The translations under genes were made by a program, and so were the position numbers. The notes under the pieces were generated by a model that ran no database searches, was not told the origin of the DNA, and saw only the letters and a program-made list of their open reading frames with translations. A DNA stretch of 64,000 nt from assembly GCF_947488715.1 (NCBI RefSeq), contig NZ_CANLAG010000001.1, forward strand, positions 248,001-312,000, in the 5' to 3' direction. Origin of the DNA: an uncultured Tateyamaria sp. GTDB taxonomy: Bacteria > Pseudomonadota > Alphaproteobacteria > Rhodobacterales > Rhodobacteraceae. This document shows, one piece after another, positions 1 through 64,000 of this stretch. Within the stretch, counting starts at the first letter, position 1; each line of letters begins with the position of its first letter.

Positions 1-242
1 ACGAACCCGCCCCCGGCGTGCTGGCCGGGTTGGGCTTTAGCGGGCGGGGCATTGCGATGACCTCAGTGATGGCCCGCACATTGGTCAAAAAGGCATCGGG
101 GGCCGCCGCTGATACGCTGCCCTTTGCCATCAGCCCGGTAAACGCACTGCCGCTGCACTGGGCGTCGCGCAAACTGATCCCGTTGGCCGCCCCCGCCATG
201 ACCGTGCGGGACAAGATCGACACCATGTTCAACCGCGGCTGA
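1..242 (+). CDS. FAD-dependent oxidoreductase (DAO family), C-terminal end only
   Basis: The reading frame is open from the left edge (first full codon at base 3) and stops at 240-242, so only about the last 79 residues are present. They carry GLGFSGRGIAMTSVMARTL, the conserved C-terminal segment of the glycine/D-amino-acid oxidase (DAO) family in which a Gly-rich loop closes over the FAD. The short tail rich in Pro and Lys is also normal for the family. The substrate cannot be read from this fragment. A cupin gene follows after 21 bases in the same direction, so the two are probably co-transcribed. Confidence 0.75.
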   Translation, partial: EPAPGVLAGLGFSGRGIAMTSVMARTLVKKASGAAADTLPFAISPVNALPLHWASRKLIPLAAPAMTVRDKIDTMFNRG

Positions 243-263
243 CCCCACCAAAGGATTTCTCAT

Positions 264-614
264 ATGACTTTCACTCTCTTCCGCGACACCGCTGTGCCTC
301 GCGTGAAAAAGGACACTGGCGACGCCACCCTGTCCGGTGACCCCGTCCAGCATGCAGAGCTGAAATTTACAGGCCACGACGACACGGTCAAATCGGGCAT
401 CTGGGATTGCACCGCAGGTGCGTTCCGCGCGGACTATGACGGCATCACCGAATTTTGCCACGTGCTCGAAGGGGGTGCGACGATCACCACCGATACCGGC
501 GAAACATACGAAGTGGCGGCGGGCGACGCCTTTGTTATGGCGGCGGGCCTGCGCACCACGTGGACAGTGCCGCACTACATCAAAAAGCACTTTGTCATCT
601 GCGCGGTGGACTAG
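264..614 (+). CDS. small single-domain cupin (DUF861-like)
   Basis: This is a 116-residue single cupin barrel. The central ITEFCHVLEGGATITTDTG and the later AAGDAFVMAAGLRTTWTV correspond to the two cupin motifs, with Gly/Asp turns in the expected places and a Trp-x-Val strand near the C-terminus as in the DUF861/(S)-ureidoglycine-aminohydrolase-like cupins. The start at 264 follows AAAGGATTTCTCAT, a clear ribosome binding site. It lies directly downstream of the DAO oxidoreductase and overlaps the convergent IclR gene by 4 bases at the stop codons. The substrate is unknown; such cupins often sit in amino-acid or amine catabolic clusters. Confidence 0.75.
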   Translation: MTFTLFRDTAVPRVKKDTGDATLSGDPVQHAELKFTGHDDTVKSGIWDCTAGAFRADYDGITEFCHVLEGGATITTDTGETYEVAAGDAFVMAAGLRTTWTVPHYIKKHFVICAVD

Positions 615-1372
615 TCGGGGTTCTTGCCGCCAATCATCCGTGTGACCTCTTGGGCCGAGGCAACCAGCGCGTCAGACCACCCCATGATGTCGTCGATGCT
701 GTGACGGGTGTGCACCGTCCAGATGTTCAACACCGCAATGGGGTCGCCCATATAATTAAAGATCGGCGCGGATATTCCGAGGAAATGATCGTATTCCTCG
801 CGGTCGTTCGCGGCAAATCCCTGCGCACGGACTTCGCGCAGGGCGGCGCGAAACGTATCGGCGTCGGTGATCGTCCGCTCGGTGAATCGTTCAAACACAT
901 GATCGCTGAGCATCGCGTCACACACGGCAGGGGGCAGATATGCCATCAGCGCCTTGCCCGAGGCCGAACAATGAACCGGCTCGCGCATGCCGGGCCGCTG
1001 TATCCCACCAAGCGATCCCTTGGCCTCGATCAGTCGCAGGTACACAACATCCGTGCCGTTTGGCACACCCAGCGTCACGTTGCCATCAAACTGCGCGTGC
1101 AGGCGCATCATCTCATCCAGCGCCACGGCTTGAATGTCATAGCCCGAATAGGCGTTGCGCACCAAATCGAACACCTTGGGGCCCAACAGGTAGACCTTGG
1201 ACCCTTTGACATGCTGCACCAACTGTTCATCCGCCGCGATGCCCAGCAACCGGTGCAGTGTGCTTTTGTTCAGCCCCGTTTGTTCCACCAGTTCGGAAAA
1301 GGTCAGCGGCGTGCGCGCTTCGCTGATCACGGTCACAAGGGACATCAATTTCTGAACAATCGAGCTGGTCAT
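611..1372 (-). CDS. IclR family transcriptional regulator
   Basis: The protein of about 253 residues has the IclR layout: an N-terminal winged helix (LTFSELVEQTGLNKSTLHRLL) and a C-terminal ligand-binding GAF-like domain with PGMREPVHCSASGKALMAY and the FAANDREEYDHFLGISAPIF stretch that carries the family signature. I chose ATG at 1372 because the protein then starts MTSSIVQKLMSL, typical for the family; an in-frame GTG at 1438 would add 22 residues of poor character. It faces the TetR gene at 1515 across about 140 bases and converges on the cupin. It probably controls one of the neighbouring catabolic units. Confidence 0.88.
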   Translation of the reverse strand: MTSSIVQKLMSLVTVISEARTPLTFSELVEQTGLNKSTLHRLLGIAADEQLVQHVKGSKVYLLGPKVFDLVRNAYSGYDIQAVALDEMMRLHAQFDGNVTLGVPNGTDVVYLRLIEAKGSLGGIQRPGMREPVHCSASGKALMAYLPPAVCDAMLSDHVFERFTERTITDADTFRAALREVRAQGFAANDREEYDHFLGISAPIFNYMGDPIAVLNIWTVHTRHSIDDIMGWSDALVASAQEVTRMIGGKNPD

Positions 1373-1514
1373 GCAGAGCGGAGTATCGTGTTTCAAAAAT
1401 ATCGACAACTGTTGCGGCGGGCCTTGGTCTACTCGCACGCACCAGTGGCCGCCGCTTGCGTTTCCACCTCAACCCTCTATCTACAGATAGGCCAAACCAG
1501 TGTGGAGCAGTCGG

Positions 1515-2048
1515 ATGAGCAGCGACCGGGAAACGCAGATACTCGATTTCGCCGAACGCGCGATGCGCAAAGGCGGGCTCGATTCCGTCAGCTTTCGCGA
1601 CGTCGCAGCGGCAATCGGCATCAAAAGCGCATCGGTCCACTACCACTTCCCGACCAAGGCGGACCTCGCCGAACGGGTAACACAACGCTATGCCGAACGC
1701 TTTATCGCGGGCTTGGGCGCGCCAGACCTGCCCGATGAGACGCCTGCTGCACGGCTCAACCGTTTGGCCGACGCATATCAGGCGGCCTACGCTCTCGAAG
1801 AATCCACCTGCCTCTGCATGGTCCTGGGGTCCGTTGCCGCGAATATTCCCGGCGCAACCTCTGATCAGGTGCGCCACTTCTACGATCAACTCGGCCAGTG
1901 GATCGCGGCAGCCCTCAAGGGCAGCGCAACGCCGGTATCGCCCGCTTTGGTCATCGCAACGCTGCAGGGTGCGATGGCATTGGCGGTTGCAACAGGTGAC
2001 CCAACACCTTTGGGCGATGCCCGCGACCATCTGGTGTCCACCGTCTGA
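1515..2048 (+). CDS. TetR/AcrR family transcriptional regulator
   Basis: A 177-residue protein with an N-terminal TetR DNA-binding domain: FRDVAAAIGIKSASVHYHFP is the helix-turn-helix followed by the diagnostic Y-x-F-P. The C-terminal half is the variable all-helical ligand domain. ATG at 1515 was preferred over an upstream GTG at 1500 because GGAG sits about 8 bases before it. The gene is divergent from the IclR gene and is followed, after 124 bases, by an aldehyde dehydrogenase in the same direction, which is the most likely target. Its effector is unknown. Confidence 0.87.
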   Translation: MSSDRETQILDFAERAMRKGGLDSVSFRDVAAAIGIKSASVHYHFPTKADLAERVTQRYAERFIAGLGAPDLPDETPAARLNRLADAYQAAYALEESTCLCMVLGSVAANIPGATSDQVRHFYDQLGQWIAAALKGSATPVSPALVIATLQGAMALAVATGDPTPLGDARDHLVSTV

Positions 2049-2172
2049 AAGACCGACTTGCAAGTCTGACATCCTGCCACCGCATCAAAGGTTCTTGTGC
2101 TGGCGGTCCGCGTGCGTACCCTGTGACACAGCGCCGGTGATCCTGCACCGTGCGACACGAGGGGCGAGCACA

Positions 2173-3657
2173 ATGGACCAGAACATCATCGAAAACCTAC
2201 GTGCCCGTTCGGTGCCCGCATTTCAACATATGATCGACGGATGCCACGTGCCTGCCTCGGACGGTCAGACGCTGGATGTCATCTCTCCGATCGACGGGCG
2301 GGTCCTAACCACCGTGGCGCGGGGCACTGCGGCGGATATGACCGCCGCCATCGCTGCGGCGCGTGCAGCCTTCGAGGACGGTCGCTGGGCCGCCCAAGCC
2401 CCCGCCGCACGCAAAAGGATCCTGATGCGCTGGGCCGATCTGATCGAGGCAAACGCGCCAGAACTTGCGGTCCTGGGCGTCCGCGACAACGGCACCGAAA
2501 TCAGCATGGCGCTCAAGGCCGAACCGGTTTCCGCCGCTGCAACGATCCGCTATTACGCCGAAGCATTGGACAAGGTTTACGGCGAGATCGCGCCAACCGC
2601 GTCTGACGTGCTGGGCATGATCCACAAGGAACCCGTGGGCGTGGTGGGTGCCATCGTGCCGTGGAATTTCCCCATGATGATCGGGGCCTGGAAACTGGCT
2701 CCGGCATTGGCCATGGGCAACTCGGTTGTGCTGAAGCCCGCCGAAACCGCCTCTCTGTCCCTCATGCGGATGGTCGACCTCGCGCACGAGGCGGGTTTGC
2801 CTCCGGGTGTGCTGAACGCAGTCACCGGTGAGGGCGCTGTGGTTGGCGAGGCGATGGGCCTGTCGATGGATGTGGACGTGCTGGTCTTTACCGGGTCAGG
2901 CGGCACCGGGCGTCGCCTAATGGGCTACGCGGCACGGTCGAACCTGAAACGTGTCTACCTCGAACTGGGCGGCAAATCCCCGAACATCGTGTTCGCCGAC
3001 GCACCGGACTTGGTGCAGGCCGCCAAGGTTGCGGCGTCCGGCATCTTTCGCAACGCCGGTCAGGTCTGTGTCGCCGGTTCGCGGCTCTTGGTCGAGGCGT
3101 CGATACACGACGACTTTGTCGCCGAGGTGGCCAAAGCGGCCCAAGGGATGCGGGTGGGCGATCCGCTTGCGCTGGACACCAACATCGGGGCCATCAACTC
3201 GCAAACGCAACTCGACGCCAACCTGCGCTTCGTGGCAACCGCGCAGGCCGAAGGCGGCGAGATCGTCACCGGCGGCGACCGGGTTCTGGCTGAGACTGGC
3301 GGCTACTACATGGCCCCAACAATCGTCACCGGCGTGACCCGCGACGCCACCCTGACCCAAAAGGAAGTGTTCGGCCCTGTTCTGGGCGTCACGCCGTTTG
3401 AAACCGAGACCGAGGCGATCCAACTGGCGAATGCCACGAACTACGGCCTCGCCGGTGGTGTCTGGACCTCAAACCTTGGCCGCGCACATCGGATGATCCG
3501 CGCCGTGCGCACGGGTGTGATGCACGTCAACACCTATGGCGGGGCGGACGGGACGGTCCCGCTGGGCGGTGTCGGGCAATCGGGCAACGGGTCGGACAAG
3601 TCGCTGCACGCCATCGACAAGTATATCAATCTCAAGACCGCATGGATCAAACTGTAA
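2173..3657 (+). CDS. aldehyde dehydrogenase family protein
   Basis: This is a 494-residue NAD(P)-dependent aldehyde dehydrogenase of normal length. The oxyanion Asn is in PWNFP (about residue 165), the general base Glu in LELGGKSPN (about 264) and the nucleophile Cys in RNAGQVCVAGSR (about 299); GSGGTGRRLM is the NAD-binding loop. ATG at 2173 begins the conserved part; the open frame extends far upstream only because it overlaps the TetR gene. The Tm-1-like gene follows after 10 bases with its own ribosome binding site, so the two are probably one operon. The substrate aldehyde is not evident from the sequence. Confidence 0.92.
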   Translation: MDQNIIENLRARSVPAFQHMIDGCHVPASDGQTLDVISPIDGRVLTTVARGTAADMTAAIAAARAAFEDGRWAAQAPAARKRILMRWADLIEANAPELAVLGVRDNGTEISMALKAEPVSAAATIRYYAEALDKVYGEIAPTASDVLGMIHKEPVGVVGAIVPWNFPMMIGAWKLAPALAMGNSVVLKPAETASLSLMRMVDLAHEAGLPPGVLNAVTGEGAVVGEAMGLSMDVDVLVFTGSGGTGRRLMGYAARSNLKRVYLELGGKSPNIVFADAPDLVQAAKVAASGIFRNAGQVCVAGSRLLVEASIHDDFVAEVAKAAQGMRVGDPLALDTNIGAINSQTQLDANLRFVATAQAEGGEIVTGGDRVLAETGGYYMAPTIVTGVTRDATLTQKEVFGPVLGVTPFETETEAIQLANATNYGLAGGVWTSNLGRAHRMIRAVRTGVMHVNTYGGADGTVPLGGVGQSGNGSDKSLHAIDKYINLKTAWIKL

Positions 3658-3667
3658 GGAGGCCGCG

Positions 3668-4900
3668 ATGACCGACAAAACGGTTCTGGTGATCGGCACA
3701 TACGACACCAAAAACGACGAGCTGGCCTTTCTCGCCGATGTGATCCGGGGGCAGGGCGGCCATGTGGTGACAATGGATGTCTCAGTTCTGGGGGACCCGG
3801 CGCACCCGACGGACTACTCCAAACATGACGTCGCCCACGAAGGGGACAGCACAATTCAGGCCGCGATTGACAGCGGCGATGAAAACCACGCGATGCAGAT
3901 CATGGCGCGCGGGGCCAGCCTGTTGGCGGCGCGGCTGCATGCCCAAGGCGTGTTTGACGGCATGATCGTGCTTGGCGGGACAATGGGAACCGATCTGGCA
4001 CTCGATGTGGCGTCCGCCTTGCCGCTTGGCGTGCCGAAATACATCGTGTCGACCGTATCCTTTTCACCGTTGATCCCGCCTGAACGGTTGGCACCGGACA
4101 CTCAGATGATCCTGTGGGCGGGTGGGCTGTATGGTCTGAACTCCGTGTGCAAGGCGTCGCTGTCTCAGGCGGCGGGCGCTGTGCTGGGTGCCGCGCGGGC
4201 CGTTCGACCGCCTGACCGGACCAAGCTGCTGGTGGGTATGATGTCGCTGGGCACGTCAGCACTGAAATACGTGGTGCCGCTGAAACCCGCCCTCGAAGAA
4301 CGCGGGTTCGAGGTTGCGGTGTTCCACGCAACCGGCATGGGCGGGCGCGCGTTCGAAAGCCTCGCCAAACAGGGGGCCTTTGCCTGTGTGCTCGACTTTT
4401 GCACCCAAGAGTTAGGCAATCACATCCACGGTTCCAACATCTCTGCAGGGGCGGACAGGCTGACCAATGCCGGGGCGGCAGGCACACCGCAGATCGTGGC
4501 ACCGGGGTGCTATGATCTGGTCGACATCGTCGGCTGGCAGCCCTTGCCAGATAAATGGTCAGAACACCTCACCCATGCGCACAACCGTTTGCTGACGTCC
4601 GTGGTGTTGAACACGGACGAACGAGAGGCCGTGGCCCGCGCCCATGCCCGACAGCTATCTACGGCCACTGGCCCGGTGGCGATGATCCTGCCGGAACATG
4701 GGCTGGGCGAATGGGACCGCGCAGGCGCAGACCTGCACGACGCGGCCGGTCTGCGTGCATTTCTCGAGGTGCTCACCTCGGAACTGCCGGAACACGTCGA
4801 AACGCACCGTTTGGATTGCCACATCAACGACCCGGCCTTTGCGAACAAGGCGCTGGCCATCTTTGACGCCTGGTGCGCCAATGGTCAGATCAAGCGTTAG
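3668..4900 (+). CDS. Tm-1-like ATP-binding domain protein (UPF0261)
   Basis: A 410-residue protein whose start, VLVIGTYDTKNDELAFLADV, is the hallmark of the UPF0261/Tm-1 N-terminal domain, the ATP-binding fold first known from the tomato mosaic virus resistance protein Tm-1. It also contains the Gly-rich LGGTMGTD loop and GVFHATGMGGRAFE-like segment expected of the family. AAGGAGG lies 8 bases before the ATG. In many genomes it is paired with, or fused to, a TIM-barrel PEP-hydrolase-like protein; no such partner is present here. Its stop overlaps the convergent hpaR stop by 4 bases. The biochemical role is not established. Confidence 0.85.
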   Translation: MTDKTVLVIGTYDTKNDELAFLADVIRGQGGHVVTMDVSVLGDPAHPTDYSKHDVAHEGDSTIQAAIDSGDENHAMQIMARGASLLAARLHAQGVFDGMIVLGGTMGTDLALDVASALPLGVPKYIVSTVSFSPLIPPERLAPDTQMILWAGGLYGLNSVCKASLSQAAGAVLGAARAVRPPDRTKLLVGMMSLGTSALKYVVPLKPALEERGFEVAVFHATGMGGRAFESLAKQGAFACVLDFCTQELGNHIHGSNISAGADRLTNAGAAGTPQIVAPGCYDLVDIVGWQPLPDKWSEHLTHAHNRLLTSVVLNTDEREAVARAHARQLSTATGPVAMILPEHGLGEWDRAGADLHDAAGLRAFLEVLTSELPEHVETHRLDCHINDPAFANKALAIFDAWCANGQIKR

Positions 4901-5334
4901 GCGCGCGCGCCAGGATCCAGATCCGCGAGCAGGTCCAGCAGCGTCTCGTACCGCTCTGCGCCCAGCGTCGCCTTGAACTCTGCCACAATCTGTGCGGCCT
5001 CATCCGCGCGGTCGTCGATGATTTTCTGACCCGCGTCCGTGATCTCTATAAACTGGCGGCGACGGTCCTTTTGATCACGGGTCTGGGTCACCAACCCCTT
5101 GTCGCGCAAGGTTGCCACAATGCGCGTCAGGCTCGGGAACAACAGACTGGCGCGGTCGGCCAGCGTCTTGGCATCCAGCACTCCGAATTCTGACAACACG
5201 CGTAACACGCGCCACTGTTGTTCCGTAATCCCGGTTTCTGCCAACATCTCGCGAATGGGGGCCATCACCCCCTCGCGGGCGCGGATCAGCGCAATCGGCA
5301 AAGATCGGGAAGTCGAAGGAAGTGACATCGTCAT
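4897..5334 (-). CDS. hpaR: homoprotocatechuate degradation regulator HpaR (MarR family)
   Basis: A 145-residue MarR-type repressor. The N-terminal SLPIALIRAREGVMAPIREM and TEQQWRVLRVLSEFG are characteristic of HpaR, followed by the winged helix (LFPSLTRIVATLRDKGLVTQ, DQKDRRRQFIEIT). It is divergent from hpaE, as is common for hpaR genes, with a 129-base gap that contains a promoter and palindrome. Known HpaR proteins repress the meta-cleavage genes until 4-hydroxyphenylacetate or homoprotocatechuate is present; applying this here is inference from the family and the position. ATG at 5334 is the first start; a second ATG two codons later is possible. Confidence 0.92.
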   Translation of the reverse strand: MTMSLPSTSRSLPIALIRAREGVMAPIREMLAETGITEQQWRVLRVLSEFGVLDAKTLADRASLLFPSLTRIVATLRDKGLVTQTRDQKDRRRQFIEITDAGQKIIDDRADEAAQIVAEFKATLGAERYETLLDLLADLDPGARA

Positions 5335-5382
5335 ATGCAGCCCAAACTGTACTCAACCGCCAATTGCACCTTACCCTGTGCC

Positions 5383-5432
5383 TTGACAACTCATCATATC
5401 AATACTTAACTTCGCAACAATTAACATGTTAA
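5383..5432 (+). promoter_or_regulatory. probable hpaE promoter with palindromic operator
   Basis: TTGACA at 5383-5388 is followed after 17 bases by TTAACT (5406-5411), a plausible sigma-70 promoter reading towards hpaE. Just downstream, 5421-5432 is the perfect 12-base palindrome TTAACATGTTAA. Its place between promoter and gene, next to divergent hpaR, suggests an operator for HpaR; this is inference. Confidence 0.55.
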
Positions 5433-5463
5433 CGAAATACTGATGCGGACCGGAGGAAAACGT

Positions 5464-6984
5464 GTGACCCAGCTTGACGACAACGTCGCGAAACTGAGCG
5501 GCTATCTCGCCCGCTTCCGCACGGGCGGCATCCCAAACCGGATCGCGGGTCAGGACACTGCCGGGGCCGGGGGAGTCTTCCAATCCGTCTCGCCCGTGGA
5601 CAAGAGCGTGATCTGTGACGTGGCCCGCGGCACCGCGGCAGATATTGATGCCGCCGCCACCGCCGCGCACGATGCCTTCCCCGCCTGGCGCGACATGCCC
5701 GCCAAAGAGCGGCGCGCCATACTTATCCGTATTGCCGAAGGGATCGAGGCGCGCGCCGAAGAAATCGCGCTTTGCGAGTGTTGGGACACCGGGCAGGCCT
5801 ACAAATTCATGTCCAAGGCCGCACTGCGCGGTGCCGAGAACTTTCGCTATTTCGCGGACCAGGTGGTGCAGGCCCGCGATGGGCAGCACCTTAAATCCCC
5901 AACCCTGATGAACATCACCACTCGCGTGCCAATCGGTCCCGTTGGTGTTATCACGCCGTGGAACACGCCATTCATGCTGTCCACCTGGAAAATCGCGCCT
6001 GCCCTGGCTGCGGGATGCACGGTGGTTCACAAACCCGCCGAAGCGTCACCCGTGACCGCGCGCCTGCTTGTCGAAATCGCCGAAGACGCCGGCCTGCCGC
6101 CGGGTGTGCTGAACACGGTCAACGGCTTTGGCGAAGAGGCAGGCAAGGCGCTGTGTGAACACCCCAAGGTCAGGGCCATCGCCTTTGTCGGCGAAAGCCG
6201 GACAGGGTCGATGATCACCAAACAGGGGGCCGATACGCTCAAGCGTAACCACCTCGAACTGGGGGGTAAGAACCCGGTTATCGTCTTTGACGACGCCGAT
6301 CTGGACCGGGCGCTGGATGCGGTGATCTTTATGATCTACTCGATCAACGGCGAACGCTGCACGTCGTCGTCCCGCCTGCTGATCCAGGACACGATCCGCA
6401 CAGAGTTCGAGGCGCGGCTGGTCGAACGGGTGAACAATATCCGCGTGGGCCACCCCCTCGACCCGGCCACCGAAATCGGCCCGCTGGTGACGCAGGAACA
6501 CTATGACAAGGTGACCAGCTATTTTGACATCGCCCGCCAGGACGGTGCCACCATCGCCGCCGGTGGCGATGTGGTGGGTGATACCGGGTACTACGTGCGC
6601 CCAACCCTGTTCACCGATGCGCGCAACGACATGCGCATCGCGCGCGAAGAGATCTTTGGCCCCGTGCTGACCTCTATCCCTTTCACCACCGAGGACGAGG
6701 CCCTGCACATTGCCAACGACACACCCTACGGCCTCACCGGCTATGTCTGGACCAATGACATCACGCGCGCGCTGCGTTTCACAGACCGGCTTGAGGCAGG
6801 AATGATCTGGGTCAATTCCGAAAATGTCCGGCACCTGCCCACGCCCTTTGGTGGGGTCAAGGCGTCGGGCATCGGGCGGGACGGCGGCGACTGGTCGTTC
6901 GAGTTCTACATGGAACAAAAGCACATCGGCTTTGCCACAGGCCAACACAAGATCACCAAACTCGGCGCCACGGCCCCGCAATAG
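5464..6984 (+). CDS. hpaE: 5-carboxymethyl-2-hydroxymuconate semialdehyde dehydrogenase
   Basis: A 506-residue aldehyde dehydrogenase expected to oxidise CHMS, the ring-cleavage product of homoprotocatechuate, to 5-carboxymethyl-2-hydroxymuconate. Catalytic residues are visible: Asn in PWNTP (about 167), Glu in LELGGKN (about 265) and Cys in NGERCTSSSR (about 299). I chose the GTG at 5464 because GGAGGAAAAC precedes it at good spacing; an ATG at 5443 would place that ribosome site inside the gene. The identity rests on the ALDH fold plus its position at the head of the hpaE-hpaD-FAH-hpaH operon. hpaD follows after 14 bases. Confidence 0.93.
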   Translation: MTQLDDNVAKLSGYLARFRTGGIPNRIAGQDTAGAGGVFQSVSPVDKSVICDVARGTAADIDAAATAAHDAFPAWRDMPAKERRAILIRIAEGIEARAEEIALCECWDTGQAYKFMSKAALRGAENFRYFADQVVQARDGQHLKSPTLMNITTRVPIGPVGVITPWNTPFMLSTWKIAPALAAGCTVVHKPAEASPVTARLLVEIAEDAGLPPGVLNTVNGFGEEAGKALCEHPKVRAIAFVGESRTGSMITKQGADTLKRNHLELGGKNPVIVFDDADLDRALDAVIFMIYSINGERCTSSSRLLIQDTIRTEFEARLVERVNNIRVGHPLDPATEIGPLVTQEHYDKVTSYFDIARQDGATIAAGGDVVGDTGYYVRPTLFTDARNDMRIAREEIFGPVLTSIPFTTEDEALHIANDTPYGLTGYVWTNDITRALRFTDRLEAGMIWVNSENVRHLPTPFGGVKASGIGRDGGDWSFEFYMEQKHIGFATGQHKITKLGATAPQ

Positions 6985-6998
6985 CAAGGAACGCGCCC

Positions 6999-7982
6999 AT
7001 GCCTGTGCCAGCCCCCAACCTTTACCCGGACTTCAACACGGTCCGCCTCAGCCACGCCTGCCTGAACGTCCGCGATCTGGATGTGTCCAAGCGGTTCTAT
7101 GTCGACACCCTTGGCCTGCAAGTCACCGATGAAACCGACACGCACGTCTATCTGCGCGCAATGGAGGAACGCGGCCACCACTGCCTCATCCTGCAGAAAT
7201 CAGACCAGCCCGGCACCGTCGACGCCGTGGGGTTCAAAACCTTTGACGAGGATGATCTGGACCGCGCCCATGCCTATTTCGAGGCCAGGGACCGCCCGGT
7301 GTCTTGGGTGGATCGCCCGTTTCAGGGCCGTACCCTGCTGACGTCGGACAACATCGGCATCCCGCTGGAATTCTATCACAAGATGGACCGCCTGCCACCC
7401 ATCCATCAGAACTATGCGCTCTACCGTGGTGTCAAACCGCTGCGGATCGACCATTTCAACTGCTTCAGCCACGATGTCGACGCCAGCGTCGCGTTCTATT
7501 CCGACTTTGGGTTTCGCGTCACCGAATACACCGAGGACGCAGACAGCAAACGGCTCTGGGCCGCGTGGCTACACCGCAAGGGCGGCGTGCATGATATGGC
7601 CTTTACCAACGGCACCGGGCCGCGATTGCACCACGTCGCGTTCTGGGTGCCAACGCCGCTGAACATCATTGACCTGCTCGATCTGATGGCGACCACGGGC
7701 TATGTCGACCACATCGAACGCGGGCCGGGGCGGCACGGTATTTCCAACGCCTTCTTCCTCTATGTCCTCGACCCCGACGGCCACAGGATCGAGATCTACT
7801 GCTCGGATTACCAGACGGTCGATCCGGACCACGAGCCGATCCATTGGGACCTCAAGGACCCGCAGCGACAAACGCTGTGGGGCGCGGCCGCACCAGAAAG
7901 CTGGTTCAAACACGGGTCCCTCTTTGTCGGCGTCGACACACAGGACAGCCAGATCAAGGCCAGCCCGATCATCGCGCCCTGA
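6999..7982 (+). CDS. hpaD: 3,4-dihydroxyphenylacetate 2,3-dioxygenase
   Basis: This 327-residue protein is a two-domain type I (vicinal oxygen chelate) extradiol dioxygenase that opens the homoprotocatechuate ring. The metal ligands can be placed as His152 (LRIDHFNCF), His211 (RLHHVAFW) and Glu265 (HRIEIYC), and the acid-base His198 lies in GGVHDMAF; these match in order and spacing the Brevibacterium-type homoprotocatechuate dioxygenase. So this is the VOC type of HpaD and not the LigB-like type of E. coli. AAGGAA precedes the ATG. It is the second gene of the hpa operon. Confidence 0.94.
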   Translation: MPVPAPNLYPDFNTVRLSHACLNVRDLDVSKRFYVDTLGLQVTDETDTHVYLRAMEERGHHCLILQKSDQPGTVDAVGFKTFDEDDLDRAHAYFEARDRPVSWVDRPFQGRTLLTSDNIGIPLEFYHKMDRLPPIHQNYALYRGVKPLRIDHFNCFSHDVDASVAFYSDFGFRVTEYTEDADSKRLWAAWLHRKGGVHDMAFTNGTGPRLHHVAFWVPTPLNIIDLLDLMATTGYVDHIERGPGRHGISNAFFLYVLDPDGHRIEIYCSDYQTVDPDHEPIHWDLKDPQRQTLWGAAAPESWFKHGSLFVGVDTQDSQIKASPIIAP

Positions 7983-8000
7983 CAGGCAGGAAGGCATCAC

Positions 8001-8855
8001 ATGAAATTCGCAACCTACTCCGCCGAGGGCGCCACCTATTTCGGCGCTGTGACCGATGCCGGGATGATCGCCCTGAACAGTGCCGCGCCGCAGTGGCCAA
8101 CCCTGTTCGACGCGGTCTGTGCGGACGGGCTGCAAACGCTGGCCGATATTGCACGCGACCGGCCCGTGACGCACAGGGATGTCCAATATGAAATGGTCCT
8201 GCCCGAGGCCCGCCGCATTCTCTGTGTCGGTGTGAATTTCCCGGACCGCAATGCCGAGTACAAGGACGGCAGCGAACAGCCAAAATACATGTCCCTCTTT
8301 CCGCGCTTTGCCAGCGGGTTCACAGGCCACGACCAGCCACTGATCCGCCCCCCCGAAAGCCACCAACTCGACTACGAGGGCGAGGTAGCGATTGTCATTG
8401 GCAAGGGGGGGCGCCGCATCGCGCAGGCCGATGCCTACGACCACATCGCGGCGCTCACCATCTGCAACGAAGGCACGATCCGCGACTGGGTGCGCCACGC
8501 GAAATTCAATGTCACTCAGGGCAAGAACTGGGATCGGTCGGCTGCAATGGGGCCATGGCTTGTCCCGTTCACTGATGCGCGCCTATTGGACGACGCCCGC
8601 ATCATCACCCGCGTGAACGGCGAGGTGCGACAGGACGATGTTCTGGCCCGTATGATGCACCCCATCCGGCGAGAGATCGAATACATCTCGACCTTCATGG
8701 CACTGCAACCCGGCGACATCATCGTAACGGGTACGCCCACGGGGTCCGGCGCACGGCTTGATCCACCTCAATTCCTGGCACCCGGCGACGTGGTAGAGGT
8801 CGAGGTTAACGGCATTGGTATTTTACGAAACACAATTCAGGACGAAATTGAATGA
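8001..8855 (+). CDS. fumarylacetoacetate hydrolase family protein, probable OPET decarboxylase (HpaG-like)
   Basis: A 284-residue FAH-fold enzyme. The metal-binding region is clear: RRILCVGVNFPDR opens the catalytic domain, LDYEGEVAIVIGKGGR gives the Glu-x-Glu ligands, and GTPTGSG closes the site. In this operon it most probably performs the decarboxylation/isomerisation of 5-oxopent-3-ene-1,2,5-tricarboxylate done elsewhere by HpaG/HpcE. E. coli HpaG has two FAH modules in tandem whereas this protein has one, so one enzyme may do both steps or a second is encoded elsewhere. Its end overlaps the hpaH start by 4 bases, implying translational coupling. Confidence 0.82.
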   Translation: MKFATYSAEGATYFGAVTDAGMIALNSAAPQWPTLFDAVCADGLQTLADIARDRPVTHRDVQYEMVLPEARRILCVGVNFPDRNAEYKDGSEQPKYMSLFPRFASGFTGHDQPLIRPPESHQLDYEGEVAIVIGKGGRRIAQADAYDHIAALTICNEGTIRDWVRHAKFNVTQGKNWDRSAAMGPWLVPFTDARLLDDARIITRVNGEVRQDDVLARMMHPIRREIEYISTFMALQPGDIIVTGTPTGSGARLDPPQFLAPGDVVEVEVNGIGILRNTIQDEIE

Positions 8856-9652
8856 CGCCGGAACAACACGCTCAGGCCGCCTCTGATCTATTGCACGCCG
8901 AGGCGACGGGCACTCAGATTGGCCTGCTGTCGCAACAATACCCCGCGATGGATGTGGATGACGCTTATGCCATCCAGAACGCGATTCACACCGCCAAGCT
9001 GACGCAGGGGCGGTCGGTTGTGGGCTGGAAGATCGGGCTGACCTCCAAGGCGATGCAATACGCGCTGAACATCGACATACCCGACAGCGGCATCCTGTTC
9101 GACGACATGGTGTTCGAACATGGCTCGACCGTCCCTGCGGGGCGTTTCATCCAGCCGCGGGTCGAGGCCGAGATCGCCTTTGTGATGAAAGGGGCGCTGG
9201 GTGGCGCTGACGTCACCCGCGACGCGGTGCTCGCGGCGACGGATTATGTCGCGCCATCGCTCGAAATTCTCGATACGCGGATCGTGCGGGCCGATCACCA
9301 GACCGGGCAGACCCGCAATGTGTTCGACACCATCAGCGACAATGCTGCAAACGCGGGCATCGTGCTTGGGCCCCAACGGTACCAACCTGGCGAATTTGAT
9401 CTGCGATGGGTCGGGGCCATCACCAGCCGCAATGGCGAGGTCGAGGAAACCGGCCTTGGGGCCGGGGTGCTGAACGACCCGGTGCAAAGCGTCGTTTGGC
9501 TGGCGCGTCGCATGGCCAACTATGGGCAAAGCATCGCGCCGGGTCAGGTGATCCTGTCCGGCAGCTTTATCCGCCCGGTGGAATGCCCGCCCGGTTCGCA
9601 GATTTCGGCCGATTTCGGTCGGTTCGGCGGTGTTGAGATCGCGTTTGCCTGA
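8852..9652 (+). CDS. hpaH: 2-oxo-hept-4-ene-1,7-dioate hydratase
   Basis: A 266-residue member of the hydratase/decarboxylase branch of the FAH superfamily. The signatures VVGWKIGLTSKAMQ, QPRVEAEIAFVMKG (metal-binding Glu pair), SLEILDTRI and VILSGSFIRP are all typical of HpaH/MhpD/XylJ-type enzymes. In the homoprotocatechuate pathway it hydrates 2-oxohept-4-ene-1,7-dioate to the 4-hydroxy compound that HpaI then cleaves. The start overlaps the upstream stop (ATGA). It is the last gene of the operon; no hpaI or hpaF follows and the next gene is convergent, 6 bases away. Confidence 0.92.
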   Translation: MTPEQHAQAASDLLHAEATGTQIGLLSQQYPAMDVDDAYAIQNAIHTAKLTQGRSVVGWKIGLTSKAMQYALNIDIPDSGILFDDMVFEHGSTVPAGRFIQPRVEAEIAFVMKGALGGADVTRDAVLAATDYVAPSLEILDTRIVRADHQTGQTRNVFDTISDNAANAGIVLGPQRYQPGEFDLRWVGAITSRNGEVEETGLGAGVLNDPVQSVVWLARRMANYGQSIAPGQVILSGSFIRPVECPPGSQISADFGRFGGVEIAFA

Positions 9653-9658
9653 CCGGGG

Positions 9659-10651
9659 TCAGCAGTACCGCTCGGGGCCTTCCCACTGCGTCGATGTATA
9701 GCGATCTCCGGCGGCCCATCCGACTGGCAGAACGGCGTCGATCCGGGCCAGATCATCCGCGCTCAACGTCATCTCCATCCCCTGCAACAGTTCTGCCAGA
9801 TGCGCAGTGTTCTTTGTGCCGGGGATCGGCAACACGTGGTCGCCGCGCGACACCAGCCACGCAATCGCCACCGCCGCTGCGGGCGCGCCCATCTCTGCGG
9901 CCAGCGCGCGGAACCGGTCGGTTGCGGCGATGTTGGCGCTGTAGTTCGGCTCGACGAAACGCGGGTTGTCCTTGGTAAAGGCCATCGACTGCCCGTGTGC
10001 GTAGCTGAACGGCGCATCGGTCAGAAACGCCCGCCCAACGGGGGAAAACGCGACCAGCGTGACGTCCATTTCGGCGCAGGTCTGGATCAGCCCCAACTCA
10101 GGCGCGCGGGTCGACAGCGAATATTCGGACTGCACCGCCGCAATCGGGCATTCAGTGGCGGCGCGACGCAAGGTGTGGGGCGCAATCTCTGAAAAGCCCA
10201 CGGCGCGGGTCTTGCCTGCGTCGATCAGTGACTTGAGCGTTCCGGCCACGTCCTCGGGGCTGTGGGCGGTGTCCAGCCTGTGCACATAGAACAGATCAAC
10301 ATGATCAACACCCAGCCGTTGCAGGCTCTCGTCCAGACACTGCGTGAGGTAGGCGGGATCGTTGTTGAACCGTCGCTCCGGCTGGCCGGTGATGCCGGCC
10401 TTGGTCGCAAGCACCATGTCATCCCGCGCGCCGGGTGTGTCCTTGAACCAACTGCCGATGATCTCTTCGGACCGGCCCGCGCCATAGACGTTTGAGGTGT
10501 CGATATGGGTCACGCCCGCATCCCGGCAGGCATGCAGCACGGCATGGCTGTCTTCGGGTGTGGCGTTTCCGTAGATCCCGGCGAATGACATCGCGCCAAT
10601 GCCGAACTGAGACACCGCAGGGCCACTTGCCCCCAGACGGATGGTTTTCAT
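9659..10651 (-). CDS. aldo/keto reductase
   Basis: A 330-residue AKR barrel. Visible catalytic elements are Asp/Tyr in HIDTSNVYGAGRSEEI, Lys in MVLATKAG and His in DHVDLFYVHRLD; the C-terminal LPIPGTKNTAHL is the NADPH phosphate-binding segment. ATG at 10651 was chosen over upstream extension because GGGGAG lies before it and the protein then begins MKTIRLGASG, as in the AKR13/YajO-like group. It is expected to reduce aldehydes or ketones with NADPH; the substrate is unknown. It converges on hpaH and lies downstream of the tricarboxylate operon, from which it is separated by about 100 bases containing a 16-base palindrome. Confidence 0.9.
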   Translation of the reverse strand: MKTIRLGASGPAVSQFGIGAMSFAGIYGNATPEDSHAVLHACRDAGVTHIDTSNVYGAGRSEEIIGSWFKDTPGARDDMVLATKAGITGQPERRFNNDPAYLTQCLDESLQRLGVDHVDLFYVHRLDTAHSPEDVAGTLKSLIDAGKTRAVGFSEIAPHTLRRAATECPIAAVQSEYSLSTRAPELGLIQTCAEMDVTLVAFSPVGRAFLTDAPFSYAHGQSMAFTKDNPRFVEPNYSANIAATDRFRALAAEMGAPAAAVAIAWLVSRGDHVLPIPGTKNTAHLAELLQGMEMTLSADDLARIDAVLPVGWAAGDRYTSTQWEGPERYC

Positions 10652-10733
10652 GGCTGAACTCCCCTGCCTTGCTGCCCGTGCAGGTATAGGCCGCCGGGCC
10701 GCGGAACGCACCCGAATTGCGGCGCGCAGGTGC

Positions 10734-10749
10734 TGTCCCCGCGGGGACA
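10734..10749. repeat. 16-base perfect palindrome, copy 1
   Basis: TGTCCCCGCGGGGACA lies between the citryl-CoA lyase stop and the aldo/keto reductase start. The same 16 bases form the core of a longer palindrome at 14754-14775, so two copies bracket the tctB-tctA-CoA transferase-lyase block. With no loop and no T-run it does not look like a terminator. Confidence 0.7.
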
Positions 10750-10753
10750 AAAC

Positions 10754-11539
10754 TCAAGTGCTTTTATCTATTGGATTTTTGCCAGTGTAGGTCCAGCGAT
10801 AGCCGGGTGGGGTCGGCCCCTTGTTGCGCCCGCCCTGCTGGGTCTGTTCCCACGCATGAGACAGGATGCCAACAGAGCGCGACAAACAGAAAAGGCCCCG
10901 CGCCAACGGTGCCGGAAACCCCAGTTCGGCAAAGATGACGGCTGTCGCGCCGTCGATGTTCATCGGAATGGGTTTGCCCTTGGCCTCGGCCAACGTGGTC
11001 TCGACCGCGCGCGCAATAGCAGCAAAACGGCCAGTGACGACATCCGCCGCTGCGGCGTCATCGACCAGCGCCAACAGACGCGGCGCACGTGGGTCGACTG
11101 GCGTGTGAAACCGGTGGCCAAAGCCTGGGATGTATGGCCCGTTTTCAGCGCGCCACTCGTCCAGCACAGCCTCAGTATCCGCAGGGTCGCCAATGCGGTG
11201 AAACAGCACAACCGCCTGTTCGCCCGCGCCACCATGCACATCGTCCAGCATGTTCACCGCCGACGCCATTGCACCGTTCAGCCCCAAACCGCAGGTCACG
11301 GCCATACGCGCGGTCGCAATGGACGGCGCTTGCGGGCCATGGTCCACCGCCGCAACCAGCGCCGCCTCGAGCAGATGGGCCTCTTCGGCGCTGGGCATGT
11401 CACCGCGCGTCATCAGCCAGATCATCTGGACAAAGCCGACAGTGCCGATCAGGTCCTCGATCGGATGCCCGCGCATCCGGATCTGACCGGGGGCCATGTC
11501 GATGATCTCTGTCTGCCACCAATCGGATACGTCGCTCAT
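10754..11539 (-). CDS. citryl-CoA lyase (citrate synthase fold)
   Basis: At 261 residues this is much shorter than citrate synthase (about 430) but retains the catalytic triad: His in DDVHGGAGE (about 102), His in PGFGHRFH (about 142) and Asp in MNIDGATA (about 196). This fits the citryl-CoA lyase type, which splits citryl-CoA (or a related acyl-CoA) into acetyl-CoA and oxaloacetate. Its start overlaps the CoA-transferase stop by 4 bases, and the pair follows the TctCBA transporter genes. The likely path is uptake of a tricarboxylate, CoA transfer, then cleavage. The exact acid (citrate, citramalate or similar) is not shown by the sequence. Confidence 0.83.
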   Translation of the reverse strand: MSDVSDWWQTEIIDMAPGQIRMRGHPIEDLIGTVGFVQMIWLMTRGDMPSAEEAHLLEAALVAAVDHGPQAPSIATARMAVTCGLGLNGAMASAVNMLDDVHGGAGEQAVVLFHRIGDPADTEAVLDEWRAENGPYIPGFGHRFHTPVDPRAPRLLALVDDAAAADVVTGRFAAIARAVETTLAEAKGKPIPMNIDGATAVIFAELGFPAPLARGLFCLSRSVGILSHAWEQTQQGGRNKGPTPPGYRWTYTGKNPIDKST

Positions 11540-12729
11540 ATCGCCCCCTTTTCGGTCAGGTCCCTGATGTCCGACGCGTCCAGCCCCAGCGCGCCCCAGA
11601 CCTCGGACGCATGCGCGCCCAGTTCGGGTGGCGGCGTGCCGACCTCGAGCGGTGCGCCGTCCAGTTTGACCCCGGTGTTCACCACCGAGATATCGCGCCC
11701 CACACCCGGCACATCGGCAAATTGCGACAGCAATCCGCGCTCTGCCACCTGAGGATGATCGAGCACGTCAGCCACGGACATGACGGCCCCCGCAGGCACG
11801 CCAATGCGGTTCAGGTCCCGCGCCAGATCGCGCGCGGTGTGATCGGTCAGTGCCGCCTCGATACGTGCGCGCAGGGCATGCCGGTTGCGCTTGCGGTCTT
11901 CGCGGGTGGCATAGTCGGGGTCGTCCCGCAAGACCGCCAGCCCCAGATGGTCCGACAACAGCACCCACTGTTCGTCCTTGTTGGCGGCGATGTTGATCAA
12001 CCCGTCGCCTGTTTGAAACGCGCCCGATGGTGCGGATGTCGGGTTTTCATTCCCATGTGCCGCAGGCATCGCCCCCGCGATCAGGTGGTTGGAGACAACC
12101 CAGCCCATCGTGGCCAGCACGCTTTCCAGCATCGAGCAGTCGATAAAGCAGCCCCTGGGCCGCGCATTCAACGCCGATGCAATGGCAAAGGCCGCCGTCA
12201 TTCCGCCCACCGTGTCCGCCACAGGGTATCCGACACGCAGCGGGGCGCTGTCAGCGTCGCCCGTGATCGACATCACACCCGACACGCCCTGAATGATCTG
12301 ATCATAGGCGGGGCGGTCGACCCACGGTCCGTCCTGCCCGAAGCCCGAGATTGCGCAATAGATCAAGTCCGGTTTCACGTCCCTTAGGGCGTCATACCCA
12401 AGACCCAGCCGGTCCATCACTCCGGGGCGAAAATTCTCGACCACCACATCTGCAGTGGCCACCAGCCGCAGAAACAGCACCTTGCCGTCGGGGTGCTTGA
12501 AGTTGACGGTGACCGACCTCTTGCCCGCGTTCTGGGCGAGAAAAGACACGCCCATATGCGCAGCATTCAGCTCCGGATCGGCACCAAGCTGGCGGGCAAG
12601 ATCGCCGCGCCCCGGTGCCTCGACCTTGATCACGTCAGCGCCCATATGCGCAAGCTGGTGGCAGCAAAAGGGCCCGGCCAGAACATTGGTCAGGTCGAGC
12701 ACCCGGATGCCGGCAAGCGGTTTAGTCAC
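11536..12729 (-). CDS. family III CoA-transferase (CaiB/BaiF)
   Basis: A 397-residue CaiB/BaiF-type CoA-transferase. It opens LAGIRVLDLTNVLAGPF, has the conserved VKVEAPGRGDLAR and NAGKRSVTVNFKHPDGK segments, and VVVENFRPGVMDRLGLGYD, all family landmarks; the catalytic Asp is expected shortly after, in the AYDQIIQGVSG region. The start is GTG at 12729, placed inside the end of tctA, with GAGGG upstream. It is sandwiched between tctA and the citryl-CoA lyase gene with overlaps on both sides, which implies it activates the imported acid as a CoA thioester. Confidence 0.9.
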   Translation of the reverse strand: MTKPLAGIRVLDLTNVLAGPFCCHQLAHMGADVIKVEAPGRGDLARQLGADPELNAAHMGVSFLAQNAGKRSVTVNFKHPDGKVLFLRLVATADVVVENFRPGVMDRLGLGYDALRDVKPDLIYCAISGFGQDGPWVDRPAYDQIIQGVSGVMSITGDADSAPLRVGYPVADTVGGMTAAFAIASALNARPRGCFIDCSMLESVLATMGWVVSNHLIAGAMPAAHGNENPTSAPSGAFQTGDGLINIAANKDEQWVLLSDHLGLAVLRDDPDYATREDRKRNRHALRARIEAALTDHTARDLARDLNRIGVPAGAVMSVADVLDHPQVAERGLLSQFADVPGVGRDISVVNTGVKLDGAPLEVGTPPPELGAHASEVWGALGLDASDIRDLTEKGAI

Positions 12730-14236
12730 CGTCGGCCACGCCCTCGGCCCGTGCCCGCGCGCGCCGCGCCCGGTAGCTGGGCAGGATCACCAACAGCGCC
12801 GCGACGATCAACAGACCAAGCGTCATGGGGCGTTCCCAGATGAACCCGATACCATCATAAAGCTGCATGGACCGGCTGAAGTTGTCCTCGAGCATGCCGC
12901 CCAGAATGAAGCCGATCAGCAGCGGTGCCAACGGATAATCGGCAAAGCGCAGCACGGTCGCACAGACGCCAAAGCCCACAAGCAACAGCAGTTCGGTCGC
13001 GTTGTTTTGCCCGATATAGGCCCCCATCAGCGTAAAAAAGAGGATGAATGGGATCAGGAAATTGCGCGGCACCGCGAGGATCTTGGCGATGTAGGGGATC
13101 AACGGCAGGTTCAGGATCAGCAGCACAAGGTTACCGATATACATCGAGATGATCACCGCCCAGAAGATCTGCGGATCGTCGAGCATCAGCCGAGGGCCGG
13201 GCGTGACGTTCAGCGCAATGAGCGCGCCCAACAGGATGGCCGTGGTGCCCGAGCCGGGAATGCCCAGCGTCAGCAGCGGGACAAAGGACCCGGTACAGGC
13301 CGCGTTGTTGGCAGTCTCTGGCGCGGCAAGACCCTTGATCGACCCTTTGCCGAACTCCTGTTTTTCCTTCTCTGGCGCGATGTTGCGCTCGACCGCGTAG
13401 CCCAGGAACGACGCGATGGTCGCCCCCGCACCGGGCAGCACGCCGATGAAAAAGCCTTGCAGCGATTGGCGACCAATCACCGGCGCAATGGATTTGGCTT
13501 CGTCGCGGGTGATGCGCAGATCCTTGATATCGCCGGACTGGCCGGACTTGGACCGCGCGGGGTCCATGACCAGATACAGCGCCTCGGGCAGCGCAAACAT
13601 CGCCATGGCCAACGTGATGAAGGCAAAGCCGGATTGCAGGTCCATCAGCCCCATCGTGAAACGCGGCATGTTAAAGAGCGCGCCCTCGCCAACGGTGGCC
13701 ATGATCAGGCCCAGCAGGGTCATCATGATGGCCTTGGCCACCTGACCGGTGCCCGCAAAGGCCGCGATGGCCGACAGGCCCACAACCATCAGTGCAAAGT
13801 ACTCGGCAGAGTGGAACAGCAGGGCCACGGATGACAGCATTGGCGCAAAGATCATCAACAGGATGGCCCCAACCGTGCCGCCACAGAAAGACGCGATGGC
13901 GGCGATGGTCAGTGCTTTGCCCGCCTTGCCGTCACGGGCCATGGGGTAGCCATCAAAACTGGTTGCGACCGTGCCCGCGACCCCCGGCGCGTTCAGCAGA
14001 ATGGACGAGGTCGAGCCACCAAAGATGGCGCCGTAGTAGACGCCAGCCAGCAGGATCAGCGCGGCTGAGGGATCACCCAGCGAGATGGCGACAGGGATCA
14101 TGATGGCGATGATCGACATCGGGCCAAGGCCCGGCAACATACCGATGAACGTGCCGATGAGACAGCCGCCGATGACCATGAGGAGGTTTTGAACAGAAAA
14201 GGCCGTTTGCAGGCCGATCAGGATACCTTCGAGCAT
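12722..14236 (-). CDS. tctA: tripartite tricarboxylate transporter large permease TctA
   Basis: This 504-residue protein is the large, roughly 12-helix membrane subunit of a tripartite tricarboxylate transporter. The family signature GTFIGMLPGLGPMSIIAIMIP is near the N-terminus (partial quote of the motif: GMLPGLGPMS), and FGGSTSSILLNAPG and a second GVLPGAGATIASFLGY repeat reflect the internal duplication of the family. ATG at 14236 starts the standard MLEGILIGLQ. It works with TctB and the periplasmic binder TctC to import tricarboxylates with cation symport. It overlaps the CoA-transferase start and lies 4 bases after tctB. Confidence 0.94.
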   Translation of the reverse strand: MLEGILIGLQTAFSVQNLLMVIGGCLIGTFIGMLPGLGPMSIIAIMIPVAISLGDPSAALILLAGVYYGAIFGGSTSSILLNAPGVAGTVATSFDGYPMARDGKAGKALTIAAIASFCGGTVGAILLMIFAPMLSSVALLFHSAEYFALMVVGLSAIAAFAGTGQVAKAIMMTLLGLIMATVGEGALFNMPRFTMGLMDLQSGFAFITLAMAMFALPEALYLVMDPARSKSGQSGDIKDLRITRDEAKSIAPVIGRQSLQGFFIGVLPGAGATIASFLGYAVERNIAPEKEKQEFGKGSIKGLAAPETANNAACTGSFVPLLTLGIPGSGTTAILLGALIALNVTPGPRLMLDDPQIFWAVIISMYIGNLVLLILNLPLIPYIAKILAVPRNFLIPFILFFTLMGAYIGQNNATELLLLVGFGVCATVLRFADYPLAPLLIGFILGGMLEDNFSRSMQLYDGIGFIWERPMTLGLLIVAALLVILPSYRARRARARAEGVADGD

Positions 14237-14240
14237 GTTC

Positions 14241-14735
14241 TCAAACCCCCATGAATGCTGGCAGGGGGCGCAGGAAGATGCCCAGCACCACCTGCACCAG
14301 ATACCATACGATGCCAGTGGCAAGGCCCGCGACAACGATCATCGTGATCCAGCGGCGCTCGCCCAAAATGGCGGAACCTATGACCAAGAACCCCACCGTT
14401 GCGGCGATGAAGCCCGCAGGACGCAACAGCAGTGCATAGGCAACCATTAAACCAAGCAGCAAACCGGCCTGGCCGAGTTTGAACTCTTTGAGCTGGCGAT
14501 AGACGGTGACCGAAGGGTCTTGGTCGCGGGGCTTGTCGGGCTTTTCCAGCCCAAGCACGATGATGAGCCCCACAAGAATGCCAATGATGGACAACACCTT
14601 GGGGAAGGTCGACGGCCATATGGGATTGCGCTGCATGAACGGGGCAAGACCCGCATCCATCGTGAACCAGGCGGCATAGCCATAAGCCACAAATATTCCA
14701 AGCAGGACCAAACCGATCCAACGATCAAGCGCCAT
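14241..14735 (-). CDS. tctB: tripartite tricarboxylate transporter small permease TctB
   Basis: A 164-residue small membrane subunit with four hydrophobic stretches (about residues 6-22, 41-58, 86-104 and 107-150), the normal TctB plan. ATG at 14735 follows GGGAGGGTGATA, a strong ribosome site, and gives the usual MALDRWIGL start. It is followed by tctA with a 4-base gap. It is separated from tctC by a 340-base gap full of stem-loops, an arrangement often linked with higher expression of the binding protein than of the membrane subunits. Confidence 0.9.
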   Translation of the reverse strand: MALDRWIGLVLLGIFVAYGYAAWFTMDAGLAPFMQRNPIWPSTFPKVLSIIGILVGLIIVLGLEKPDKPRDQDPSVTVYRQLKEFKLGQAGLLLGLMVAYALLLRPAGFIAATVGFLVIGSAILGERRWITMIVVAGLATGIVWYLVQVVLGIFLRPLPAFMGV

Positions 14736-14753
14736 TATCACCCTCCCAACGGG

Positions 14754-14775
14754 GGGTGTCCCCGCGGGGACACCC
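14754..14775. repeat. 22-base perfect palindrome, copy 2
   Basis: Arms GGGTGTCCCCG and CGGGGACACCC meet without a spacer. The central 16 bases are identical to the palindrome at 10734-10749. It lies about 20 bases upstream of the tctB start codon, just beyond the ribosome binding site. A dimeric regulator site or a small dispersed repeat are both possible. Confidence 0.7.
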
Positions 14776-14807
14776 ATTAAATTTACCTGAGAGGGAGGCG
14801 CGATCCT

Positions 14808-14863
14808 GGGGGCGCTGCCCCCGTCCTGCGGACTCCCCCGAGGTATTTTGGGCGAAAGGAAAG
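14808..14863 (+). repeat. family A dispersed repeat, copy 1
   Basis: The element has a GC stem-loop (GGGGG-CGCTG-CCCCC, 14808-14822), a short spacer and the tail CCCCCGAGGTATTTTGGG followed by CGAAAGGAAAG. The same plan occurs at 14985-15035 (minus) and 48187-48286 (plus). Confidence 0.65.
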
Positions 14864-14984
14864 CAAATTTTGAGAAAATGCTCTCTAGTCTACCCGTACG
14901 GTACAGGCTGAGGAGCCGATGACCGTGCGAGAGGAAGGCCGTTGAAAAGCCTTTGATCGGGAGGGGAGGCCATGGCGGTCTCCT

Positions 14985-15035
14985 CTTCCTTTCGCCAAAA
15001 ATACCTTGGGGAGCGCGAGGGGAAAATCCCCTCGC
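14985..15035 (-). repeat. family A dispersed repeat, copy 2 (inverted)
   Basis: Read on the minus strand, GCGAGGGG-ATTTT-CCCCTCGC (15015-15035) is followed by GCTCCCCAAGGTATTTTTGG and CGAAAGGAAG. The tail is nearly identical to the copies at 14808 and 48187. It begins about 40 bases after the tctC stop codon. Confidence 0.65.
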
Positions 15036-15075
15036 ACAAGCTTAGATAGTGTGCGGCGCAAGCCGCGCCTTTGGA

Positions 15076-16059
15076 TCAGAGGAAGCCGAGTTTCTTCATC
15101 AGATCGCCGATGACCTTTTCCTGACCTTCGAGGAAGGTTTTGAAGTCGTCACCGTTGTTGTGGATGTTGACCCACCCGTTGCGGGCGCGCACGGCTTCCC
15201 ATTCGGGTGTTGCATACATTTTGGCGATGGCATCCTGATAAGCGGCCAGTTGTGCCTCGGGCAGACCGGGTGCTCCGAAGAACCCGCGCCAGTTCACGAA
15301 CTCGGTGTCGATGCCCTGTTCCATCATGGTCTGCGCATCCGGGTATGCATCCACGCGCTCAGGTGCGGTGACGCCGATGATCTTGACCTCGCCCGCATTG
15401 GCCAGGTCGACCGCTTCGGAGAAGCCTGTGGACAGCGCTGCGATCTCACCCGACAGCAGGGCTGCCATGGCTTTGCCACCCGCATCGTAGGGGATGTATT
15501 TCACGCCAAGCGCATCTTTGCCTGCCGCTTCCATCACCATCGCGGCGACGAGGTGGTCCATACCACCGGGGACAGATCCGCCGCCCACGGCTGTTGCACC
15601 GGGATCGGCGTCATAGGCTGCGATCAGGTCGGCCATCGAGTTGATCGGGCTGTCCTTGCCCACAACCATGGCTGCGTAGTCACCGATGGTGCCTGCAACC
15701 AGTGTCAGGTCGCGGAAGTTGTGCGGGAACACGCCTGTGAGCGACCGGATCACGATGGGGGTCGAGTTGACCATCAGCGTGCCGTGGTTGCTATCGGCGT
15801 TTTCGATCAGGAAGCCGATCGCCTTGCCACCGCCGCCGCCCGACATGTTCTCAAAGGATGCCGTGCCCACGAGGCCAGCCCCTGTCAGTGCCTCGCCCGT
15901 ACCGCGCGCGGTGCCATCCCAGCCGCCGCCGGCGCCGCCGGGGATCAGAAAGTGGATGCTGTCGACGACCTGATGGCCATCTGCCATTGCCTGACCGCCA
16001 AGGCCCAACGCCAAAGCAGCACCGAGCAGAGCCCTGCGGCTCAGTTCAAACGTTTTCAT
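15076..16059 (-). CDS. tctC: tripartite tricarboxylate transporter substrate-binding protein TctC
   Basis: A 327-residue periplasmic binding protein with a signal peptide that contains the pair Arg-Arg in LSRRALLGAALALGLG and ends near AMADG, so export may be by Sec or Tat. The mature part has the TctC/Bug-type layout: IHFLIPGGAGGGWDGTAR near the start and later GTIGDYAAMVVGKDSP and GGSVPGGMDH. AGGACATT lies before the ATG. It captures the tricarboxylate for TctAB. The gene is divergent from the tctD-like regulator, consistent with local control by that two-component system. Confidence 0.93.
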   Translation of the reverse strand: MKTFELSRRALLGAALALGLGGQAMADGHQVVDSIHFLIPGGAGGGWDGTARGTGEALTGAGLVGTASFENMSGGGGGKAIGFLIENADSNHGTLMVNSTPIVIRSLTGVFPHNFRDLTLVAGTIGDYAAMVVGKDSPINSMADLIAAYDADPGATAVGGGSVPGGMDHLVAAMVMEAAGKDALGVKYIPYDAGGKAMAALLSGEIAALSTGFSEAVDLANAGEVKIIGVTAPERVDAYPDAQTMMEQGIDTEFVNWRGFFGAPGLPEAQLAAYQDAIAKMYATPEWEAVRARNGWVNIHNNGDDFKTFLEGQEKVIGDLMKKLGFL

Positions 16060-16071
16060 AATGTCCTCCCA

Positions 16072-16138
16072 TTTGACTTCACATGCGTTGCACGCGAATG
16101 GTGACAGTCAAACACCCGAACCTGACACAGACCTGTCA
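16072..16138. promoter_or_regulatory. tctC/tctD divergent control region with inverted repeats
   Basis: The 103-base gap holds TTTGACT (16072-16078) and its inverted partner AGTCAAA (16106-16112), and a second inverted pair TGACA-CAGACC-TGTCA (16123-16138). These are candidate sites for the OmpR-type regulator encoded next to them and for the tctC promoter; this assignment is inference. Confidence 0.45.
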
Positions 16139-16162
16139 CGGTCAGAACACCGGCACATGCGC

Positions 16163-16828
16163 ATGAAATATCTGCTGATCGAAGACAATACAGAGCTGGC
16201 GGCCGCGCTGTGCGACCGGATGCGGCTGGATGGGCATGTCATGGATCACGCCGCGACCCTGTCCGAAGGCGCGGATTTTCTGCGGGTCGGGGAATATGAC
16301 CTGATTCTGTTGGACATCATGTTGCCGGATGGGGATGGGCGGCGGTTTCTGGAACGGCACCGCGCGCAGGCCAATGACACGCCAGTGATTGTGCTGACGG
16401 CGCGGTCCGAGGTGTCCGACCGGGTGGGCATGCTGGACCTTGGCGCGGATGACTATTTGACCAAACCGTTCGATCACGCGGAACTGCAGGCGCGGTGTCG
16501 CGCGGTTTTGCGCAGGCGGACGGGGTCCGCGCAAACCGTCATACGGCGGGGTACGGCGGCGCTGGACCCGGTGGCGAGTGTGCTGACGATTGGCGACACA
16601 GAGGTCACGTTGCGCAACCGCGAACTGCGCTTGCTGGAATTGTTCATGAACGCGCCGGGCCAGATCTTTTCCAAGGGCAAGCTGGTGGACCGGCTGTTTT
16701 CCTATGACGACACGGTCACGGAAAACGCGATCGAGGTCTATGTCGGGCGCCTGCGCAAACATCTGGAGCCGTCGAGCGTGACTATCTCGACCCATCGCGG
16801 CCTGGGGTATCGGTTGGATGACGGGTAG
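16163..16828 (+). CDS. TctD-like response regulator (OmpR family)
   Basis: A 221-residue response regulator. The receiver domain begins MKYLLIEDN, has the phospho-acceptor Asp51 in LILLDIMLPDG and the conserved Lys101 in DDYLTKPFD; the C-terminal winged helix ends in ENAIEVYVGRLRKHLE and ISTHRGLGYRL, typical of OmpR/PhoB. ATG at 16163 or the one two codons earlier (16157) are both possible; neither has a strong ribosome site. The histidine kinase gene starts inside its last codons. Its position next to tctCBA matches the TctD/TctE arrangement that controls tricarboxylate uptake. Confidence 0.92.
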   Translation: MKYLLIEDNTELAAALCDRMRLDGHVMDHAATLSEGADFLRVGEYDLILLDIMLPDGDGRRFLERHRAQANDTPVIVLTARSEVSDRVGMLDLGADDYLTKPFDHAELQARCRAVLRRRTGSAQTVIRRGTAALDPVASVLTIGDTEVTLRNRELRLLELFMNAPGQIFSKGKLVDRLFSYDDTVTENAIEVYVGRLRKHLEPSSVTISTHRGLGYRLDDG

Positions 16829-18176
16829 GCCATGGTCCCTGCGGCGACGCCTGACGCTGACGTTGATCGGCGGGGCGGCGGTTTTGGCGATCTTGTTCTA
16901 TCTCGTGGTGCGCACCTATGCGCAACAGATCGCACAACAAAGCCAGGACCGTATCCTGGAGGCGTCGGTGACATCATTGCTGGACGCCGCCGTGGTGCGC
17001 GACGGTCAGATCGAACTGGACGTGCCCTATGCCGCCTTTTCCATGCTGGACACGGCGGCGGATGACCGGGTGTTCTATGCCATTCAGCAGGGCAATGAGT
17101 TTCTGAGCGGCTATGACGGGTTGGCGTTGGACGATGCGGATCCCGGCGCTGGCCCAATTTTCGCGACGCGCGCGTTTCAAGGCACTCAGGTGCGGGTGGC
17201 GCGCCTGACGCGCAACCTGCCGGCCAGTCCGCGGCCCGTTCTGTTGACGGTCAGCGTGGCACAGACGCGGGACAGTCTGGCAGGGACGTTGTGGACCATT
17301 TCGGTCAATGCAGCCGTGTTTGGTGCCGCGTTCTTTCTGTTGGCGGCGGGCATGGCGCTTTGGACGTCGGCATCGACCTTGCGTCCGCTGGGGCAAATCG
17401 CGGCCTCGGTGGCGCGTCGTGGGCCAGGTGACCTGCGGCCTGTGATCCGTCCGGTCCCGCTTGAGCTGTCACCACTGGTTGCGTCCTTCAACTCGCTGAT
17501 GACCCGGTTGAGCCATTCGCTGACCCAGTCCGAGACCTTTATCGCCGAGGCCGCCCACCGTGTACGGACGCCGCTTGCCACCGTGCGCAGCCATGCCGAA
17601 GCCACGCTGATGCGCGTCGACAAGGACGAAAACCGGCAGGCCCTGCGGTCGATGATCCGCGCCATCGACGAAAGCAGCCGCGCGGCGGGGCAGCTTTTGG
17701 ATCATGCCATGGTCACCTTTCGCAGTGACCAGTTGGAGACGCAGGACGTCGATCTGGTGACCATCTGTTCTGAGATCGTGGACCGTCTGACGCCGGTGGC
17801 TGAGATGATGGATCTGGAGTTGGGATTGCAGAGTGATGGCCCGGTGCCGGTGCGAGCGGATCCGATCCTGATCCAGAACGCGGTGCGCAATCTGGTGGAC
17901 AACGCGTTGAAGTATTCGGCGGCCGAAGGTGCGATACAAATCACGGTTACCGCACGGCCCAGCCCGACGATCACGGTCACCGATCAGGGCATCGGGTTTC
18001 CACAGACGGAAATGGCGTCGCTGTCGCAACGGTTTCAGCGCGGTGACAATGCCAAGGGGACTGTGGGGTCCGGTCTGGGCCTGACCATTGCCAAGGATGT
18101 GGCCGAGGCCCATGGCGGGCGGTTGGAATTGCGAAACATGGAGGCGGGCGGCGCATGCGCAATCTTGCATTTGTGA
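16818..18176 (+). CDS. TctE-like sensor histidine kinase
   Basis: A 452-residue membrane kinase: TM1 at about residues 12-32, a periplasmic domain to about 155, TM2 at about 160-182, a HAMP-like linker, the dimerisation helix with phospho-His247 in IAEAAHRVRTPLATVRSHAE, and an HATPase domain with VRNLVDNALKYS (N box), DQGIGFP (G1) and GSGLGLTIAKD (G2). The H box is HRVRTPL and not the commoner HELRTPL, which is usual for TctE-type kinases. The start overlaps the regulator stop, and its end overlaps the solute-binding protein gene by 22 bases. Confidence 0.92.
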   Translation: MTGRPWSLRRRLTLTLIGGAAVLAILFYLVVRTYAQQIAQQSQDRILEASVTSLLDAAVVRDGQIELDVPYAAFSMLDTAADDRVFYAIQQGNEFLSGYDGLALDDADPGAGPIFATRAFQGTQVRVARLTRNLPASPRPVLLTVSVAQTRDSLAGTLWTISVNAAVFGAAFFLLAAGMALWTSASTLRPLGQIAASVARRGPGDLRPVIRPVPLELSPLVASFNSLMTRLSHSLTQSETFIAEAAHRVRTPLATVRSHAEATLMRVDKDENRQALRSMIRAIDESSRAAGQLLDHAMVTFRSDQLETQDVDLVTICSEIVDRLTPVAEMMDLELGLQSDGPVPVRADPILIQNAVRNLVDNALKYSAAEGAIQITVTARPSPTITVTDQGIGFPQTEMASLSQRFQRGDNAKGTVGSGLGLTIAKDVAEAHGGRLELRNMEAGGACAILHL

Positions 18177-19159
18177 TCTTTGGTCTGTGGGCCGGTCTGG
18201 TACATGCTGCCGAACTGGAAGACAGGCGTCTCTTTGAGGGGGCGGCGGGGCAGGTCACGCTGCGCGTTCTGTCCAGCACGGACACTGATATTTTTGCGCC
18301 TATTCTGGATGGGTTTCTGGAGCGCAATCCGACGATCGACATCGACTATGCCGTGGCCGGATCAGCCGATATCGTCACCTTGATTTCCGACTGTCCCGAT
18401 TGCTTCGATGTTGTGATCTCCAGCGCGATGGACCTGCAACTGAAGCTCGCGAATGACGGGTTGGCGCGGCGGTTGCCGGGGTTGAATGGCGCGCCGGGCA
18501 GCCAGTGGCGTCAGAGCCTCTTTGGCTTTACGCTGGAGCCTGCAACCGTGGTATTGAACCGTGAGGCCTTTGCCGGGCGGGATGTGCCCGAAACACGGCA
18601 GGAACTGATCGAGGCGCTGCGCGCGGACCCGGAGCATTTTCGCGGCAAGCTGGGGACCTACGATGTGCGCCTGTCGGGCCTTGGATACCTGTTTGCCACC
18701 CAGGATGCCCGCACGTCCGAGACCTATTGGCGCCTGATGGAAGTGTTCGGGAACCTTGATGCACAGCTATATTGCTGTTCGGGCGACATGATCGACGATC
18801 TGGCGCGGGGCGATCTGTTTGTGGCCTACAACGTGCTGGGCAGCTATGCGTCGAGCCGTCCGGAGACGCGGGACAAGGTGGCGATCATCACCCCGCGTGA
18901 TTTTGCCACGACGATGATGCGCACGGTGCTGGTGTTGGACAGCACCACCCGCGAGGCGGCGGCGACCGCGCTGGTGGGGCATCTGATCTCGGGGGCGTGG
19001 ACCGCGCAGGATCGGCCCGGTTATCCTCTGCCTTCGATTGGGGCCGCTGACCCCTCTTTGTTGAATGTCGTGTCACTTGAACCGGGGTTGCTGGTCTATC
19101 TCGACCGCCTCAAGCGGCAGTTGTTCCTGGGGGCGTGGTCGTCGGCATTGGTGCGTTAA
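18155..19159 (+). CDS. extracellular solute-binding protein linked to the two-component system
   Basis: A 334-residue secreted protein with a short signal peptide ending at VHAAELED and a family 1 type binding fold (VTLRVLSSTDTDIFAPILDG near the start). It carries an unusual Cys pair (YCCSGD) and another Cys pair in SDCPDCFDVV. No ABC permease or ATPase gene is nearby; instead it overlaps the end of the TctE-like kinase by 22 bases. I therefore infer that it may serve as a periplasmic ligand-sensing partner of that kinase. It could still be an orphan transport binder. Confidence 0.82.
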   Translation: MRNLAFVIFGLWAGLVHAAELEDRRLFEGAAGQVTLRVLSSTDTDIFAPILDGFLERNPTIDIDYAVAGSADIVTLISDCPDCFDVVISSAMDLQLKLANDGLARRLPGLNGAPGSQWRQSLFGFTLEPATVVLNREAFAGRDVPETRQELIEALRADPEHFRGKLGTYDVRLSGLGYLFATQDARTSETYWRLMEVFGNLDAQLYCCSGDMIDDLARGDLFVAYNVLGSYASSRPETRDKVAIITPRDFATTMMRTVLVLDSTTREAAATALVGHLISGAWTAQDRPGYPLPSIGAADPSLLNVVSLEPGLLVYLDRLKRQLFLGAWSSALVR

Positions 19160-19167
19160 CAGCCTTG

Positions 19168-19202
19168 TTGGTTACAAAACCAACCATTACGCATGTAACC
19201 AA
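19168..19202. promoter_or_regulatory. operator-like inverted repeats upstream of maiA
   Basis: TTGGTTAC (19168-19175) and GTAACCAA (19195-19202) are perfect inverted arms 19 bases apart, and TTGGTT-ACAA-AACCAA (19168-19183) forms a nested second pair. The cluster lies 19 bases before the maiA-like start and just after the preceding stop codon, as expected for the control site of the following operon. The regulator is not encoded nearby. Confidence 0.55.
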
Positions 19203-19220
19203 ACAGGACCCGTTGTTTAC

Positions 19221-19871
19221 ATGACCACTGCTGCCCCACTGACCCTCTATAGCTATTGGCGTTCCACGACGTCCTACCGTGTGCGTGCCGCGCTGAACCT
19301 CAAGGGCGTTGCCTATGACATCGTGCCGGTGGATCTGGTGGCGGGGGCGCAGCGGGCGGACAGCTATGCCGCACTGAACCCCGGACAGGGGGTGCCGACG
19401 CTGGTTCTGGCCGACGGGACGGTACTGACGCAGTCGCTCGCCATTCTGGACTATATCGAGGCGACGTGGTCGGACCCTGCGCTTTTGCCTGCGGACCCGG
19501 TTGCGCGGGCGCAGGTGCTGGCAGCGGCGCATACCATGGCGCTGGACGTGCATCCGGTGAACAACCTGCGCGTCGTGACCCATCTGCGTGACGTCTATGA
19601 TGCGGGCACCGATGGCGCGATGGAGTGGATGCGCCACTGGATGTCCCAAGGGTTTGCCGCGCTCGAGGTGTTGGTGCGCGACGACACGCCTTTTGCCTTT
19701 GGCGCCGCGCCTGATCTGGCGGACCTGTGTATCGTGGCGCAAGTCTATAATGCGCGGCGCTGGGGCGTGGACCTCGACCCCTTCCCGAATGTCGCGCGGA
19801 TCGAAGCCGCCTGCCTTGCGCACCCGGCCATTGCCGCCGCACATCCTGACCAACAACCCGACGCATCCTGA
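19221..19871 (+). CDS. maiA: maleylacetoacetate isomerase-like glutathione S-transferase
   Basis: A 216-residue zeta-class GST. The N-terminal LYSYWRSTTSYRVRAALNLK has the SSxxxRVR-type glutathione-binding motif of maleylacetoacetate isomerases, followed by NPGQGVPTLVLADG and LTQSLAILDYIE. It would use glutathione to isomerise maleylacetoacetate or maleylpyruvate, intermediates of the homogentisate or gentisate routes. ATG at 19221 is chosen because the open frame before it overlaps the upstream gene. It starts an operon with a metallo-hydrolase, a FAD monooxygenase and DUF2783, but no ring dioxygenase or FAH gene is adjacent. Confidence 0.85.
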   Translation: MTTAAPLTLYSYWRSTTSYRVRAALNLKGVAYDIVPVDLVAGAQRADSYAALNPGQGVPTLVLADGTVLTQSLAILDYIEATWSDPALLPADPVARAQVLAAAHTMALDVHPVNNLRVVTHLRDVYDAGTDGAMEWMRHWMSQGFAALEVLVRDDTPFAFGAAPDLADLCIVAQVYNARRWGVDLDPFPNVARIEAACLAHPAIAAAHPDQQPDAS

Positions 19872-19883
19872 AAGGACCCGACC

Positions 19884-20834
19884 ATGGCCAAGGCCTTTGC
19901 CTCCCAAGGGGACATGACCGAAAAGACCATCACCTTTGACGAGATCGGCGAGGGGTTGTGGGCCTTTACCGCCGAGGGCGACCCCAATTCGGGCGTGATC
20001 ATCGGCGATGAGAGCGTGATGATTGTCGAGGCGCAGGCGACCCCGCGTCTGGCCGAAAAGGTGATCGAAAAGGTGCGGACGGTGACGGACAAGCCGATCT
20101 CTCATCTGGTGCTGACCCACTATCACGCCGTCCGCGTGCTGGGCGCGTCGGCTTACGGCGCCGATCAGATCATCATGTCCGACATGGCACGCGGCATGGT
20201 GGCCGAGCGCGGGCAAGAGGATTGGGACAGCGAGTTCCAACGCTTTCCCCGTCTGTTCGAAGGGCACGAGAGCATTCCGGGGCTGACCTGGCCGACCACG
20301 ACCTTTTCCGATGCGATGACCGTTTATCTCGGATCGCGGCGCGTGGACATCAAGCACGTGGGCCGCGCCCATACCGCGGGGGATGCGGTGATCCACGTGC
20401 CGGATCAGAATGTGATGTTTACCGGCGACATCGTCGAATACCATTCGGCCTGTTACTGTGGTGACGGGTATTTCGGCGACTGGGGCGGGACGCTGGACGC
20501 GATCAAGGCCTACGGTGTGGACGCCATCGCGCCGGGGCGCGGCGATGCGCTGGTGGGGTCCGAGATGGTGAACAAGGCCATCGAAAGCACCCGCGATTTC
20601 GTGGACAGCACCTACCGCCCCGCCGCACGGGTCGCGGCGCGTGGGGGCACGTTGAAAGAGGCGTGGGATGCAGTGCGCGCCGAATGCGATCCGAAGTTCA
20701 GCGACTACGCGATCTATGAGCACTGCCTGCCCTTCAACGTCGCCCGCGCTTATGACGAGGCCCGCGGCATCGCGCATCCCCGCATCTGGACGGACAAGCG
20801 GGACATCGAGATGTGGGAGGCGTTGCAGGGGTGA
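19884..20834 (+). CDS. MBL-fold metallo-hydrolase with degenerate metal motif
   Basis: A 316-residue metallo-beta-lactamase-fold protein. The usual HxHxDH is HYHAVR here (His79, His81, then Val83 and Arg84 in place of the Asp and His), while later ligands AHTAGD and FTGDIVEYH are kept. So one metal site is likely to be lost or altered. The C-terminal part (KRDIEMWEAL) is not usual for lactamases. It lies in an aromatic-type operon between maiA and a FAD monooxygenase, so it may hydrolyse a pathway ester or lactone; this is inference. The stop overlaps the next start (ATGA). Confidence 0.85.
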   Translation: MAKAFASQGDMTEKTITFDEIGEGLWAFTAEGDPNSGVIIGDESVMIVEAQATPRLAEKVIEKVRTVTDKPISHLVLTHYHAVRVLGASAYGADQIIMSDMARGMVAERGQEDWDSEFQRFPRLFEGHESIPGLTWPTTTFSDAMTVYLGSRRVDIKHVGRAHTAGDAVIHVPDQNVMFTGDIVEYHSACYCGDGYFGDWGGTLDAIKAYGVDAIAPGRGDALVGSEMVNKAIESTRDFVDSTYRPAARVAARGGTLKEAWDAVRAECDPKFSDYAIYEHCLPFNVARAYDEARGIAHPRIWTDKRDIEMWEALQG

Positions 20835-21115
20835 TGCCTGTCTTGAGCAATCCTCGTAACTTGATGTTGGAGGCAATGGCTTGGGTATGTGGCCTCAAAT
20901 GGCGCAATGCCCAAAGGGCCTATGACGACGCAGTCCGTGATCACCAGTCGAAATTCCCGTCTATGGGTCAGACGCAAAGATCCGCGCAAGTTAAGCTGGA
21001 TCCGAAGCTCGCCTCACTGAGACGCAATGCTCGGAAAACGCTGTTGGTGTCGATTGCTATCGATATTTTTGTTCTGGGCGGCATTTTCTTGATGTTTGAA
21101 TTGGGGAGACGCTGA
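20834..21115 (+). CDS. small hypothetical protein with C-terminal membrane segment
   Basis: A 93-residue protein I do not recognise. It starts in an ATGA overlap with the preceding stop and ends 2 bases before the FAD monooxygenase start. The first two thirds are polar and basic (KWRNAQRAYDDAVRDHQSKF), the last third is one membrane helix (TLLVSIAIDIFVLGGIFLMF) with a short positive tail. Codon use is visibly less GC-rich at third positions than in the genes on either side, which hints at separate origin or a recent insertion in the operon. A helper or anchor for the monooxygenase is only a guess. Confidence 0.65.
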   Translation: MPVLSNPRNLMLEAMAWVCGLKWRNAQRAYDDAVRDHQSKFPSMGQTQRSAQVKLDPKLASLRRNARKTLLVSIAIDIFVLGGIFLMFELGRR

Positions 21116-21117
21116 AT

Positions 21118-22737
21118 ATGGTGGATGTGCGCTATGACATAGCTTTCCAACTCTACCCCTACGCCCCTGTCGAAGCGCAGACGATGCCTGCGCAACGCCA
21201 CCCTGTTGTGATCGTCGGTGGCGGCCCCATCGGGATGGCCTTGGCGCTGGACCTTGGGCGCAAGGGGACGCCTGTGCTCGTGCTCGATGACCATGACGGT
21301 GTGGGGCAGGGCAGTCGGGCGATTTGTTTTGCCAAGCGGACGCTTGAGATCGCCAACCGCCTCGGTGCCGGGCAGCGCATGATTGACAAGGGCGTGGTGT
21401 GGAACGTGGGCAAAGTGTTCCATGGCGATGACCGCGTGTTTCAGTTCGACCTGCAACCCGAGGATGGGCATCGCTGTCCGGCCTTTATCAACCTGCAACA
21501 GCCCTATTTCGAGAAATTCCTGGTGGACGAGATCCGCGCAGCACAAGAACAGGGCGCGCCGATTGAGATACGGGGGCGAAACGCGCTGACCGGGATGGAC
21601 CAGCGCGGCGACCACGTGCTGCTGGACGTGGACACGCCCGACGGCCCCTACCAGATCGAGGCGGAGTGGCTGATCGCCTGCGACGGCGCGCGCAGTCCGA
21701 TCCGGGACATGATGGGCCTCAGTTTTGATGGTCGTGTGTTCGAGGACAATTTCCTGATTGCCGACGTGCACATGACAGCGGATTTCCCGACCGAGCGGTG
21801 GTTCTGGTTCGAGCCGCCTTTCAAGGATGCGGGCCAGTCGGCGCTGCTGCACAAGCAACCCGATGACATCTGGCGCATCGATTTCCAACTGGGTTGGGAC
21901 ATCGACCGGGAAAAGGAACTGCACCCCGACAACATCCGCGCGCGGGTCGATGCGATGCTGGGTGAGGGGGCGGAATACACGTTGGAGTGGACCTCGATCT
22001 ACACCTTCCAATGCCGTCGGATGCAGGAGTTTCGCCACGACCGGGTGATCTTTGCCGGGGATTCGGCGCATCAGGTGTCACCCTTTGGCGCGCGCGGGGC
22101 CAATAGTGGGGTGCAGGACGCGGACAATCTGGCGTGGAAGCTGGACTATGTGCTGCGCGGGCTGGCGCCCGAGACGCTGCTCGACAGCTATTCCGAGGAA
22201 CGCGCGGTGGCGGCGGATGAGAACATCCTCAACTCCACCCGCGCCACGGATTTCCTGACCCCAAAGAGCGAGATCAGCAAGGTTTTCCGCAATGCGGTGC
22301 TGGAACTGGCGCGGGACCACGCCTTTGCCCGGCCTTTGGTCAATTCGGGGCGGTTGTCGGTGCCGTGTGTCTATGACGGGCTGTCGCTCAATGGGCCGGA
22401 CATGCTGGATGGGCCGGCGCGGACGCGGGTGGGTGCACCTGCGGTGGATGCCAAGCTGGGCGATGCGTACTTGCTAGACCGATTGTCTGATGGGTTTACG
22501 TTGCTGTGCATTGATACGGCCGCGCCCGATCTGGATAACGTGGAAGGTGTGCCGATTGCGCACCTCGAACTGACGGGCAAGGGCAGCCCGTATCTGACAG
22601 AACGGTATTTGGGGGATGCGGACAGTGCCGTTTACCTGATCCGGCCGGATCAGCATATCGTGGCGCGCTGGGCCACCGCGACTGCGGACGATGTGACAGC
22701 GGCAATGCGCACGGCGCTGGGAAAGGGGACGGCATGA
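21118..22737 (+). CDS. FAD-dependent aromatic monooxygenase (PheA/TfdB/MhpA family)
   Basis: A 539-residue flavoprotein hydroxylase. It has the FAD-binding VVIVGGGPIGMALALDLG, the ACDGARSPIRDMMGL segment (DG motif) and the second FAD motif FAGDSAHQVSPFGARGANSG, followed by the C-terminal thioredoxin-like domain usual in phenol hydroxylase-type enzymes. It would hydroxylate a phenolic acid with NAD(P)H and O2. The closest known types include 3-(3-hydroxyphenyl)propionate hydroxylase and 3-hydroxybenzoate hydroxylases; the substrate here is not determined. GGGAGA lies before the ATG, and the DUF2783 gene overlaps its end by 4 bases. Confidence 0.9.
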   Translation: MVDVRYDIAFQLYPYAPVEAQTMPAQRHPVVIVGGGPIGMALALDLGRKGTPVLVLDDHDGVGQGSRAICFAKRTLEIANRLGAGQRMIDKGVVWNVGKVFHGDDRVFQFDLQPEDGHRCPAFINLQQPYFEKFLVDEIRAAQEQGAPIEIRGRNALTGMDQRGDHVLLDVDTPDGPYQIEAEWLIACDGARSPIRDMMGLSFDGRVFEDNFLIADVHMTADFPTERWFWFEPPFKDAGQSALLHKQPDDIWRIDFQLGWDIDREKELHPDNIRARVDAMLGEGAEYTLEWTSIYTFQCRRMQEFRHDRVIFAGDSAHQVSPFGARGANSGVQDADNLAWKLDYVLRGLAPETLLDSYSEERAVAADENILNSTRATDFLTPKSEISKVFRNAVLELARDHAFARPLVNSGRLSVPCVYDGLSLNGPDMLDGPARTRVGAPAVDAKLGDAYLLDRLSDGFTLLCIDTAAPDLDNVEGVPIAHLELTGKGSPYLTERYLGDADSAVYLIRPDQHIVARWATATADDVTAAMRTALGKGTA

Positions 22738-22937
22738 CACTCAACCTTGATCCGAACATCCCGGACCCGGACGGGTTTTACGACGAACTGCTGGCTGCGC
22801 ATCAGGGGCTGAGCAAAGAGGGCAGCGACGCGCTGAACGCGCGGCTGATCCTCGTGCTGGCCAATCATGTGGGGGATCGAGATGTATTGCGCGCGGCGCT
22901 GGCCGCGGCGCAGCGTCAGGTGGTTTCGACGCAGTGA
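22734..22937 (+). CDS. DUF2783 domain protein
   Basis: A 67-residue all-helical acidic protein matching my memory of DUF2783, a family found next to FAD monooxygenases of this type. Characteristic stretches are DGFYDELLAAHQGLS and SDALNARLILVLANHVGD. It starts in an ATGA overlap with the monooxygenase stop, so it is translationally coupled and may assist that enzyme, though its role is unknown. Its last 22 bases overlap the convergent gene at 22916. Confidence 0.8.
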   Translation: MTLNLDPNIPDPDGFYDELLAAHQGLSKEGSDALNARLILVLANHVGDRDVLRAALAAAQRQVVSTQ

Positions 22938-23287
22938 CGGCGGAACGCGCGCTTGAGCATGTCCAGTTCGGCGCGCAGCAACTCGACTTCGGCGCGGATA
23001 TCGTCGCCAAGCGCCTCACCGGCGATCAAGGTAAATTCACCCAGCTTTTCGCCATCGGTGGAGTCCGTGACGACAAACACCTGCACACCATCGGCAATCG
23101 CCTCTGCCGGGATCGGCACCTGGACCAGCCAATTGCCGTCCTCGCCCCCCTCAGAGACCTGAACATCCGGCACGTCCTTGTCGAGATGCGTCACCTTGAT
23201 CTGTGGCACGCCGCTGCCTGACTGGGCAATCAGGCCTTGCCAAATGCCGTGGCGCATCTTGGTCGGGGTCAGTGTCAGGGTGGTCAT
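22916..23287 (-). CDS. conserved hypothetical protein
   Basis: A 123-residue protein that I cannot assign. It starts MTTLTLTPTKMRHGIWQGLI at 23287; an upstream extension to 23341 has poor character. The body is a beta-rich segment (IKVTHLDKDVPDVQVSEG, VQVFVVTDSTDGEKLGEFTL) followed by a C-terminal charged helix (IRAEVELLRAELDMLKRAF) that could form a coiled coil. The look is of a soluble structural or carbohydrate-binding-like beta sandwich with an oligomerising tail. It follows the DUF6478-like gene by 13 bases in the same direction, suggesting co-expression. Confidence 0.65.
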   Translation of the reverse strand: MTTLTLTPTKMRHGIWQGLIAQSGSGVPQIKVTHLDKDVPDVQVSEGGEDGNWLVQVPIPAEAIADGVQVFVVTDSTDGEKLGEFTLIAGEALGDDIRAEVELLRAELDMLKRAFRRHCVETT

Positions 23288-23300
23288 GGGCGGTCCTGTG

Positions 23301-24074
23301 TCACAATGCGGCGCGGGGGCGGCGAGAGAAGGTGAGGTCACGCAGCGTGACCTGGTTCATTTCCGGCCCTTCAAAGATCAGGTCGATCCATGCCCGTTCC
23401 ACGCGCTTTTCGTTCAGCTTGGAATAGGCCAGGTCGAACTCGACGGTGACGTTTTCCTGATTGAGAGGCAGTTCGCGCACAATCTGTTCGGTGTTGGGGC
23501 CGTGCCGGATGTTGAGCCGGCCAAAGATTTCGAGCGGTTTTTCCATCTCGACGATGGCGTTCATACCCACAAGGTGGGTTTTGCGCAGGCCCTGCACGGA
23601 CTCGGGGGGCAGGTCGATGACCAGCGACAGGAACGAGCCGTCAAACTGGAAAACGTCCATGCGCAGGCCGTAGGGCGCCAGGTCTTCTTCGCGCAGGTTG
23701 CGGATCTGGCGCAGGGTCAATTCGCTCAGTGCACAGTCGTGGAACAGCGTCGCCTCGCGGCCCAGCATCGATTTCGTCTGGACCGAGGATGCACCGGGTG
23801 TGGGCAACGGGCCGCGCCACAGCTCTGGCCGCCAGGACCAGTCGGCGTTGTGGGGGCGTGGAAAGCTGGTGGCACCGATGGCGGGCAGGGCCAGCCGTTC
23901 GTCGGCCTTGTGGATCAGACGGTCGAGGTGGCTGCGCATGAGGCGCGCGGCACTGCGCAGGCCGCGCAGTTCATCCAGCCGTGTTTCGCCCGCATTGCGG
24001 GCGGCACGGGCCCAGCGGCGCATCGCGCGTCGATGCGCCAGTTTGTCGATGAGCCTGATGCTTTTGCCTGCCAT
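23301..24074 (-). CDS. DUF6478-like conserved hypothetical protein
   Basis: A 257-residue soluble protein resembling the DUF6478 group of Rhodobacteraceae (from memory). The N-terminal third is very basic and helical (LAHRRAMRRWARAARNAGE). The C-terminal part is beta-rich, with VFQFDGSFLSLVIDLPPESV, RLNIRHGPNTEQIVRELPL and VTVEFDLAYSKLNEKRVERAW. No signal peptide or membrane helix is seen and no catalytic motif is evident. It is co-directional with the gene at 22916 and probably in one transcript with it. Function unknown. Confidence 0.7.
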   Translation of the reverse strand: MAGKSIRLIDKLAHRRAMRRWARAARNAGETRLDELRGLRSAARLMRSHLDRLIHKADERLALPAIGATSFPRPHNADWSWRPELWRGPLPTPGASSVQTKSMLGREATLFHDCALSELTLRQIRNLREEDLAPYGLRMDVFQFDGSFLSLVIDLPPESVQGLRKTHLVGMNAIVEMEKPLEIFGRLNIRHGPNTEQIVRELPLNQENVTVEFDLAYSKLNEKRVERAWIDLIFEGPEMNQVTLRDLTFSRRPRAAL

Positions 24075-24125
24075 ATGCCCCTGCGTCGTCCTGCGCCACC
24101 TGACGTGGTGGACACTTTATCTATG

Positions 24126-24767
24126 TCAAAGGTTTCTCTGAAATAAACCGGCGAGACCTGATTTGCTCGATTGTTTTGCCGGTGTCGTTGCAGATTTGTC
24201 CTGTGTCGCGGCTGTTTGGCTTTGGGTGCGGGTCATAGTCTGGATCAACAGGGCGGGTGCATCATCGCCCAGTTCGGGGCCATCCGCAGCCTCGTAAATG
24301 GCAAACCCGACCGCCTGTGTCCCGATGGTGCCAACCGCGCGCCAGAACACGTCTCGTACACCCGGCCCCGGTGGGGTGCCGCGCACCTGCGCCAGGGTCA
24401 GCGTGTCGGTGGTTGTGCTGTTCAACACGGTTTCACCATTCGCACCAAGTGTCGCCGGCGACACGTCTTGGCCGTCCAGTGCCGCCACGGTGGTTGCCGT
24501 GATGATCGCAAGCGGCTGGCCCAGCCCGGTTTCCCCGCCCAGCGTGTCGCACCGTGCGATCAGGGCAAAGCTGGCGCGCAGGCTGCGCTGGTCGATGCAG
24601 TAACCATCTGGCGGCACCAAGGTCACCGCGCCACGGCCCAGTTCAGCCGTCAGCAGCGGCGCGGGTGTGGCCGCGCCGCCCAGGTCAATCTGTCCGATAT
24701 CGTCGCAACCTGCGAGAACCGCCAGAGCGGTCCCCGCAACGAGACCCTTACAGGTCCATGTATTCAT
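24126..24767 (-). CDS. hypothetical lipoprotein
   Basis: A 213-residue protein with a lipoprotein signal: [14 protein letters not shown] has the lipobox LAGC with the lipidated Cys at about residue 21, followed by Asp-Asp, which in E. coli would favour inner-membrane retention. The body contains two more Cys ([16 protein letters not shown]) spaced for a possible disulfide, and the tail is Gln/Ser/Lys-rich. I do not recognise a domain. The start lies 20 bases inside the end of ilvD, so it is probably co-transcribed with that housekeeping gene. Confidence 0.75.
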
Positions 24768-26511
24768 GGCGTTCGACCTTGGCGCCGGGATGCGTCACCG
24801 CCCCCTTGTAGGTTTCACCCACGAGCTGTGCGTATTTCCACAGCGCGCCTGAGGCATAGATCGTTTCGCGCGGGCCTTTCCAGTCGGCTTTGCGCGCGGC
24901 CAGTTCGTCGTCGGTCAGGTCGACATTGATCGACCCTTCGATGGCGTTGATGGTGATCACGTCGCCGTCCTTGAGCAGCGCGATGGGACCGCCATGGGCC
25001 GCCTCGGGACCAACGTGACCCACGCAGAAGCCGCGTGTCGCGCCCGAGAACCGGCCATCGGTAATCAGCGCAACCTTTTTGCCCATACCTTGACCCGACA
25101 GGGCCGCAGTGGTGGCCAGCATCTCGCGCATGCCCGGACCGCCCGAGGGTCCTTCATTGCGGATAACGAAGACTTCGCCTTCTTCATAGGTGCGGTTCTG
25201 TACGGACTCGAACGCGTCCTGCTCGCATTCGAACACGCGCGCCGGACCGGTAAAGATCTGGTGCTGAGGCTCGATGCCCGCGACCTTCACGATGGCGCCT
25301 TCGGGGGCGATATTGCCCTTGAGGCCCACAACGCCGCCGGTCTTGGTGATCGGTGTCTCAACCGGGTGGATGACGCGGCCATCGGCCTCGCCTTGGATCT
25401 TGTCCAGTTCCTCGCCAATGGAGTTGCCGGAGGCGGTGATGCAGTCCTCGTGCAAGAGGCCCGCCTTGCGCAGCTCTTTCATCACCACATAGACGCCGCC
25501 CACCTCATAGAGGTCCTTGGCCACGTATTGCCCGCCGGGTTTCAGGTCGACGAAATAGGGGGTGTCGCGGAAAATCTCGCAGACATCATCGAGATAAAAG
25601 TCGATGCCTGCCTCGTGCGCCATTGCGGGCAGGTGCAGACCGGCATTGGTCGACCCACCGGTACAGGCAACGACACGTGCCGCGTTCTCGAACGCTTCGC
25701 GGGTGCAGATGTCGCGCGCACGGATGTTGCGCTCGATCAGGGTCATGACGGCCGCGCCGGACGCCTCGGCATACTGGTCGCGCGACTGGTAGGGTGCGGG
25801 TGCGCCGGACGAATTGGGCAGCGCCAGGCCAATCGCTTCGGACACGCAGGCCATGGTGTTGGCGGTGAACTGGCCACCGCAGGCCCCGGCGGAGGGGCAG
25901 GCCACACGCTCCAGAATGTCCAGCTCGGCCTCTGTCATGGTGCCGTTTTGCTGGTGGCCCACGGCCTCGAACATGTCCTGCACTGTGAGGTCGCGGTTTG
26001 CATATTCGGCGGGCACCTGTGCGCCCGACGGCGCGCGACCCGGCAGGATCGACCCGCCATAGAGGAACACGGACGGCACGTTCAGACGGATCATCGCCAT
26101 CATCATGCCGGGCAGGGATTTGTCACAACCCGCCAGACCCACGATGGCGTCATAGCAGTGGCCGCGCATGGTCAGCTCGACCGTGTCGGCAATCGCCTCG
26201 CGGGAGGCGAGCGACGACCGCATGCCCTCGTGGCCCATGGCGATCCCGTCGGTGACGGTGATGGTGGTGAATTCGCGGGGCGTGCCATAGGCAGATTTCA
26301 CACCCATCTTGACCGACTGTGCCTGACGGTTCAGCGCGATGTTACAGGGGGCCGCCTCGTTCCAGCAGGTTGCGACGCCAACCAGCGGCTGGTGGATTTC
26401 TTCTTCGGTCATGCCCATGGCGTAGTAGTAGGACCGGTGCGGCGCGCGTGCGGGCCCCTCGGTCACGTGACGGCTGGGCAGCTTGGATTTGTCGAACTTG
26501 CCTTTGAGCAT
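24748..26511 (-). CDS. ilvD: dihydroxy-acid dehydratase
   Basis: A 587-residue IlvD/Edd family enzyme that dehydrates 2,3-dihydroxy acids in valine, leucine and isoleucine synthesis. Iron-sulfur cluster cysteines are seen in [10 protein letters not shown] (about 56), [11 protein letters not shown] (about 129) and [10 protein letters not shown] (about 211), and the C-terminal [20 protein letters not shown] is the family signature. GGGAGA precedes the ATG. It is divergent from the large ABC gene across about 170 bases. The length and all motifs are normal. Confidence 0.97.
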
Positions 26512-26680
26512 CTGGCGTCTCCCTGAAAGCGTTGCAGACCGGAATAGCCATTGGCCCAGTGGCCTGCAAGCGCCACGCGCGGTTGTAATGGGACATAGCG
26601 GGCACTAGGTTTCCCAAACGGCACGCGCCGGGCTGTTTGATCGGCCATTTGGACAGGGACGCGGTCGATCAGGTCAGAGT

Positions 26681-29600
26681 ATGGATTCCACCCTTTTTGC
26701 GTTCATCTGGAAACACTCCAAGCGCGACCAGCTGATGCTGCTGGCGCTGACGGTGGTGACCTTCCCGTTTCTCTACGTCACGCTGGAGTTGCCCAAGCGG
26801 ATCATCAACGACGCCATTGGCGCCACGGATTCGACCATCGACGTGCTGGGGTTCCAGATTACGCAGATCCAGTTCCTGCTGGCCTTGTGTTTCGGATATC
26901 TGGGCGCGGTGTTGGTGCATGGCCTGCTCAAGATGCGATTGAACACGATGAAAGGTGTGACCGCCGAACGCCTGTTGCGCCGCTTCCGGTTCCAGTTGAT
27001 CAGCCGCATGTTGCGGTTTCCGCGCAGCTATTTCCGATCCACCAGCCAGGGCGAGCTGGTCAGCATGGTTACATCCGAGGCCGAGCCGATGGGCGGTCTG
27101 ATGGGCGATATGGTGGCCCAACCGGTGTTCCAGGCTGGCCAGATGCTGATCATCCTCGTGTTTCTGTTCCTGCAATCGGTGTGGTTCGGGCTGGCCGGTA
27201 TCGCGCTGATCCCGCTTCAGGCTTGGCTTATCCCGCTGTTGCAACGGCGCATCAACCTGCTGAACAAGGAACGGATCAAGCACGTGCGCGCGTTCTCTGC
27301 CGAGATCGGTGAGAGTGCGGCGGGCATTTCCGACCTGCGCACCAATGGCGGCCTGCGGTTCCGTCTGGCCCAGTTCACCTCGCGCCTCGGTCACATCTTT
27401 GACCTGCGCTTCCGTATCTATCAGCAAAAGTTCTTTATGAAGTTCCTCAACAACTTCATCACCCAGCTGACGCCGTTCTTTTTCTATTCGGTGGGTGGGT
27501 ATCTGGCCATTCGCGGGGACATCACCGTGGGCGCGCTGGTGGCGGCGATTGCGGCCTACAAAGACCTGTCGAGCCCGTGGAAAGAGTTGCTGACCTATTA
27601 CAACCAGACGCAGGATATGGCCCTGCGTTGGGAGATTGTCACAGACCGGTTTGCCCCGCGCGACATGGTCGACGAGAGCCTGTTCGAGGGTGAGCCAGAC
27701 GAAATCCCGCACCTGCGCGGCGACATTGTTCTGAACAACGTGACCGTGCGCAACACCGACAACAACCCCGTGCTGGAACGGATGGACCTGACCATTCCAC
27801 AAGGCAGCCGCGTCGCAATCCAGGCCAAGAACCAGACCGAGCGTACGGCGCTGGCCGAATTGCTGACCCGCGAGGTCCTGCCCGACCGGGGCACGGTCGA
27901 GATGGCGGGCTATGATCTGGCGCATCTGCACCAGGCGGTGATCTCGGCACGCATCGGTTACGCCCATTCGCGCCCCTACCTCTTTGACGGGACCCTGGGC
28001 ACCAACCTGCTGATGCCGCTGATGACCAGCCCAAAGCCGCGCGAGGACGCCCCGCGCAGGGACCGCGTCCTGAACGAGGCACGGCGGTCGGGCAACAGCC
28101 TTGATACTGTGGATGCGGATTGGCTGGATCCGTCACTGGCCGGGCTGAACAGTGCCGACGAAATCCGCAAATGGTGGTTTGAGTTGGTGCAGGCCATGGG
28201 TATCGACGAATTCATGTTCCGCCGCATGCTGAACAGCCGGATCGACCCCAAGGCGCACCCGGAACTGGCCAAGGCCATTGTCGACCTGCGCCCGGCGGTG
28301 GAACACTGTTTGCAAGACAAGGGCGTGATCGACGCCGTCTATCGGTTTGACCCGGACGAATTCAATCCGGCGGTTCCGTTGGGCGGCAACCTGCTCTTTG
28401 CGGCGCCGTCGCGTGACATCAGCCAACAGGGGCTGGCCCGCGATGCACGTTTCATCAACCTGCTGTTTGAACATGGGCTCGCCGAACAAGGCATCGCCAT
28501 CTCGCAGACCCTGATCGAAACGCTGCACCAGACCTTTGGTATGGACGGCACCAACCACCCGCTGTTCACCGCGCTCAACATCGAGGAAGAGATGTACGAG
28601 CAATTGGTCGACATCGCCGGTCGCCGCCGCGAACGGGGTGATGTGGCGCTGACCGATGACGAATTTGCCCTGCTGCTCACCGTGCCGTTCGCCTTCACCG
28701 CCGAACAGATCGGCCCGGCCTTTCCCGACAGCTTTAAAAAGGACATCGTGGGCATCCGAAAAACAAGCGGTGCGGCCCTGCGCGCGCAGACGCAGAACGT
28801 GTTTGTGCCGATCCAGCCGGACACGTACTTGCCGCGTCTCACCTTGCTTGAAAATGCCCTCTATGGCCGGATTTCGATGGTGGCTGGCACCAAGGGTGAG
28901 TTGATCGAAGACCTCGTTGCCGATCTGCTGACCGAAAATGACCTGCGCCGCTTGGTGGCCGAGACGATCTTTGACATCCGCACGGGGTTGGGCGGCACCA
29001 ACCTGCCTACGATCTTCCACGAGCGCGCAGCGTTTTCGCGCGCGGGCATCAAACGCCCCGATGTACTTGTTCTGGATCGCGCACTTGCCAGCCACAGCGC
29101 CGAGGAACGGCGGCGTACGCGGGTCGCCCTGCGCAAGCTGTTGCCCGAGTCCACACTGATCTTTCTCGAAGAGAAGTTCGAGAACCCTGACGCCTATGAC
29201 CTCTTTGTCGAAATCAAGGACGGGCGCATTGACGGGCTGCAAGTGAACGAAGACGAAGAAGAGGGCGATGACCTCAGCCGCAAGCTGCGCGCGATATCGC
29301 GGGCCGATCTGTTTGCGGGCATTGATGGCCGCAATCAGCGTCTGCTGGCCTTTGCCGCACAGTGGTACGACGCCGAGCCGGGGCAGCGTATCTTCTCGAT
29401 GGAAGAGCGCGCGGACGCGGCCTATTTGTGTGTGTCCGGCACCGCGGTGCTCAGCTATGACGCAGACAACGGGGTTGAGCGTGCGGTGACCACCGTGGAA
29501 CCGGGACGCCTGATCGGGGACCTGTCGATCATTCTGGACGAACCGCGCCAGTTGCATCTGACAGCCCAGAGCGACGTGACTTTCCTGCGGATTGGCGCTG

Positions 29601-29758
29601 CGGAATTCCGCGCGGTTTTGGAAAACGACTCGAACGTGCTCATGAGCCTGCTCAAGACCGTGTCCAGCCACCTGACCGGTGCCGCCGACCTGTTGCGGCA
29701 AGCCAACGTGCAGATCCCACAGGAAGAGGGCCCGCCACCCCCGCCGCTTGACGAATGA
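26681..29758 (+). CDS. degenerate ABC exporter with large insertion and C-terminal cyclic-nucleotide-binding-like domain
   Basis: A 1025-residue fusion. Residues about 15-300 form an ABC exporter membrane domain (FRSTSQGELVSMVTSEAE, SPWKELLTYYNQTQ). The nucleotide-binding domain (about 345-850) is strongly decayed: the Walker A region reads VAIQAKNQTERTALAELL with no GKS/T, the signature position reads IFHERAAFSRAG and not LSGGQ, and Walker B is VLVLDRAL with no catalytic Glu. An insertion of roughly 270 residues (about 450-720) splits the domain between the Q-loop region and the signature region. Residues about 885-1005 resemble a cyclic-nucleotide-binding domain, with GRLIGDLSIILDEPRQLHLT at the phosphate cassette. 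The stop overlaps the CPBP gene (ATGA). ATP hydrolysis seems unlikely. Confidence 0.85.
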   Translation: MDSTLFAFIWKHSKRDQLMLLALTVVTFPFLYVTLELPKRIINDAIGATDSTIDVLGFQITQIQFLLALCFGYLGAVLVHGLLKMRLNTMKGVTAERLLRRFRFQLISRMLRFPRSYFRSTSQGELVSMVTSEAEPMGGLMGDMVAQPVFQAGQMLIILVFLFLQSVWFGLAGIALIPLQAWLIPLLQRRINLLNKERIKHVRAFSAEIGESAAGISDLRTNGGLRFRLAQFTSRLGHIFDLRFRIYQQKFFMKFLNNFITQLTPFFFYSVGGYLAIRGDITVGALVAAIAAYKDLSSPWKELLTYYNQTQDMALRWEIVTDRFAPRDMVDESLFEGEPDEIPHLRGDIVLNNVTVRNTDNNPVLERMDLTIPQGSRVAIQAKNQTERTALAELLTREVLPDRGTVEMAGYDLAHLHQAVISARIGYAHSRPYLFDGTLGTNLLMPLMTSPKPREDAPRRDRVLNEARRSGNSLDTVDADWLDPSLAGLNSADEIRKWWFELVQAMGIDEFMFRRMLNSRIDPKAHPELAKAIVDLRPAVEHCLQDKGVIDAVYRFDPDEFNPAVPLGGNLLFAAPSRDISQQGLARDARFINLLFEHGLAEQGIAISQTLIETLHQTFGMDGTNHPLFTALNIEEEMYEQLVDIAGRRRERGDVALTDDEFALLLTVPFAFTAEQIGPAFPDSFKKDIVGIRKTSGAALRAQTQNVFVPIQPDTYLPRLTLLENALYGRISMVAGTKGELIEDLVADLLTENDLRRLVAETIFDIRTGLGGTNLPTIFHERAAFSRAGIKRPDVLVLDRALASHSAEERRRTRVALRKLLPESTLIFLEEKFENPDAYDLFVEIKDGRIDGLQVNEDEEEGDDLSRKLRAISRADLFAGIDGRNQRLLAFAAQWYDAEPGQRIFSMEERADAAYLCVSGTAVLSYDADNGVERAVTTVEPGRLIGDLSIILDEPRQLHLTAQSDVTFLRIGAAEFRAVLENDSNVLMSLLKTVSSHLTGAADLLRQANVQIPQEEGPPPPPLDE

Positions 29759-30669
29759 GCGTCTGGTCCTTTGATTACCGCCCGCACCGGCGTTTCGTTG
29801 CGACGGCGGAACACAGTGCGCAGGTGTGGCGTTTGCTGTTGGGCATCGTGCTGGCTGCGGCGATATTTCTTGCGCTGTCCCGGATGTTGATCAGCACCGT
29901 GTTCACGGTGCTTGAGCCGGGCGCACGGTCTACCTTGATCGCGGACGGGTCGTCGGGCCAGACAGCGGGCGGGATGCTGTTGATGCTGTTCCAGCTGGGC
30001 CTCTTGGCGGTCACGGCGGCCATTGTGGTGATCATGGTGCACAAGCGTCGCCCCTTGACGCTTATCGGCCCGTTGGGTTTGGCGGCGCGTCAGTTCATGG
30101 CCGTGCTGGCGATACTCGCGATCCTGATCGTGGTGCTGACGATCTTGCCACCCTACGGCTATGGCGACGATGGCGGCGCATTGGAACGGAACATGGGTCT
30201 GGGGCGCTGGCTGTTGCTGTTGCCCTTCGCGCTGATTGCGGTACTGGTGCAGACCGGGGCCGAAGAGATTTTCTTTCGCGGGTACATCCAGCAACAACTG
30301 GCTGCGCGGTTCCGATCCCCGATGATCTGGATGCTGTTGCCCGCGTTTCTGTTTGGCATCGGCCACTACCTGCCCGAAAGTGCGGGCAGCAATGCCGTGA
30401 CCATTGCTGTCTGGGCCACGGTGTTTGGCCTGTTGATGGCAGACCTGACGGCGCGCTCAGGCACGTTGGGACCTGCGATGGCGGTGCATTTCGTCAACAA
30501 CATCTCGGCCATGGTGCTGACCAGCACACCCGACGAGATGTCTGGCCTCGCGCTCTATGTGCTGCCGTTCGGTATCGGGGACGAGGCCGCGATGGCGGCG
30601 TGGTTGCCGGTGGATTTCGGGTTCATGCTGGTGATGTGGCTGGCCGCGCGCCTTGCCATACGCGCCTGA
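29755..30669 (+). CDS. CPBP family intramembrane glutamic protease
   Basis: A 304-residue polytopic protein with about eight hydrophobic segments. The CPBP (Abi/Rce1-like) motifs are complete: Glu170-Glu171 and Arg175 in TGAEEIFFRGY, His204 in LFGIGHYL and His245/Asn249 in VHFVNNI. An active membrane protease is therefore likely. It starts within the stop of the ABC-like gene (ATGA), so the two are translated together and probably form one functional unit. The substrate is unknown. accD follows after 75 bases and may be separately promoted. Confidence 0.9.
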   Translation: MSVWSFDYRPHRRFVATAEHSAQVWRLLLGIVLAAAIFLALSRMLISTVFTVLEPGARSTLIADGSSGQTAGGMLLMLFQLGLLAVTAAIVVIMVHKRRPLTLIGPLGLAARQFMAVLAILAILIVVLTILPPYGYGDDGGALERNMGLGRWLLLLPFALIAVLVQTGAEEIFFRGYIQQQLAARFRSPMIWMLLPAFLFGIGHYLPESAGSNAVTIAVWATVFGLLMADLTARSGTLGPAMAVHFVNNISAMVLTSTPDEMSGLALYVLPFGIGDEAAMAAWLPVDFGFMLVMWLAARLAIRA

Positions 30670-30744
30670 CGCAACCGACGGCGCTGATTGCAATTGGTCC
30701 CGTCCCGGATTATCTGACATCCGACATCGCAGCAGGACAGCTTT

Positions 30745-31674
30745 ATGAACTGGATCACCAACTACGTCCGGCCCCGGATCAACTCGATCTTTTCGCGGCG
30801 CGAGACCCCGGACAACCTTTGGACCAAATGCGATGAATGCGGCACCATGCTGTTTCACCGCGAGCTGTCGGACAATCTGAACGTCTGCACGAACTGCAAT
30901 CATCACATGGCGATCACCCCGCGTGACCGGTTTATCGCGCTGTTCGACGGTGGCATTTTCACCCAGATCGACGTGCCCGCGCCCGTGGCAGACCCGCTCC
31001 AGTTCCGCGACCAAAAGAAATATCCCGACCGGATGAAAGCCGCCCAAAAGGGCACCGGCGAAGAAGAGGCAATGCTGGTGGCCGCAGGCGAGATCGGGCG
31101 CACGCCCATCATCGCAGCAGCGCAGGATTTCTCGTTCATGGCGGGATCCATGGGCATGTATGTCGGCAATGCGATCATTGCCGCAGCCGAAGAGGCGGTC
31201 AAACTGCGCCGCCCGCTGGTTCTGTTTTCCGCCGCAGGCGGTGCCCGGATGCAAGAGGGCATCCTGAGCCTGATGCAGATGCCGCGCACGACAGTGGCTG
31301 TGCAGATGCTGAAAGAGGCGGGCTTGCCTTACATCGTGGTGCTGACCCATCCGACCACGGGTGGGGTAACGGCGTCCTATGCGATGCTGGGGGACGTGCA
31401 TATCGCTGAACCCAATGCGCTGATCTGCTTTGCCGGGCCGCGCGTGATCGAACAGACGATTCGTGAAAAACTGCCCGAAGGGTTCCAGCGCGCCGAGTAC
31501 CTGCTGGATCACGGGATGCTGGACCGTGTGACCAGCCGGACCCAGATGCGCGACGAGTTGATCGGGATCACCCGCATGCTGATGGGCCTGCCGCCTGCCG
31601 TCAAAGGCGACCTGCCAGCGCCGACTGATATGCCCGAGCCCCAAGACGCCGAAGGCGACACTGCCGCGCCATGA
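30745..31674 (+). CDS. accD: acetyl-CoA carboxylase carboxyltransferase subunit beta
   Basis: A 309-residue AccD. The N-terminal zinc finger has four Cys at about 29, 32, 48 and 51 (TKCDECG, NVCTNCNHH), and the carboxyltransferase domain shows FMAGSMGMYVGNAI, LFSAAGGARMQEG and HPTTGGVTASYAMLGD. It works with AccA to make malonyl-CoA for fatty acid synthesis. The stop overlaps the folC start by 4 bases, the usual accD-folC pairing. The tail after the domain is Pro/Glu/Ala-rich and non-conserved. Confidence 0.97.
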   Translation: MNWITNYVRPRINSIFSRRETPDNLWTKCDECGTMLFHRELSDNLNVCTNCNHHMAITPRDRFIALFDGGIFTQIDVPAPVADPLQFRDQKKYPDRMKAAQKGTGEEEAMLVAAGEIGRTPIIAAAQDFSFMAGSMGMYVGNAIIAAAEEAVKLRRPLVLFSAAGGARMQEGILSLMQMPRTTVAVQMLKEAGLPYIVVLTHPTTGGVTASYAMLGDVHIAEPNALICFAGPRVIEQTIREKLPEGFQRAEYLLDHGMLDRVTSRTQMRDELIGITRMLMGLPPAVKGDLPAPTDMPEPQDAEGDTAAP

Positions 31675-32951
31675 CCACCGCCGGATCGGATGCCATCCTG
31701 GCCCGGATGATGGCGCTGCACCCCAAGGTCATAGATCTGACGTTGGACCGTATGTGGCGGCTTCTGGATGCGCTGGGCAATCCACAAAACGATCTGCCGC
31801 CTGTGATCCACATCGCTGGCACAAATGGCAAAGGGTCGACGCAAGCGATGATCCGCGCCGGGCTTGAGGCGGCGGGCCACAGCGTCCACGCCTATACATC
31901 GCCCCATCTGGCACGGTTTCACGAGCGCATCCGCCTTGCCGGAACGCTGATCACCGAGCCCGCGCTGACCGCCTATCTGGACGAATGTTATGCCGCCAAT
32001 GGTGGCACGGACATTACCTATTTCGAGATCACGACATGCGCGGCCCTGCTCGCCTTTGCGCGCACGCCTGCCGACTACACCCTGCTCGAGGTCGGGCTGG
32101 GCGGCAGGCTGGACGCCACCAATGTCATCGACACGCCCGAACTGACCGTGATCACCCCGGTCTCGATGGATCACGAGGCGTTCCTGGGCGACACATTGGC
32201 CGCGATTGCGGGCGAAAAGGCCGGGATCATCAAACGCCGTGTGCCCTGCGTCGTCGGTCCCCAGGACGAGGCGGGCATGGACGTGATCGAGGCGCAGGCC
32301 GCACGTCTCGGCGCGCCGCTTTTGGCCTATGGCCAGCACTGGCACGCCGCATCGGAACGCGACGGGATGGTCTATCAGGATGAAACCGGGCTGCTGGATC
32401 TGCCGCGTCCCGTGCTGCCGGGGGATCACCAGATCCAGAACGCAGGCATGGCGCTGGCCGCTCTGCGCCATCTCGGCTGTGAGGAGGCCGCGTGTACGGC
32501 TGCTGTGACGCAAGCCCACTGGCCTGCCCGGATGCAGCGGCTGGATACGGGGCCGCTGGCCGAGATCGCGCGCGCATCGGGGGCCGAGCTGTGGCTGGAC
32601 GGTGGGCATAACCCGGCGGCGGGCAAGGCGCTGGCCGCGCATCTGTCCCGGCTGCCCGAACGGCCTACGTTTTTGATCTGCGGTATGCTAAATACCAAGG
32701 ACGCGCGCGGCTACCTCGCCCCGCTGGCCGAGGTTGCGCAGGGCCTGACCGCTCTGTCGATCCCCGGTGAGGCGAACACCCTGCCTGCTGACGACACCGC
32801 CAAGGCCGCGCAGGCCGTGGGGCTGCCATCCGACACCGCCAGTGACGTGACAACCGCGCTGCGCCAGATCCTGGACCGGGTCCCATCGGCGCGGGTTCTG
32901 ATTTGCGGGTCGCTGTACCTTGCCGGTGCGGTGTTGCGCGAAAACGCCTGA
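31671..32951 (+). CDS. folC: bifunctional folylpolyglutamate synthase/dihydrofolate synthase
   Basis: A 426-residue Mur-ligase-type enzyme that adds glutamate to folates and makes dihydrofolate. The ATP-binding loop is HIAGTNGKGSTQAMI, the family signature is LLEVGLGGRLDATNVI, and SMDHEAFLGDTLAAIAGEKAGI and LDGGHNPAAGKAL are present. ATG overlaps the accD stop (ATGA). Length and motifs are normal for bacterial FolC. Confidence 0.96.
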   Translation: MTTAGSDAILARMMALHPKVIDLTLDRMWRLLDALGNPQNDLPPVIHIAGTNGKGSTQAMIRAGLEAAGHSVHAYTSPHLARFHERIRLAGTLITEPALTAYLDECYAANGGTDITYFEITTCAALLAFARTPADYTLLEVGLGGRLDATNVIDTPELTVITPVSMDHEAFLGDTLAAIAGEKAGIIKRRVPCVVGPQDEAGMDVIEAQAARLGAPLLAYGQHWHAASERDGMVYQDETGLLDLPRPVLPGDHQIQNAGMALAALRHLGCEEAACTAAVTQAHWPARMQRLDTGPLAEIARASGAELWLDGGHNPAAGKALAAHLSRLPERPTFLICGMLNTKDARGYLAPLAEVAQGLTALSIPGEANTLPADDTAKAAQAVGLPSDTASDVTTALRQILDRVPSARVLICGSLYLAGAVLRENA

Positions 32952-32998
32952 TTTCACCTCGTCGCTGAAAATCCACCTATAGTAGACGCCACTGTATG

Positions 32999-33028
32999 TT
33001 GACCAAATAGGCGGAATTCTGCTATATT
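32999..33028 (+). promoter_or_regulatory. probable sigma-70 promoter
   Basis: TTGACC (32999-33004) and TATATT (33023-33028) are separated by 18 bases in the AT-richer gap after folC, reading towards the gene at 33090. The leader is about 55 bases with GGGGGAAGCG before the ATG. Confidence 0.5.
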
Positions 33029-33089
33029 TTGCGGAATAACGCCGCGGATTTGGCACAATCACGCGGGTCAGGCTTTGGGGGAAGCGAAA

Positions 33090-33674
33090 ATGTTCAGGCG
33101 GTGGGCCAAGGCGGCCAAGCAACCGGAATCGTCCGCAATTGACGACCCGGCATCCACATCAAACATCAAGATGCTGCTGATCGCGACTGCGTTCCTTTTG
33201 GTGACCATTGGCCTGATCCTTTTGCAGCCGGGCACGGACCCCAGCACCCAGCACGCAACTGCCGTGGACACGCCCGTGCCTGCCGTGGAACAGGTGGACG
33301 ACATCGATGCACAGGTCAGCCGCTCTGACGCGTCGCTGCTGGAACTCGACACGCTTTCGGCCTCTGAAGCGGTCAGCCGCCAGTTGCGCCAACCCATCCG
33401 CCTCACCGATACCGACGCCAGCCGCAGCGACCTGCGCAGCCTCACAGCCACCGTTCTGGCCGGATTTGGGCATCAGGTGCAGAATGGCGACCGGTTGCAG
33501 TCCCTGCTGGTGCAGGCACTGACCGAAGGACAATCAAACGCCTATATCGACGCGCTGCTGAACACCGCAGCGGCGCGCGGCGAATTCAAGCCACCCATCC
33601 AGTTACAAATGTCGTCGGGCCGTCTCGATACCGAAACGCTGTTGCTGGCGCTGGTCCGCTACGCGCGCGGCTGA
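33090..33674 (+). CDS. hypothetical protein with N-terminal membrane anchor
   Basis: A 194-residue protein: a basic/polar N-terminus, one membrane helix at about residues 28-45 (MLLIATAFLLVTIGLILL), and a periplasmic or cytoplasmic helical domain. The C-terminal part (LTATVLAGFGHQVQNGDRLQ, LVQALTEGQSNAYIDALLNT) has a regular helical look. ATG at 33090 follows GGGGGAAGCG and the promoter at 32999. It converges on zapE with a 6-base gap. I do not recognise the family. Confidence 0.72.
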   Translation: MFRRWAKAAKQPESSAIDDPASTSNIKMLLIATAFLLVTIGLILLQPGTDPSTQHATAVDTPVPAVEQVDDIDAQVSRSDASLLELDTLSASEAVSRQLRQPIRLTDTDASRSDLRSLTATVLAGFGHQVQNGDRLQSLLVQALTEGQSNAYIDALLNTAAARGEFKPPIQLQMSSGRLDTETLLLALVRYARG

Positions 33675-33680
33675 CCGACG

Positions 33681-34736
33681 CTAAGCGGCCCAGTCGTCGC
33701 TTTGCATCTCGCGCAAACGCGACGCAGTACGTTCAAATTCGAATGTGCCTTCGCCCTCGAGATAGAGCATCTCGGGCAGTGCCGCCGCAGAACAAATCAA
33801 CCGCACCCGCGCCTCGTACAGTGCGTCGATCAACGTTACGAACCGCTTGGCCTCGTTGAAATTGCTCCGCGACAGGCAAGGGATATCGTCGATCATCAGA
33901 ACTTTGCACGCCGCGGCGATGGCCAGGAAATCGCCCGGTCCCAGAGGTTTGGCACACAGGTCAAAGAAACTGGCCCGCCCAACGCCGTTGCTGAACTGCG
34001 GCAACGTCACCGTGCGCCCCTTGATCGTCAGATCCAGTGCATGTGCATCCTGGCCGGACAAATCGGCCCAGATCGTGTTCATCTGGTCCCGTGCCTCGGC
34101 GCCCAGGGGCGAGAAATAGGTTGGGCTGCCGCTCAACCGGTCCTGCCTGTAGTCGGTGGGCGAGGCGAGTTCCCAGACCTCCATCCGTTCCTTGAGCAGG
34201 TCGATGAAAGGCACAAACAACTGACGGTTCAGCCCGTCCTTGTAGAGATCGTCGGGCACCCGGTTCGACGTCGTCACGACAACCACCCCGGCGGCAAACA
34301 GCGCCTCGAACAGGCGGCCAACAATCATGGCGTCGGTAATGTCAGTGATCTGCATCTCGTCAAAGGCCAGCAGCCGCACGGATGCGGCCACGTCCGCAGC
34401 CACAGGGGCAATCGCGTCGTCGACCCCTTGTTTGCGGGCCTCGTGCATCGCGGCGTGGATTTCCTGCATAAAGGCGTGGAAGTGCACGCGCCGCGCCGGG
34501 GCCTTGACCTGAGTGACAAAGAAATCCATGAGCATGGATTTGCCGCGCCCGACACCGCCCCACAGGTACAGCCCCTTGGGCGGTTCCGGTGCGCGGCGAA
34601 ACAGCCCCCGTTTGACAGGTACCGCGAGGGCGGCGCGGATACGCTCGAACTGGGGCAGCACAGCCTCTTGCGCGTCGTCCCGATGCAACGTGCCGTCCGC
34701 GACAAGGGTATCATATGCCTGCATCAACGTGGTCAT
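33681..34736 (-). CDS. zapE: cell division ATPase ZapE (AFG1 family)
   Basis: A 351-residue AFG1-type AAA ATPase. Walker A is LWGGVGRGKSML (about 59-70), Walker B is LLAFDEMQITD (about 122-132), and TTSNRVPDDLYKDGLNRQLF is the conserved sensor segment. In E. coli ZapE binds FtsZ at late division; mitochondrial homologues act in protein quality control. The role here is inferred from family. The ATG at 34736 has only a weak GGGG upstream. It is divergent from the MFS gene at 34870. Confidence 0.92.
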   Translation of the reverse strand: MTTLMQAYDTLVADGTLHRDDAQEAVLPQFERIRAALAVPVKRGLFRRAPEPPKGLYLWGGVGRGKSMLMDFFVTQVKAPARRVHFHAFMQEIHAAMHEARKQGVDDAIAPVAADVAASVRLLAFDEMQITDITDAMIVGRLFEALFAAGVVVVTTSNRVPDDLYKDGLNRQLFVPFIDLLKERMEVWELASPTDYRQDRLSGSPTYFSPLGAEARDQMNTIWADLSGQDAHALDLTIKGRTVTLPQFSNGVGRASFFDLCAKPLGPGDFLAIAAACKVLMIDDIPCLSRSNFNEAKRFVTLIDALYEARVRLICSAAALPEMLYLEGEGTFEFERTASRLREMQSDDWAA

Positions 34737-34869
34737 ACCCCGTCGTAACGTGCCGCCGTCCCGGTGAAAAGACGCCTCGGATCAAGGAAACTAAAGCGAC
34801 GCGCAGAATTCCTGATTTGACCTGCCCGCTGGCGTCCGTACTGTCGCCCCAACACGTCGGAGACCGCCC

Positions 34870-36111
34870 ATGACTGCTCGCACCCCCCTGTTCACGCCCG
34901 TCCTGATTGTGGGCTGTGTGATCATAATGGTCAGCTTTTCGATCCGCGCGTCCTTTGGCGTGTTCCAGATCCCGATTGCGGAAGAGTTCGCCTGGGCGCG
35001 CGCGGAGTTTTCGATGGCCATCGCGATCCAGAACCTCGCATGGGGGATAGGTCAGCCGATCTTTGGTGCCATTGCCGAAAAGATCGGTGACCGGCGGTCG
35101 ATTGTCATCGGGGCCTTTGTCTATGCAGCGGGCCTTGTGCTGTCGGCCTGGTCCACCACGCCGTTTGAGCATCAGATGTATGCGTGGCTTGTGGGCTTTG
35201 GCGTGGTTGGCACCGGTTTTGGCGTGATCCTCGCTGTGGTCGGGCGCGCGTCGAGCGACGAAAACCGCTCCATGAGCCTTGCGATCACGGCGGCGGCGGG
35301 GTCTGTCGGCCAGATCTTTGGCCCGCCTGTGGCCGAAGGGTTGCTGTCCAGCATGCCGTGGCAGAGCGTGTTTCTGATCTTTGCCGTGGCGATCATGGCC
35401 ATTCTCCTGACCCTGCCGATGATGCGCGTGCCGGTGCTGGCATCCAAACACCAGCTTGAAGAAAGCCTTGGGCAGGTGCTGGTCAAAGCCTTTCGCGATC
35501 CGTCCTACACACTGATCTTTCTCGGATTTTTCTCCTGTGGCTATCAGGTTGCGTTCATCACGGCGCATTTCCCGGCCTTTGTGACCGAGTTGTGCGGCCC
35601 GATCCTGCCGGGGGGGATGCTGGACAACATGGGCATCTCGACCACCTCGGCCTTGGGCGCTGTGGCCATTTCGCTGATCGGGCTGGCCAATATCGCAGGC
35701 ACCCTCGCCGCCGGGTGGGCGGGCAAGCGGTACTCGAAAAAGTACATCCTCGCGGGCATCTATGTGGGGCGGACCATCGTTGCCGCCTTGTTCATCATAT
35801 TCCCGATCACGCCAGAGTCCGTGATCCTGTTTTCGATTGCTATGGGGTCTCTTTGGCTGGCCACTGTGCCACTGACCAGCGGGCTGGTCGCGCATATTTA
35901 CGGGTTAAGGTACATGGGGACGCTCTATGGCATTATCTTTCTCAGCCACCAACTTGGCTCGTTCCTAGGCGTGTGGCTGGGTGGACGGCTTTATGACGTC
36001 TATGGCGACTATACGCTGGTCTGGTGGATCGGCGTGGGTGTCGGTGCCTTTAGCGCGATCATCCACCTGCCGATACGCGAACGCCCTCTGGCACAGACCG
36101 CCCCCGCCTAA
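34870..36111 (+). CDS. MFS transporter
   Basis: A 413-residue major facilitator with 12 predicted helices. Helix 1 carries SFSIRASFGVFQIPIAEEF, typical of the monocarboxylate/oxalate-formate-like MFS group, and the loop 2-3 motif is AEKIGDRRSIVIG. Such proteins often carry small organic anions, but the substrate is not determined by the sequence. It stands alone between divergent zapE and a convergent hydrolase with a 4-base overlap at the stops. Confidence 0.88.
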   Translation: MTARTPLFTPVLIVGCVIIMVSFSIRASFGVFQIPIAEEFAWARAEFSMAIAIQNLAWGIGQPIFGAIAEKIGDRRSIVIGAFVYAAGLVLSAWSTTPFEHQMYAWLVGFGVVGTGFGVILAVVGRASSDENRSMSLAITAAAGSVGQIFGPPVAEGLLSSMPWQSVFLIFAVAIMAILLTLPMMRVPVLASKHQLEESLGQVLVKAFRDPSYTLIFLGFFSCGYQVAFITAHFPAFVTELCGPILPGGMLDNMGISTTSALGAVAISLIGLANIAGTLAAGWAGKRYSKKYILAGIYVGRTIVAALFIIFPITPESVILFSIAMGSLWLATVPLTSGLVAHIYGLRYMGTLYGIIFLSHQLGSFLGVWLGGRLYDVYGDYTLVWWIGVGVGAFSAIIHLPIRERPLAQTAPA

Positions 36112-37022
36112 CCCCGCGAGGTACGGAACACCTCAAGCACCTGATCGGTGTGGGTGTAGGTGATGGAATGTGTGGCCTCTGGAACGACCACCTGCATCGC
36201 CTGCGGATTCCACTGTGCCAGCGTGTCCTTGCCGCTCACCGGGATGACATCGTCCTCTTCGGCCCAGATGGCCAGCACCGGCACACCGGCTGCAGCAATG
36301 GCGCGCTGTTGCTCTTCGGTTGTGTCGCGCAGAATGCCGCGCACCGACGCCAGCACCGCGGGAAAAAAGCCGCGCCTGTCCGTCTCGGCGGCTTGCAGGG
36401 CGGCAATGTCCGGCACACTGCTGGGCAGGTGCGCCTCTGCGCGGATGCCTTGGCGCAGCATGAACGGATAGACCAGCAAAAACAGCCAATCCCCGATCAG
36501 CGGCACATCCCGCGCCGTGCGCAGCTTGCCTCCGCCCAGATCGAACATGCCCGCAGGTGCCAGCAGGACCAGCTGTTTGACCGATCCGGGATGCTGTGCT
36601 GTGAAATGTGCGGCAATGGCCCCGCCCATGGAATAGCCGAACACGGTCAGGTGCCCTTTGACGTTCTCATGTGCCAACAGGTCCGTGATCTGCCGGACAA
36701 AGAACGCGGCATCCTGCTTGCCCCGTACCCGTTCCGACAGGCCCCTGCCATAGAGATCATAGACCAGCACCCGAAAACCCATCAGCGCCAGCCCCTTGGC
36801 CATGCCACGCCAGACAAAGGACGGTGTCGTCAGCCCATGGATGCACAGCGCCACCGGCCCGCGCTCCGGTCCCAGCCATTCGTAATGGGTCGTGCCTTGT
36901 GACAGCAGGGCAAACTGCCCCGTGGCGCGGGCGCGATCCTTTTCCGATATGCCCTTGCGGGTCCATTCGATGGTCAGCGGGACGGCCACGATGCCCAGCA
37001 GGATCAATACCACCCACATCAT
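36108..37022 (-). CDS. alpha/beta hydrolase, N-terminally membrane anchored
   Basis: A 304-residue alpha/beta hydrolase. An N-terminal hydrophobic helix (MMWVVLILLGIVAVPLTI) likely anchors it in the membrane. The fold shows CIHGLTTPSFVW (oxyanion HG), the nucleophile elbow FGYSMGGA, the acid in WAEEDDVIPV and His in EATHSITYTH. ATG at 37022 overlaps the upstream stop as ATGA, which settles the start against a GTG four codons earlier. It is the last gene of a five-gene coupled operon. The substrate is unknown. Confidence 0.88.
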   Translation of the reverse strand: MMWVVLILLGIVAVPLTIEWTRKGISEKDRARATGQFALLSQGTTHYEWLGPERGPVALCIHGLTTPSFVWRGMAKGLALMGFRVLVYDLYGRGLSERVRGKQDAAFFVRQITDLLAHENVKGHLTVFGYSMGGAIAAHFTAQHPGSVKQLVLLAPAGMFDLGGGKLRTARDVPLIGDWLFLLVYPFMLRQGIRAEAHLPSSVPDIAALQAAETDRRGFFPAVLASVRGILRDTTEEQQRAIAAAGVPVLAIWAEEDDVIPVSGKDTLAQWNPQAMQVVVPEATHSITYTHTDQVLEVFRTSRG

Positions 37023-37933
37023 TGCGTGCGCCACCGATCCAGAATGTAGCGGCTGGTCATCAGGTCCAGATGTGCGCCGCCGCCGTTCTTGAACAGGGTG
37101 ATATCGTCAGGCGCGCGGGTGAACCCGGCCAGGTCATAGTAATCCGCCTGCAAGTGATCGCGGGTGATGGTGCCTGCCTCGAGGGGGATCTTGATCTCTC
37201 CGATATGGCCGATGGTGGTGTCGTAACTGTCGACGAAAACCCGCGCCTTGGAAATCGCGGCATCATCCACCTCGCGCATGTCGGGGCGGTAGGCTCCGAT
37301 CAGGTCGATGTGCTGACCGGGCTGCAACCACGCGCCACGGATCAGCGGCTCGGTCGACATGGTGGCGCTGGTGATGATGTCCGCCGCTTGCACGGCCGCC
37401 TCCAGATCATCCGCCACGCGCAGGCCGGGCCGTTCGGCGGCCATGGCCTCCGCGCTGGCGCGGGTGCGGTTCCAGACGGTGAATTCCGCCTGCGGGAATG
37501 CGGCGGTATAGGCATCGTGCAGCGACCGGCCCACCGTGCCTGCGCCCACGATCAGGATGCGCCGGCTGTCTGGCCGGGCCAGACGGCGCGCGGCCAACAG
37601 GCTGTCGCCGGCCGTCTTCCACTTGGTCACCAGATGGAAATCGACAATCGCCTCCAGCGTGCCATCACCATCGGCATAAAGGTTCACACCCCCGTTGATC
37701 ATCGGAGCACCGCGTCCCGGATTGCCCGGAAACACCGTCGCCGTCTTGACCGCCATGCCCAGCCCGTTGATCCAGGCCGCCCGGCTCAGCAGCGTGTCGG
37801 GATCGCGATACAGAAACGTGTCCCCAATCTCGGCCCGCGGCAGATCATGCCCAGCCGCCAGCGCATCGGTCAGCCCGATCCAGTCCAGCAGCGCCTCACC
37901 TTCGGCAAAGGGAATAAAGGGGATGCTGCTCAT
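37019..37933 (-). CDS. ornithine cyclodeaminase/mu-crystallin family protein
   Basis: A 304-residue NAD(P)-binding protein of the ornithine cyclodeaminase/mu-crystallin family: MINGGVNLYADGDG and LLAARRLARPDSRRILIVGAG (Rossmann GAGTVG) near the middle, then TSATMSTEPLIRGAWL and HIDLIGAYRPDMREVD. Members include ornithine and alanine enzymes and ketimine reductases. It is the fourth gene of the fghA operon, with 4-base overlaps on both sides. The true substrate cannot be told from sequence alone. Confidence 0.88.
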   Translation of the reverse strand: MSSIPFIPFAEGEALLDWIGLTDALAAGHDLPRAEIGDTFLYRDPDTLLSRAAWINGLGMAVKTATVFPGNPGRGAPMINGGVNLYADGDGTLEAIVDFHLVTKWKTAGDSLLAARRLARPDSRRILIVGAGTVGRSLHDAYTAAFPQAEFTVWNRTRASAEAMAAERPGLRVADDLEAAVQAADIITSATMSTEPLIRGAWLQPGQHIDLIGAYRPDMREVDDAAISKARVFVDSYDTTIGHIGEIKIPLEAGTITRDHLQADYYDLAGFTRAPDDITLFKNGGGAHLDLMTSRYILDRWRTQ

Positions 37934-38550
37934 GCGGCCTCGTCCGCCGTCAACAGCCCCTCGGCCACCAGCCGATCGGCCCAGCCCTGCGGCCCCTCAA
38001 ACAGATGCGTGCGCCAGCCCCGTGTGGCGGCGGCCTCGATATTGTCGGCGCGGTCATCGGCAAAGATCAACGCATCCCCCGACAGCCCGCTGGCGTCCTC
38101 CAGCATCTGGTAGATCGTCGGATTCGGCTTGATCACGCCCATATGCCCCGAGATGAAATCCCGGTCGAACTGGCGCAGGAACGGATAGAACGTGGCCGCG
38201 TGGTCATAGGTCTGAATACCGAAATTCGTCAGCGAAAACACCGGCACGCCCTTGGCCTGCAACGCCCCCATCAGGCGCACGGAATGGTCGATCACGGGGG
38301 CGGCCATCTCGATCCAGCGGTCGTGCCACATGTGAATTTCGTCGCGCCATTCGGGATAGGCGTCGGCGGTGGCGTGCACGGTTTCGGTGAAATGGTGGCC
38401 CATGTCGACCTTGTCGTTCATGCCGTGCAGATCGACCGCCGCGAACATCGCGCGCCTGCGCGTCTCACCGATCACACTGTCGAAAAACCGCTCGGGCTGC
38501 CATTCGATCAGCACGTTCCCGATGTCGAATACCACTGCCTTGATCGTCAT
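37930..38550 (-). CDS. HAD family hydrolase
   Basis: A 206-residue haloacid dehalogenase-type phosphatase. Motif I is [12 protein letters not shown] (nucleophile Asp10; the usual second Asp is replaced by Asn, as in the YihX/sEH-N-like subgroup), motif II is FSLTNFG, the Lys is in [10 protein letters not shown], and motif IV is [11 protein letters not shown]. The Asn in place of the second Asp may change or weaken phosphatase action. ATG at 38550 overlaps the preceding stop (ATGA). Confidence 0.88.
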
Positions 38551-38996
38551 CGTTTTGCTGCCCTCAATTCCCGTTCCAATGCGTCCAGAAAACGCGATCT
38601 GTCCGCCTTGGTAAAGCCCTTGCCGCCGCCCTGACGAAATGGATCCGCCGCGCGCAGGTCGGCCATCAGGTCCCGCGTGGCCAGCACGTTGCCAATGTTG
38701 GCCGCCGTCAACGCCTCGCCATTGTGCTTGAGCACCCGCGCGCCCGCCTCGACGCACTTGGCCGCGAGCGGTATGTCGCCCGTGATCACCACGTCACCTA
38801 CGCCCGCGCGATCCGCTATCCACATATCCGCCACGTCCGGGCCTTCGGGCACGATAACCGTCTCTACCAACGGGTTTTGCGACGGGCGCAAGCCGCCATT
38901 CGACACCACCTTCATCGGCACCTTGTGGCGGGTCGCGACCCGCTCGGCCTCTGCCTTAACAGGGCATGCATCCGCATCGATATAAAGCGTGGTCAC
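38547..38996 (-). CDS. YaiI/YqxD family protein (UPF0178)
   Basis: A 149-residue protein with the UPF0178 signature: [17 protein letters not shown] at the N-terminus and [19 protein letters not shown] followed by [11 protein letters not shown]. The Asp cluster suggests a PIN-like nuclease fold. GTG at 38996 is preferred because it overlaps the fghA stop (GTGA) and has GAGG about 10 bases upstream; another GTG lies two codons earlier. Function is unknown in the family. Confidence 0.88.
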
Positions 38997-39823
38997 GCCC
39001 ACAGCGCCTCGGCGTGAAAGGCCACGTGATCTTCCATGAACGTCGAGACAAAGAAATAGGAATGGTCGTATCCCGGCTGCATCCGCAGGGTGATCTGCTG
39101 ACGCTTGGCCGTTGCCGCCTCTGCCAGCGCCTCGGGTTTCAACAAATCGATGAACTGATCCGCCGTGCCCGTGTCGATCAGCATCGGCCCGTCAAACCCC
39201 CGATCACGCATGCACAGCGTTGCATCGTGGGGCGACCACAGGTCTTCATTGTTCCCCAAATATGCACCAAGCTGCTTGCGCCCCCAATCACTTGCGGTGG
39301 GGTTCACGATAGGCGCAAAGGCCGACATCGACCGGAACTGTCCCTGCGGGGACATCGCCATGGTCAGCGCCCCGTGGCCACCCATCGAATGCCCGGTGAT
39401 CGACTGCCGGTCCATATCCAGCGCAAACTGATTGCCCAGCAGCTCGGGCAGGTCCTGCATCACATAATCCCACATCCGGTAATGCGCGGCCCAGGGCGCC
39501 TCGGTCGCGTTCACATAGAACCCCGCCCCCTTACCCAGGTCATAGCCATCGTCATCCGCAACGTCCTCGCCCCGGGGGGATGTGTCCGGAAAGACCAGCG
39601 CGATGCCATGCTCCGCCGCCCAGGCCTGCGCGCCCGCCTTGGTCATCGCGTTCTCGTGGGTGCAGGTCAGACCCGACAGATACCACAACAGCGGGACCGG
39701 CCCGTCCTGCGCCTCTTGGGGCAGGAACAGGCCAAAGGTCATGTCGCAGGCGCATGCAGCAGACCGGTGGGAATAGACACCTTGGGTGCCGCCAAAGCAC
39801 GCGTTTTCCGAGATCGTATCCAT
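38993..39823 (-). CDS. fghA: S-formylglutathione hydrolase
   Basis: A 276-residue esterase-D-type serine hydrolase that converts S-formylglutathione to formate and glutathione in formaldehyde detoxification. The substrate pocket motif [12 protein letters not shown] is present, the nucleophile Ser146 is in [12 protein letters not shown], Asp in DTGTADQF and His in [16 protein letters not shown] precedes the ATG. It heads a five-gene run of 4-base overlaps; the glutathione-dependent formaldehyde dehydrogenase is not in the window. Confidence 0.95.
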
Positions 39824-39918
39824 GGGACGTTCCTTTCGTTTGTTCTTGGCTATCGGGCCAGTGCGCCCACGGCAAGTTTGCGGTGCCTCAGCCGCGCTTT
39901 AATTTGCGCGCCGATGGG

Positions 39919-40842
39919 TCAACTAACCCAGGCGATAACGGCGGTGAGTGTGACGAGGCTCAGGGCGGTCGATACGAGGATAGCGGCCGACACCCGCTGC
40001 GGTGCGACGCCGTAATGCTGGGCGAGCATATAGATGTTGCCCGCCACGGGCATGGCGGCACAGGCAATGATCATCGCCGCGCCAAAGGGTTCGACGTGGA
40101 ACAGGTAGATCGCGGAAAAGGCGACAAAGGCTGGATGCAGCACCAGCTTGCAGAAACTCAGCCAGCCCGCAATCTCGATCCGCTCGGTTGTTTTCGACGC
40201 CAGCGACGCGCCTATGGCAAAGAGCGCGCCGGGCGTGGCGGCCCCACCCAGAATGCTGAGAAAGTCGTTCATCGGCGCGGGGATCGGAATCCGCAACCCC
40301 GCCCACAAGAGGCCGGTGGCCATGGCCACGATCATCGGGTTCTTGATCAACCCGATGCCGATGGTTTTGAAAATGCCAACGGACATCCGCCCATCCCGGC
40401 CAACGGTGATCAGGATGACAATCAGGCTTGAGAACACGATCAGGTCAGTCGCCAGCACCAGCATGACCGGCCCAATCGCCTGCGGACCAAAGAGCAGGAC
40501 CAGCATCGGCAGCCCCAGAAACCCCGCGTTGCCGATCACGGCGCATTGCGCCTCGACCGCGTTGGTGGCCACATCCAGCTTGCGCAGGAACCCGACCAGC
40601 GTGGCAATCCCGTAGACAAAGGCCGTGCCCCACAGATACGCGGCGACCAGACGACCATCCCACACCTGCGCCAGTTCCAGATTGGCTGCAAAACGAAAGA
40701 TCATCGCCGACAGGGCAAAGTAGAACACGAATTTTGTCAGATAGGCCGTGGCCTCTGCGCTGAAGAACCGCGTGCGCCCCGCCCAATAGCCCAGACCGAT
40801 GAGGGCAAAGAAGGGGAGCGTCTTGAACAGGATCGGCAACAT
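39919..40842 (-). CDS. AEC family transporter
   Basis: A 307-residue, roughly 10-helix auxin efflux carrier-type permease. The N-terminal TLPFFALIGLGYWAGRTRFF and GNAGFLGLPMLVLLFGP (the conserved N-x-G-x-x-G-x-P break) and the closing MPVAGNIYMLAQHYG are typical of bacterial AEC proteins such as malonate or organic-anion exporters. It is an isolated gene between fghA and mbfA, all on the minus strand. The substrate is unknown. Confidence 0.88.
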   Translation of the reverse strand: MLPILFKTLPFFALIGLGYWAGRTRFFSAEATAYLTKFVFYFALSAMIFRFAANLELAQVWDGRLVAAYLWGTAFVYGIATLVGFLRKLDVATNAVEAQCAVIGNAGFLGLPMLVLLFGPQAIGPVMLVLATDLIVFSSLIVILITVGRDGRMSVGIFKTIGIGLIKNPMIVAMATGLLWAGLRIPIPAPMNDFLSILGGAATPGALFAIGASLASKTTERIEIAGWLSFCKLVLHPAFVAFSAIYLFHVEPFGAAMIIACAAMPVAGNIYMLAQHYGVAPQRVSAAILVSTALSLVTLTAVIAWVS

Positions 40843-40870
40843 GGATCAGGGATAGCGCGCCGCGCGGCTG

Positions 40871-41845
40871 CTATCCACTGCCGATCAGGACTCCAGCGGC
40901 AAAAACCAGTGCGCCCCCCACAACAACTTGCAGCGTGGCGCGCCAGAACGGCGTGTCCATGTACTTGTTCTGGATCCAGGCGATGGCCCACAGTTCCACG
41001 AACACCACAAGGATCGCGGTGATCGTCGCGGTCCAGAAATCGGGGATGAGGTAGGGCAGGGCGTGCCCCAACCCGCCCACCGTTGTCATGATGCCCGAGG
41101 CAAAGCCGCGCTTGACCGGTGAGCCGCGCCCAGACAATTCGCCATCATCCGACGCGGCCTCGGTAAAGCCCATGGAGATACCCGCGCCCACCGATGCGGC
41201 CAGCCCGACGAGGAACGTGGTCCACGTGTCCTGGGTGGCAAAGGCGACGGCAAAGATCGGCGCGAGAGTCGAAACCGACCCGTCCATCAGTCCCGCGAGA
41301 CCGGGTTGCACATAGGTCAGGATGAACTGGCGGCGGTCCTTGTCATCTTCGGCGGACCGGGTGTCGGGATCGAGATGTTGATCGTTCAGCGTCTCGGCTT
41401 TGGCTTCGTGCCCGGCCTCGGCGGCGGCAAGATCACCCAGCAGCTTGCGTGTGGCGGCATCCGTGGTGCGCGCGGCGGCAGCGGCATAGAACCGTTCCGC
41501 GTCCCGTTCCATCGCCTCGGCCTCGGAACGGATGCGGTCAAGGCTGAGGTTTTCGACCAGCCACACCGGGCGGCGCGCGTAGTAGCCTGACACATGCTCG
41601 CGCCGGATCAGGGGTATCGTGTCGCCGAAACGGCTGCGGTGCAGGTCGATCAGACGGGCGCGGTGGTCGTCCTCTTCGGTGGCCATACCGTCGAACACTG
41701 CGGCACTGGCGGGATAGTCGCCGCGCAGCCGATCTGCATAGCCGCGATAGATGCGGGCGTCGTCTTCCTCGGAGGAAATGGCGAGGGCCAGGACCTCTTG
41801 TTCGCTGAGATCGCGAAACCGCTTGCGCTGAATGGAGAACCGCAT
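40871..41845 (-). CDS. mbfA: membrane-bound ferritin MbfA-like (ferritin-like domain plus VIT1/CCC1 domain)
   Basis: A 324-residue fusion: an N-terminal ferritin-like four-helix domain with Glu-rich metal sites (ALAISSEEDDARIYRGYADR, MATEEDDHRARL, EAMERDAERFY, EAGHEAKAE) and a C-terminal VIT1/CCC1-type membrane domain starting at YVQPGLAGLMDGSVSTLAPI. This matches MbfA, the alphaproteobacterial iron exporter that protects against iron and peroxide. ATG at 41845 has AGAGGG upstream. A perfect Irr-type box lies 13 bases before the start, so repression in low iron by Irr is likely. Confidence 0.9.
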   Translation of the reverse strand: MRFSIQRKRFRDLSEQEVLALAISSEEDDARIYRGYADRLRGDYPASAAVFDGMATEEDDHRARLIDLHRSRFGDTIPLIRREHVSGYYARRPVWLVENLSLDRIRSEAEAMERDAERFYAAAAARTTDAATRKLLGDLAAAEAGHEAKAETLNDQHLDPDTRSAEDDKDRRQFILTYVQPGLAGLMDGSVSTLAPIFAVAFATQDTWTTFLVGLAASVGAGISMGFTEAASDDGELSGRGSPVKRGFASGIMTTVGGLGHALPYLIPDFWTATITAILVVFVELWAIAWIQNKYMDTPFWRATLQVVVGGALVFAAGVLIGSG

Positions 41846-41857
41846 TTCCAACCCTCT

Positions 41858-41873
41858 TTTAGAATTATTCTAA
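41858..41873. promoter_or_regulatory. Irr-type iron control element (ICE) upstream of mbfA
   Basis: TTTAGAATTATTCTAA contains the 15-base palindrome TTAGAAT-T-ATTCTAA. It agrees with the ICE motif bound by Irr in Rhizobiales and Rhodobacterales and sits directly upstream of mbfA, a known Irr target in other alphaproteobacteria. Confidence 0.8.
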
Positions 41874-41983
41874 TATATGATGACACCCGTGACACAAGTT
41901 GCAAGACGGGGGTGCGGCGATTTTTCTGTAGAAACTGAACGGATCGGTTTATGTTAAGACCTGACTTGGCTGCTGGAATATCC

Positions 41984-42601
41984 ATGAACGACGCAACTCC
42001 CATTGTCCGTAAGGGCCGCAAATTCGATCAGGTGCTCGAGGGCGCGCGGCTGGTTTTCATGGCGGATGGGTTCGAAGGCGCCAGTGTGGATGACATCGCC
42101 AAAGCGGCTCAAGTCAGCAAAGCGACGCTCTATAGCTACTTTCCCGACAAGCGGTTGTTGTTCATGGAAGTGGCCAACATGGAGTGCGCCCGCCAGAGCC
42201 AGACCGCCATCGACAACATCGACATGAGCGCGCCGCCGCGCGACGTGTTGTGTCAGGTTGGCAAGCATTTCCTGCGGTTCATCACGTCCCAGTTCGGGCA
42301 GCAGGTGTTTCGCATCTGTGTGGCGGAATCGGATCGGTTTCCCGAGATCGGGCGGGCGTTCTACAAATCCGGGCCTGAGCGGATGCGGGCAGAGATGGGT
42401 GACTATTTTCAGGCGGCGGTGGACCGTGGTGAGCTGCGGGTTGATGACCTGACGCTGGCGGCGGATCAGTTCGGAGAGCTGTGCAAAGCCGACTTGTGGC
42501 CGCGCCTGATTTTCGGGGTGATCGACAGCGTGTCCGAGGCAGACATTGACCGGGTGGTCGACAGCGCGGTCGAGACGTTCCTGGCGCGCTACGGCGTCTG
42601 A
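41984..42601 (+). CDS. TetR/AcrR family transcriptional regulator
   Basis: A 205-residue TetR regulator: DDIAKAAQVSKATLYSYFPD is the helix-turn-helix and Y-S-Y-F-P end. The C-terminal domain belongs to the AefR/YfiR-like type (FGQQVFRICVAESDRFPEIG, ADLWPRLIFGV). ATG at 41984 is the preferred start; an ATG at 41951 would add 11 residues. It is divergent from mbfA across about 140 bases and could act on its own promoter. The effector is unknown. Confidence 0.87.
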   Translation: MNDATPIVRKGRKFDQVLEGARLVFMADGFEGASVDDIAKAAQVSKATLYSYFPDKRLLFMEVANMECARQSQTAIDNIDMSAPPRDVLCQVGKHFLRFITSQFGQQVFRICVAESDRFPEIGRAFYKSGPERMRAEMGDYFQAAVDRGELRVDDLTLAADQFGELCKADLWPRLIFGVIDSVSEADIDRVVDSAVETFLARYGV

Positions 42602-42655
42602 TCCAAGACATCTGACGACTCGACTCAGGACCGCGCCTCAGCTTAATTTGCGTGA

Positions 42656-42670
42656 GAACATATAGTGAAC
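42656..42670. promoter_or_regulatory. LexA (SOS) box upstream of imuB
   Basis: GAAC-ATATAGT-GAAC is an exact match to the alphaproteobacterial LexA motif (GTTC-N7-GTTC read on the other strand). It lies 8 bases before the imuB start, overlapping the place where RNA polymerase or ribosome would bind. Confidence 0.85.
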
Positions 42671-42678
42671 ATTTGTGT

Positions 42679-44337
42679 ATGCCTGACCGCCGTATCCTGT
42701 CCCTGTGGTTCCCTCGATTGGGGGCGGAACGCCTGATCCGGCGTCAACCGATGCTGGCCGATCAGCCGGTTGCCATTGTCGAGGACCAGCAAAACATGCA
42801 GGTGATCACCGCCCTGAGCGGGGTCGCGCAGGCGCAGGGTTTGCAGGTGGGCCAGCCGGTGCGGGACGCGCATGCGATGTGTCCGGGGCTTTTGACCTAT
42901 GCCCGCAGCGCACCGGGAGAGGCGCGGTTTCTTGAGGCGCTGCAGCGCTGGGCGGGCAAGTTCAGCCCGTGGGTCGCGCCGGAGGACGGGGACGCGCTTG
43001 TGGTGGACTTGACGGGGTGTGCGCATCTGTTTGGCGGCGAGGCAGAGCTGATGCAGGTGGTGCAGGATGACTGCACCGACCTGGGGCTGAGCGTGTTGAT
43101 GGGGCTGGCCGACACGCGCGGCGCAGCCTGGGCGCTGGCGCGTTACGCGGGGCGGGCCGCTGCGTCGGACCGGTCCGGCGATGCCATCGACCAGGAGGCC
43201 CGCGCCACCCGGTCGCGCGCAGGCAAGCGGCGGCACTGGACCAAGGGCGGCGCCGCCCCGCCGGTGGTGGCGCGGGCGGGCAATGTCACCCGCATTGCGC
43301 CGCCGGGCCAGACCTATGGCGCGCTGTCGCCCCTGCCCATTGCCGCATTGCGGCTGGAGCCGGAGGTCGCCGCCCAGTTGGGGCGGTTGGGCCTGCGCCG
43401 TGTGGGGGACCTGCTGGGCCAGCCACGGGCCGGGTTGGCGCGGCGGTTTGGCCGTGGATTGGTGATGCGGATGGACCAGGCCATGGGCAGCGCACCCGAG
43501 CCGGTTTCCCCTGCCAGATCGCCGGAACATTTTGCCGTGCGCATGACCTTGCCGGACCCCATCGGCCTCGTCGAAGACGTGATGGCCGCAGTTGACCGCC
43601 TCCTGCCCCGCCTATGCAAAACGCTGAAAGATAAGGGAAAAGGTGCGCGGCGTGTGATGTTGCAGGCCTACCGCAGTGATCATGCGGTTGAGGCAGTAGA
43701 GGTGGGGCTGGCCCGTCCCAGTCACGACCCGCAACGGATCCGACCACTGCTGGAGATGAAGGTTGACGAGATCGACGCGGGCTTTGGCATCGACATGCTG
43801 CGGCTGGTGGCGGTGCAGGTCGAGCCGGTGCATGACGCGATGGCCGTGGGCCACCTGCAGGCGGGGGCGGCGGTGCAGGCGCGGCTGAACAATGCCAACG
43901 CGTTGGACGACCTGATCGGGCGACTGGGCGCGCGGGTGGGGCTGGACGCGATCCGGCGCATTCAGCCTGCCGACAGCAACATCCCCGAGAAGTCTCAGAA
44001 GGTGCTGGCCGCGGCCTGGTCCAAGCCGCATGAGGGGCCGTGGCCCAAGCCGAGCAACCCGCGACCGCTGCTGCTGTGGCACCCCGAACCGGTCCACGCC
44101 CCGGCCACGCCGCGCCTGCCGAAAACCTTTCGCTGGCGGGGCCGTGATCTGGTGCGGCAGCGTGCGCTGGGGCCTGAACGGATCGCGCCGGAATGGTGGC
44201 TGGACGACCCGAACTGGCGCAGCGGCACGCGGGACTATTGGGTGACGGACACGGAGGACGGTCAGCGGCTGTGGCTGTTCTATGCGCATGGCGGGGCGAT
44301 GTCGCCGGGGTGGTTTTGTCATGGATCCTTTGCCTGA
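42679..44337 (+). CDS. imuB: ImuB-like Y-family DNA polymerase homologue
   Basis: A 552-residue protein of the ImuB branch of Y-family polymerases. It begins RRILSLWFPRLGAERLIRRQ, where true Y polymerases have catalytic acidic residues, so it is probably non-catalytic. The finger and little-finger parts (ALSGVAQAQGLQVGQPVRDA, LDDLIGRLGARVGLDAIRRI) and the long C-terminal tail with RRLPKTFRWRG-like and EWWLDDPNWRSGTRDYW segments are typical of ImuB, which bridges the beta clamp, ImuA and DnaE2 in SOS mutagenesis. Here it has its own LexA box but no imuA upstream and no dnaE2 downstream. Confidence 0.9.
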   Translation: MPDRRILSLWFPRLGAERLIRRQPMLADQPVAIVEDQQNMQVITALSGVAQAQGLQVGQPVRDAHAMCPGLLTYARSAPGEARFLEALQRWAGKFSPWVAPEDGDALVVDLTGCAHLFGGEAELMQVVQDDCTDLGLSVLMGLADTRGAAWALARYAGRAAASDRSGDAIDQEARATRSRAGKRRHWTKGGAAPPVVARAGNVTRIAPPGQTYGALSPLPIAALRLEPEVAAQLGRLGLRRVGDLLGQPRAGLARRFGRGLVMRMDQAMGSAPEPVSPARSPEHFAVRMTLPDPIGLVEDVMAAVDRLLPRLCKTLKDKGKGARRVMLQAYRSDHAVEAVEVGLARPSHDPQRIRPLLEMKVDEIDAGFGIDMLRLVAVQVEPVHDAMAVGHLQAGAAVQARLNNANALDDLIGRLGARVGLDAIRRIQPADSNIPEKSQKVLAAAWSKPHEGPWPKPSNPRPLLLWHPEPVHAPATPRLPKTFRWRGRDLVRQRALGPERIAPEWWLDDPNWRSGTRDYWVTDTEDGQRLWLFYAHGGAMSPGWFCHGSFA

Positions 44338-44382
44338 CCGCACGGTCGGGTTAATGCAGCGTGCGCTGGGCAGAGGTGGGCA

Positions 44383-44491
44383 AAACTGTGCAGTTTCACG
44401 CGCAAACTGTACGTTTTGCGCGGTCTGGAAACCGGCCGAAACGGCGCAATATCGGGAAAGTGTGCAGTTTCCCCGGCAAACTGTACAGTTT
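44383..44491. promoter_or_regulatory. cluster of four 14-base palindromic boxes between convergent genes
   Basis: Boxes AAACTGTGCAGTTT (44383-44396), AAACTGTACGTTTT (44404-44417), AAAGTGTGCAGTTT (44457-44470) and AAACTGTACAGTTT (44478-44491) share the consensus AAACTGTRCAGTTT. They form two pairs; within each pair the boxes start 21 bases apart with a 7-base spacer, and the pairs start 74 bases apart. Such phasing suggests cooperative binding of a dimeric protein on one face of the helix. They lie in the 284-base gap between the ends of imuB and the MFS gene, not at a promoter of either. Confidence 0.7.
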
Positions 44492-44621
44492 ACGGCGGCT
44501 TGGCCCCCGCATCCGCGTTAACCCGCTGGTAAGGGCTTGTGCCGCGTTAACCTTGGTTAAAATTTGCTGAACAAATGAAGCGGGCAGGTGGGTGTGACGC
44601 CCGATCCGCGCGCGCCGGGCG

Positions 44622-45911
44622 CTAGGCCGGGTCCGCGTCAATCCGTTTGACCAGCACAAAGGTCAGGATCACGGCCACGAGGAGGCAGGCGGCACCCACA
44701 CACCAGGCGACGGGCGTGGAGTAGATCTCTGCGATTGCGCCGACGGCCATCAGGCCCACTGCGGCACCCAATTGCTGTATCAACGACCTCAGAGACAGCA
44801 TCGTGGACCGTTGGTGGTCCGGGACGCATGTGTGCAGGATGCTGCTGGCCGGTGTTTCGCTGGCACCCAGCACGATGGAATAGAGAATGAAGGCGGCAAC
44901 AAAGCCCGCGATGCCAGCCTGAAGCGCCAGCGCAATCTGGAGGCCAGCGAGGCAGGCAAAGGTCGCCATAAGCGTGACTGCGTGCCGCCGGTTGAACATC
45001 CGGCTGATCCAAGGGGACAGCCACGCGCCAAATGCAATGGAAAAGAAATAGGTCGCGGTCAGGACGCCAATCAGCGTGTTGGCATAGCCCGCGTCGAGCA
45101 TGGGCCGTGCGTGGGTTGGCCAGATCACCTCGACCGGGTTGGTGGCCATGAGGGCCAGCGCCAAGGCCGCCAAGAGCACCGACAGTGTGGGGTGTTTCAG
45201 CGCCAGACGCCCCGCGTCCCCGATCACGGTGGGGACATTCGAGAACCCGTACCACAGCGCGTTGGGGGCCAGTGTGCGCGGTGTTTCGGTGATGGCAAGG
45301 ACGGTGAAGGCGAAGACGCCGAGCATCACGCCAAAGCTGGTCACATAGGAGACGTCATAGACGCTGAACCCGTATGTCACGGCCTGTGCGCCCAGAAGGT
45401 CCGGCAGGACGCCGCCCGCAACCGCGCCAATCGCGAGACCCATGGCATTGGCCCATTGCGCCTGGGCCAGGGCGGGCTGCACGTCGGTGTGCGGCGCGGT
45501 GGTTTTGAAGGTTTCGACAAACCACGCATCCAACGTGCCCGAGCGCAGGGCGCGCCCAAAGCCGATGCAGACAAAGGAGAGCGCGAGGACGTAGAAGTCG
45601 CGGGTTGCGAGAAAGAGCGCGATGGATATCAAGCTGGCGACCACAGCGGCGAGGAAGACCGGTTTGCGGCCTATGCTGTCGGCCAGCCCGCCAAACGGGA
45701 GTTCGAGCGTCATGGTGGTCAGCGCGTAGATCCCGAAGAGCACGGATATCTGAAACAGGTCCATGCCACGGTCGGTCAGCGCCAACGCCACAACGGCAAC
45801 TGTCAGGCCCATCGCAAAGCGGTCGAGGAACTGGTGTATCTGAAACGTCCGAATGTGTCGCTGCGCCGGGCCGGGCAGCGCGGAAAAAGAGAATTCGGTT
45901 TCAGGGGCCAT
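44622..45911 (-). CDS. MFS transporter
   Basis: A 429-residue major facilitator with 12 predicted helices. The loop 2-3 motif is GGLADSIGRKPVFLAA, and helix 5/8 features (FGRALRSGTLDAWFVETF) resemble the DHA1-like drug or metabolite exporters. ATG at 45911 is favoured; neither it nor the GTG at 45944 has a good ribosome site. It ends in the gap that carries the four palindromic boxes and starts 67 bases from the paaK end, on the same strand, so it could be the third gene of a paaI-paaK-MFS unit. Confidence 0.86.
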   Translation of the reverse strand: MAPETEFSFSALPGPAQRHIRTFQIHQFLDRFAMGLTVAVVALALTDRGMDLFQISVLFGIYALTTMTLELPFGGLADSIGRKPVFLAAVVASLISIALFLATRDFYVLALSFVCIGFGRALRSGTLDAWFVETFKTTAPHTDVQPALAQAQWANAMGLAIGAVAGGVLPDLLGAQAVTYGFSVYDVSYVTSFGVMLGVFAFTVLAITETPRTLAPNALWYGFSNVPTVIGDAGRLALKHPTLSVLLAALALALMATNPVEVIWPTHARPMLDAGYANTLIGVLTATYFFSIAFGAWLSPWISRMFNRRHAVTLMATFACLAGLQIALALQAGIAGFVAAFILYSIVLGASETPASSILHTCVPDHQRSTMLSLRSLIQQLGAAVGLMAVGAIAEIYSTPVAWCVGAACLLVAVILTFVLVKRIDADPA

Positions 45912-45977
45912 GGGTGGACTATTGGCGTTGTTGCCGGTGCGCACAACTGTTTAAGCGGCTTGGTGCGTATGGTGCGG

Positions 45978-47255
45978 TTACCGGTTGTCGACGATGCGCA
46001 CGGCCTTGCCCTGGGACCGGGCGACCGATCCGGGTGCGCCGACTGTGACCTGAACCGAGATGCCGATGCTGTCCTTGATCCGGGCGGCGAGGGCTGTGCC
46101 TGCGGCCGGGTCTGGCCCTTCGCAGCGGATTTCCATTACGTCCATGCGGTCGGGTTTGGTCAGTTCGATCTGGAAGTGCGGGGCGAGGCCAGGGGTGGCC
46201 ATCAGGCATTCTTCGATCTGGGTCGGGAAGACGTTGACACCGCGCAGGATGATCATGTCGTCGCTGCGGCCTGTGACCTTTTCCATGCGGCGCATGCTGC
46301 GCGCTGTGCCGGGCAGCAGGCGAGTGAGGTCGCGGGTGCGGTAGCGGATGATCGGGAACGCTTCCTTGGTCAGGGAGGTGAAGACCAGTTCGCCCATCTC
46401 GCCGTCGGCGACGGGTTGGCCGGTGGTGGGGTCGATGATTTCGGGGAAAAAGTGGTCTTCCCAGATGTGGAGGCCGTCTTTGGTTTCGACGCATTCCATG
46501 GAGACGCCGGGGCCGATGACCTCGCTCAGACCGTAGATGTCGACGGCGTGCATGTCGAAGGCCTGTTCGATTTCGGTGCGCATGGCGTTGGTCCAGGGTT
46601 CGGCGCCGAAGATGCCGACCTCGAGGCTGGAGGCGCGGGGGTCGAGGCCCTGTTCGTGGAATTCGTCGAGCACGGAGAGTGCGTAGGAGGGGGTGATGGT
46701 GATGCCCTTGGGTTTGAAGTCTTGGATCAGGCGGACCTGTCTGGGGGTCATGCCACCCGAGATGGGAATTGTGCTGAGGCCCAGTGCGTCGGCGCCGAGG
46801 TGGATGCCGAGCCCGCCGGTAAAGAGGCCGTAGCCGTAGGCGTTGTGCAAGAGGTCACCCGGCTGCATCCCCGCCGCGCGCAGGGAGCGAGCGACGACCT
46901 GGCCCCAGTGGTCCAAGTCGGATTGGGTGTAGCCCACGACGGTCGGTTGCCCGGTGGTGCCGGAGGAGGCGTGGATGCGTTTGACCTGATCCCGTGGCAC
47001 GGCGAACATGCCGAAGGGGTAATTTGCACGCAGGTCGGATTTCACGGTGAAGGGGAATTTGGCCAGGTCGGACAGGTCGGTCAGGTCGTCGGGGTGCACG
47101 CCTGCCGCGTCGAAGGCCTGGGTATAGTGCGGGACGTTGGCGTAGGCATGTGCCAGCGACCAGCGCAGGCGGTCGGTCTGAAGGGCCGTGATTTCATCGC
47201 GGCTGGCGATTTCGATAGGGTCCAGCGTGCTACGGTCGGGGGTGAGATCCTTCAT
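45978..47255 (-). CDS. paaK: phenylacetate-CoA ligase
   Basis: A 425-residue adenylate-forming ligase that activates phenylacetate to its CoA ester. The ATP loop is HASSGTTGQPTVVGYT, and FGAEPWTNAMR, DIYGLSEVIGPGVSMEC, YRTRDLTRLLPG and RSDDMIILRGVNVFP are PaaK signatures. The start overlaps the paaI stop (ATGA). The ring-oxygenase genes paaABCDE are not in the window, so the remaining pathway must lie elsewhere if present. Confidence 0.95.
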   Translation of the reverse strand: MKDLTPDRSTLDPIEIASRDEITALQTDRLRWSLAHAYANVPHYTQAFDAAGVHPDDLTDLSDLAKFPFTVKSDLRANYPFGMFAVPRDQVKRIHASSGTTGQPTVVGYTQSDLDHWGQVVARSLRAAGMQPGDLLHNAYGYGLFTGGLGIHLGADALGLSTIPISGGMTPRQVRLIQDFKPKGITITPSYALSVLDEFHEQGLDPRASSLEVGIFGAEPWTNAMRTEIEQAFDMHAVDIYGLSEVIGPGVSMECVETKDGLHIWEDHFFPEIIDPTTGQPVADGEMGELVFTSLTKEAFPIIRYRTRDLTRLLPGTARSMRRMEKVTGRSDDMIILRGVNVFPTQIEECLMATPGLAPHFQIELTKPDRMDVMEIRCEGPDPAAGTALAARIKDSIGISVQVTVGAPGSVARSQGKAVRIVDNR

Positions 47256-47686
47256 GGCTGGTCCTCGTCGAAATGGGTGCCGGAGATGGTGCGGGACAGG
47301 CCGCGGAAGAGGGCGACCGTGCGGCCGTCACTGCCGGTGACGGTGACGTCATAGGTGCCGGAGCGGCCCTGGCGGGCTGTTTCGGTCGCGGTGGCGGTCA
47401 GGGTTTCGCCGGGTTGGCCCGGCGAGAGGTAGGTGATCTGGTTTTGCTGGGCCACGGTCAGGGTGTTGTAGGTGTTGCAGGCAAAGGCAAAGGCGCTGTC
47501 GGCGAGAGTGAAGATCATGCCGCCGTGGCATATGCCGTGGCCGTTCAGCATATCAGGCCGCACGGTCATGGTGAGTGTTGCCGTGCCGGGGCCGACATCG
47601 GCAATTGCGAGGCCCAGCGACTGGCTGGCGACATCCTTGGCCCACATCGCCTCGGCGCAGCGGGTGGCACGGTCGTTCGGGGTCAT
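47252..47686 (-). CDS. paaI: hydroxyphenylacetyl-CoA thioesterase PaaI
   Basis: A 144-residue hotdog-fold thioesterase. MLNGHGICHGGMIFTLADSA contains the HGG and the catalytic-type Asp/Asn region of PaaI, and FACNTY and GRSGTYDVTV follow as in the family. In the phenylacetate pathway it removes CoA from dead-end hydroxylated intermediates. It leads the paaI-paaK pair with a 4-base overlap. Confidence 0.93.
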   Translation of the reverse strand: MTPNDRATRCAEAMWAKDVASQSLGLAIADVGPGTATLTMTVRPDMLNGHGICHGGMIFTLADSAFAFACNTYNTLTVAQQNQITYLSPGQPGETLTATATETARQGRSGTYDVTVTGSDGRTVALFRGLSRTISGTHFDEDQP

Positions 47687-47798
47687 TGCGGCCTCATGTG
47701 TTTCCGATTGACCTAGTGTTGCCCCGATTTTGTAACGCTTTCAAGCATTCCCGTCAGACCCTCTTGAAATGTTGGATTTGTCGCGCAACTGTCATGGC

Positions 47799-48146
47799 AT
47801 GACGTTGCACACGCCACCCCCGTCCAATTCCCGTGAAATGCCGAGCATGCAGGTTGCGTTTCACCGCACCGAACTGGCTGTTATCCTGTCGCTGTATGGG
47901 CGGATGGTGGCGGCGGGGGAGTGGCGCGACTATGGCATTTCCTGTTTGCGCGAAGTGGCCGTGTTTTCGGTGTTTCGGCGGACGGCGGAGAACCCGCTGT
48001 ACCGGATTGAGAAGCGTCCGAAGTTGCGGGGACGGCAGGGGATGTATGCGGTGATCGGGATCGACGGGCAGGTGCTGCGCCGTGGCCATGATCTGAAGAC
48101 GGTGCTGCGGGTGCTGGAGCGCAAGTTGATCCGCGCGGTCGAGTGA
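47799..48146 (+). CDS. DUF2794 domain protein
   Basis: A protein of about 115 residues matching DUF2794, a small alphaproteobacterial family: VAFHRTELAVILSLYGRMVA, GEWRDYGISCLREVAVFSVF, PLYRIEKRPKLRGRQGMYAV and GHDLKTVLRVLERKL are its conserved blocks. The start is uncertain: ATG at 47799 or 47769 are both in frame, and neither has a clear ribosome site. Function is unknown. A family A repeat with two stem-loops follows. Confidence 0.85.
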   Translation: MTLHTPPPSNSREMPSMQVAFHRTELAVILSLYGRMVAAGEWRDYGISCLREVAVFSVFRRTAENPLYRIEKRPKLRGRQGMYAVIGIDGQVLRRGHDLKTVLRVLERKLIRAVE

Positions 48147-48186
48147 TCCAATTGTCCGCTGGCGCGGGCGCTATCTATTCTTTTTG

Positions 48187-48286
48187 ACGAGGGGGCTGTC
48201 TGCCCCCTCGCGCTCCCGTTGTTCCTTAACGAGGGGGCTGTCTGCCCCCTCGTGCTCCCCCGAAGGTATTTCCGGCGAAAGGAAAG
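48187..48286 (+). repeat. family A dispersed repeat, copy 3, with doubled stem-loop
   Basis: Two identical 24-base units (48187-48210 and 48229-48252), each a stem CGAGGGGGC-TGTCT-GCCCCCTCG, are followed by the tail CCCCCGAAGGTATTTCCGG and CGAAAGGAAAG. It fills the gap between the convergent ends of DUF2794 and the NlpC/P60 gene, so it may work as a two-way terminator or mRNA stabiliser. Confidence 0.7.
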
Positions 48287-48288
48287 GG

Positions 48289-49071
48289 TCAGGGGCGTTT
48301 GTGGGCGGTGATGTCGCCGCCGTTTTTTTGGGCGATGCGGGTGGTTGCGGTTGCGATGGGTTCTTCGACCACGGACATGTGGAACGCGTTGGCGTGGATC
48401 ATGTGGGTTGGAGAGGTGACGAGGGCCACGTGGCCTTTCCAGAACAGGAGGTCACCTGTGGTGTAGGGTCCTGTGGCGTCTGGGAAGGCGTTTTGTTGCA
48501 GGTCACTGTCGCCGGGGCAGGGCGTTCCGGCCATGGTCAGGGCGATTTGGGTGAGGCCGGAGCAATCGATGCCCGCGCGGGTGTTGCCGCCCCAGAGGTA
48601 TGGTGTGCCGAGAAACAGCCGGGCAGTGTCTGTTGGGGTCATCTTGTAGGGCAGCGGCGCGATTTGAGCCTTGGGGACGTGGCCGTGCGGGGTTTCGATA
48701 AAGTCCGGTGTTTCGGCCAGGGCCGTGAGGCGGGTGCCGAAGGTCAGGGACGTGGTGTCGGGTGATTTGATATTGGCCTGTGCGTAGGCATGGGCCGCCG
48801 GGTTGATGACAATGTGGCTGGGATCTGTGCGGGGGCCAATGGCGGAGGTGGGGACAAAGCCCACATAGCCGTCGAGGTCGGCCCGGATATAGGCGTATGC
48901 GCCCTGGATGCCGAGGATCGTGACGGTGGCACCTGCGATCAGTTGCCGGTCTCTGGGGCCGTCCGGGCGGCGCAGGAGGTCGGCGTGCGGGGCGATGATC
49001 TGGCCCGGACGGGTGCCGTCGACCAGATGGGGGTCGGGGGTCAGCCTTGGGTCTGTTTCCATCGGCGTCAC
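48289..49071 (-). CDS. NlpC/P60 family cell-wall peptidase
   Basis: A 260-residue protein with an N-terminal SH3-like region (LIAGATVTILGIQGAYAYIR, GYVGFVP) and a C-terminal NlpC/P60 domain: Cys nucleophile in RAGIDCSGLTQIAL, His in WKGHVALV and His/Asn in MIHANAFHMS. It would cleave gamma-D-glutamyl bonds in peptidoglycan peptides; the absence of a signal peptide suggests a cytoplasmic recycling role, like dipeptidyl-peptidase VI. GTG at 49071 overlaps the aminopeptidase stop (GTGA); ATG at 49062 is an alternative. Confidence 0.9.
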   Translation of the reverse strand: MTPMETDPRLTPDPHLVDGTRPGQIIAPHADLLRRPDGPRDRQLIAGATVTILGIQGAYAYIRADLDGYVGFVPTSAIGPRTDPSHIVINPAAHAYAQANIKSPDTTSLTFGTRLTALAETPDFIETPHGHVPKAQIAPLPYKMTPTDTARLFLGTPYLWGGNTRAGIDCSGLTQIALTMAGTPCPGDSDLQQNAFPDATGPYTTGDLLFWKGHVALVTSPTHMIHANAFHMSVVEEPIATATTRIAQKNGGDITAHKRP

Positions 49072-50447
49072 TTGGCCAGCATTTGAGGCAGCGCGGCCAG
49101 CAGCGCGCGGGTGCCTTGGCCCACGCCGCCTTTGGCGCGGGCGGGGGCGTCGCCGGGTTGCCAGCCGTAAATGTCGAAGTGCATGTAGCGGCTTTGGCTG
49201 ACGAAGCGGCGCAGGAAGAGGGCGGCGGTGATGGACCCGGCGAACCCGCCTTTGGGGGCGTTGTCGAGGTCGGCGATGCCCGGTTCGATCATCGTCTCGT
49301 AGGGGGTGTGGAAGGGCATGCGCCAGACCGGGTCGGCCTGTGTGTCTGCGGCCTGTTCCAGTGCGGCGACGAGGCCCGCGTCGTCGGCATAGTAGGGGGC
49401 GAGGTCGGGGCCCACAGCGACGCGCGCAGCACCTGTGAGGGTGGCCATGGAGATGATCAGGTCTGGCGTGTCTTCGTCGGCAAGTGCCAGCGCGTCGGCG
49501 AGCACGAGGCGGCCTTCGGCGTCGGTGTTGTTGATCTCGACCGTCAGGCCTTTGCGCGAGGTCAGGATGTCGCCGGGGCGGAAGGCGTTGCCGGACACGC
49601 TGTTTTCCACGGCGGGGATCAGCAGGCGCAGTTGCACGGGCATGTCGGTCGCCATGATCATCTGGGCCAGCCCGAGGGTGGCGGCCGCGCCGCCCATGTC
49701 CTTTTTCATCAGGCCCATGGAGGCGCCGGGTTTGAGGTTGAGGCCGCCGGTGTCAAAGCAGACGCCCTTGCCCACCAGTGTGACGGTTGGTCCGGTGTCG
49801 CCCCAGCGCAGGTCGATCAGGCGCGGGGCGCGGTCGGCGGCGCGGCCAACGGTATGGATCAGGGGGAAATTGGCGCCCAGCAGAGCGTCACCCGCGGTGA
49901 CGGTGATGGCCGCGCCGAAGCGGTCGGCCAGGTCGCGCGCGGCGGTTTCGAGGTCTGGTGGCCCCATGTCGCTGGCGGGTGTGTTGATCAGGGTGCGGGT
50001 CAGCGCCTCGCCATTGGCGATGTCGGTGACGCGTTGCGCGTCGATGCCGTCGGGGGCGGTGAGTTGGGCGCGCATGGGCGACTGCGCCTTGTACCGGTCA
50101 AAGCGGTAGCTGGCGAGCAACCAGCCCAGTGCCTCGACTTCGGCGGTGGCGGTGTCGAGGCTGTGGTGCAGGGTGTAGGTGCCTGCGGGCAGGCGCGCGG
50201 CCCCTGCGGCGAGGTGAAAGCGGCCACGTGCGCGGGTGGCCGGGGTGCCGTAACCGATGGCAGCGCAGGCGATACCGTCCGGTCCGGGGCAGGTCAGCAC
50301 CTGGCCCAGTGCGCCGGTGAACCCTTGGGCCGTGGCCCATGCGCGGGTTGCATCGTTTTGTGTGTCGATCCAGTGGTGCGCCGCCTCTTCGTCCAGCAGA
50401 TGCAGGGGAATGGCGGACGGGTCTGTAGCGGCGAAGGCCAGGGTCAT
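49068..50447 (-). CDS. leucyl aminopeptidase family protein (M17)
   Basis: A 459-residue M17 metallopeptidase. The two-zinc site is seen in LVGKGVCFDTGGLNLKP (Lys, Asp) and the family signature NTDAEGRLVLADAL; KKDMGGAAATLG is also conserved. ATG at 50447 follows AAAGGTG. It removes N-terminal residues from peptides. Its stop overlaps the NlpC/P60 start, and together they could degrade recycled wall peptides; this pairing is common in Rhodobacteraceae from memory. Confidence 0.93.
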   Translation of the reverse strand: MTLAFAATDPSAIPLHLLDEEAAHHWIDTQNDATRAWATAQGFTGALGQVLTCPGPDGIACAAIGYGTPATRARGRFHLAAGAARLPAGTYTLHHSLDTATAEVEALGWLLASYRFDRYKAQSPMRAQLTAPDGIDAQRVTDIANGEALTRTLINTPASDMGPPDLETAARDLADRFGAAITVTAGDALLGANFPLIHTVGRAADRAPRLIDLRWGDTGPTVTLVGKGVCFDTGGLNLKPGASMGLMKKDMGGAAATLGLAQMIMATDMPVQLRLLIPAVENSVSGNAFRPGDILTSRKGLTVEINNTDAEGRLVLADALALADEDTPDLIISMATLTGAARVAVGPDLAPYYADDAGLVAALEQAADTQADPVWRMPFHTPYETMIEPGIADLDNAPKGGFAGSITAALFLRRFVSQSRYMHFDIYGWQPGDAPARAKGGVGQGTRALLAALPQMLAK

Positions 50448-50515
50448 GTGCGGCACCTTTGAGTTGGGCAGGTGCTGCTGACCCTAGCTGCTTTGGCGGT
50501 CGCCGCAAGGGAGCG

Positions 50516-50905
50516 TCAGATGGTGATGTCCTGCAAGTCCCAGATGGCGGTCAGCGACCCCTCGCCTGTGCGGAGCAGGCGGCCCAGTGTTGCGGCCAGT
50601 GCCACCTGGTCGCGTGCCTCGGCGCAGGTGACCACATCGCGGGCGACCTGGGCCAGAACGGTCATGCCGATCTGGTCGGCGATGGCGATGAGCGAGCGGC
50701 TGGATTTGCGCAGCTCGTTCAGATTGCCCGCCCGGTACAACCGGTCGCAATGCGCCATGCGCAGGGCCAGTTCCTCCATCGCGCGGCAAACGACGTCCTC
50801 GGCGTTTACGGGATCCATTTCGGAATAGAGCGCGTCAAGCCGGTCGTGATTGACCTGCACAGGCTCTGCCAGCCGGATTTGTGTTACATTTGTCAAAACT
50901 CTCAC
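50516..50905 (-). CDS. conserved hypothetical, helical Hpt-like protein
   Basis: A 129-residue all-helical protein beginning at GTG 50905 with AGAAGAG just before it. The central RKSSRSLIAIADQIGMTVLA resembles the helix of Hpt domains in spacing but lacks a phospho-accepting His at the expected place (Ser/Arg instead), and MEELALRMAHCDRLYRAGNL precedes it. So it is either a distant or inactive Hpt relative or a different helical family. It stands 68 bases upstream of the aminopeptidase start on the same strand and could share its transcript. Confidence 0.65.
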   Translation of the reverse strand: MRVLTNVTQIRLAEPVQVNHDRLDALYSEMDPVNAEDVVCRAMEELALRMAHCDRLYRAGNLNELRKSSRSLIAIADQIGMTVLAQVARDVVTCAEARDQVALAATLGRLLRTGEGSLTAIWDLQDITI

Positions 50906-51064
50906 CTCTTCTCACCCAATGTGGTGTGCCCCCACGGCTATGAGGGTGATCGCATGAACACCGTTCCCAAATCGTTAGGGCGGAGTGGTCTTTTCGCTCG
51001 AATTTGCCGCGAATTCAGGCTAACCACCGCAGCCAGTACGAACAGGGACAGGCGGAACACCGAC

Positions 51065-51715
51065 ATGCACAGGGTCAAACCGTTACCGACATTTCTTTTG
51101 CAGCGGTATCAGGGGTGGAAGGCGACGACCTACACCGAGAACAGCGCGTGGTATCGACGCCTGGCGACCGAAGGGCAGCGGCCGCGGGCCATGATCATCT
51201 CGTGTTGTGACAGCCGGGTGCATGTCACATCCATCTTTGGCGCGGATCAGGGCGAGTTTTTCATCCACCGCAACATTGCCAACCTCGTGCCGCCCTATGA
51301 GCCGGACGGGGATCACCATGGCACGTCGGCGGCGGTCGAATATGCGGTGAACGTGTTGCAGGTTGCGCATCTGGTGGTGCTGGGACATTCGCGTTGCGGC
51401 GGGGTGCAGGGGTGTCTGGACATGTGCGAGGGCCGTGCGCCCGAGCTGGAGGAAAAGACCAGCTTTGTCGGGCGGTGGATGGATATCCTGAAACCGAAAT
51501 ACGATGAGGTGGCGACATTGTCCGATGACGGGTCAAAGTCGCGCAGGCTGGAACAGTTGGCGGTGGTCACATCCATGGAAAACCTGATGACCTTCCCCTT
51601 TGTCGAGGAGCGGGTGAACAATGGATCGCTGAGCATTCATGGCCTGTGGACCGACATCGCAGAGGGCAGCATGAGCCAGTTCATGGGCAAGACGCTTGAT
51701 TTTCAGCCTGTGTGA
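51065..51715 (+). CDS. beta-class carbonic anhydrase
   Basis: A 216-residue beta carbonic anhydrase. The zinc ligands are Cys48 with Asp50-region dyad (ISCCDSRVHV), His108 and Cys111 (VLGHSRCGGVQG); FFIHRNIANLVPPYEPD is also typical. It interconverts CO2 and bicarbonate. The frame is open far upstream, but ATG at 51065 begins the conserved part. A bicarbonate transporter gene of SbtA type follows after 58 bases, so the two probably cooperate. Confidence 0.95.
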   Translation: MHRVKPLPTFLLQRYQGWKATTYTENSAWYRRLATEGQRPRAMIISCCDSRVHVTSIFGADQGEFFIHRNIANLVPPYEPDGDHHGTSAAVEYAVNVLQVAHLVVLGHSRCGGVQGCLDMCEGRAPELEEKTSFVGRWMDILKPKYDEVATLSDDGSKSRRLEQLAVVTSMENLMTFPFVEERVNNGSLSIHGLWTDIAEGSMSQFMGKTLDFQPV

Positions 51716-51773
51716 CTTTGACTTTGCCGCACATCCGACCACGTGACCGGTTACACCTGCGAAAGAGGTCGAC

Positions 51774-52751
51774 ATGGATCAGATCCTGAGCCTGGCGGCG
51801 ACAAACCTGTTGTCGCCCATCATCCTGAGTTTTGCGCTGGGCGTTGCCGCGGCGCTTGCGCGGTCTGATCTGAACATTCCCGAGGCGGTGGCCAAGGGGA
51901 TGTCGATCTATCTGCTGTTTGCCATCGGGTTCAAGGGCGGCGTCAGCGTTGCGGATCACGGGTTGGACGTGACGCTGGGCCTGTCGCTCTTGGCGGGTGT
52001 GGTACTGTCGGCGGTGCTGCCGCTGATTGCCTTTGCGCTGTTGCAGGTGATGGGCAACCTGAGCCGTCTGGATGCGGCGGCGGTGGCGGCGCACTACGGG
52101 TCGATCTCGATCGTCACCTTTGTGGCGGCGACATCCGTTCTGGAGGGCAGCGGGATCGCGTCCGAGGGGTACATGGTCGCCGTGGCTGCCGCGATGGAGG
52201 CCCCGGCCATCCTGTCGGCGCTGTGGCTGATTTCGCGGGGGGGCGACAGCCGCCGGATGGACAGCGACCTGTTGCGCGAGATCATGCTGAACGGGTCCAT
52301 CGTGCTGCTGGTGGGCAGTTTCCTCATTGGTTGGATCACCGGTGCAGAGGGGCTGGCCAAGATCGAGGCGTTTATCGTGTCGCCGTTCCAGGGTGTGCTG
52401 TGCCTGTTCCTGTTGGACATGGGTCTGGTCGCGGGGCGTGGCCTGCGCGGCGGGTCGGGGGTGCTCAGGCCCGGTGTGCTGACCTTTGGCATGGTGATGC
52501 CGCTGGTGGGGGCGACGCTGGGGCTTGGCACCGGCCTGTTGCTGGGTTTGACCACGGGGGGCGTGGCGCTGTTTATGGTGCTGTCGGCCTCGGCCAGCTA
52601 TATCGCGGTGCCTGCGGCGATGCGTGTGGCCCTGCCCGAGGCGAACCCGTCCATTTACCTTACCCTGTCGCTGGGGGTGACGTTTCCATTCAATCTGACG
52701 CTTGGCATCCCGATCTATGTGGCCATCGCCAGTGCGCTGACCGGAGGATAA
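51774..52751 (+). CDS. sbtA: SbtA-type sodium-dependent bicarbonate transporter
   Basis: A 325-residue membrane protein of the SbtA family (formerly DUF897): NLLSPIILSFALGVAAALAR at the start, KGMSIYLLFAIGFKGGVSVA, AAHYGSISIVTFVAATSVLE and SASASYIAVPAAMRVALPEA are conserved. About ten helices in two repeats are expected. In cyanobacteria SbtA is a high-affinity Na+/HCO3- symporter. Its position between a carbonic anhydrase and an SbtB-like gene supports a bicarbonate role here. Confidence 0.9.
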   Translation: MDQILSLAATNLLSPIILSFALGVAAALARSDLNIPEAVAKGMSIYLLFAIGFKGGVSVADHGLDVTLGLSLLAGVVLSAVLPLIAFALLQVMGNLSRLDAAAVAAHYGSISIVTFVAATSVLEGSGIASEGYMVAVAAAMEAPAILSALWLISRGGDSRRMDSDLLREIMLNGSIVLLVGSFLIGWITGAEGLAKIEAFIVSPFQGVLCLFLLDMGLVAGRGLRGGSGVLRPGVLTFGMVMPLVGATLGLGTGLLLGLTTGGVALFMVLSASASYIAVPAAMRVALPEANPSIYLTLSLGVTFPFNLTLGIPIYVAIASALTGG

Positions 52752-52754
52752 GCC

Positions 52755-53066
52755 ATGCAGACACATCAGGCCAAACGTGTTGCCATCATCATCGAACAGG
52801 TGATGCAAAGCCGTCTGACCGACGCCATGACCGCCGCGGGCGTCACAGGGTGGACCGTGTTGCCGGTGCTGGGCGGGTCCGGTCAGTCCGGTGCCTGGAG
52901 CCGCGAAGGGCAGATCAGCCGTGGCACCGGGATGGTGCAGGTGGTCTGTGTGATCCGGCCCGAACGGCTGGACGAACTGCTGGAGGCGGCCTTTGCCGTG
53001 GTTGAGCGCCATATCGGCATCGTGTCGGTCAGCGATTGCGAAGTGCTGCGCGCTGAACGGTTCTGA
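52755..53066 (+). CDS. sbtB: SbtB-like PII-type regulator
   Basis: A 103-residue PII-fold protein, 3 bases after sbtA. The VAIIIEQVMQSRLTDAMTAA start, the T-loop region GGSGQSGAWSREGQISRG and the strand MVQVVCVIRPERLDELLEAA match SbtB more than GlnB, since the uridylylated Tyr of GlnB is missing. Cyanobacterial SbtB binds SbtA and senses adenine nucleotides including cAMP. The C-terminal Cys-containing R-loop found in some SbtB proteins is absent. Confidence 0.87.
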   Translation: MQTHQAKRVAIIIEQVMQSRLTDAMTAAGVTGWTVLPVLGGSGQSGAWSREGQISRGTGMVQVVCVIRPERLDELLEAAFAVVERHIGIVSVSDCEVLRAERF

Positions 53067-53341
53067 CGAAAGCGGGGCAGCGCGCCATTGCTGGCGGGCC
53101 ACCCCGTACCACTCGTTACCTCACTGCTCCGCGCGCCACTCGTCTTTGGAAACTCACTACCCACTTGCGCGCGGATATTCGTGGACGGCACGGCGTTGGC
53201 CTGCGTCCCGATCTTGGTGCTCTGATCCGGTGCCTGTCCCCTGAGGGGTGGCACCGTGTTGGTTTTGGTGACGTGATGCACCGGCCGGCAGTCCGCGTGC
53301 CGCGCATTGGCACACACGGTCTGACACCGGCGCAATTGCTG
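53067..53341. other. intergenic, no gene recognised
   Basis: About 275 bases after sbtB. Several short open frames occur on both strands but none has a ribosome site or protein-like composition. I saw no hairpin with T-run that would end sbtB transcription. Confidence 0.5.
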
Positions 53342-53548
53342 TCATGCAAACTGGAGCTGGCGTCCTGCCATCAGGCGGCGCGGCTTCCCAAGCCGTACCT
53401 TGGCGCGCTTTTGCAGCGCCGGGCGGGCCAGGTCGTCGGCAAATAGATCCGACAGTTCGGCGCGCGTGACATCCGGTACAACCGGCATGTCTGTTGTCGT
53501 TTCCTCGTTCGCTGTCTCACCCAACAGCTGTTTCATCCAAGTCATCAT
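53342..53548 (-). CDS. small hypothetical protein
   Basis: A 68-residue protein: an N-terminal helix MMTWMKQLLGETANEE, an acidic middle (VTRAELSDLFADDLARP) and a very basic tail (KRAKVRLGKPRRLM). I do not know the family. ATG at 53548 has GAGGTG 6 bases upstream, a good ribosome site, which supports it as a real gene. Its leader carries three hairpins with G-rich loops (53572-53642), which suggests post-transcriptional control. Confidence 0.6.
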   Translation of the reverse strand: MMTWMKQLLGETANEETTTDMPVVPDVTRAELSDLFADDLARPALQKRAKVRLGKPRRLMAGRQLQFA

Positions 53549-53858
53549 CCCACTCACCTCTTTATGTTTCTCCGGCCCCCCCGGACCGGTGTTGGTGTGC
53601 CGATCCCCCCGGATCGGTCTGTCTCTCCCGACCCCCCGGCCGTTCGATGGGATATGTATGACAGGGGCTAATTACTAATTTCTTGCCGTTCCTAAAGGGA
53701 TTTTCGGCGTCGTGTTAATGTCTTTGTTAATCAAGTAAAATCAGTGCGTTACGCGAAAAATAACAGTGTTTAAAACTGTATTTAGCCTGGCCGCGCACGA
53801 GAATGGTTGCTGGGTCTACTTTTTTGCTAACTGGATCGAAACCATGATCAGGTGTGTG
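53549..53858. other. AT-richer intergenic region with hairpin cluster
   Basis: About 310 bases between the small gene and the DUF4139 gene end, both on the minus strand. The left part holds the hairpin cluster; the right part (about 53645-53850) is distinctly AT-rich compared with the rest of the window and is a likely promoter region for the small gene. No protein gene is visible. Confidence 0.55.
53572..53642 (-). promoter_or_regulatory. three tandem hairpins with GGGG loops in leader of small gene
   Basis: On the minus strand the leader reads as three successive hairpins: CCGGTCC-GGGG-GGGCCGG-like (53572-53589), a perfect CCGATCC-GGGG-GGATCGG (53600-53617), and an imperfect CGGCC-GGGG-GGTCG (53629-53642). 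They lie 24 to 94 bases before the start codon. The repeated plan with changed stems and constant loops implies selection on structure. Confidence 0.65.
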
Positions 53859-55475
53859 TCACCGCAGAATCATGCCTTCGGGCCAATTGGTCCGGGTGTC
53901 GATGGTGATGGTGCGCGTGGTGGCCGGGTCGATGTCGAATTCCCATTCGAGAATACCGCGCTGGTTGTCCACGGCGGTTTGATCCGGGGCCGGTGTGGCG
54001 GTCCATTCGATCACCAGGTCTTCTTGTTCCGAATGGGGTACGACATCGCGCAGGCGGACGTCCCAAGTGCGGTCGGTCAGGTTCTCGACGTCGATCTGGA
54101 TGGTTTCGCTTTGTTCATTGCTGCGCGAGATGAGGCCACGGTCGCCGGCGTTGCGGTCGAGGACGGTGCGGTCGATCCGCAGTCCTTCGATGCGGCCAAA
54201 GAAGATGTCTGTTTCGGCGCCCGGCGGCTGTGTGTCGAGGGTGGTCTGGCCGATCAACTGCCCGTCCACATAGAGGGTCGCAGCACCGGGCAGCAGGATT
54301 TCGGGCGATGTGTTGGCAAAATTCACCTGGCGGTAGGCGGTTTCATCGGCGCGGGGCACAGCGCGGGCCAGGAGGCTGGCGTCAAAGCGCAGGGTGTCGA
54401 GGGCGATCTGCACAGTGCCGGTTTGGGCGGGTACGGTGACGGTGCCGGGCAGCGTGTAGGTGACACCGATGTCTGAAATGTCGGTGCGGGCAAGGGTGGC
54501 TGCGGTTTCTGCCATGATGCCGACGTTTGCGCGATCGAAGGCGACACCGCGCCGACGCGGCAGTTGCGCGAGTGGTTGTTTGGCGTCCGGATCGAGGATC
54601 ACGCGCTTGAACGGTTGCAGCTGGGCGGGTTCCGTTGGGCCGAAGGGCGACAGGGTGGACAGGGTGAGGGTGACGTCTTGCCAGTCTTCGGATGAGGCCT
54701 GCGTGATTTCGGCGCTGCGACGGATGGTCAGGGCGGTGTCGTCGGTCAGGTCCAGTCGGTAGACCGGCGTCCAGCCGACGTCGGGCGTCGGATAGCGCAG
54801 GGTGACGGCAAGCGGCCCGTCTTCGGCCTTGTCGATGCGCAGGGCCAGCGTGGCGGGTGTGTCGTTGCGCGGGGTGACGGCGTCGAGGGCGGCGCGGGCC
54901 TGCTGGATTGCGAATGTCAGGTCGGTGCGGTCACGGGTGAGGCGGCGGACCTCTTCGGCAGCGTCCTGCATGGCGCCCCGCGCGGCGGTGCCGTCGCTGG
55001 CGATCAGTTGCCCGATGGCGCGCAAGGCGTCCACATCTGTGGCGGCCTCTCCGGGCAGGGTGATGCCGTTGAGAAAGCGGATCTGGTCGTCGGCGGCCTG
55101 ACCCATAGCGCGGGCGCGGGCAATCTGGTTGTCGCTGAGGGCCAGCGCTTCGGTGGCGGCGTCCAGCCGGGCCTTGGCGTCCAGCCATGCGGGGGTGCGG
55201 GGCGCACGGTAGGGCGTGTCGCGGTTTTCGTCCCATCGGCGCGACAGCAGCGTCGCTCCGTCGAGGCTGATGTCAATCAGGCCGGGTTGCAGTGTGGCGT
55301 CCAGCGCGTCGATGCGCACCTCGTGCTGCCCAGCGGGCAGGTCGATTTTGGCGGTACGGGTGACCATGGCGCCGCTGGCATAGGCGGTGACGGCCACGGG
55401 CGGCGCGGTGAGGGTGAAGGTGTCGGCGTGCGCAGCAAAGGGCAGGGCGCAGAGGAGGGCAGCAGCAAGACGCAT
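53859..55475 (-). CDS. DUF4139 domain protein (MuiA-like), secreted
   Basis: A 538-residue protein with a signal peptide (MRLAAALLCALPFAAHADTF). The N-terminal region VTAYASGAMVTRTAKIDLPA matches the DUF4140 part of this family, a coiled-coil middle follows (about residues 100-230), and the C-terminal beta-rich DUF4139 part starts near VTLRYPTPDVGWTPVYRLDL and ends NQRGILEWEFDIDPATTRTI. Homologues were named for mucoidy inhibition, but the function is unknown. ATG at 55475 follows AAAGG. Confidence 0.88.
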   Translation of the reverse strand: MRLAAALLCALPFAAHADTFTLTAPPVAVTAYASGAMVTRTAKIDLPAGQHEVRIDALDATLQPGLIDISLDGATLLSRRWDENRDTPYRAPRTPAWLDAKARLDAATEALALSDNQIARARAMGQAADDQIRFLNGITLPGEAATDVDALRAIGQLIASDGTAARGAMQDAAEEVRRLTRDRTDLTFAIQQARAALDAVTPRNDTPATLALRIDKAEDGPLAVTLRYPTPDVGWTPVYRLDLTDDTALTIRRSAEITQASSEDWQDVTLTLSTLSPFGPTEPAQLQPFKRVILDPDAKQPLAQLPRRRGVAFDRANVGIMAETAATLARTDISDIGVTYTLPGTVTVPAQTGTVQIALDTLRFDASLLARAVPRADETAYRQVNFANTSPEILLPGAATLYVDGQLIGQTTLDTQPPGAETDIFFGRIEGLRIDRTVLDRNAGDRGLISRSNEQSETIQIDVENLTDRTWDVRLRDVVPHSEQEDLVIEWTATPAPDQTAVDNQRGILEWEFDIDPATTRTITIDTRTNWPEGMILR

Positions 55476-55530
55476 GGGGCAACCTTTCAGATCGGATGCC
55501 TCACCATGCCCCGCATATGGGCAAAGAAAA

Positions 55531-55548
55531 AGGGGCCAATCGGCCCCT
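55531..55548 (-). terminator. rho-independent terminator of asd
   Basis: On the minus strand AGGGGCC-GATT-GGCCCCT is followed directly by TTTTCTTTG. It begins 26 bases after the asd stop codon, the classical position and form. Confidence 0.85.
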
Positions 55549-55573
55549 TGTTCCCCTGTCATCAGGTGGGCGT

Positions 55574-56596
55574 TCAGCCCTTTTGCAGCACGCGCTGGCC
55601 CAGCAGTTCCGCGATCTGCACCGCGTTCAGGGCAGCGCCCTTGCGCAGGTTGTCGCTGACGCACCAGAAGTTCAGGCCGTTATCAATCGTCGAATCCTGG
55701 CGGATGCGGCTGATGAACGTCGCATAGTCGCCCGCGCATTCGATGGGCGACACGTAACCGCCGTCCTCGCGTTTATCGATGACCATGATGCCGGGCGCCT
55801 CGCGCAGGATGTCGCGCGCTTCGTCCTCGTCGAGGAAATCCTCGGTCTCGATATTCACCGCCTCGGAGTGGCCGACAAAGACGGGCACGCGCACGCAGGT
55901 GGCCGTGACCTTGATCGACGGGTCGACGATCTTTTTCGTCTCCACCATCATCTTCCACTCTTCCTTGGTCGAGCCGTCTTCCATGAAGACGTCGATCTGC
56001 GGGATCACGTTGAAAGCGATCTGCTTCTGGAACTTCTTGGGTTCCACCTCGGATGTGGGGTTGTAGATGGCTTTGGTCTGGTCCCACAGCTCGTCCATCC
56101 CTTCCTTGCCGGCACCCGACACGGATTGGTAGGTGGACACGACGACGCGCTTGATCGTGGCGCGGTCGTGCAGGGGTTTCAGGGCCACAACCATCTGCGC
56201 GGTCGAGCAGTTGGGGTTGGCGATGATGTTTTTCTTGGCGTAACCCTCGATCGCGTCGGCATTCACCTCGGGCACGATCAGCGGCACATCGGGGTCGTAG
56301 CGGTAGAGCGACGAGTTATCGATGACCACGCACCCGGCCTTGGCCGCGATGGGGGCATATTTCTTGGTCGCGTCGGACCCGATGGCAAAGAGCGCCATGT
56401 CCCAACCCGTGAAGTCGAACGTATCAAGGTCCTTGGTCGTCAGCGTCTTGTCACCGAACGTCACCTCTGTTCCCAGCGAACGGCGGCTTGCCAGTACGGC
56501 AATCTCGTCCACGGGAAACTGGCGCTCGGCCAGGATGTTCAGCATTTCGCGGCCCACGTTACCGGTGGCGCCCGCGACGACGACACGATACCCCAT
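55574..56596 (-). CDS. asd: aspartate-semialdehyde dehydrogenase
   Basis: A 340-residue Asd that reduces aspartyl phosphate in lysine, threonine, methionine and cell-wall synthesis. The NADP loop is VVVAGATGNVGREML, the nucleophile Cys is in IIANPNCSTAQMV, and QSVSGAGKEGMDEL and GHSEAVNIETE follow. AAAAGGAGACC precedes the ATG at 56596. A strong terminator follows the gene, so it is probably a single-gene unit. Confidence 0.97.
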   Translation of the reverse strand: MGYRVVVAGATGNVGREMLNILAERQFPVDEIAVLASRRSLGTEVTFGDKTLTTKDLDTFDFTGWDMALFAIGSDATKKYAPIAAKAGCVVIDNSSLYRYDPDVPLIVPEVNADAIEGYAKKNIIANPNCSTAQMVVALKPLHDRATIKRVVVSTYQSVSGAGKEGMDELWDQTKAIYNPTSEVEPKKFQKQIAFNVIPQIDVFMEDGSTKEEWKMMVETKKIVDPSIKVTATCVRVPVFVGHSEAVNIETEDFLDEDEARDILREAPGIMVIDKREDGGYVSPIECAGDYATFISRIRQDSTIDNGLNFWCVSDNLRKGAALNAVQIAELLGQRVLQKG

Positions 56597-56659
56597 GATG
56601 GTCTCCTTTTTGGGTAGGTGCGTGGCCCTTACACCCATTGTTCCACGGGGGAAAGGGCG

Positions 56660-57832
56660 TCAGTCGGTGGAGTCACGGCTAAGTGCGTAGATCGCGACAC
56701 CAAAGGCGAGTGCGACAGCAAAAAAGACAAAGATTGCGGTGTAGGGCGCGGCGGGCGCGCCGCCTGCGTAGGCTGTGTGAAGCTGGCCCGAGAAAAACTG
56801 CATCACGCCGACGCCGCCAATGCCAAAGAGGTTCATCAGCGTCACGCCCCGCCCGGTCAGGTGCGCGGGAAAGAAGCTGCGCGCGTGGGCGATGATGACC
56901 GGGAAGGACGCGCCAAAGAAGCCGATGGCGGCCATCATCGCGATGGAGAGCGTGGCGCTGCGATCCGTCTGGGTGATCAGCCCGGCGAGCAGCACGATGG
57001 TCAGGGTGTTGCCGCCGAACACCACCCATTTGCGGGTGCCCAGCAGCCGGTCCAGAGGGCCATAGGCGAGGGTGCCGACGATCATGGCGAGGCTCATCAC
57101 CAGTGTGGCGACACCGATCTGGCTGGTTTGCAGGTCGAACACATCGCGCAGGTAGGGGCCGATCCACAGGCCGCGCACAGCGGCCACGGGCGCGTAGTTC
57201 ACGAACATGATCGGGATGATCAGCCACAGCACCGGCATGCGCAGCAGGTCGAGCAGTGATCCGTCCCCTGCGGCCTCGGCGCGGGCGGGGTCGCGGACGG
57301 TGATCAGCACGCCAAGGGCCACGGTGGCAGAGACCGCGGCGAGGCCCCAGAGGGCGGCGCGCCAGCCGATTGCCTCGACCGCGAAAGCCAGCGGGTAGGA
57401 CGAGATCAGGTTGCCCACGGTGCCGATGCCGATCATCAGCGCGGCCAGAGTGGCAAAGCGGGCGGGCGGGTATTCGCGGGCAAAGATATAGAAGCTGGCC
57501 ATCAGCACAGGCGAACAGCCGACGCCGATCAGGGCCATGGCGGCGTGGATGTAGAGCGGCCCTTGTGCCAGCGCGAACAGTGCGGCCCCGCCACCGCCGC
57601 CCACCAGCAAGAGCCATCCGGCAGTGCGGCGTGGCCCGATGGTGTCGAGCGCGCGGCCCACGGGGATCTGCATCGCGGCAAAGGCCAGGAACCAGTAGCC
57701 CGACGCGGTGGCGAGCACGGCGGGTTCGATCCCCAGCGCATCCCGCAGTGGTGTGGTGAGCACGGCGAGAAAGGCGCGAAAGAACTGGCTGAGCACATAG
57801 GCCAGCCCCAAGAGCAGAAGTCCGCTTTGCAT
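56660..57832 (-). CDS. MFS transporter
   Basis: A 390-residue, 12-helix major facilitator. The N-terminal half has SQFFRAFLAVLTTPLRDALG and GYWFLAFAAMQIPVGRALDT, a pattern of the YnfM/cyanate-like MFS group, and the loop motif GRALDTIGPRRTAGWLLLVG. AAGGGGGC precedes ATG 57832. It is divergent from the DUF3095 gene across about 110 bases. Substrate unknown. Confidence 0.87.
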   Translation of the reverse strand: MQSGLLLLGLAYVLSQFFRAFLAVLTTPLRDALGIEPAVLATASGYWFLAFAAMQIPVGRALDTIGPRRTAGWLLLVGGGGGAALFALAQGPLYIHAAMALIGVGCSPVLMASFYIFAREYPPARFATLAALMIGIGTVGNLISSYPLAFAVEAIGWRAALWGLAAVSATVALGVLITVRDPARAEAAGDGSLLDLLRMPVLWLIIPIMFVNYAPVAAVRGLWIGPYLRDVFDLQTSQIGVATLVMSLAMIVGTLAYGPLDRLLGTRKWVVFGGNTLTIVLLAGLITQTDRSATLSIAMMAAIGFFGASFPVIIAHARSFFPAHLTGRGVTLMNLFGIGGVGVMQFFSGQLHTAYAGGAPAAPYTAIFVFFAVALAFGVAIYALSRDSTD

Positions 57833-57941
57833 GATGCCCCCTTGTCCGGCGGACAGCCGTGCCATGGGACCGTGACGGGTGCAAGTGTCATTGCGGGATG
57901 GGGGATGCGTGTTAGGGTTGAGCACAGAGAGGTGTCAGCGC

Positions 57942-59072
57942 ATGTTTTATGACCAGTTGCCGCGACAGGCGGCGTTCTCGGATTTGGCCGATCCCGGTCT
58001 TTATACACCGTTGCCCGATGATTGGGTTGTCGGCACATCGGACATCATCGGGTCAACCGCAGCAATTGCGGCGAGCAAGTACAAGACGGTCAACATGATT
58101 GGTGCGGCGGTGATTTCGGCGCAGATCAATGGCGCGGGTGGGCGTGCCTTTCCTTATGTGTTTGGCGGAGACGGGGCGGCGTTTGCGCATCCACCCGAAC
58201 ATGCGGAGGCCGCAGCCGCTGCGTTGGCGGCAGTGCGGGTCTGGGCGCAGGCGGAGTTTGGAATGGGCCTCAGGGTTGGTGTGTTTCCGGTGGCCGACAT
58301 ACGGGCCGCCGGGCGTGAGGTCGCGGTGGCGCGCTATTCGGTGTCCGAGGGGGTCGATTACGCGATGTTCGCCGGGGGCGGGGTCAGTTGGGCCGAGGAC
58401 CGCATGAAGTCGGGTGTGGACACGGTGCCAGAGGCGCCGGCGGGGACGCAGCCGGATCTGACGGGGTTGAGTTGTCGCTGGAACCACATGTCGGCGCGCA
58501 ATGGCACCATCCTGTCGCTGTTGGTGCAGCCCCGCGAGGGGGTGGGTGCCGCCCGGTTTGCCGAAGTGGCGCAGGCGGTTCTGGATCTGGTTGCGCATTT
58601 GCAGCGCAGTGGACACCCGTCGCCTGCAGAGGGGCCGGGGTTCAGTTGGCCGCCGCCCGGTGCGGGTCTGGAGGTGACGGCGCGGCCCCCCGGTGTGTCG
58701 GCGGCCAAGCGCAAGCGGCAGATTATGGTCGAGACGGCGATGGCCTGGGTGTTTCTGACCACGCGGATCAAGCTGGGCGGGTTTGATCCGGCGCATTACC
58801 AGCGCACCGTGGGGGCGAATGCGGATTACCGCAAATTTGACGACGGGTTGAAGATGACGATCGACTGCGATGCCGACACGGTGGCGCGGTTGCGATCGCT
58901 GCTGGACCGTGCGCGCGAGGCGGGCACCGTGGTTTACGGGATGCACGCGCAGGATGAGGCGATGATGACCTGTATCGTGCCCTCCATCATGGAGGACACG
59001 CATGTGCATTTCATCGATGGTGCGGCGGGCGGGTACACGCAGGCCGCGGTGGGCATGAAGGCGGACAGCTGA
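57942..59072 (+). CDS. DUF3095 protein, class III nucleotidyl cyclase-like
   Basis: A 376-residue protein that I assign to DUF3095. The N-terminal WVVGTSDIIGSTAAIAASKY, followed by VNMIGAAVISA and PYVFGGDGAAFA, mimics the metal-binding D-x-x-G-S-T and G-G-D-G elements of class III adenylate/guanylate cyclases (Asp34 and Asp77). The C-terminal half contains FKFDDGLKMTIDCDADT-like and VHFIDGAAGGYTQAAVGMK blocks specific to the family. AGAGAGGTG precedes ATG 57942. Nucleotide cyclase activity is a prediction from the motifs; the known function is none. Confidence 0.82.
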   Translation: MFYDQLPRQAAFSDLADPGLYTPLPDDWVVGTSDIIGSTAAIAASKYKTVNMIGAAVISAQINGAGGRAFPYVFGGDGAAFAHPPEHAEAAAAALAAVRVWAQAEFGMGLRVGVFPVADIRAAGREVAVARYSVSEGVDYAMFAGGGVSWAEDRMKSGVDTVPEAPAGTQPDLTGLSCRWNHMSARNGTILSLLVQPREGVGAARFAEVAQAVLDLVAHLQRSGHPSPAEGPGFSWPPPGAGLEVTARPPGVSAAKRKRQIMVETAMAWVFLTTRIKLGGFDPAHYQRTVGANADYRKFDDGLKMTIDCDADTVARLRSLLDRAREAGTVVYGMHAQDEAMMTCIVPSIMEDTHVHFIDGAAGGYTQAAVGMKADS

Positions 59073-59078
59073 ACGGCG

Positions 59079-59846
59079 TCACCGCTTCCAGGTTTTGGCC
59101 AGCGTGCGCAGTTGATTGGCGAGGATCAGCAGGTCGATGCCCGTGGCCACAAACCGTGCGCCCCAGTCGAGGCAGTCCTGCGTGAACTCTTGCGTGGTGG
59201 CGAGGACACCGGGTGCTTTGCCCGCGGCTTCGATGCGGGCGAAGGCGCCCTTGATCGTGGCCTGCACGTCGGGGTGGGTCAGGTTGCCCATGTGGCCCAT
59301 GTCGGCGCTGAGATCGGCGGGGCCGATGAACACGCCGTCGATGCCGTCCACGGCGAGGATGTCGTCGAGGTTGGCGATGCCCGCGCGGTTTTCCACCTGG
59401 ATCAGCAGGCAGACCTGGTCATCGGCGGTGTGGCCGTAGTCGGTGATCGCGCCGAACTGGCTGCACCGCGCGCCGGAATAGCCGACCCCGCGCCCGCCTG
59501 TGGGCGGGTAGCGCACGTCGTGGACCAGTTGCCGGGCCTGTTCGGCGGTTTCGACCATGGGGACCAGCACGGTTTGCGCACCGGCGTCGAGCACCTGTTT
59601 GATGATCCAGGTTTCGCCCGTGGGCACGCGGACGGCGGCGTGGCTGTCGGAGGCCTGTAGCGCCATGAGCTGCATCCGCATGCGCGAGATGTCGTAGGGC
59701 GTGTGTTCGCCGTCGATCAGCAGCCAGTCGAACCCGGCGGTGCCTGCGATTTCGGTGGCGAGCGGATCGCCGAGGCTGAGCCAGCATCCGATGACGGTTT
59801 CGCCGTTCTTGATCGCGGCCTTGAACGGGTTGTGGGGGGCGGGCAT
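59079..59846 (-). CDS. hpaI: HpcH/HpaI family aldolase
   Basis: A 255-residue class II aldolase barrel. The family signatures are DWLLIDGEHTPYD, QTVLVPMVETAEQARQLV, LIQVENRAGIANLDDIL (metal Glu) and GVFIGPADLSADMGHMG (metal Asp). HpaI cleaves 4-hydroxy-2-oxoheptanedioate to pyruvate and succinic semialdehyde, which would finish the hpa pathway encoded 50 kb away; other family members use related hydroxy-oxo acids, so the assignment is probable and not certain. AAAGGAGACC precedes ATG 59846. Its stop is 6 bases from the convergent DUF3095 stop. Confidence 0.88.
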   Translation of the reverse strand: MPAPHNPFKAAIKNGETVIGCWLSLGDPLATEIAGTAGFDWLLIDGEHTPYDISRMRMQLMALQASDSHAAVRVPTGETWIIKQVLDAGAQTVLVPMVETAEQARQLVHDVRYPPTGGRGVGYSGARCSQFGAITDYGHTADDQVCLLIQVENRAGIANLDDILAVDGIDGVFIGPADLSADMGHMGNLTHPDVQATIKGAFARIEAAGKAPGVLATTQEFTQDCLDWGARFVATGIDLLILANQLRTLAKTWKR

Positions 59847-59963
59847 GGGCGGTCTCCTTTGGTGTTGAGGCACCCTAGCCGGAGCGGTGCGCCCGTGGCT
59901 ACTGTGGAAATGCGGCGCTGGCGCGCCACGCGATGTCTGGCCTTTGCGGGGCGCAAAGGCGGT

Positions 59964-59997
59964 GCCTCCGGCGGGCATGTTTTTTAGAACAATGAAG
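59964..59997 (+). repeat. family B dispersed repeat, copy 1
   Basis: GCCTCCGGCGGGCATG followed by TTTTTTAGAACAATGAAG. The same CGGCGGG ... GAACAATGAA plan occurs at 61741-61775. It lies just beyond the end of the winged-helix gene. Confidence 0.55.
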
Positions 59998-60000
59998 GGG

Positions 60001-60705
60001 TCAGAGGACCTTGATCACGTCCTTTTCGACGCTGAGCATATAGCCGCGGCGGGCGATGTTCTTGACCAGCAGTTCGCTGACGATCTGGTTGCCCAGCGTG
60101 TCGCGCAGGCGTTTGATGCGGGTGGCGCCTGCGGCCTCTTCGCAGTCGGCGGCGTTGCGGCCTGAGATGACGCCTTCGATTTCGGAGCCGGACAGGACGT
60201 CGTCGTCCATGCGCGCCTCGGCCAGGACGGACATGGTTTCCATGGCAGCGTCGGTCAGTTTGAAGCCGAGGTTGTTGAGGTAGACGGTGTTTTCCTCGCG
60301 GCTGATCAGCAGGGAATTGACCTGGATGCCCACGCGTTCGATCTGGGCCATGCGGCGGTTGAAGCCCACCAGCAGGATCAGGAAAACCAGGGCGGCGATC
60401 ATCATGGCGGTGGCGAAGACCAGCAGCACGAAGATCACCAGCCGGTAGCTGGCCAGCGTGTCGGCGAAGGCGGTGCCGGATTGGGCGAGGATTTCGAGCA
60501 GTTTGATCTCCGCCTGCGCAGTCAGGTCGGCGTTTTCGATGAACATGCGTTCGACCCGCGCGTCGAAGGCCCCGGCGTCGGGCAGGGTCAGAAACAGGAG
60601 CGCGGCCGCGAGTATGAGCAGTAGCAGGATGCCTGCGATGCCGAAAGTCACCAGCCGTCCGCCGGTGCGCCGCATGTCAGAAGCGGAGGTAGTATTGTCC
60701 GGCAC
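60001..60705 (-). CDS. membrane-anchored winged-helix protein (inverted ToxR-like layout)
   Basis: A 234-residue protein with TM1 at about 20-41, a periplasmic loop of about 45 residues, TM2 at about 88-114, and a C-terminal OmpR-type winged helix at about 135-230, shown by TRIKRLRDTLGNQIVSELL and VKNIARRGYMLSVEKDV. ToxR-like proteins have the DNA-binding part first; here it is last. GTG at 60705 has AAAGGAAAAACA upstream and is preferred to ATG at 60675. Its start overlaps the secreted small protein gene by 29 bases, so the two are co-expressed. It probably senses a periplasmic signal; the ligand is unknown. Confidence 0.8.
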   Translation of the reverse strand: MPDNTTSASDMRRTGGRLVTFGIAGILLLLILAAALLFLTLPDAGAFDARVERMFIENADLTAQAEIKLLEILAQSGTAFADTLASYRLVIFVLLVFATAMMIAALVFLILLVGFNRRMAQIERVGIQVNSLLISREENTVYLNNLGFKLTDAAMETMSVLAEARMDDDVLSGSEIEGVISGRNAADCEEAAGATRIKRLRDTLGNQIVSELLVKNIARRGYMLSVEKDVIKVL

Positions 60706-60958
60706 TGTTTTTCCTTTGGTCGAGGCCTTCGGGGCCGAAAACGGATTGCACCTGGAGCAGCGTCCAGCCCTGTGCGGCGAGGCGGGGGCCAAGCTGTTGT
60801 TGTGCGTTGCCCGCCGCGCAGGCGCCGTTGATCTGGGCCACACCGTAGTGCAAGCGCAGGGGATTGTCCTGTTTGGCCTTGTAGTCGGCGTAGCATTGCG
60901 CCTGTGCCGCACTGGCGAGGCCCAGCAGGAGGGCCGTGGTGAGTGTGATCTGTTTCAT
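60677..60958 (-). CDS. small secreted protein
   Basis: A 93-residue protein with a clear signal peptide (TLTTALLLGLASAAQAQC) and a mature part of about 70 residues with two Cys (QCYADYK, GACAAGN) that may form a disulfide. I do not recognise the family. It is the first gene of a two-gene unit with the membrane-anchored winged-helix protein, overlapping it by 29 bases, so it could be its periplasmic partner or ligand; that is inference. Two direct repeats lie upstream. Confidence 0.75.
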   Translation of the reverse strand: MKQITLTTALLLGLASAAQAQCYADYKAKQDNPLRLHYGVAQINGACAAGNAQQQLGPRLAAQGWTLLQVQSVFGPEGLDQRKNSAGQYYLRF

Positions 60959-60984
60959 GGGCCCAGAGTGCGGGTTCCGGGGCG

Positions 60985-61030
60985 GATATTCAATAACCAC
61001 AGGCGGTTCGTGGTGGTGATATTCGATAAC
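60985..61030. promoter_or_regulatory. two direct repeats GATATTCRATAAC
   Basis: GATATTCAATAAC (60985-60997) and GATATTCGATAAC (61018-61030) are 12 of 13 identical and start 33 bases apart, about three helical turns. They lie in the divergent gap between the genes at 60958 and 61132. Direct repeats are usual for OmpR-type winged helices, so the membrane regulator next door is a candidate binder. Confidence 0.6.
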
Positions 61031-61131
61031 AGGGGGGTGTTATTGCCTGTCTTTGCGGGGTGGGGCGAGGGTTGGGTCATTGCAGATCACGGGCCGGATG
61101 TCGGCCTGACCACAACAAAGGAAACCTGCCC

Positions 61132-61608
61132 ATGACCCTTCGCATTCACCGCCAGTTCATTGCCACCGTTGCTGCGGCGGCCATTGCCATCACCGGGTTC
61201 ACGGCGGCCCCGGCCCGTGCCGGAGAGGACGAGGTGGGCGCGGCCCTGGCGGCCCTTTTGGGGTTGGCCATTGTGGGCGCGGTCATCAAGGACAAGCGCG
61301 ACGACCGCAAGGCGCGTCAGCAGGTGCACACGCCGCATCACGTGACCCCCGCGCCGCGGCCCGTGCATCCGCGCCCCGTACCACCACGGGTGAACCGCAA
61401 GTTGTTGCCGAACCAGTGTCTGCGCACGCTGCACACGGATCGGGGTCGGGCGCATCTGTTCACGCAGCGTTGCCTTGAGCGTCATTACCGTCACGTGAAC
61501 AGCCTGCCGGATCGGTGCCATCGCCAGGTTTGGACGGATCGCGGCTGGCGTCAGGGGTGGGGTGCGCGGTGCCTGAACCGCCATGGTTTTCAGATGGCCC
61601 GTCGGTAA
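61132..61608 (+). CDS. hypothetical secreted basic protein
   Basis: A 158-residue protein with a signal peptide (FIATVAAAAIAITGFTAAPARAG), a second hydrophobic stretch (VGAALAALLGLAIVGAVI) that may anchor it, a His/Pro/Arg-rich linker (HHVTPAPRPVHPRPVPPR) and a C-terminal domain with four Cys (NQCLRTL, QRCLERHY, DRCHRQVW, ARCLNRH). AAAGGAAACC precedes ATG 61132. I do not recognise it beyond that; similar proteins are common in Rhodobacteraceae. A strong terminator follows. Confidence 0.75.
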   Translation: MTLRIHRQFIATVAAAAIAITGFTAAPARAGEDEVGAALAALLGLAIVGAVIKDKRDDRKARQQVHTPHHVTPAPRPVHPRPVPPRVNRKLLPNQCLRTLHTDRGRAHLFTQRCLERHYRHVNSLPDRCHRQVWTDRGWRQGWGARCLNRHGFQMARR

Positions 61609-61659
61609 GAACGGGCGCGGGCGGCCCCCTTGGTCCCTTGGGGGCGGCCAGACTGGAGA

Positions 61660-61687
61660 GGGCGGTGTTCGGGCACCGCCCTTTTTT
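61660..61687 (+). terminator. rho-independent terminator
   Basis: GGGCGGTG-TTCGGG-CACCGCCC followed by six T. It lies about 50 bases after the stop of the secreted protein gene and has the textbook form. Confidence 0.9.
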
Positions 61688-61740
61688 AATTGTGCCTGCT
61701 TTAGGTGGTTGCAATCAGGGCGGTGGTTCGGTGTGACTGG

Positions 61741-61775
61741 CGGCGGGATTTGCATATTTTTGGAACAATGAAAGG
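61741..61775 (+). repeat. family B dispersed repeat, copy 2
   Basis: CGGCGGGATTTGCATATTTT followed by TGGAACAATGAAAGG. Related to the copy at 59964. Its AAAGG end serves as the ribosome site of rnhB. Confidence 0.55.
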
Positions 61776-61783
61776 TTGGGGCG

Positions 61784-62374
61784 GTGCCTGACTTTGAGAT
61801 GGAAGCGCGGATTGGCGGGCGCGTTGCCGGTGTGGATGAGGTGGGGCGTGGACCGCTGGCCGGGCCGGTGACGGCGGCGGCGGTTGTGCTGGACCCTGCG
61901 TTTATTCCGGAGGGGTTGGACGATTCCAAGAAGTTGACGGCGCGCAAGCGGGATCAGGTCTGGGCGGCGATCCTAGCGCATGGGGATGTGTCCGTGGCCC
62001 ATGCAAGTGTCGCGGAGATCGAAGAGCTGAACATTTTGTGGGCCTCGCATCTGGCGATGGAGCGGGCGGTTGCGGGTTTGCGGAGCGCACCGGATCACGT
62101 GTTGGTGGACGGAACGATGGTGCCGCGTGGATTGGCGGTGCCTGCGACCCCCGTGGTGCGCGGAGACGGGCGGTCGGTGTCGATTGCGGCGGCCTCAATT
62201 GTGGCCAAAATATGTCGCGATCGGATCATGGTGGATTTGGCGCAACAGCATCCCGGATATGGCTGGGAGACCAACATGGGATATCCTTCAAAACGTCACA
62301 AATCGGCATTGGAAAATCTTGGGGTGACCCCACACCATAGACGTACGTTCAAACCCGTCCACAATATGTTGTGA
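61784..62374 (+). CDS. rnhB: ribonuclease HII
   Basis: A 196-residue RNase HII that cuts RNA in RNA-DNA hybrids and single ribonucleotides in DNA. The catalytic start [16 protein letters not shown] (Asp18, Glu19), the Asp in HVLVDGTMV and the closing [17 protein letters not shown] are as expected. The start is GTG at 61784 with AAAGG about 9 bases upstream; an ATG five codons later is less likely. ccrM follows in the same direction. Confidence 0.95.
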
Positions 62375-62396
62375 CAAGTATTTTTCGTAAGGTGCT

Positions 62397-63587
<1,191 letters not shown>

Positions 63588-63662
63588 CCCACTCAGGAAT
63601 TTACCAACACCGCCAGGTGCCTGCGGCCTTACCCAAGGCTTCGCCAATGGCACTGCACCTAT

Positions 63663-63690
63663 GCCCCGCCTCTTTTGGCGGGGCTTTTTT
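63663..63690 (+). terminator. rho-independent terminator of ccrM
   Basis: GCCCCGCC-TCTTTT-GGCGGGGC followed by six T, about 75 bases after the ccrM stop codon. Confidence 0.9.
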
Positions 63691-63732
63691 GTTTGGGCGC
63701 TTTACAGTGGGGTCATACCGCAGACAGGCAGG

Positions 63733-64000
63733 ATGAGTGACATGGTCGACATCAGCACCGCGCAAGCAACCCCGGAGCGCAGGGGCGGCGACACAGACGC
63801 CGTGCCGACGCACCGCCACGCGCAGGAGGCGTTGGCGCGCAACAAGCGTGAGGGCATGGATCTGGCCGTGCGGGCGCGGGTTGCGGCGCTGTCGGTGACG
63901 GCGCTGTTGCTGGTGTTTCTCAACCCCAATTGGGATGTCGCCTGGTATCTGTTCCTGCTGCTGTGTCTGGTGCTGGTGGGGTTGGCGCAGCGCCGGGTGG
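63733..64000 (+). CDS. membrane protein, N-terminal part (possible adenylate/guanylate cyclase)
   Basis: The frame opens at ATG 63733 and runs past the right edge (about 89 codons seen). It has a polar N-terminus, then NKREGMDLAVRARVAALSVT leading into two hydrophobic segments (ALLLVFLNP, WYLFLLLCLVLVGLAQ). This start resembles, from memory, the membrane part of Rhodobacteraceae adenylate/guanylate cyclases, but the catalytic domain lies outside the window. Treat the cyclase label as tentative. Confidence 0.5.
   Translation, partial: MSDMVDISTAQATPERRGGDTDAVPTHRHAQEALARNKREGMDLAVRARVAALSVTALLLVFLNPNWDVAWYLFLLLCLVLVGLAQRRV

What the first reader, a model, noticed from the sequence alone, without database searches (positions are those of the whole stretch)
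26681..30669. Catalytically dead-looking ABC exporter fused to a cyclic-nucleotide-binding-like domain and coupled to a CPBP protease
The exporter has no Walker A Lys-Ser/Thr, no LSGGQ and no Walker B Glu, yet the frame is intact over 1025 codons. A large unknown insertion of about 270 residues sits inside the nucleotide-binding domain and a cNMP-type domain is at the C-terminus. The next gene, an intact CPBP intramembrane protease, overlaps its stop codon. This suggests a membrane receptor or scaffold that uses the ABC fold for something other than ATP-driven transport, controlling a protease in response to a nucleotide.
Basis: partly seen in the sequence, partly recalled or inferred. Interest (0 to 1): 0.78.

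Follow-up and report, generated by a model that had tools for sequence, protein, structure and literature searches.

The report
ATP-dead ABC exporter with cyclic-nucleotide domain
A transporter-like membrane protein of marine bacteria has lost the residues needed to use ATP yet is kept intact by selection, carries a cyclic-nucleotide-type domain and tends to occur with a set of sugar-polymer genes, so it may work without ATP.

Summary
The gene at 26681-29758 encodes a 1025-residue type IV ABC exporter whose NBD lacks the P-loop Gly-Lys, LSGGQ, Walker B Glu and switch His, has a 289-residue net insertion and a C-terminal cNMP domain, and overlaps a CPBP gene by 4 bases. It is no sequencing error: the Walker A Lys is Arg in 40 of 40 rows of this copy (A) and 33 of 33 of a paralogue (B), under purifying selection. 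The insertion contains a tandem repeat and is shared by a wide alphaproteobacterial family whose members mostly keep a separate cNMP gene beside the exporter. The protease link is weak: CPBP sits next to accD in all 20 loci fetched that lack copy A. The steadier partner is a glycosyltransferase (GT) cluster: of 385 sampled genomes 131 have the ABC, 127 the GT4, 124 both; in this family 30 of 31 ABC-bearing genera have the GT4. Best reading: an ATP-independent, cyclic-nucleotide-regulated pseudo-exporter of a glycan module. The dead NBD is well supported and the glycan link fairly so; dimer, ligand, substrate and mechanism are inferred.

The parts
26681..29758 (+). gene for the 1025-aa pseudo-ABC exporter with C-terminal cNMP domain (copy A)
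26681..27655 (+). transmembrane domain, residues 1-325 (type IV exporter TMD)
   Evidence: lowest dN/dS of the parts measured, 0.074 for residues 1-330
27713..28015 (+). N-terminal part of the NBD, residues 345-445, up to the Q-loop segment
27824..27847 (+). P-loop remnant AKNQTERT (residues 382-389); Glu387-Arg388 in 40 of 40 A rows
28016..28975 (+). insertion, residues 446-765, between Q-loop segment and signature remnant; confidently folded helical model, no PDB match at E up to 0.001
28259..28495 (+). insertion repeat unit 1 (residues 527-605), contains NLLFA
   Evidence: hhalign of the two halves, E 6e-15
28727..28960 (+). insertion repeat unit 2 (residues 683-760), contains NALYG
   Evidence: hhalign of the two halves, E 6e-15
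28997..29026 (+). signature-motif remnant TNLPTIFHER (residues 773-782)
29060..29083 (+). Walker B remnant DVLVLDRA (residues 794-801), catalytic Glu replaced by Arg800
29375..29629 (+). cNMP-binding domain (residues 899-983); phosphate-binding-cassette Asp947 and Arg956 in 40 of 40 A rows
29755..30669 (+). CPBP intramembrane protease gene, 4-base overlap with the ABC gene; judged a neighbour rather than a dedicated partner
24748..26511 (-). ilvD, divergent neighbour; marks the conserved chromosomal position of copy A
30745..31674 (+). accD, downstream neighbour; next to CPBP with or without the ABC gene

Best explanation
This is an ATP-incompetent type IV ABC exporter half-transporter (pseudo-ABC) of an alphaproteobacterial family that goes with a conserved glycan-assembly module: four glycosyltransferases, a histidine phosphatase and a polysaccharide-deacetylase-like gene. 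SHOWN: the NBD has lost its catalytic residues and is kept by selection; the insertion contains a tandem repeat; most distant members are encoded beside a separate cNMP protein with a canonical phosphate-binding cassette, and in most Rhodobacteraceae members that domain is fused to the exporter; the ABC and the GT4 gene are mostly present or absent together. INFERRED: the TMD dimer, perhaps a heterodimer of copy A (this gene) with copy B, moves or gates a lipid-linked sugar or nascent glycan across the inner membrane without ATP hydrolysis. Opening and closing would be set by ligand binding to the cNMP domains (cAMP, cGMP or a similar nucleotide such as ppGpp), passed on through the dead NBD and its helical insertion, which act as a coupling scaffold.
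For: Dead NBD: Walker A Lys is Arg in 40 of 40 A and 33 of 33 B rows, the last P-loop Gly is Glu in 40 of 40 A and Asp/Glu in 33 of 33 B, and no row of 90 has Lys there (one contig, L060/L228, is counted twice in B). Selection: 14 Tateyamaria sequences, 91 pairs, ratio of mean dN to mean dS 0.107 overall, 0.120 and 0.088 in the two NBD parts, 0.121 in the insertion; 13 pairs saturated at synonymous sites and left out of mean dS. Fold: AlphaFold pLDDT 85; Foldseek hits are type IV exporters (P-glycoprotein first; PCAT1 and TmrAB further down), E 7e-17 to 2e-14, with low whole-chain TM-scores, 0.2-0.37 by query length. cNMP: same-strand gene within 559 bases downstream in 41 of 48 distant loci, fused in 2, neither in 5; cassette Glu and Arg in 35 of 35 such genes, R[ST]A in 34. 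Glycan link: of 385 genomes 131 have the insertion profile (E up to 1e-6), 127 the GT4 (E up to 1e-90), 124 both; in 149 family genera 31, 35 and 30; GT genes in 42 of 48 distant loci. Sulfitobacter dubius has a nucleotide-sugar dehydrogenase, four GTs, histidine phosphatase and polysaccharide deacetylase directly before the fused gene. The window's genome keeps the six-gene cluster on another contig. A with B: 20 of 21 family genera with A also have B. B lies near a Cache-HAMP class III cyclase in 12 of 33 rows (Pfam). Relatives of the TMD alone, with no NBD found by Pfam, exist.
Against: In copy A the key Glu of the cassette is Asp (40 of 40), so nucleotide binding by this copy is unproven; B keeps Glu (33 of 33). 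In the window's genome the glycan cluster is not linked to the ABC gene. Co-occurrence is not corrected for shared ancestry; 7 of 131 ABC genomes in the class sample and 1 of 31 in the family sample lack the GT4, and 3 and 5 have the GT4 without the ABC. Some are incomplete, but G302 and G319 (ABC only) and G022, G023 and G814 (GT4 only) are listed at 97-100%. Oligopeptide-type ABC importer genes with intact-looking ATPases recur near the clusters, and one TMD-only relative (L224) directly follows a gene with two ABC ATPase domains, so ATP from a trans ATPase is not excluded. No experiment shows transport, a ligand or a dimer.
Confidence: 0.53

Rival explanations
1. Receptor or scaffold that controls the neighbouring CPBP protease in response to a nucleotide.
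For: 4-base overlap; CPBP directly downstream in 21 of 21 sampled family genera that have copy A upstream of accD, with its catalytic motifs intact.
Against: CPBP stands next to accD without copy A in 20 of 20 fetched loci; 75 of 149 family genomes have a CPBP homologue and no full-length ABC member; no CPBP beside paralogue B or in 48 distant loci. A weak statistical association of the two genes remains in the family sample (26 of 31 ABC genomes have CPBP against 75 of 118 others, Fisher p 0.03).
Confidence: 0.12
2. Structural scaffold only: the ABC-fold dimer holds the glycosyltransferases at the membrane and moves no substrate; a separate flippase does the transport.
For: No ATP chemistry; GT co-occurrence.
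Against: The TMD is the most constrained part and holds most of the positions that are at least 90% conserved over 82 sequences, more than a mere anchor would need (inference).
Confidence: 0.25
3. ATP or another ligand still matters: a different ligand sits in the altered P-loop, or an active ATPase is supplied in trans.
For: The altered P-loop has its own invariant residues (Glu-Arg in A, Asp/Glu-Arg in B). Of 48 rows outside the fused Rhodobacteraceae set, 25 keep Lys and 18 have Arg, and 40 carry an acid in place of the Walker A Ser/Thr, so the site changed under constraint. An ORF cluster whose exemplar is an oligopeptide-type ABC ATPase is in 31 of 82 mapped loci; oligopeptide-type ABC genes flank the module in Rhizobium etli, Sinorhizobium meliloti and Azospirillum ramasamyi; an importer permease lies near the cluster in the window's genome (L219 18283-19500); a TMD-only relative follows a double-ATPase gene.
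Against: Both paralogues lack the signature and the Walker B Glu in this family's A and B rows, so an A/B dimer has no complete site of its own. The neighbouring ATPases look like parts of importer systems with their own permeases (annotations).
Confidence: 0.22
4. Decaying pseudogene or assembly error.
For: Loss of every catalytic motif.
Against: 90 rows from many genera, dN/dS about 0.1 including the dead NBD and the insertion, invariant replacement residues.
Confidence: 0.01

Closest known systems
Type IV ABC exporters with a degenerate nucleotide-binding site (TmrAB, TM287/288, TAP, CFTR; review PMC7756269, passages read)
   Same: Same fold and NBD order; catalytic residues lost at a site that is kept by selection; paired half-transporters plausible.
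   Different: In the passages read one degenerate site is paired with one canonical site; here both co-occurring paralogues lack Walker A Lys, signature and Walker B Glu. I know of no duplicated helical insertion or cNMP domain in them (recall).
HetC of Nostoc PCC 7120, peptidase-containing ABC exporter with a cNMP-type domain (PMC10986499, abstract and passages read)
   Same: ABC exporter with a cNMP-type domain on the same chain; that domain is needed in vivo and binds ppGpp in vitro.
   Different: HetC has the domain at the N-terminus, a C39 peptidase, and an essential catalytic ATPase residue; ours has it at the C-terminus, no peptidase and no such residue.
MsbA-type lipid flippases (NCBIfam TIGR02203, best hit)
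   Same: TMD and early NBD similarity; a lipid-linked sugar would suit the glycosyltransferase link (inference).
   Different: 133 bits against a cut-off of 602; no ATPase residues; insertion; cNMP domain.
Alphaproteobacterial about-900-aa ABC exporter plus separate cNMP gene beside a GT cluster (no family name found; in Rhizobium etli CIAT 652 next to genes labelled redA and redB)
   Same: Same TMD, insertion and repeats; cNMP protein as a close downstream gene; GT neighbours.
   Different: Usually not fused; P-loop partly kept (Lys 25, Arg 18 of 48 rows), LSxxQRQK-like signature in many; 2 of 48 rows have the Walker A and B residues, one of them (L149) also signature and His.

Membership tests
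ATP-driven type IV ABC exporter | exporter TMD and ABC NBD fold | tested here: met
   Pfam ABC_membrane, AlphaFold model, Foldseek to type IV exporters
ATP-driven type IV ABC exporter | Walker A GxxGxGK[ST] | tested here: not met
   AKNQTERT; Lys is Arg in 40 of 40 A and 33 of 33 B rows
ATP-driven type IV ABC exporter | signature motif LSGGQ | tested here: not met
   LPTIF at the aligned place
ATP-driven type IV ABC exporter | Walker B catalytic Glu and switch His | tested here: not met
   Arg800 and Glu831 at the aligned places; the His column tallied is one residue off (830), so one search is the basis
cyclic-nucleotide-binding domain (CRP/CAP type) | domain by profile | tested here: met
   Pfam PF00027, 49.9 bits
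cyclic-nucleotide-binding domain (CRP/CAP type) | phosphate-binding cassette GE...R[ST]A (motif recalled) | tested here: inconclusive
   GD...R in A (40 of 40), GE...R in B (33 of 33), R not followed by [ST]A in either as shown; canonical in 34 of 35 separate cNMP genes
cyclic-nucleotide-binding domain (CRP/CAP type) | binds cAMP, cGMP or a similar nucleotide | not testable with these tools
   needs a binding assay
CPBP (Rce1-like) glutamic intramembrane protease (gene 29755-30669) | EExxxR, FxxxH and HxxxN motifs (recalled) | tested here: met
   invariant in 13 of 13; Pfam Rce1-like, 64.1 bits
ABC-CPBP functional pair | CPBP gene exclusive to genomes with the ABC gene | tested here: not met
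   CPBP-accD without copy A in 20 of 20 fetched loci; 75 of 149 family genomes
MsbA lipid A flippase | NCBIfam equivalog cut-off | tested here: not met
   133.2 bits against 602
peptidase-containing ABC transporter (HetC-like) | C39 peptidase domain | tested here: not met
   no such Pfam hit at E up to 1

The most novel reading that the evidence does not exclude
An ABC exporter lineage has given up ATP altogether: an A/B heterodimer with no usable ATP site, switched by cyclic nucleotides bound at C-terminal CRP-type domains, gates or flips a glycan intermediate. This would be a ligand-gated transporter or channel evolved from an ATP pump, with the dead NBD, enlarged by a repeat-containing helical insertion, acting as the transmission between sensor and membrane domain.
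Probability: 0.3. Interest if true: 0.85.

Novelty: new variant of a known kind. Interest (0 to 1): 0.68.

Why it matters
ABC exporters with one dead site are well known. A lineage in which both co-occurring paralogues are dead, while the domain and the replacement residues stay under strong selection, would test whether an exporter TMD can work without ATP of its own. Distant members with partly kept or intact Walker residues give natural steps along that path. It also points to a glycan module, not described in the papers I could search, in about a third of the 385 alphaproteobacterial genomes sampled, with a cyclic-nucleotide-type protein built in.

Tried and rejected
Pseudogene or sequencing error: rejected. 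CPBP as dedicated partner: first favoured, because the pair was found in every genus with copy A; dropped after finding CPBP next to accD in loci without copy A. Whether copy A was inserted beside an older CPBP-accD pair, or was lost elsewhere, was not tested; either way CPBP does not need it. Insertion as an acquired foreign domain: less likely, since its two halves are repeats and weakly resemble the Q-loop segment of the same NBD; Foldseek of the insertion alone found nothing (best E 0.64). An acid swap between Walker A and Walker B in distant members (acid at the Ser/Thr place in 40 of 48 rows, Asp kept at Walker B in 9 of 48) was tested for covariation: Fisher p 0.03, not corrected for ancestry, so left as a remark. 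TamA/TamB beside copy B: in the mapped loci found only in Tateyamaria. Fusion or fission is not settled by the tree, which was rooted at the midpoint and has some long, unsure rows. Nine paper searches (listings and starts of abstracts seen) showed no description of this family or cluster; the library lacks most subscription journals.
Full report
OBSERVATION. The gene at 26681-29758 is an uninterrupted 1025-codon frame. Pfam sees the exporter membrane domain, a cNMP domain at 899-983, and only the first part of an ABC NBD, below its cut-off. The alignment to PCAT1 places every lost residue: GESGSGKT is AKNQTERT, LSEGQKQR is LPTIFHER, the Walker B Glu is Arg800 and the switch His aligns with Glu831. 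The CPBP start codon overlaps the stop codon by 4 bases.

CONSERVATION. The window's genome is nearest to Tateyamaria. Each of the 20 genomes of its genus searched carries two members: copy A (this gene, between ilvD and CPBP-accD) and copy B (about 52% identical; next to a divergent DUF3307 gene in the loci mapped). One search examined 90 rows from the family: 40 A rows (defined by CPBP, or by ilvD plus accD, as neighbours) all have Glu387, Arg388, Asp947 and Arg956; 33 B rows (DUF3307 neighbour) all have Asp/Glu, Arg, Glu and Arg at these places. The other 17 rows (3 Sulfitobacter rows beside the GT cluster, 14 unplaced) also lack the Walker A Lys. In 14 Tateyamaria sequences (91 pairs) the ratio of mean dN to mean dS is 0.107, and 0.074 to 0.129 in the parts measured; 13 pairs were saturated at synonymous sites over the whole gene and left out of mean dS. 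The dead NBD is therefore maintained.

THE INSERTION. A profile of the insertion (A2) matches 131 of 385 genomes of the class sample and 31 of 398 of the phylum sample, all 31 in the same class (how many of the 398 lie outside the class was not shown). The two halves of the insertion are homologous: hhalign probability 98.4, E 6e-15, against E 0.046 or worse for reversed, GT4 and TMD controls. A weaker match of 16-21 columns to the NBD part that ends in the Q-loop segment (E about 1e-3) hints at a third copy of the unit. The insertion folds confidently (pLDDT 91) and has no PDB match (best E 0.64).

THE WIDER FAMILY. Distant members are mostly about 900 residues long without a fused cNMP domain. 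In 41 of 48 loci a cNMP gene follows on the same strand within 559 bases, in 2 it is fused, in 5 neither was found. Its cassette Glu and Arg are present in 35 of 35 such genes, R[ST]A in 34. In the tree (81 rows, midpoint root) the Rhodobacteraceae fusions form one clade with one other fused genome, and a further fusion lies elsewhere. A few members in this family are of the distant type (L080, L266). Of the 48 A3 rows outside the fused Rhodobacteraceae set (not the identical 48 loci; L080 is from this family, L180 and L181 are fused), the Walker A Lys is Lys in 25 and Arg in 18, the Ser/Thr place is acidic in 40, and the Walker B Asp is kept in 9. Two rows (L149, L180) have Lys, Ser/Thr, Asp and Glu together; only L149 also has an LSxxQ signature and the His. 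Partly kept and fully dead sites thus coexist in one family.

PARTNERS. In 42 of 48 distant loci the ABC gene shares its locus with glycosyltransferase genes of the cluster: two GT4-type and two GT28-like enzymes, a histidine phosphatase and a gene annotated as a polysaccharide deacetylase in Sulfitobacter. Its GT4 gene is found at E up to 1e-90 in 127 of 385 genomes; 124 have both, 7 the ABC only, 3 the GT4 only. In 149 genera of this family (one genome each) the ABC is in 31 and the GT4 in 35, with 30 having both. These counts are not corrected for shared ancestry. In Sulfitobacter the cluster runs directly into the fused gene. In the window's own genome the six-gene cluster is intact on contig C5; of 19 mapped ORFs in that stretch 10 were scanned, and no ABC exporter or known flippase family was matched, but one is an oligopeptide-type ABC importer permease. 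Importer-type ABC genes recur near the clusters: an ORF cluster whose exemplar is an oligopeptide-type ABC ATPase is in 31 of 82 mapped loci, and such genes flank the module in Rhizobium etli, Sinorhizobium meliloti and Azospirillum ramasamyi. In Rhizobium etli neighbours carry the labels redA and redB; the held library gave no paper on them.

THE PROTEASE. But CPBP homologues are in 101 of 149 genomes, 75 of them without a full-length ABC member. I fetched 20 CPBP loci without copy A (18 from those 75 genomes, 2 from genomes with copy B only); in all 20 CPBP stands next to accD. A weak association remains (26 of 31 against 75 of 118, p 0.03). So CPBP does not need the ABC gene. Translational coupling may still exist, but it gives no special support to a receptor-protease unit.

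MECHANISM. With A and B both dead and B present in 20 of 21 genera that have A, an A/B dimer would have no complete ATP site. The remaining conserved ligand-type site is in the cNMP domain: Glu and Arg in B, Asp and Arg in A. B lies near a Cache-HAMP class III cyclase in 12 of 33 rows (Pfam), and HetC is a precedent for a cNMP-type domain needed by an ABC exporter, there binding ppGpp (PMC10986499, passages read). Relatives of the TMD alone exist, with no NBD found by Pfam in L221, L223 and L224; one of them (L224) directly follows a gene with two ABC ATPase domains, which speaks for ATPase help in trans, while another (L223) lies near a cyclase. From this I infer ligand-controlled, ATP-independent gating or flipping of a glycan intermediate. 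That step, the dimer, the ligand and the substrate are inferred. A pure scaffold, an altered NBD ligand and a trans ATPase remain open.

NOVELTY. In the records seen the family is annotated only in general terms, such as ABC transporter transmembrane domain-containing protein. Nine paper searches showed no description of it. It is a new variant of the type IV ABC exporter kind rather than a new kind, until its ATP independence is shown.

Noticed in passing
L071 (own genome, contig C3, copy B) 1-13001: Copy B lies between a Cache-HAMP class III cyclase with a DUF3307 gene on one side and TamA/TamB genes on the other; beyond the cyclase lies a large ORF whose homologue in L203 is a PKD-repeat protein.
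   Followed up: partly
48 rows of A3 outside the fused Rhodobacteraceae set (L149, L180 and others): In distant members the Walker A Ser/Thr is usually Asp/Glu and the Walker B Asp usually Asn/Ser/Thr, as if the acidic residue had changed places; weak covariation (p 0.03, uncorrected).
   Followed up: partly
L223 8938-10005, L086 6188-7144, L224 9763-10737, L271 8773-10077: Proteins related to the exporter membrane domain only; one near a class III cyclase, one right after a double ABC ATPase gene, one in a copper-oxidase and cytochrome island on a conjugative Phaeobacter plasmid.
   Followed up: partly
L268 149-6119, L269 1-5342, L270 12358-18499, L219 18283-19500: Oligopeptide-type ABC importer genes recur beside the ABC-cNMP and GT genes in several orders; whether they serve the same glycan module is open.
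   Followed up: partly
L268 6189-9835 (Rhizobium etli CIAT 652 plasmid pA): Genes labelled redA and redB (the latter a glycosyltransferase) next to the distant-type ABC gene and its cNMP gene; no paper on them found in the held library.
   Followed up: partly
L284 3664-5537, L285 3791-5778: Two tandem CPBP genes before accD in some Rhodobacteraceae without the ABC gene.
   Followed up: no
L219 12671-15040 (own genome, contig C5) and L267 2030-4285: An MscS-type channel gene lies near the glycan cluster both in the window's genome and in Sulfitobacter dubius.
   Followed up: no
window 23301-24074: DUF6478 protein, part of the conserved ilvD neighbourhood in this family.
   Followed up: no
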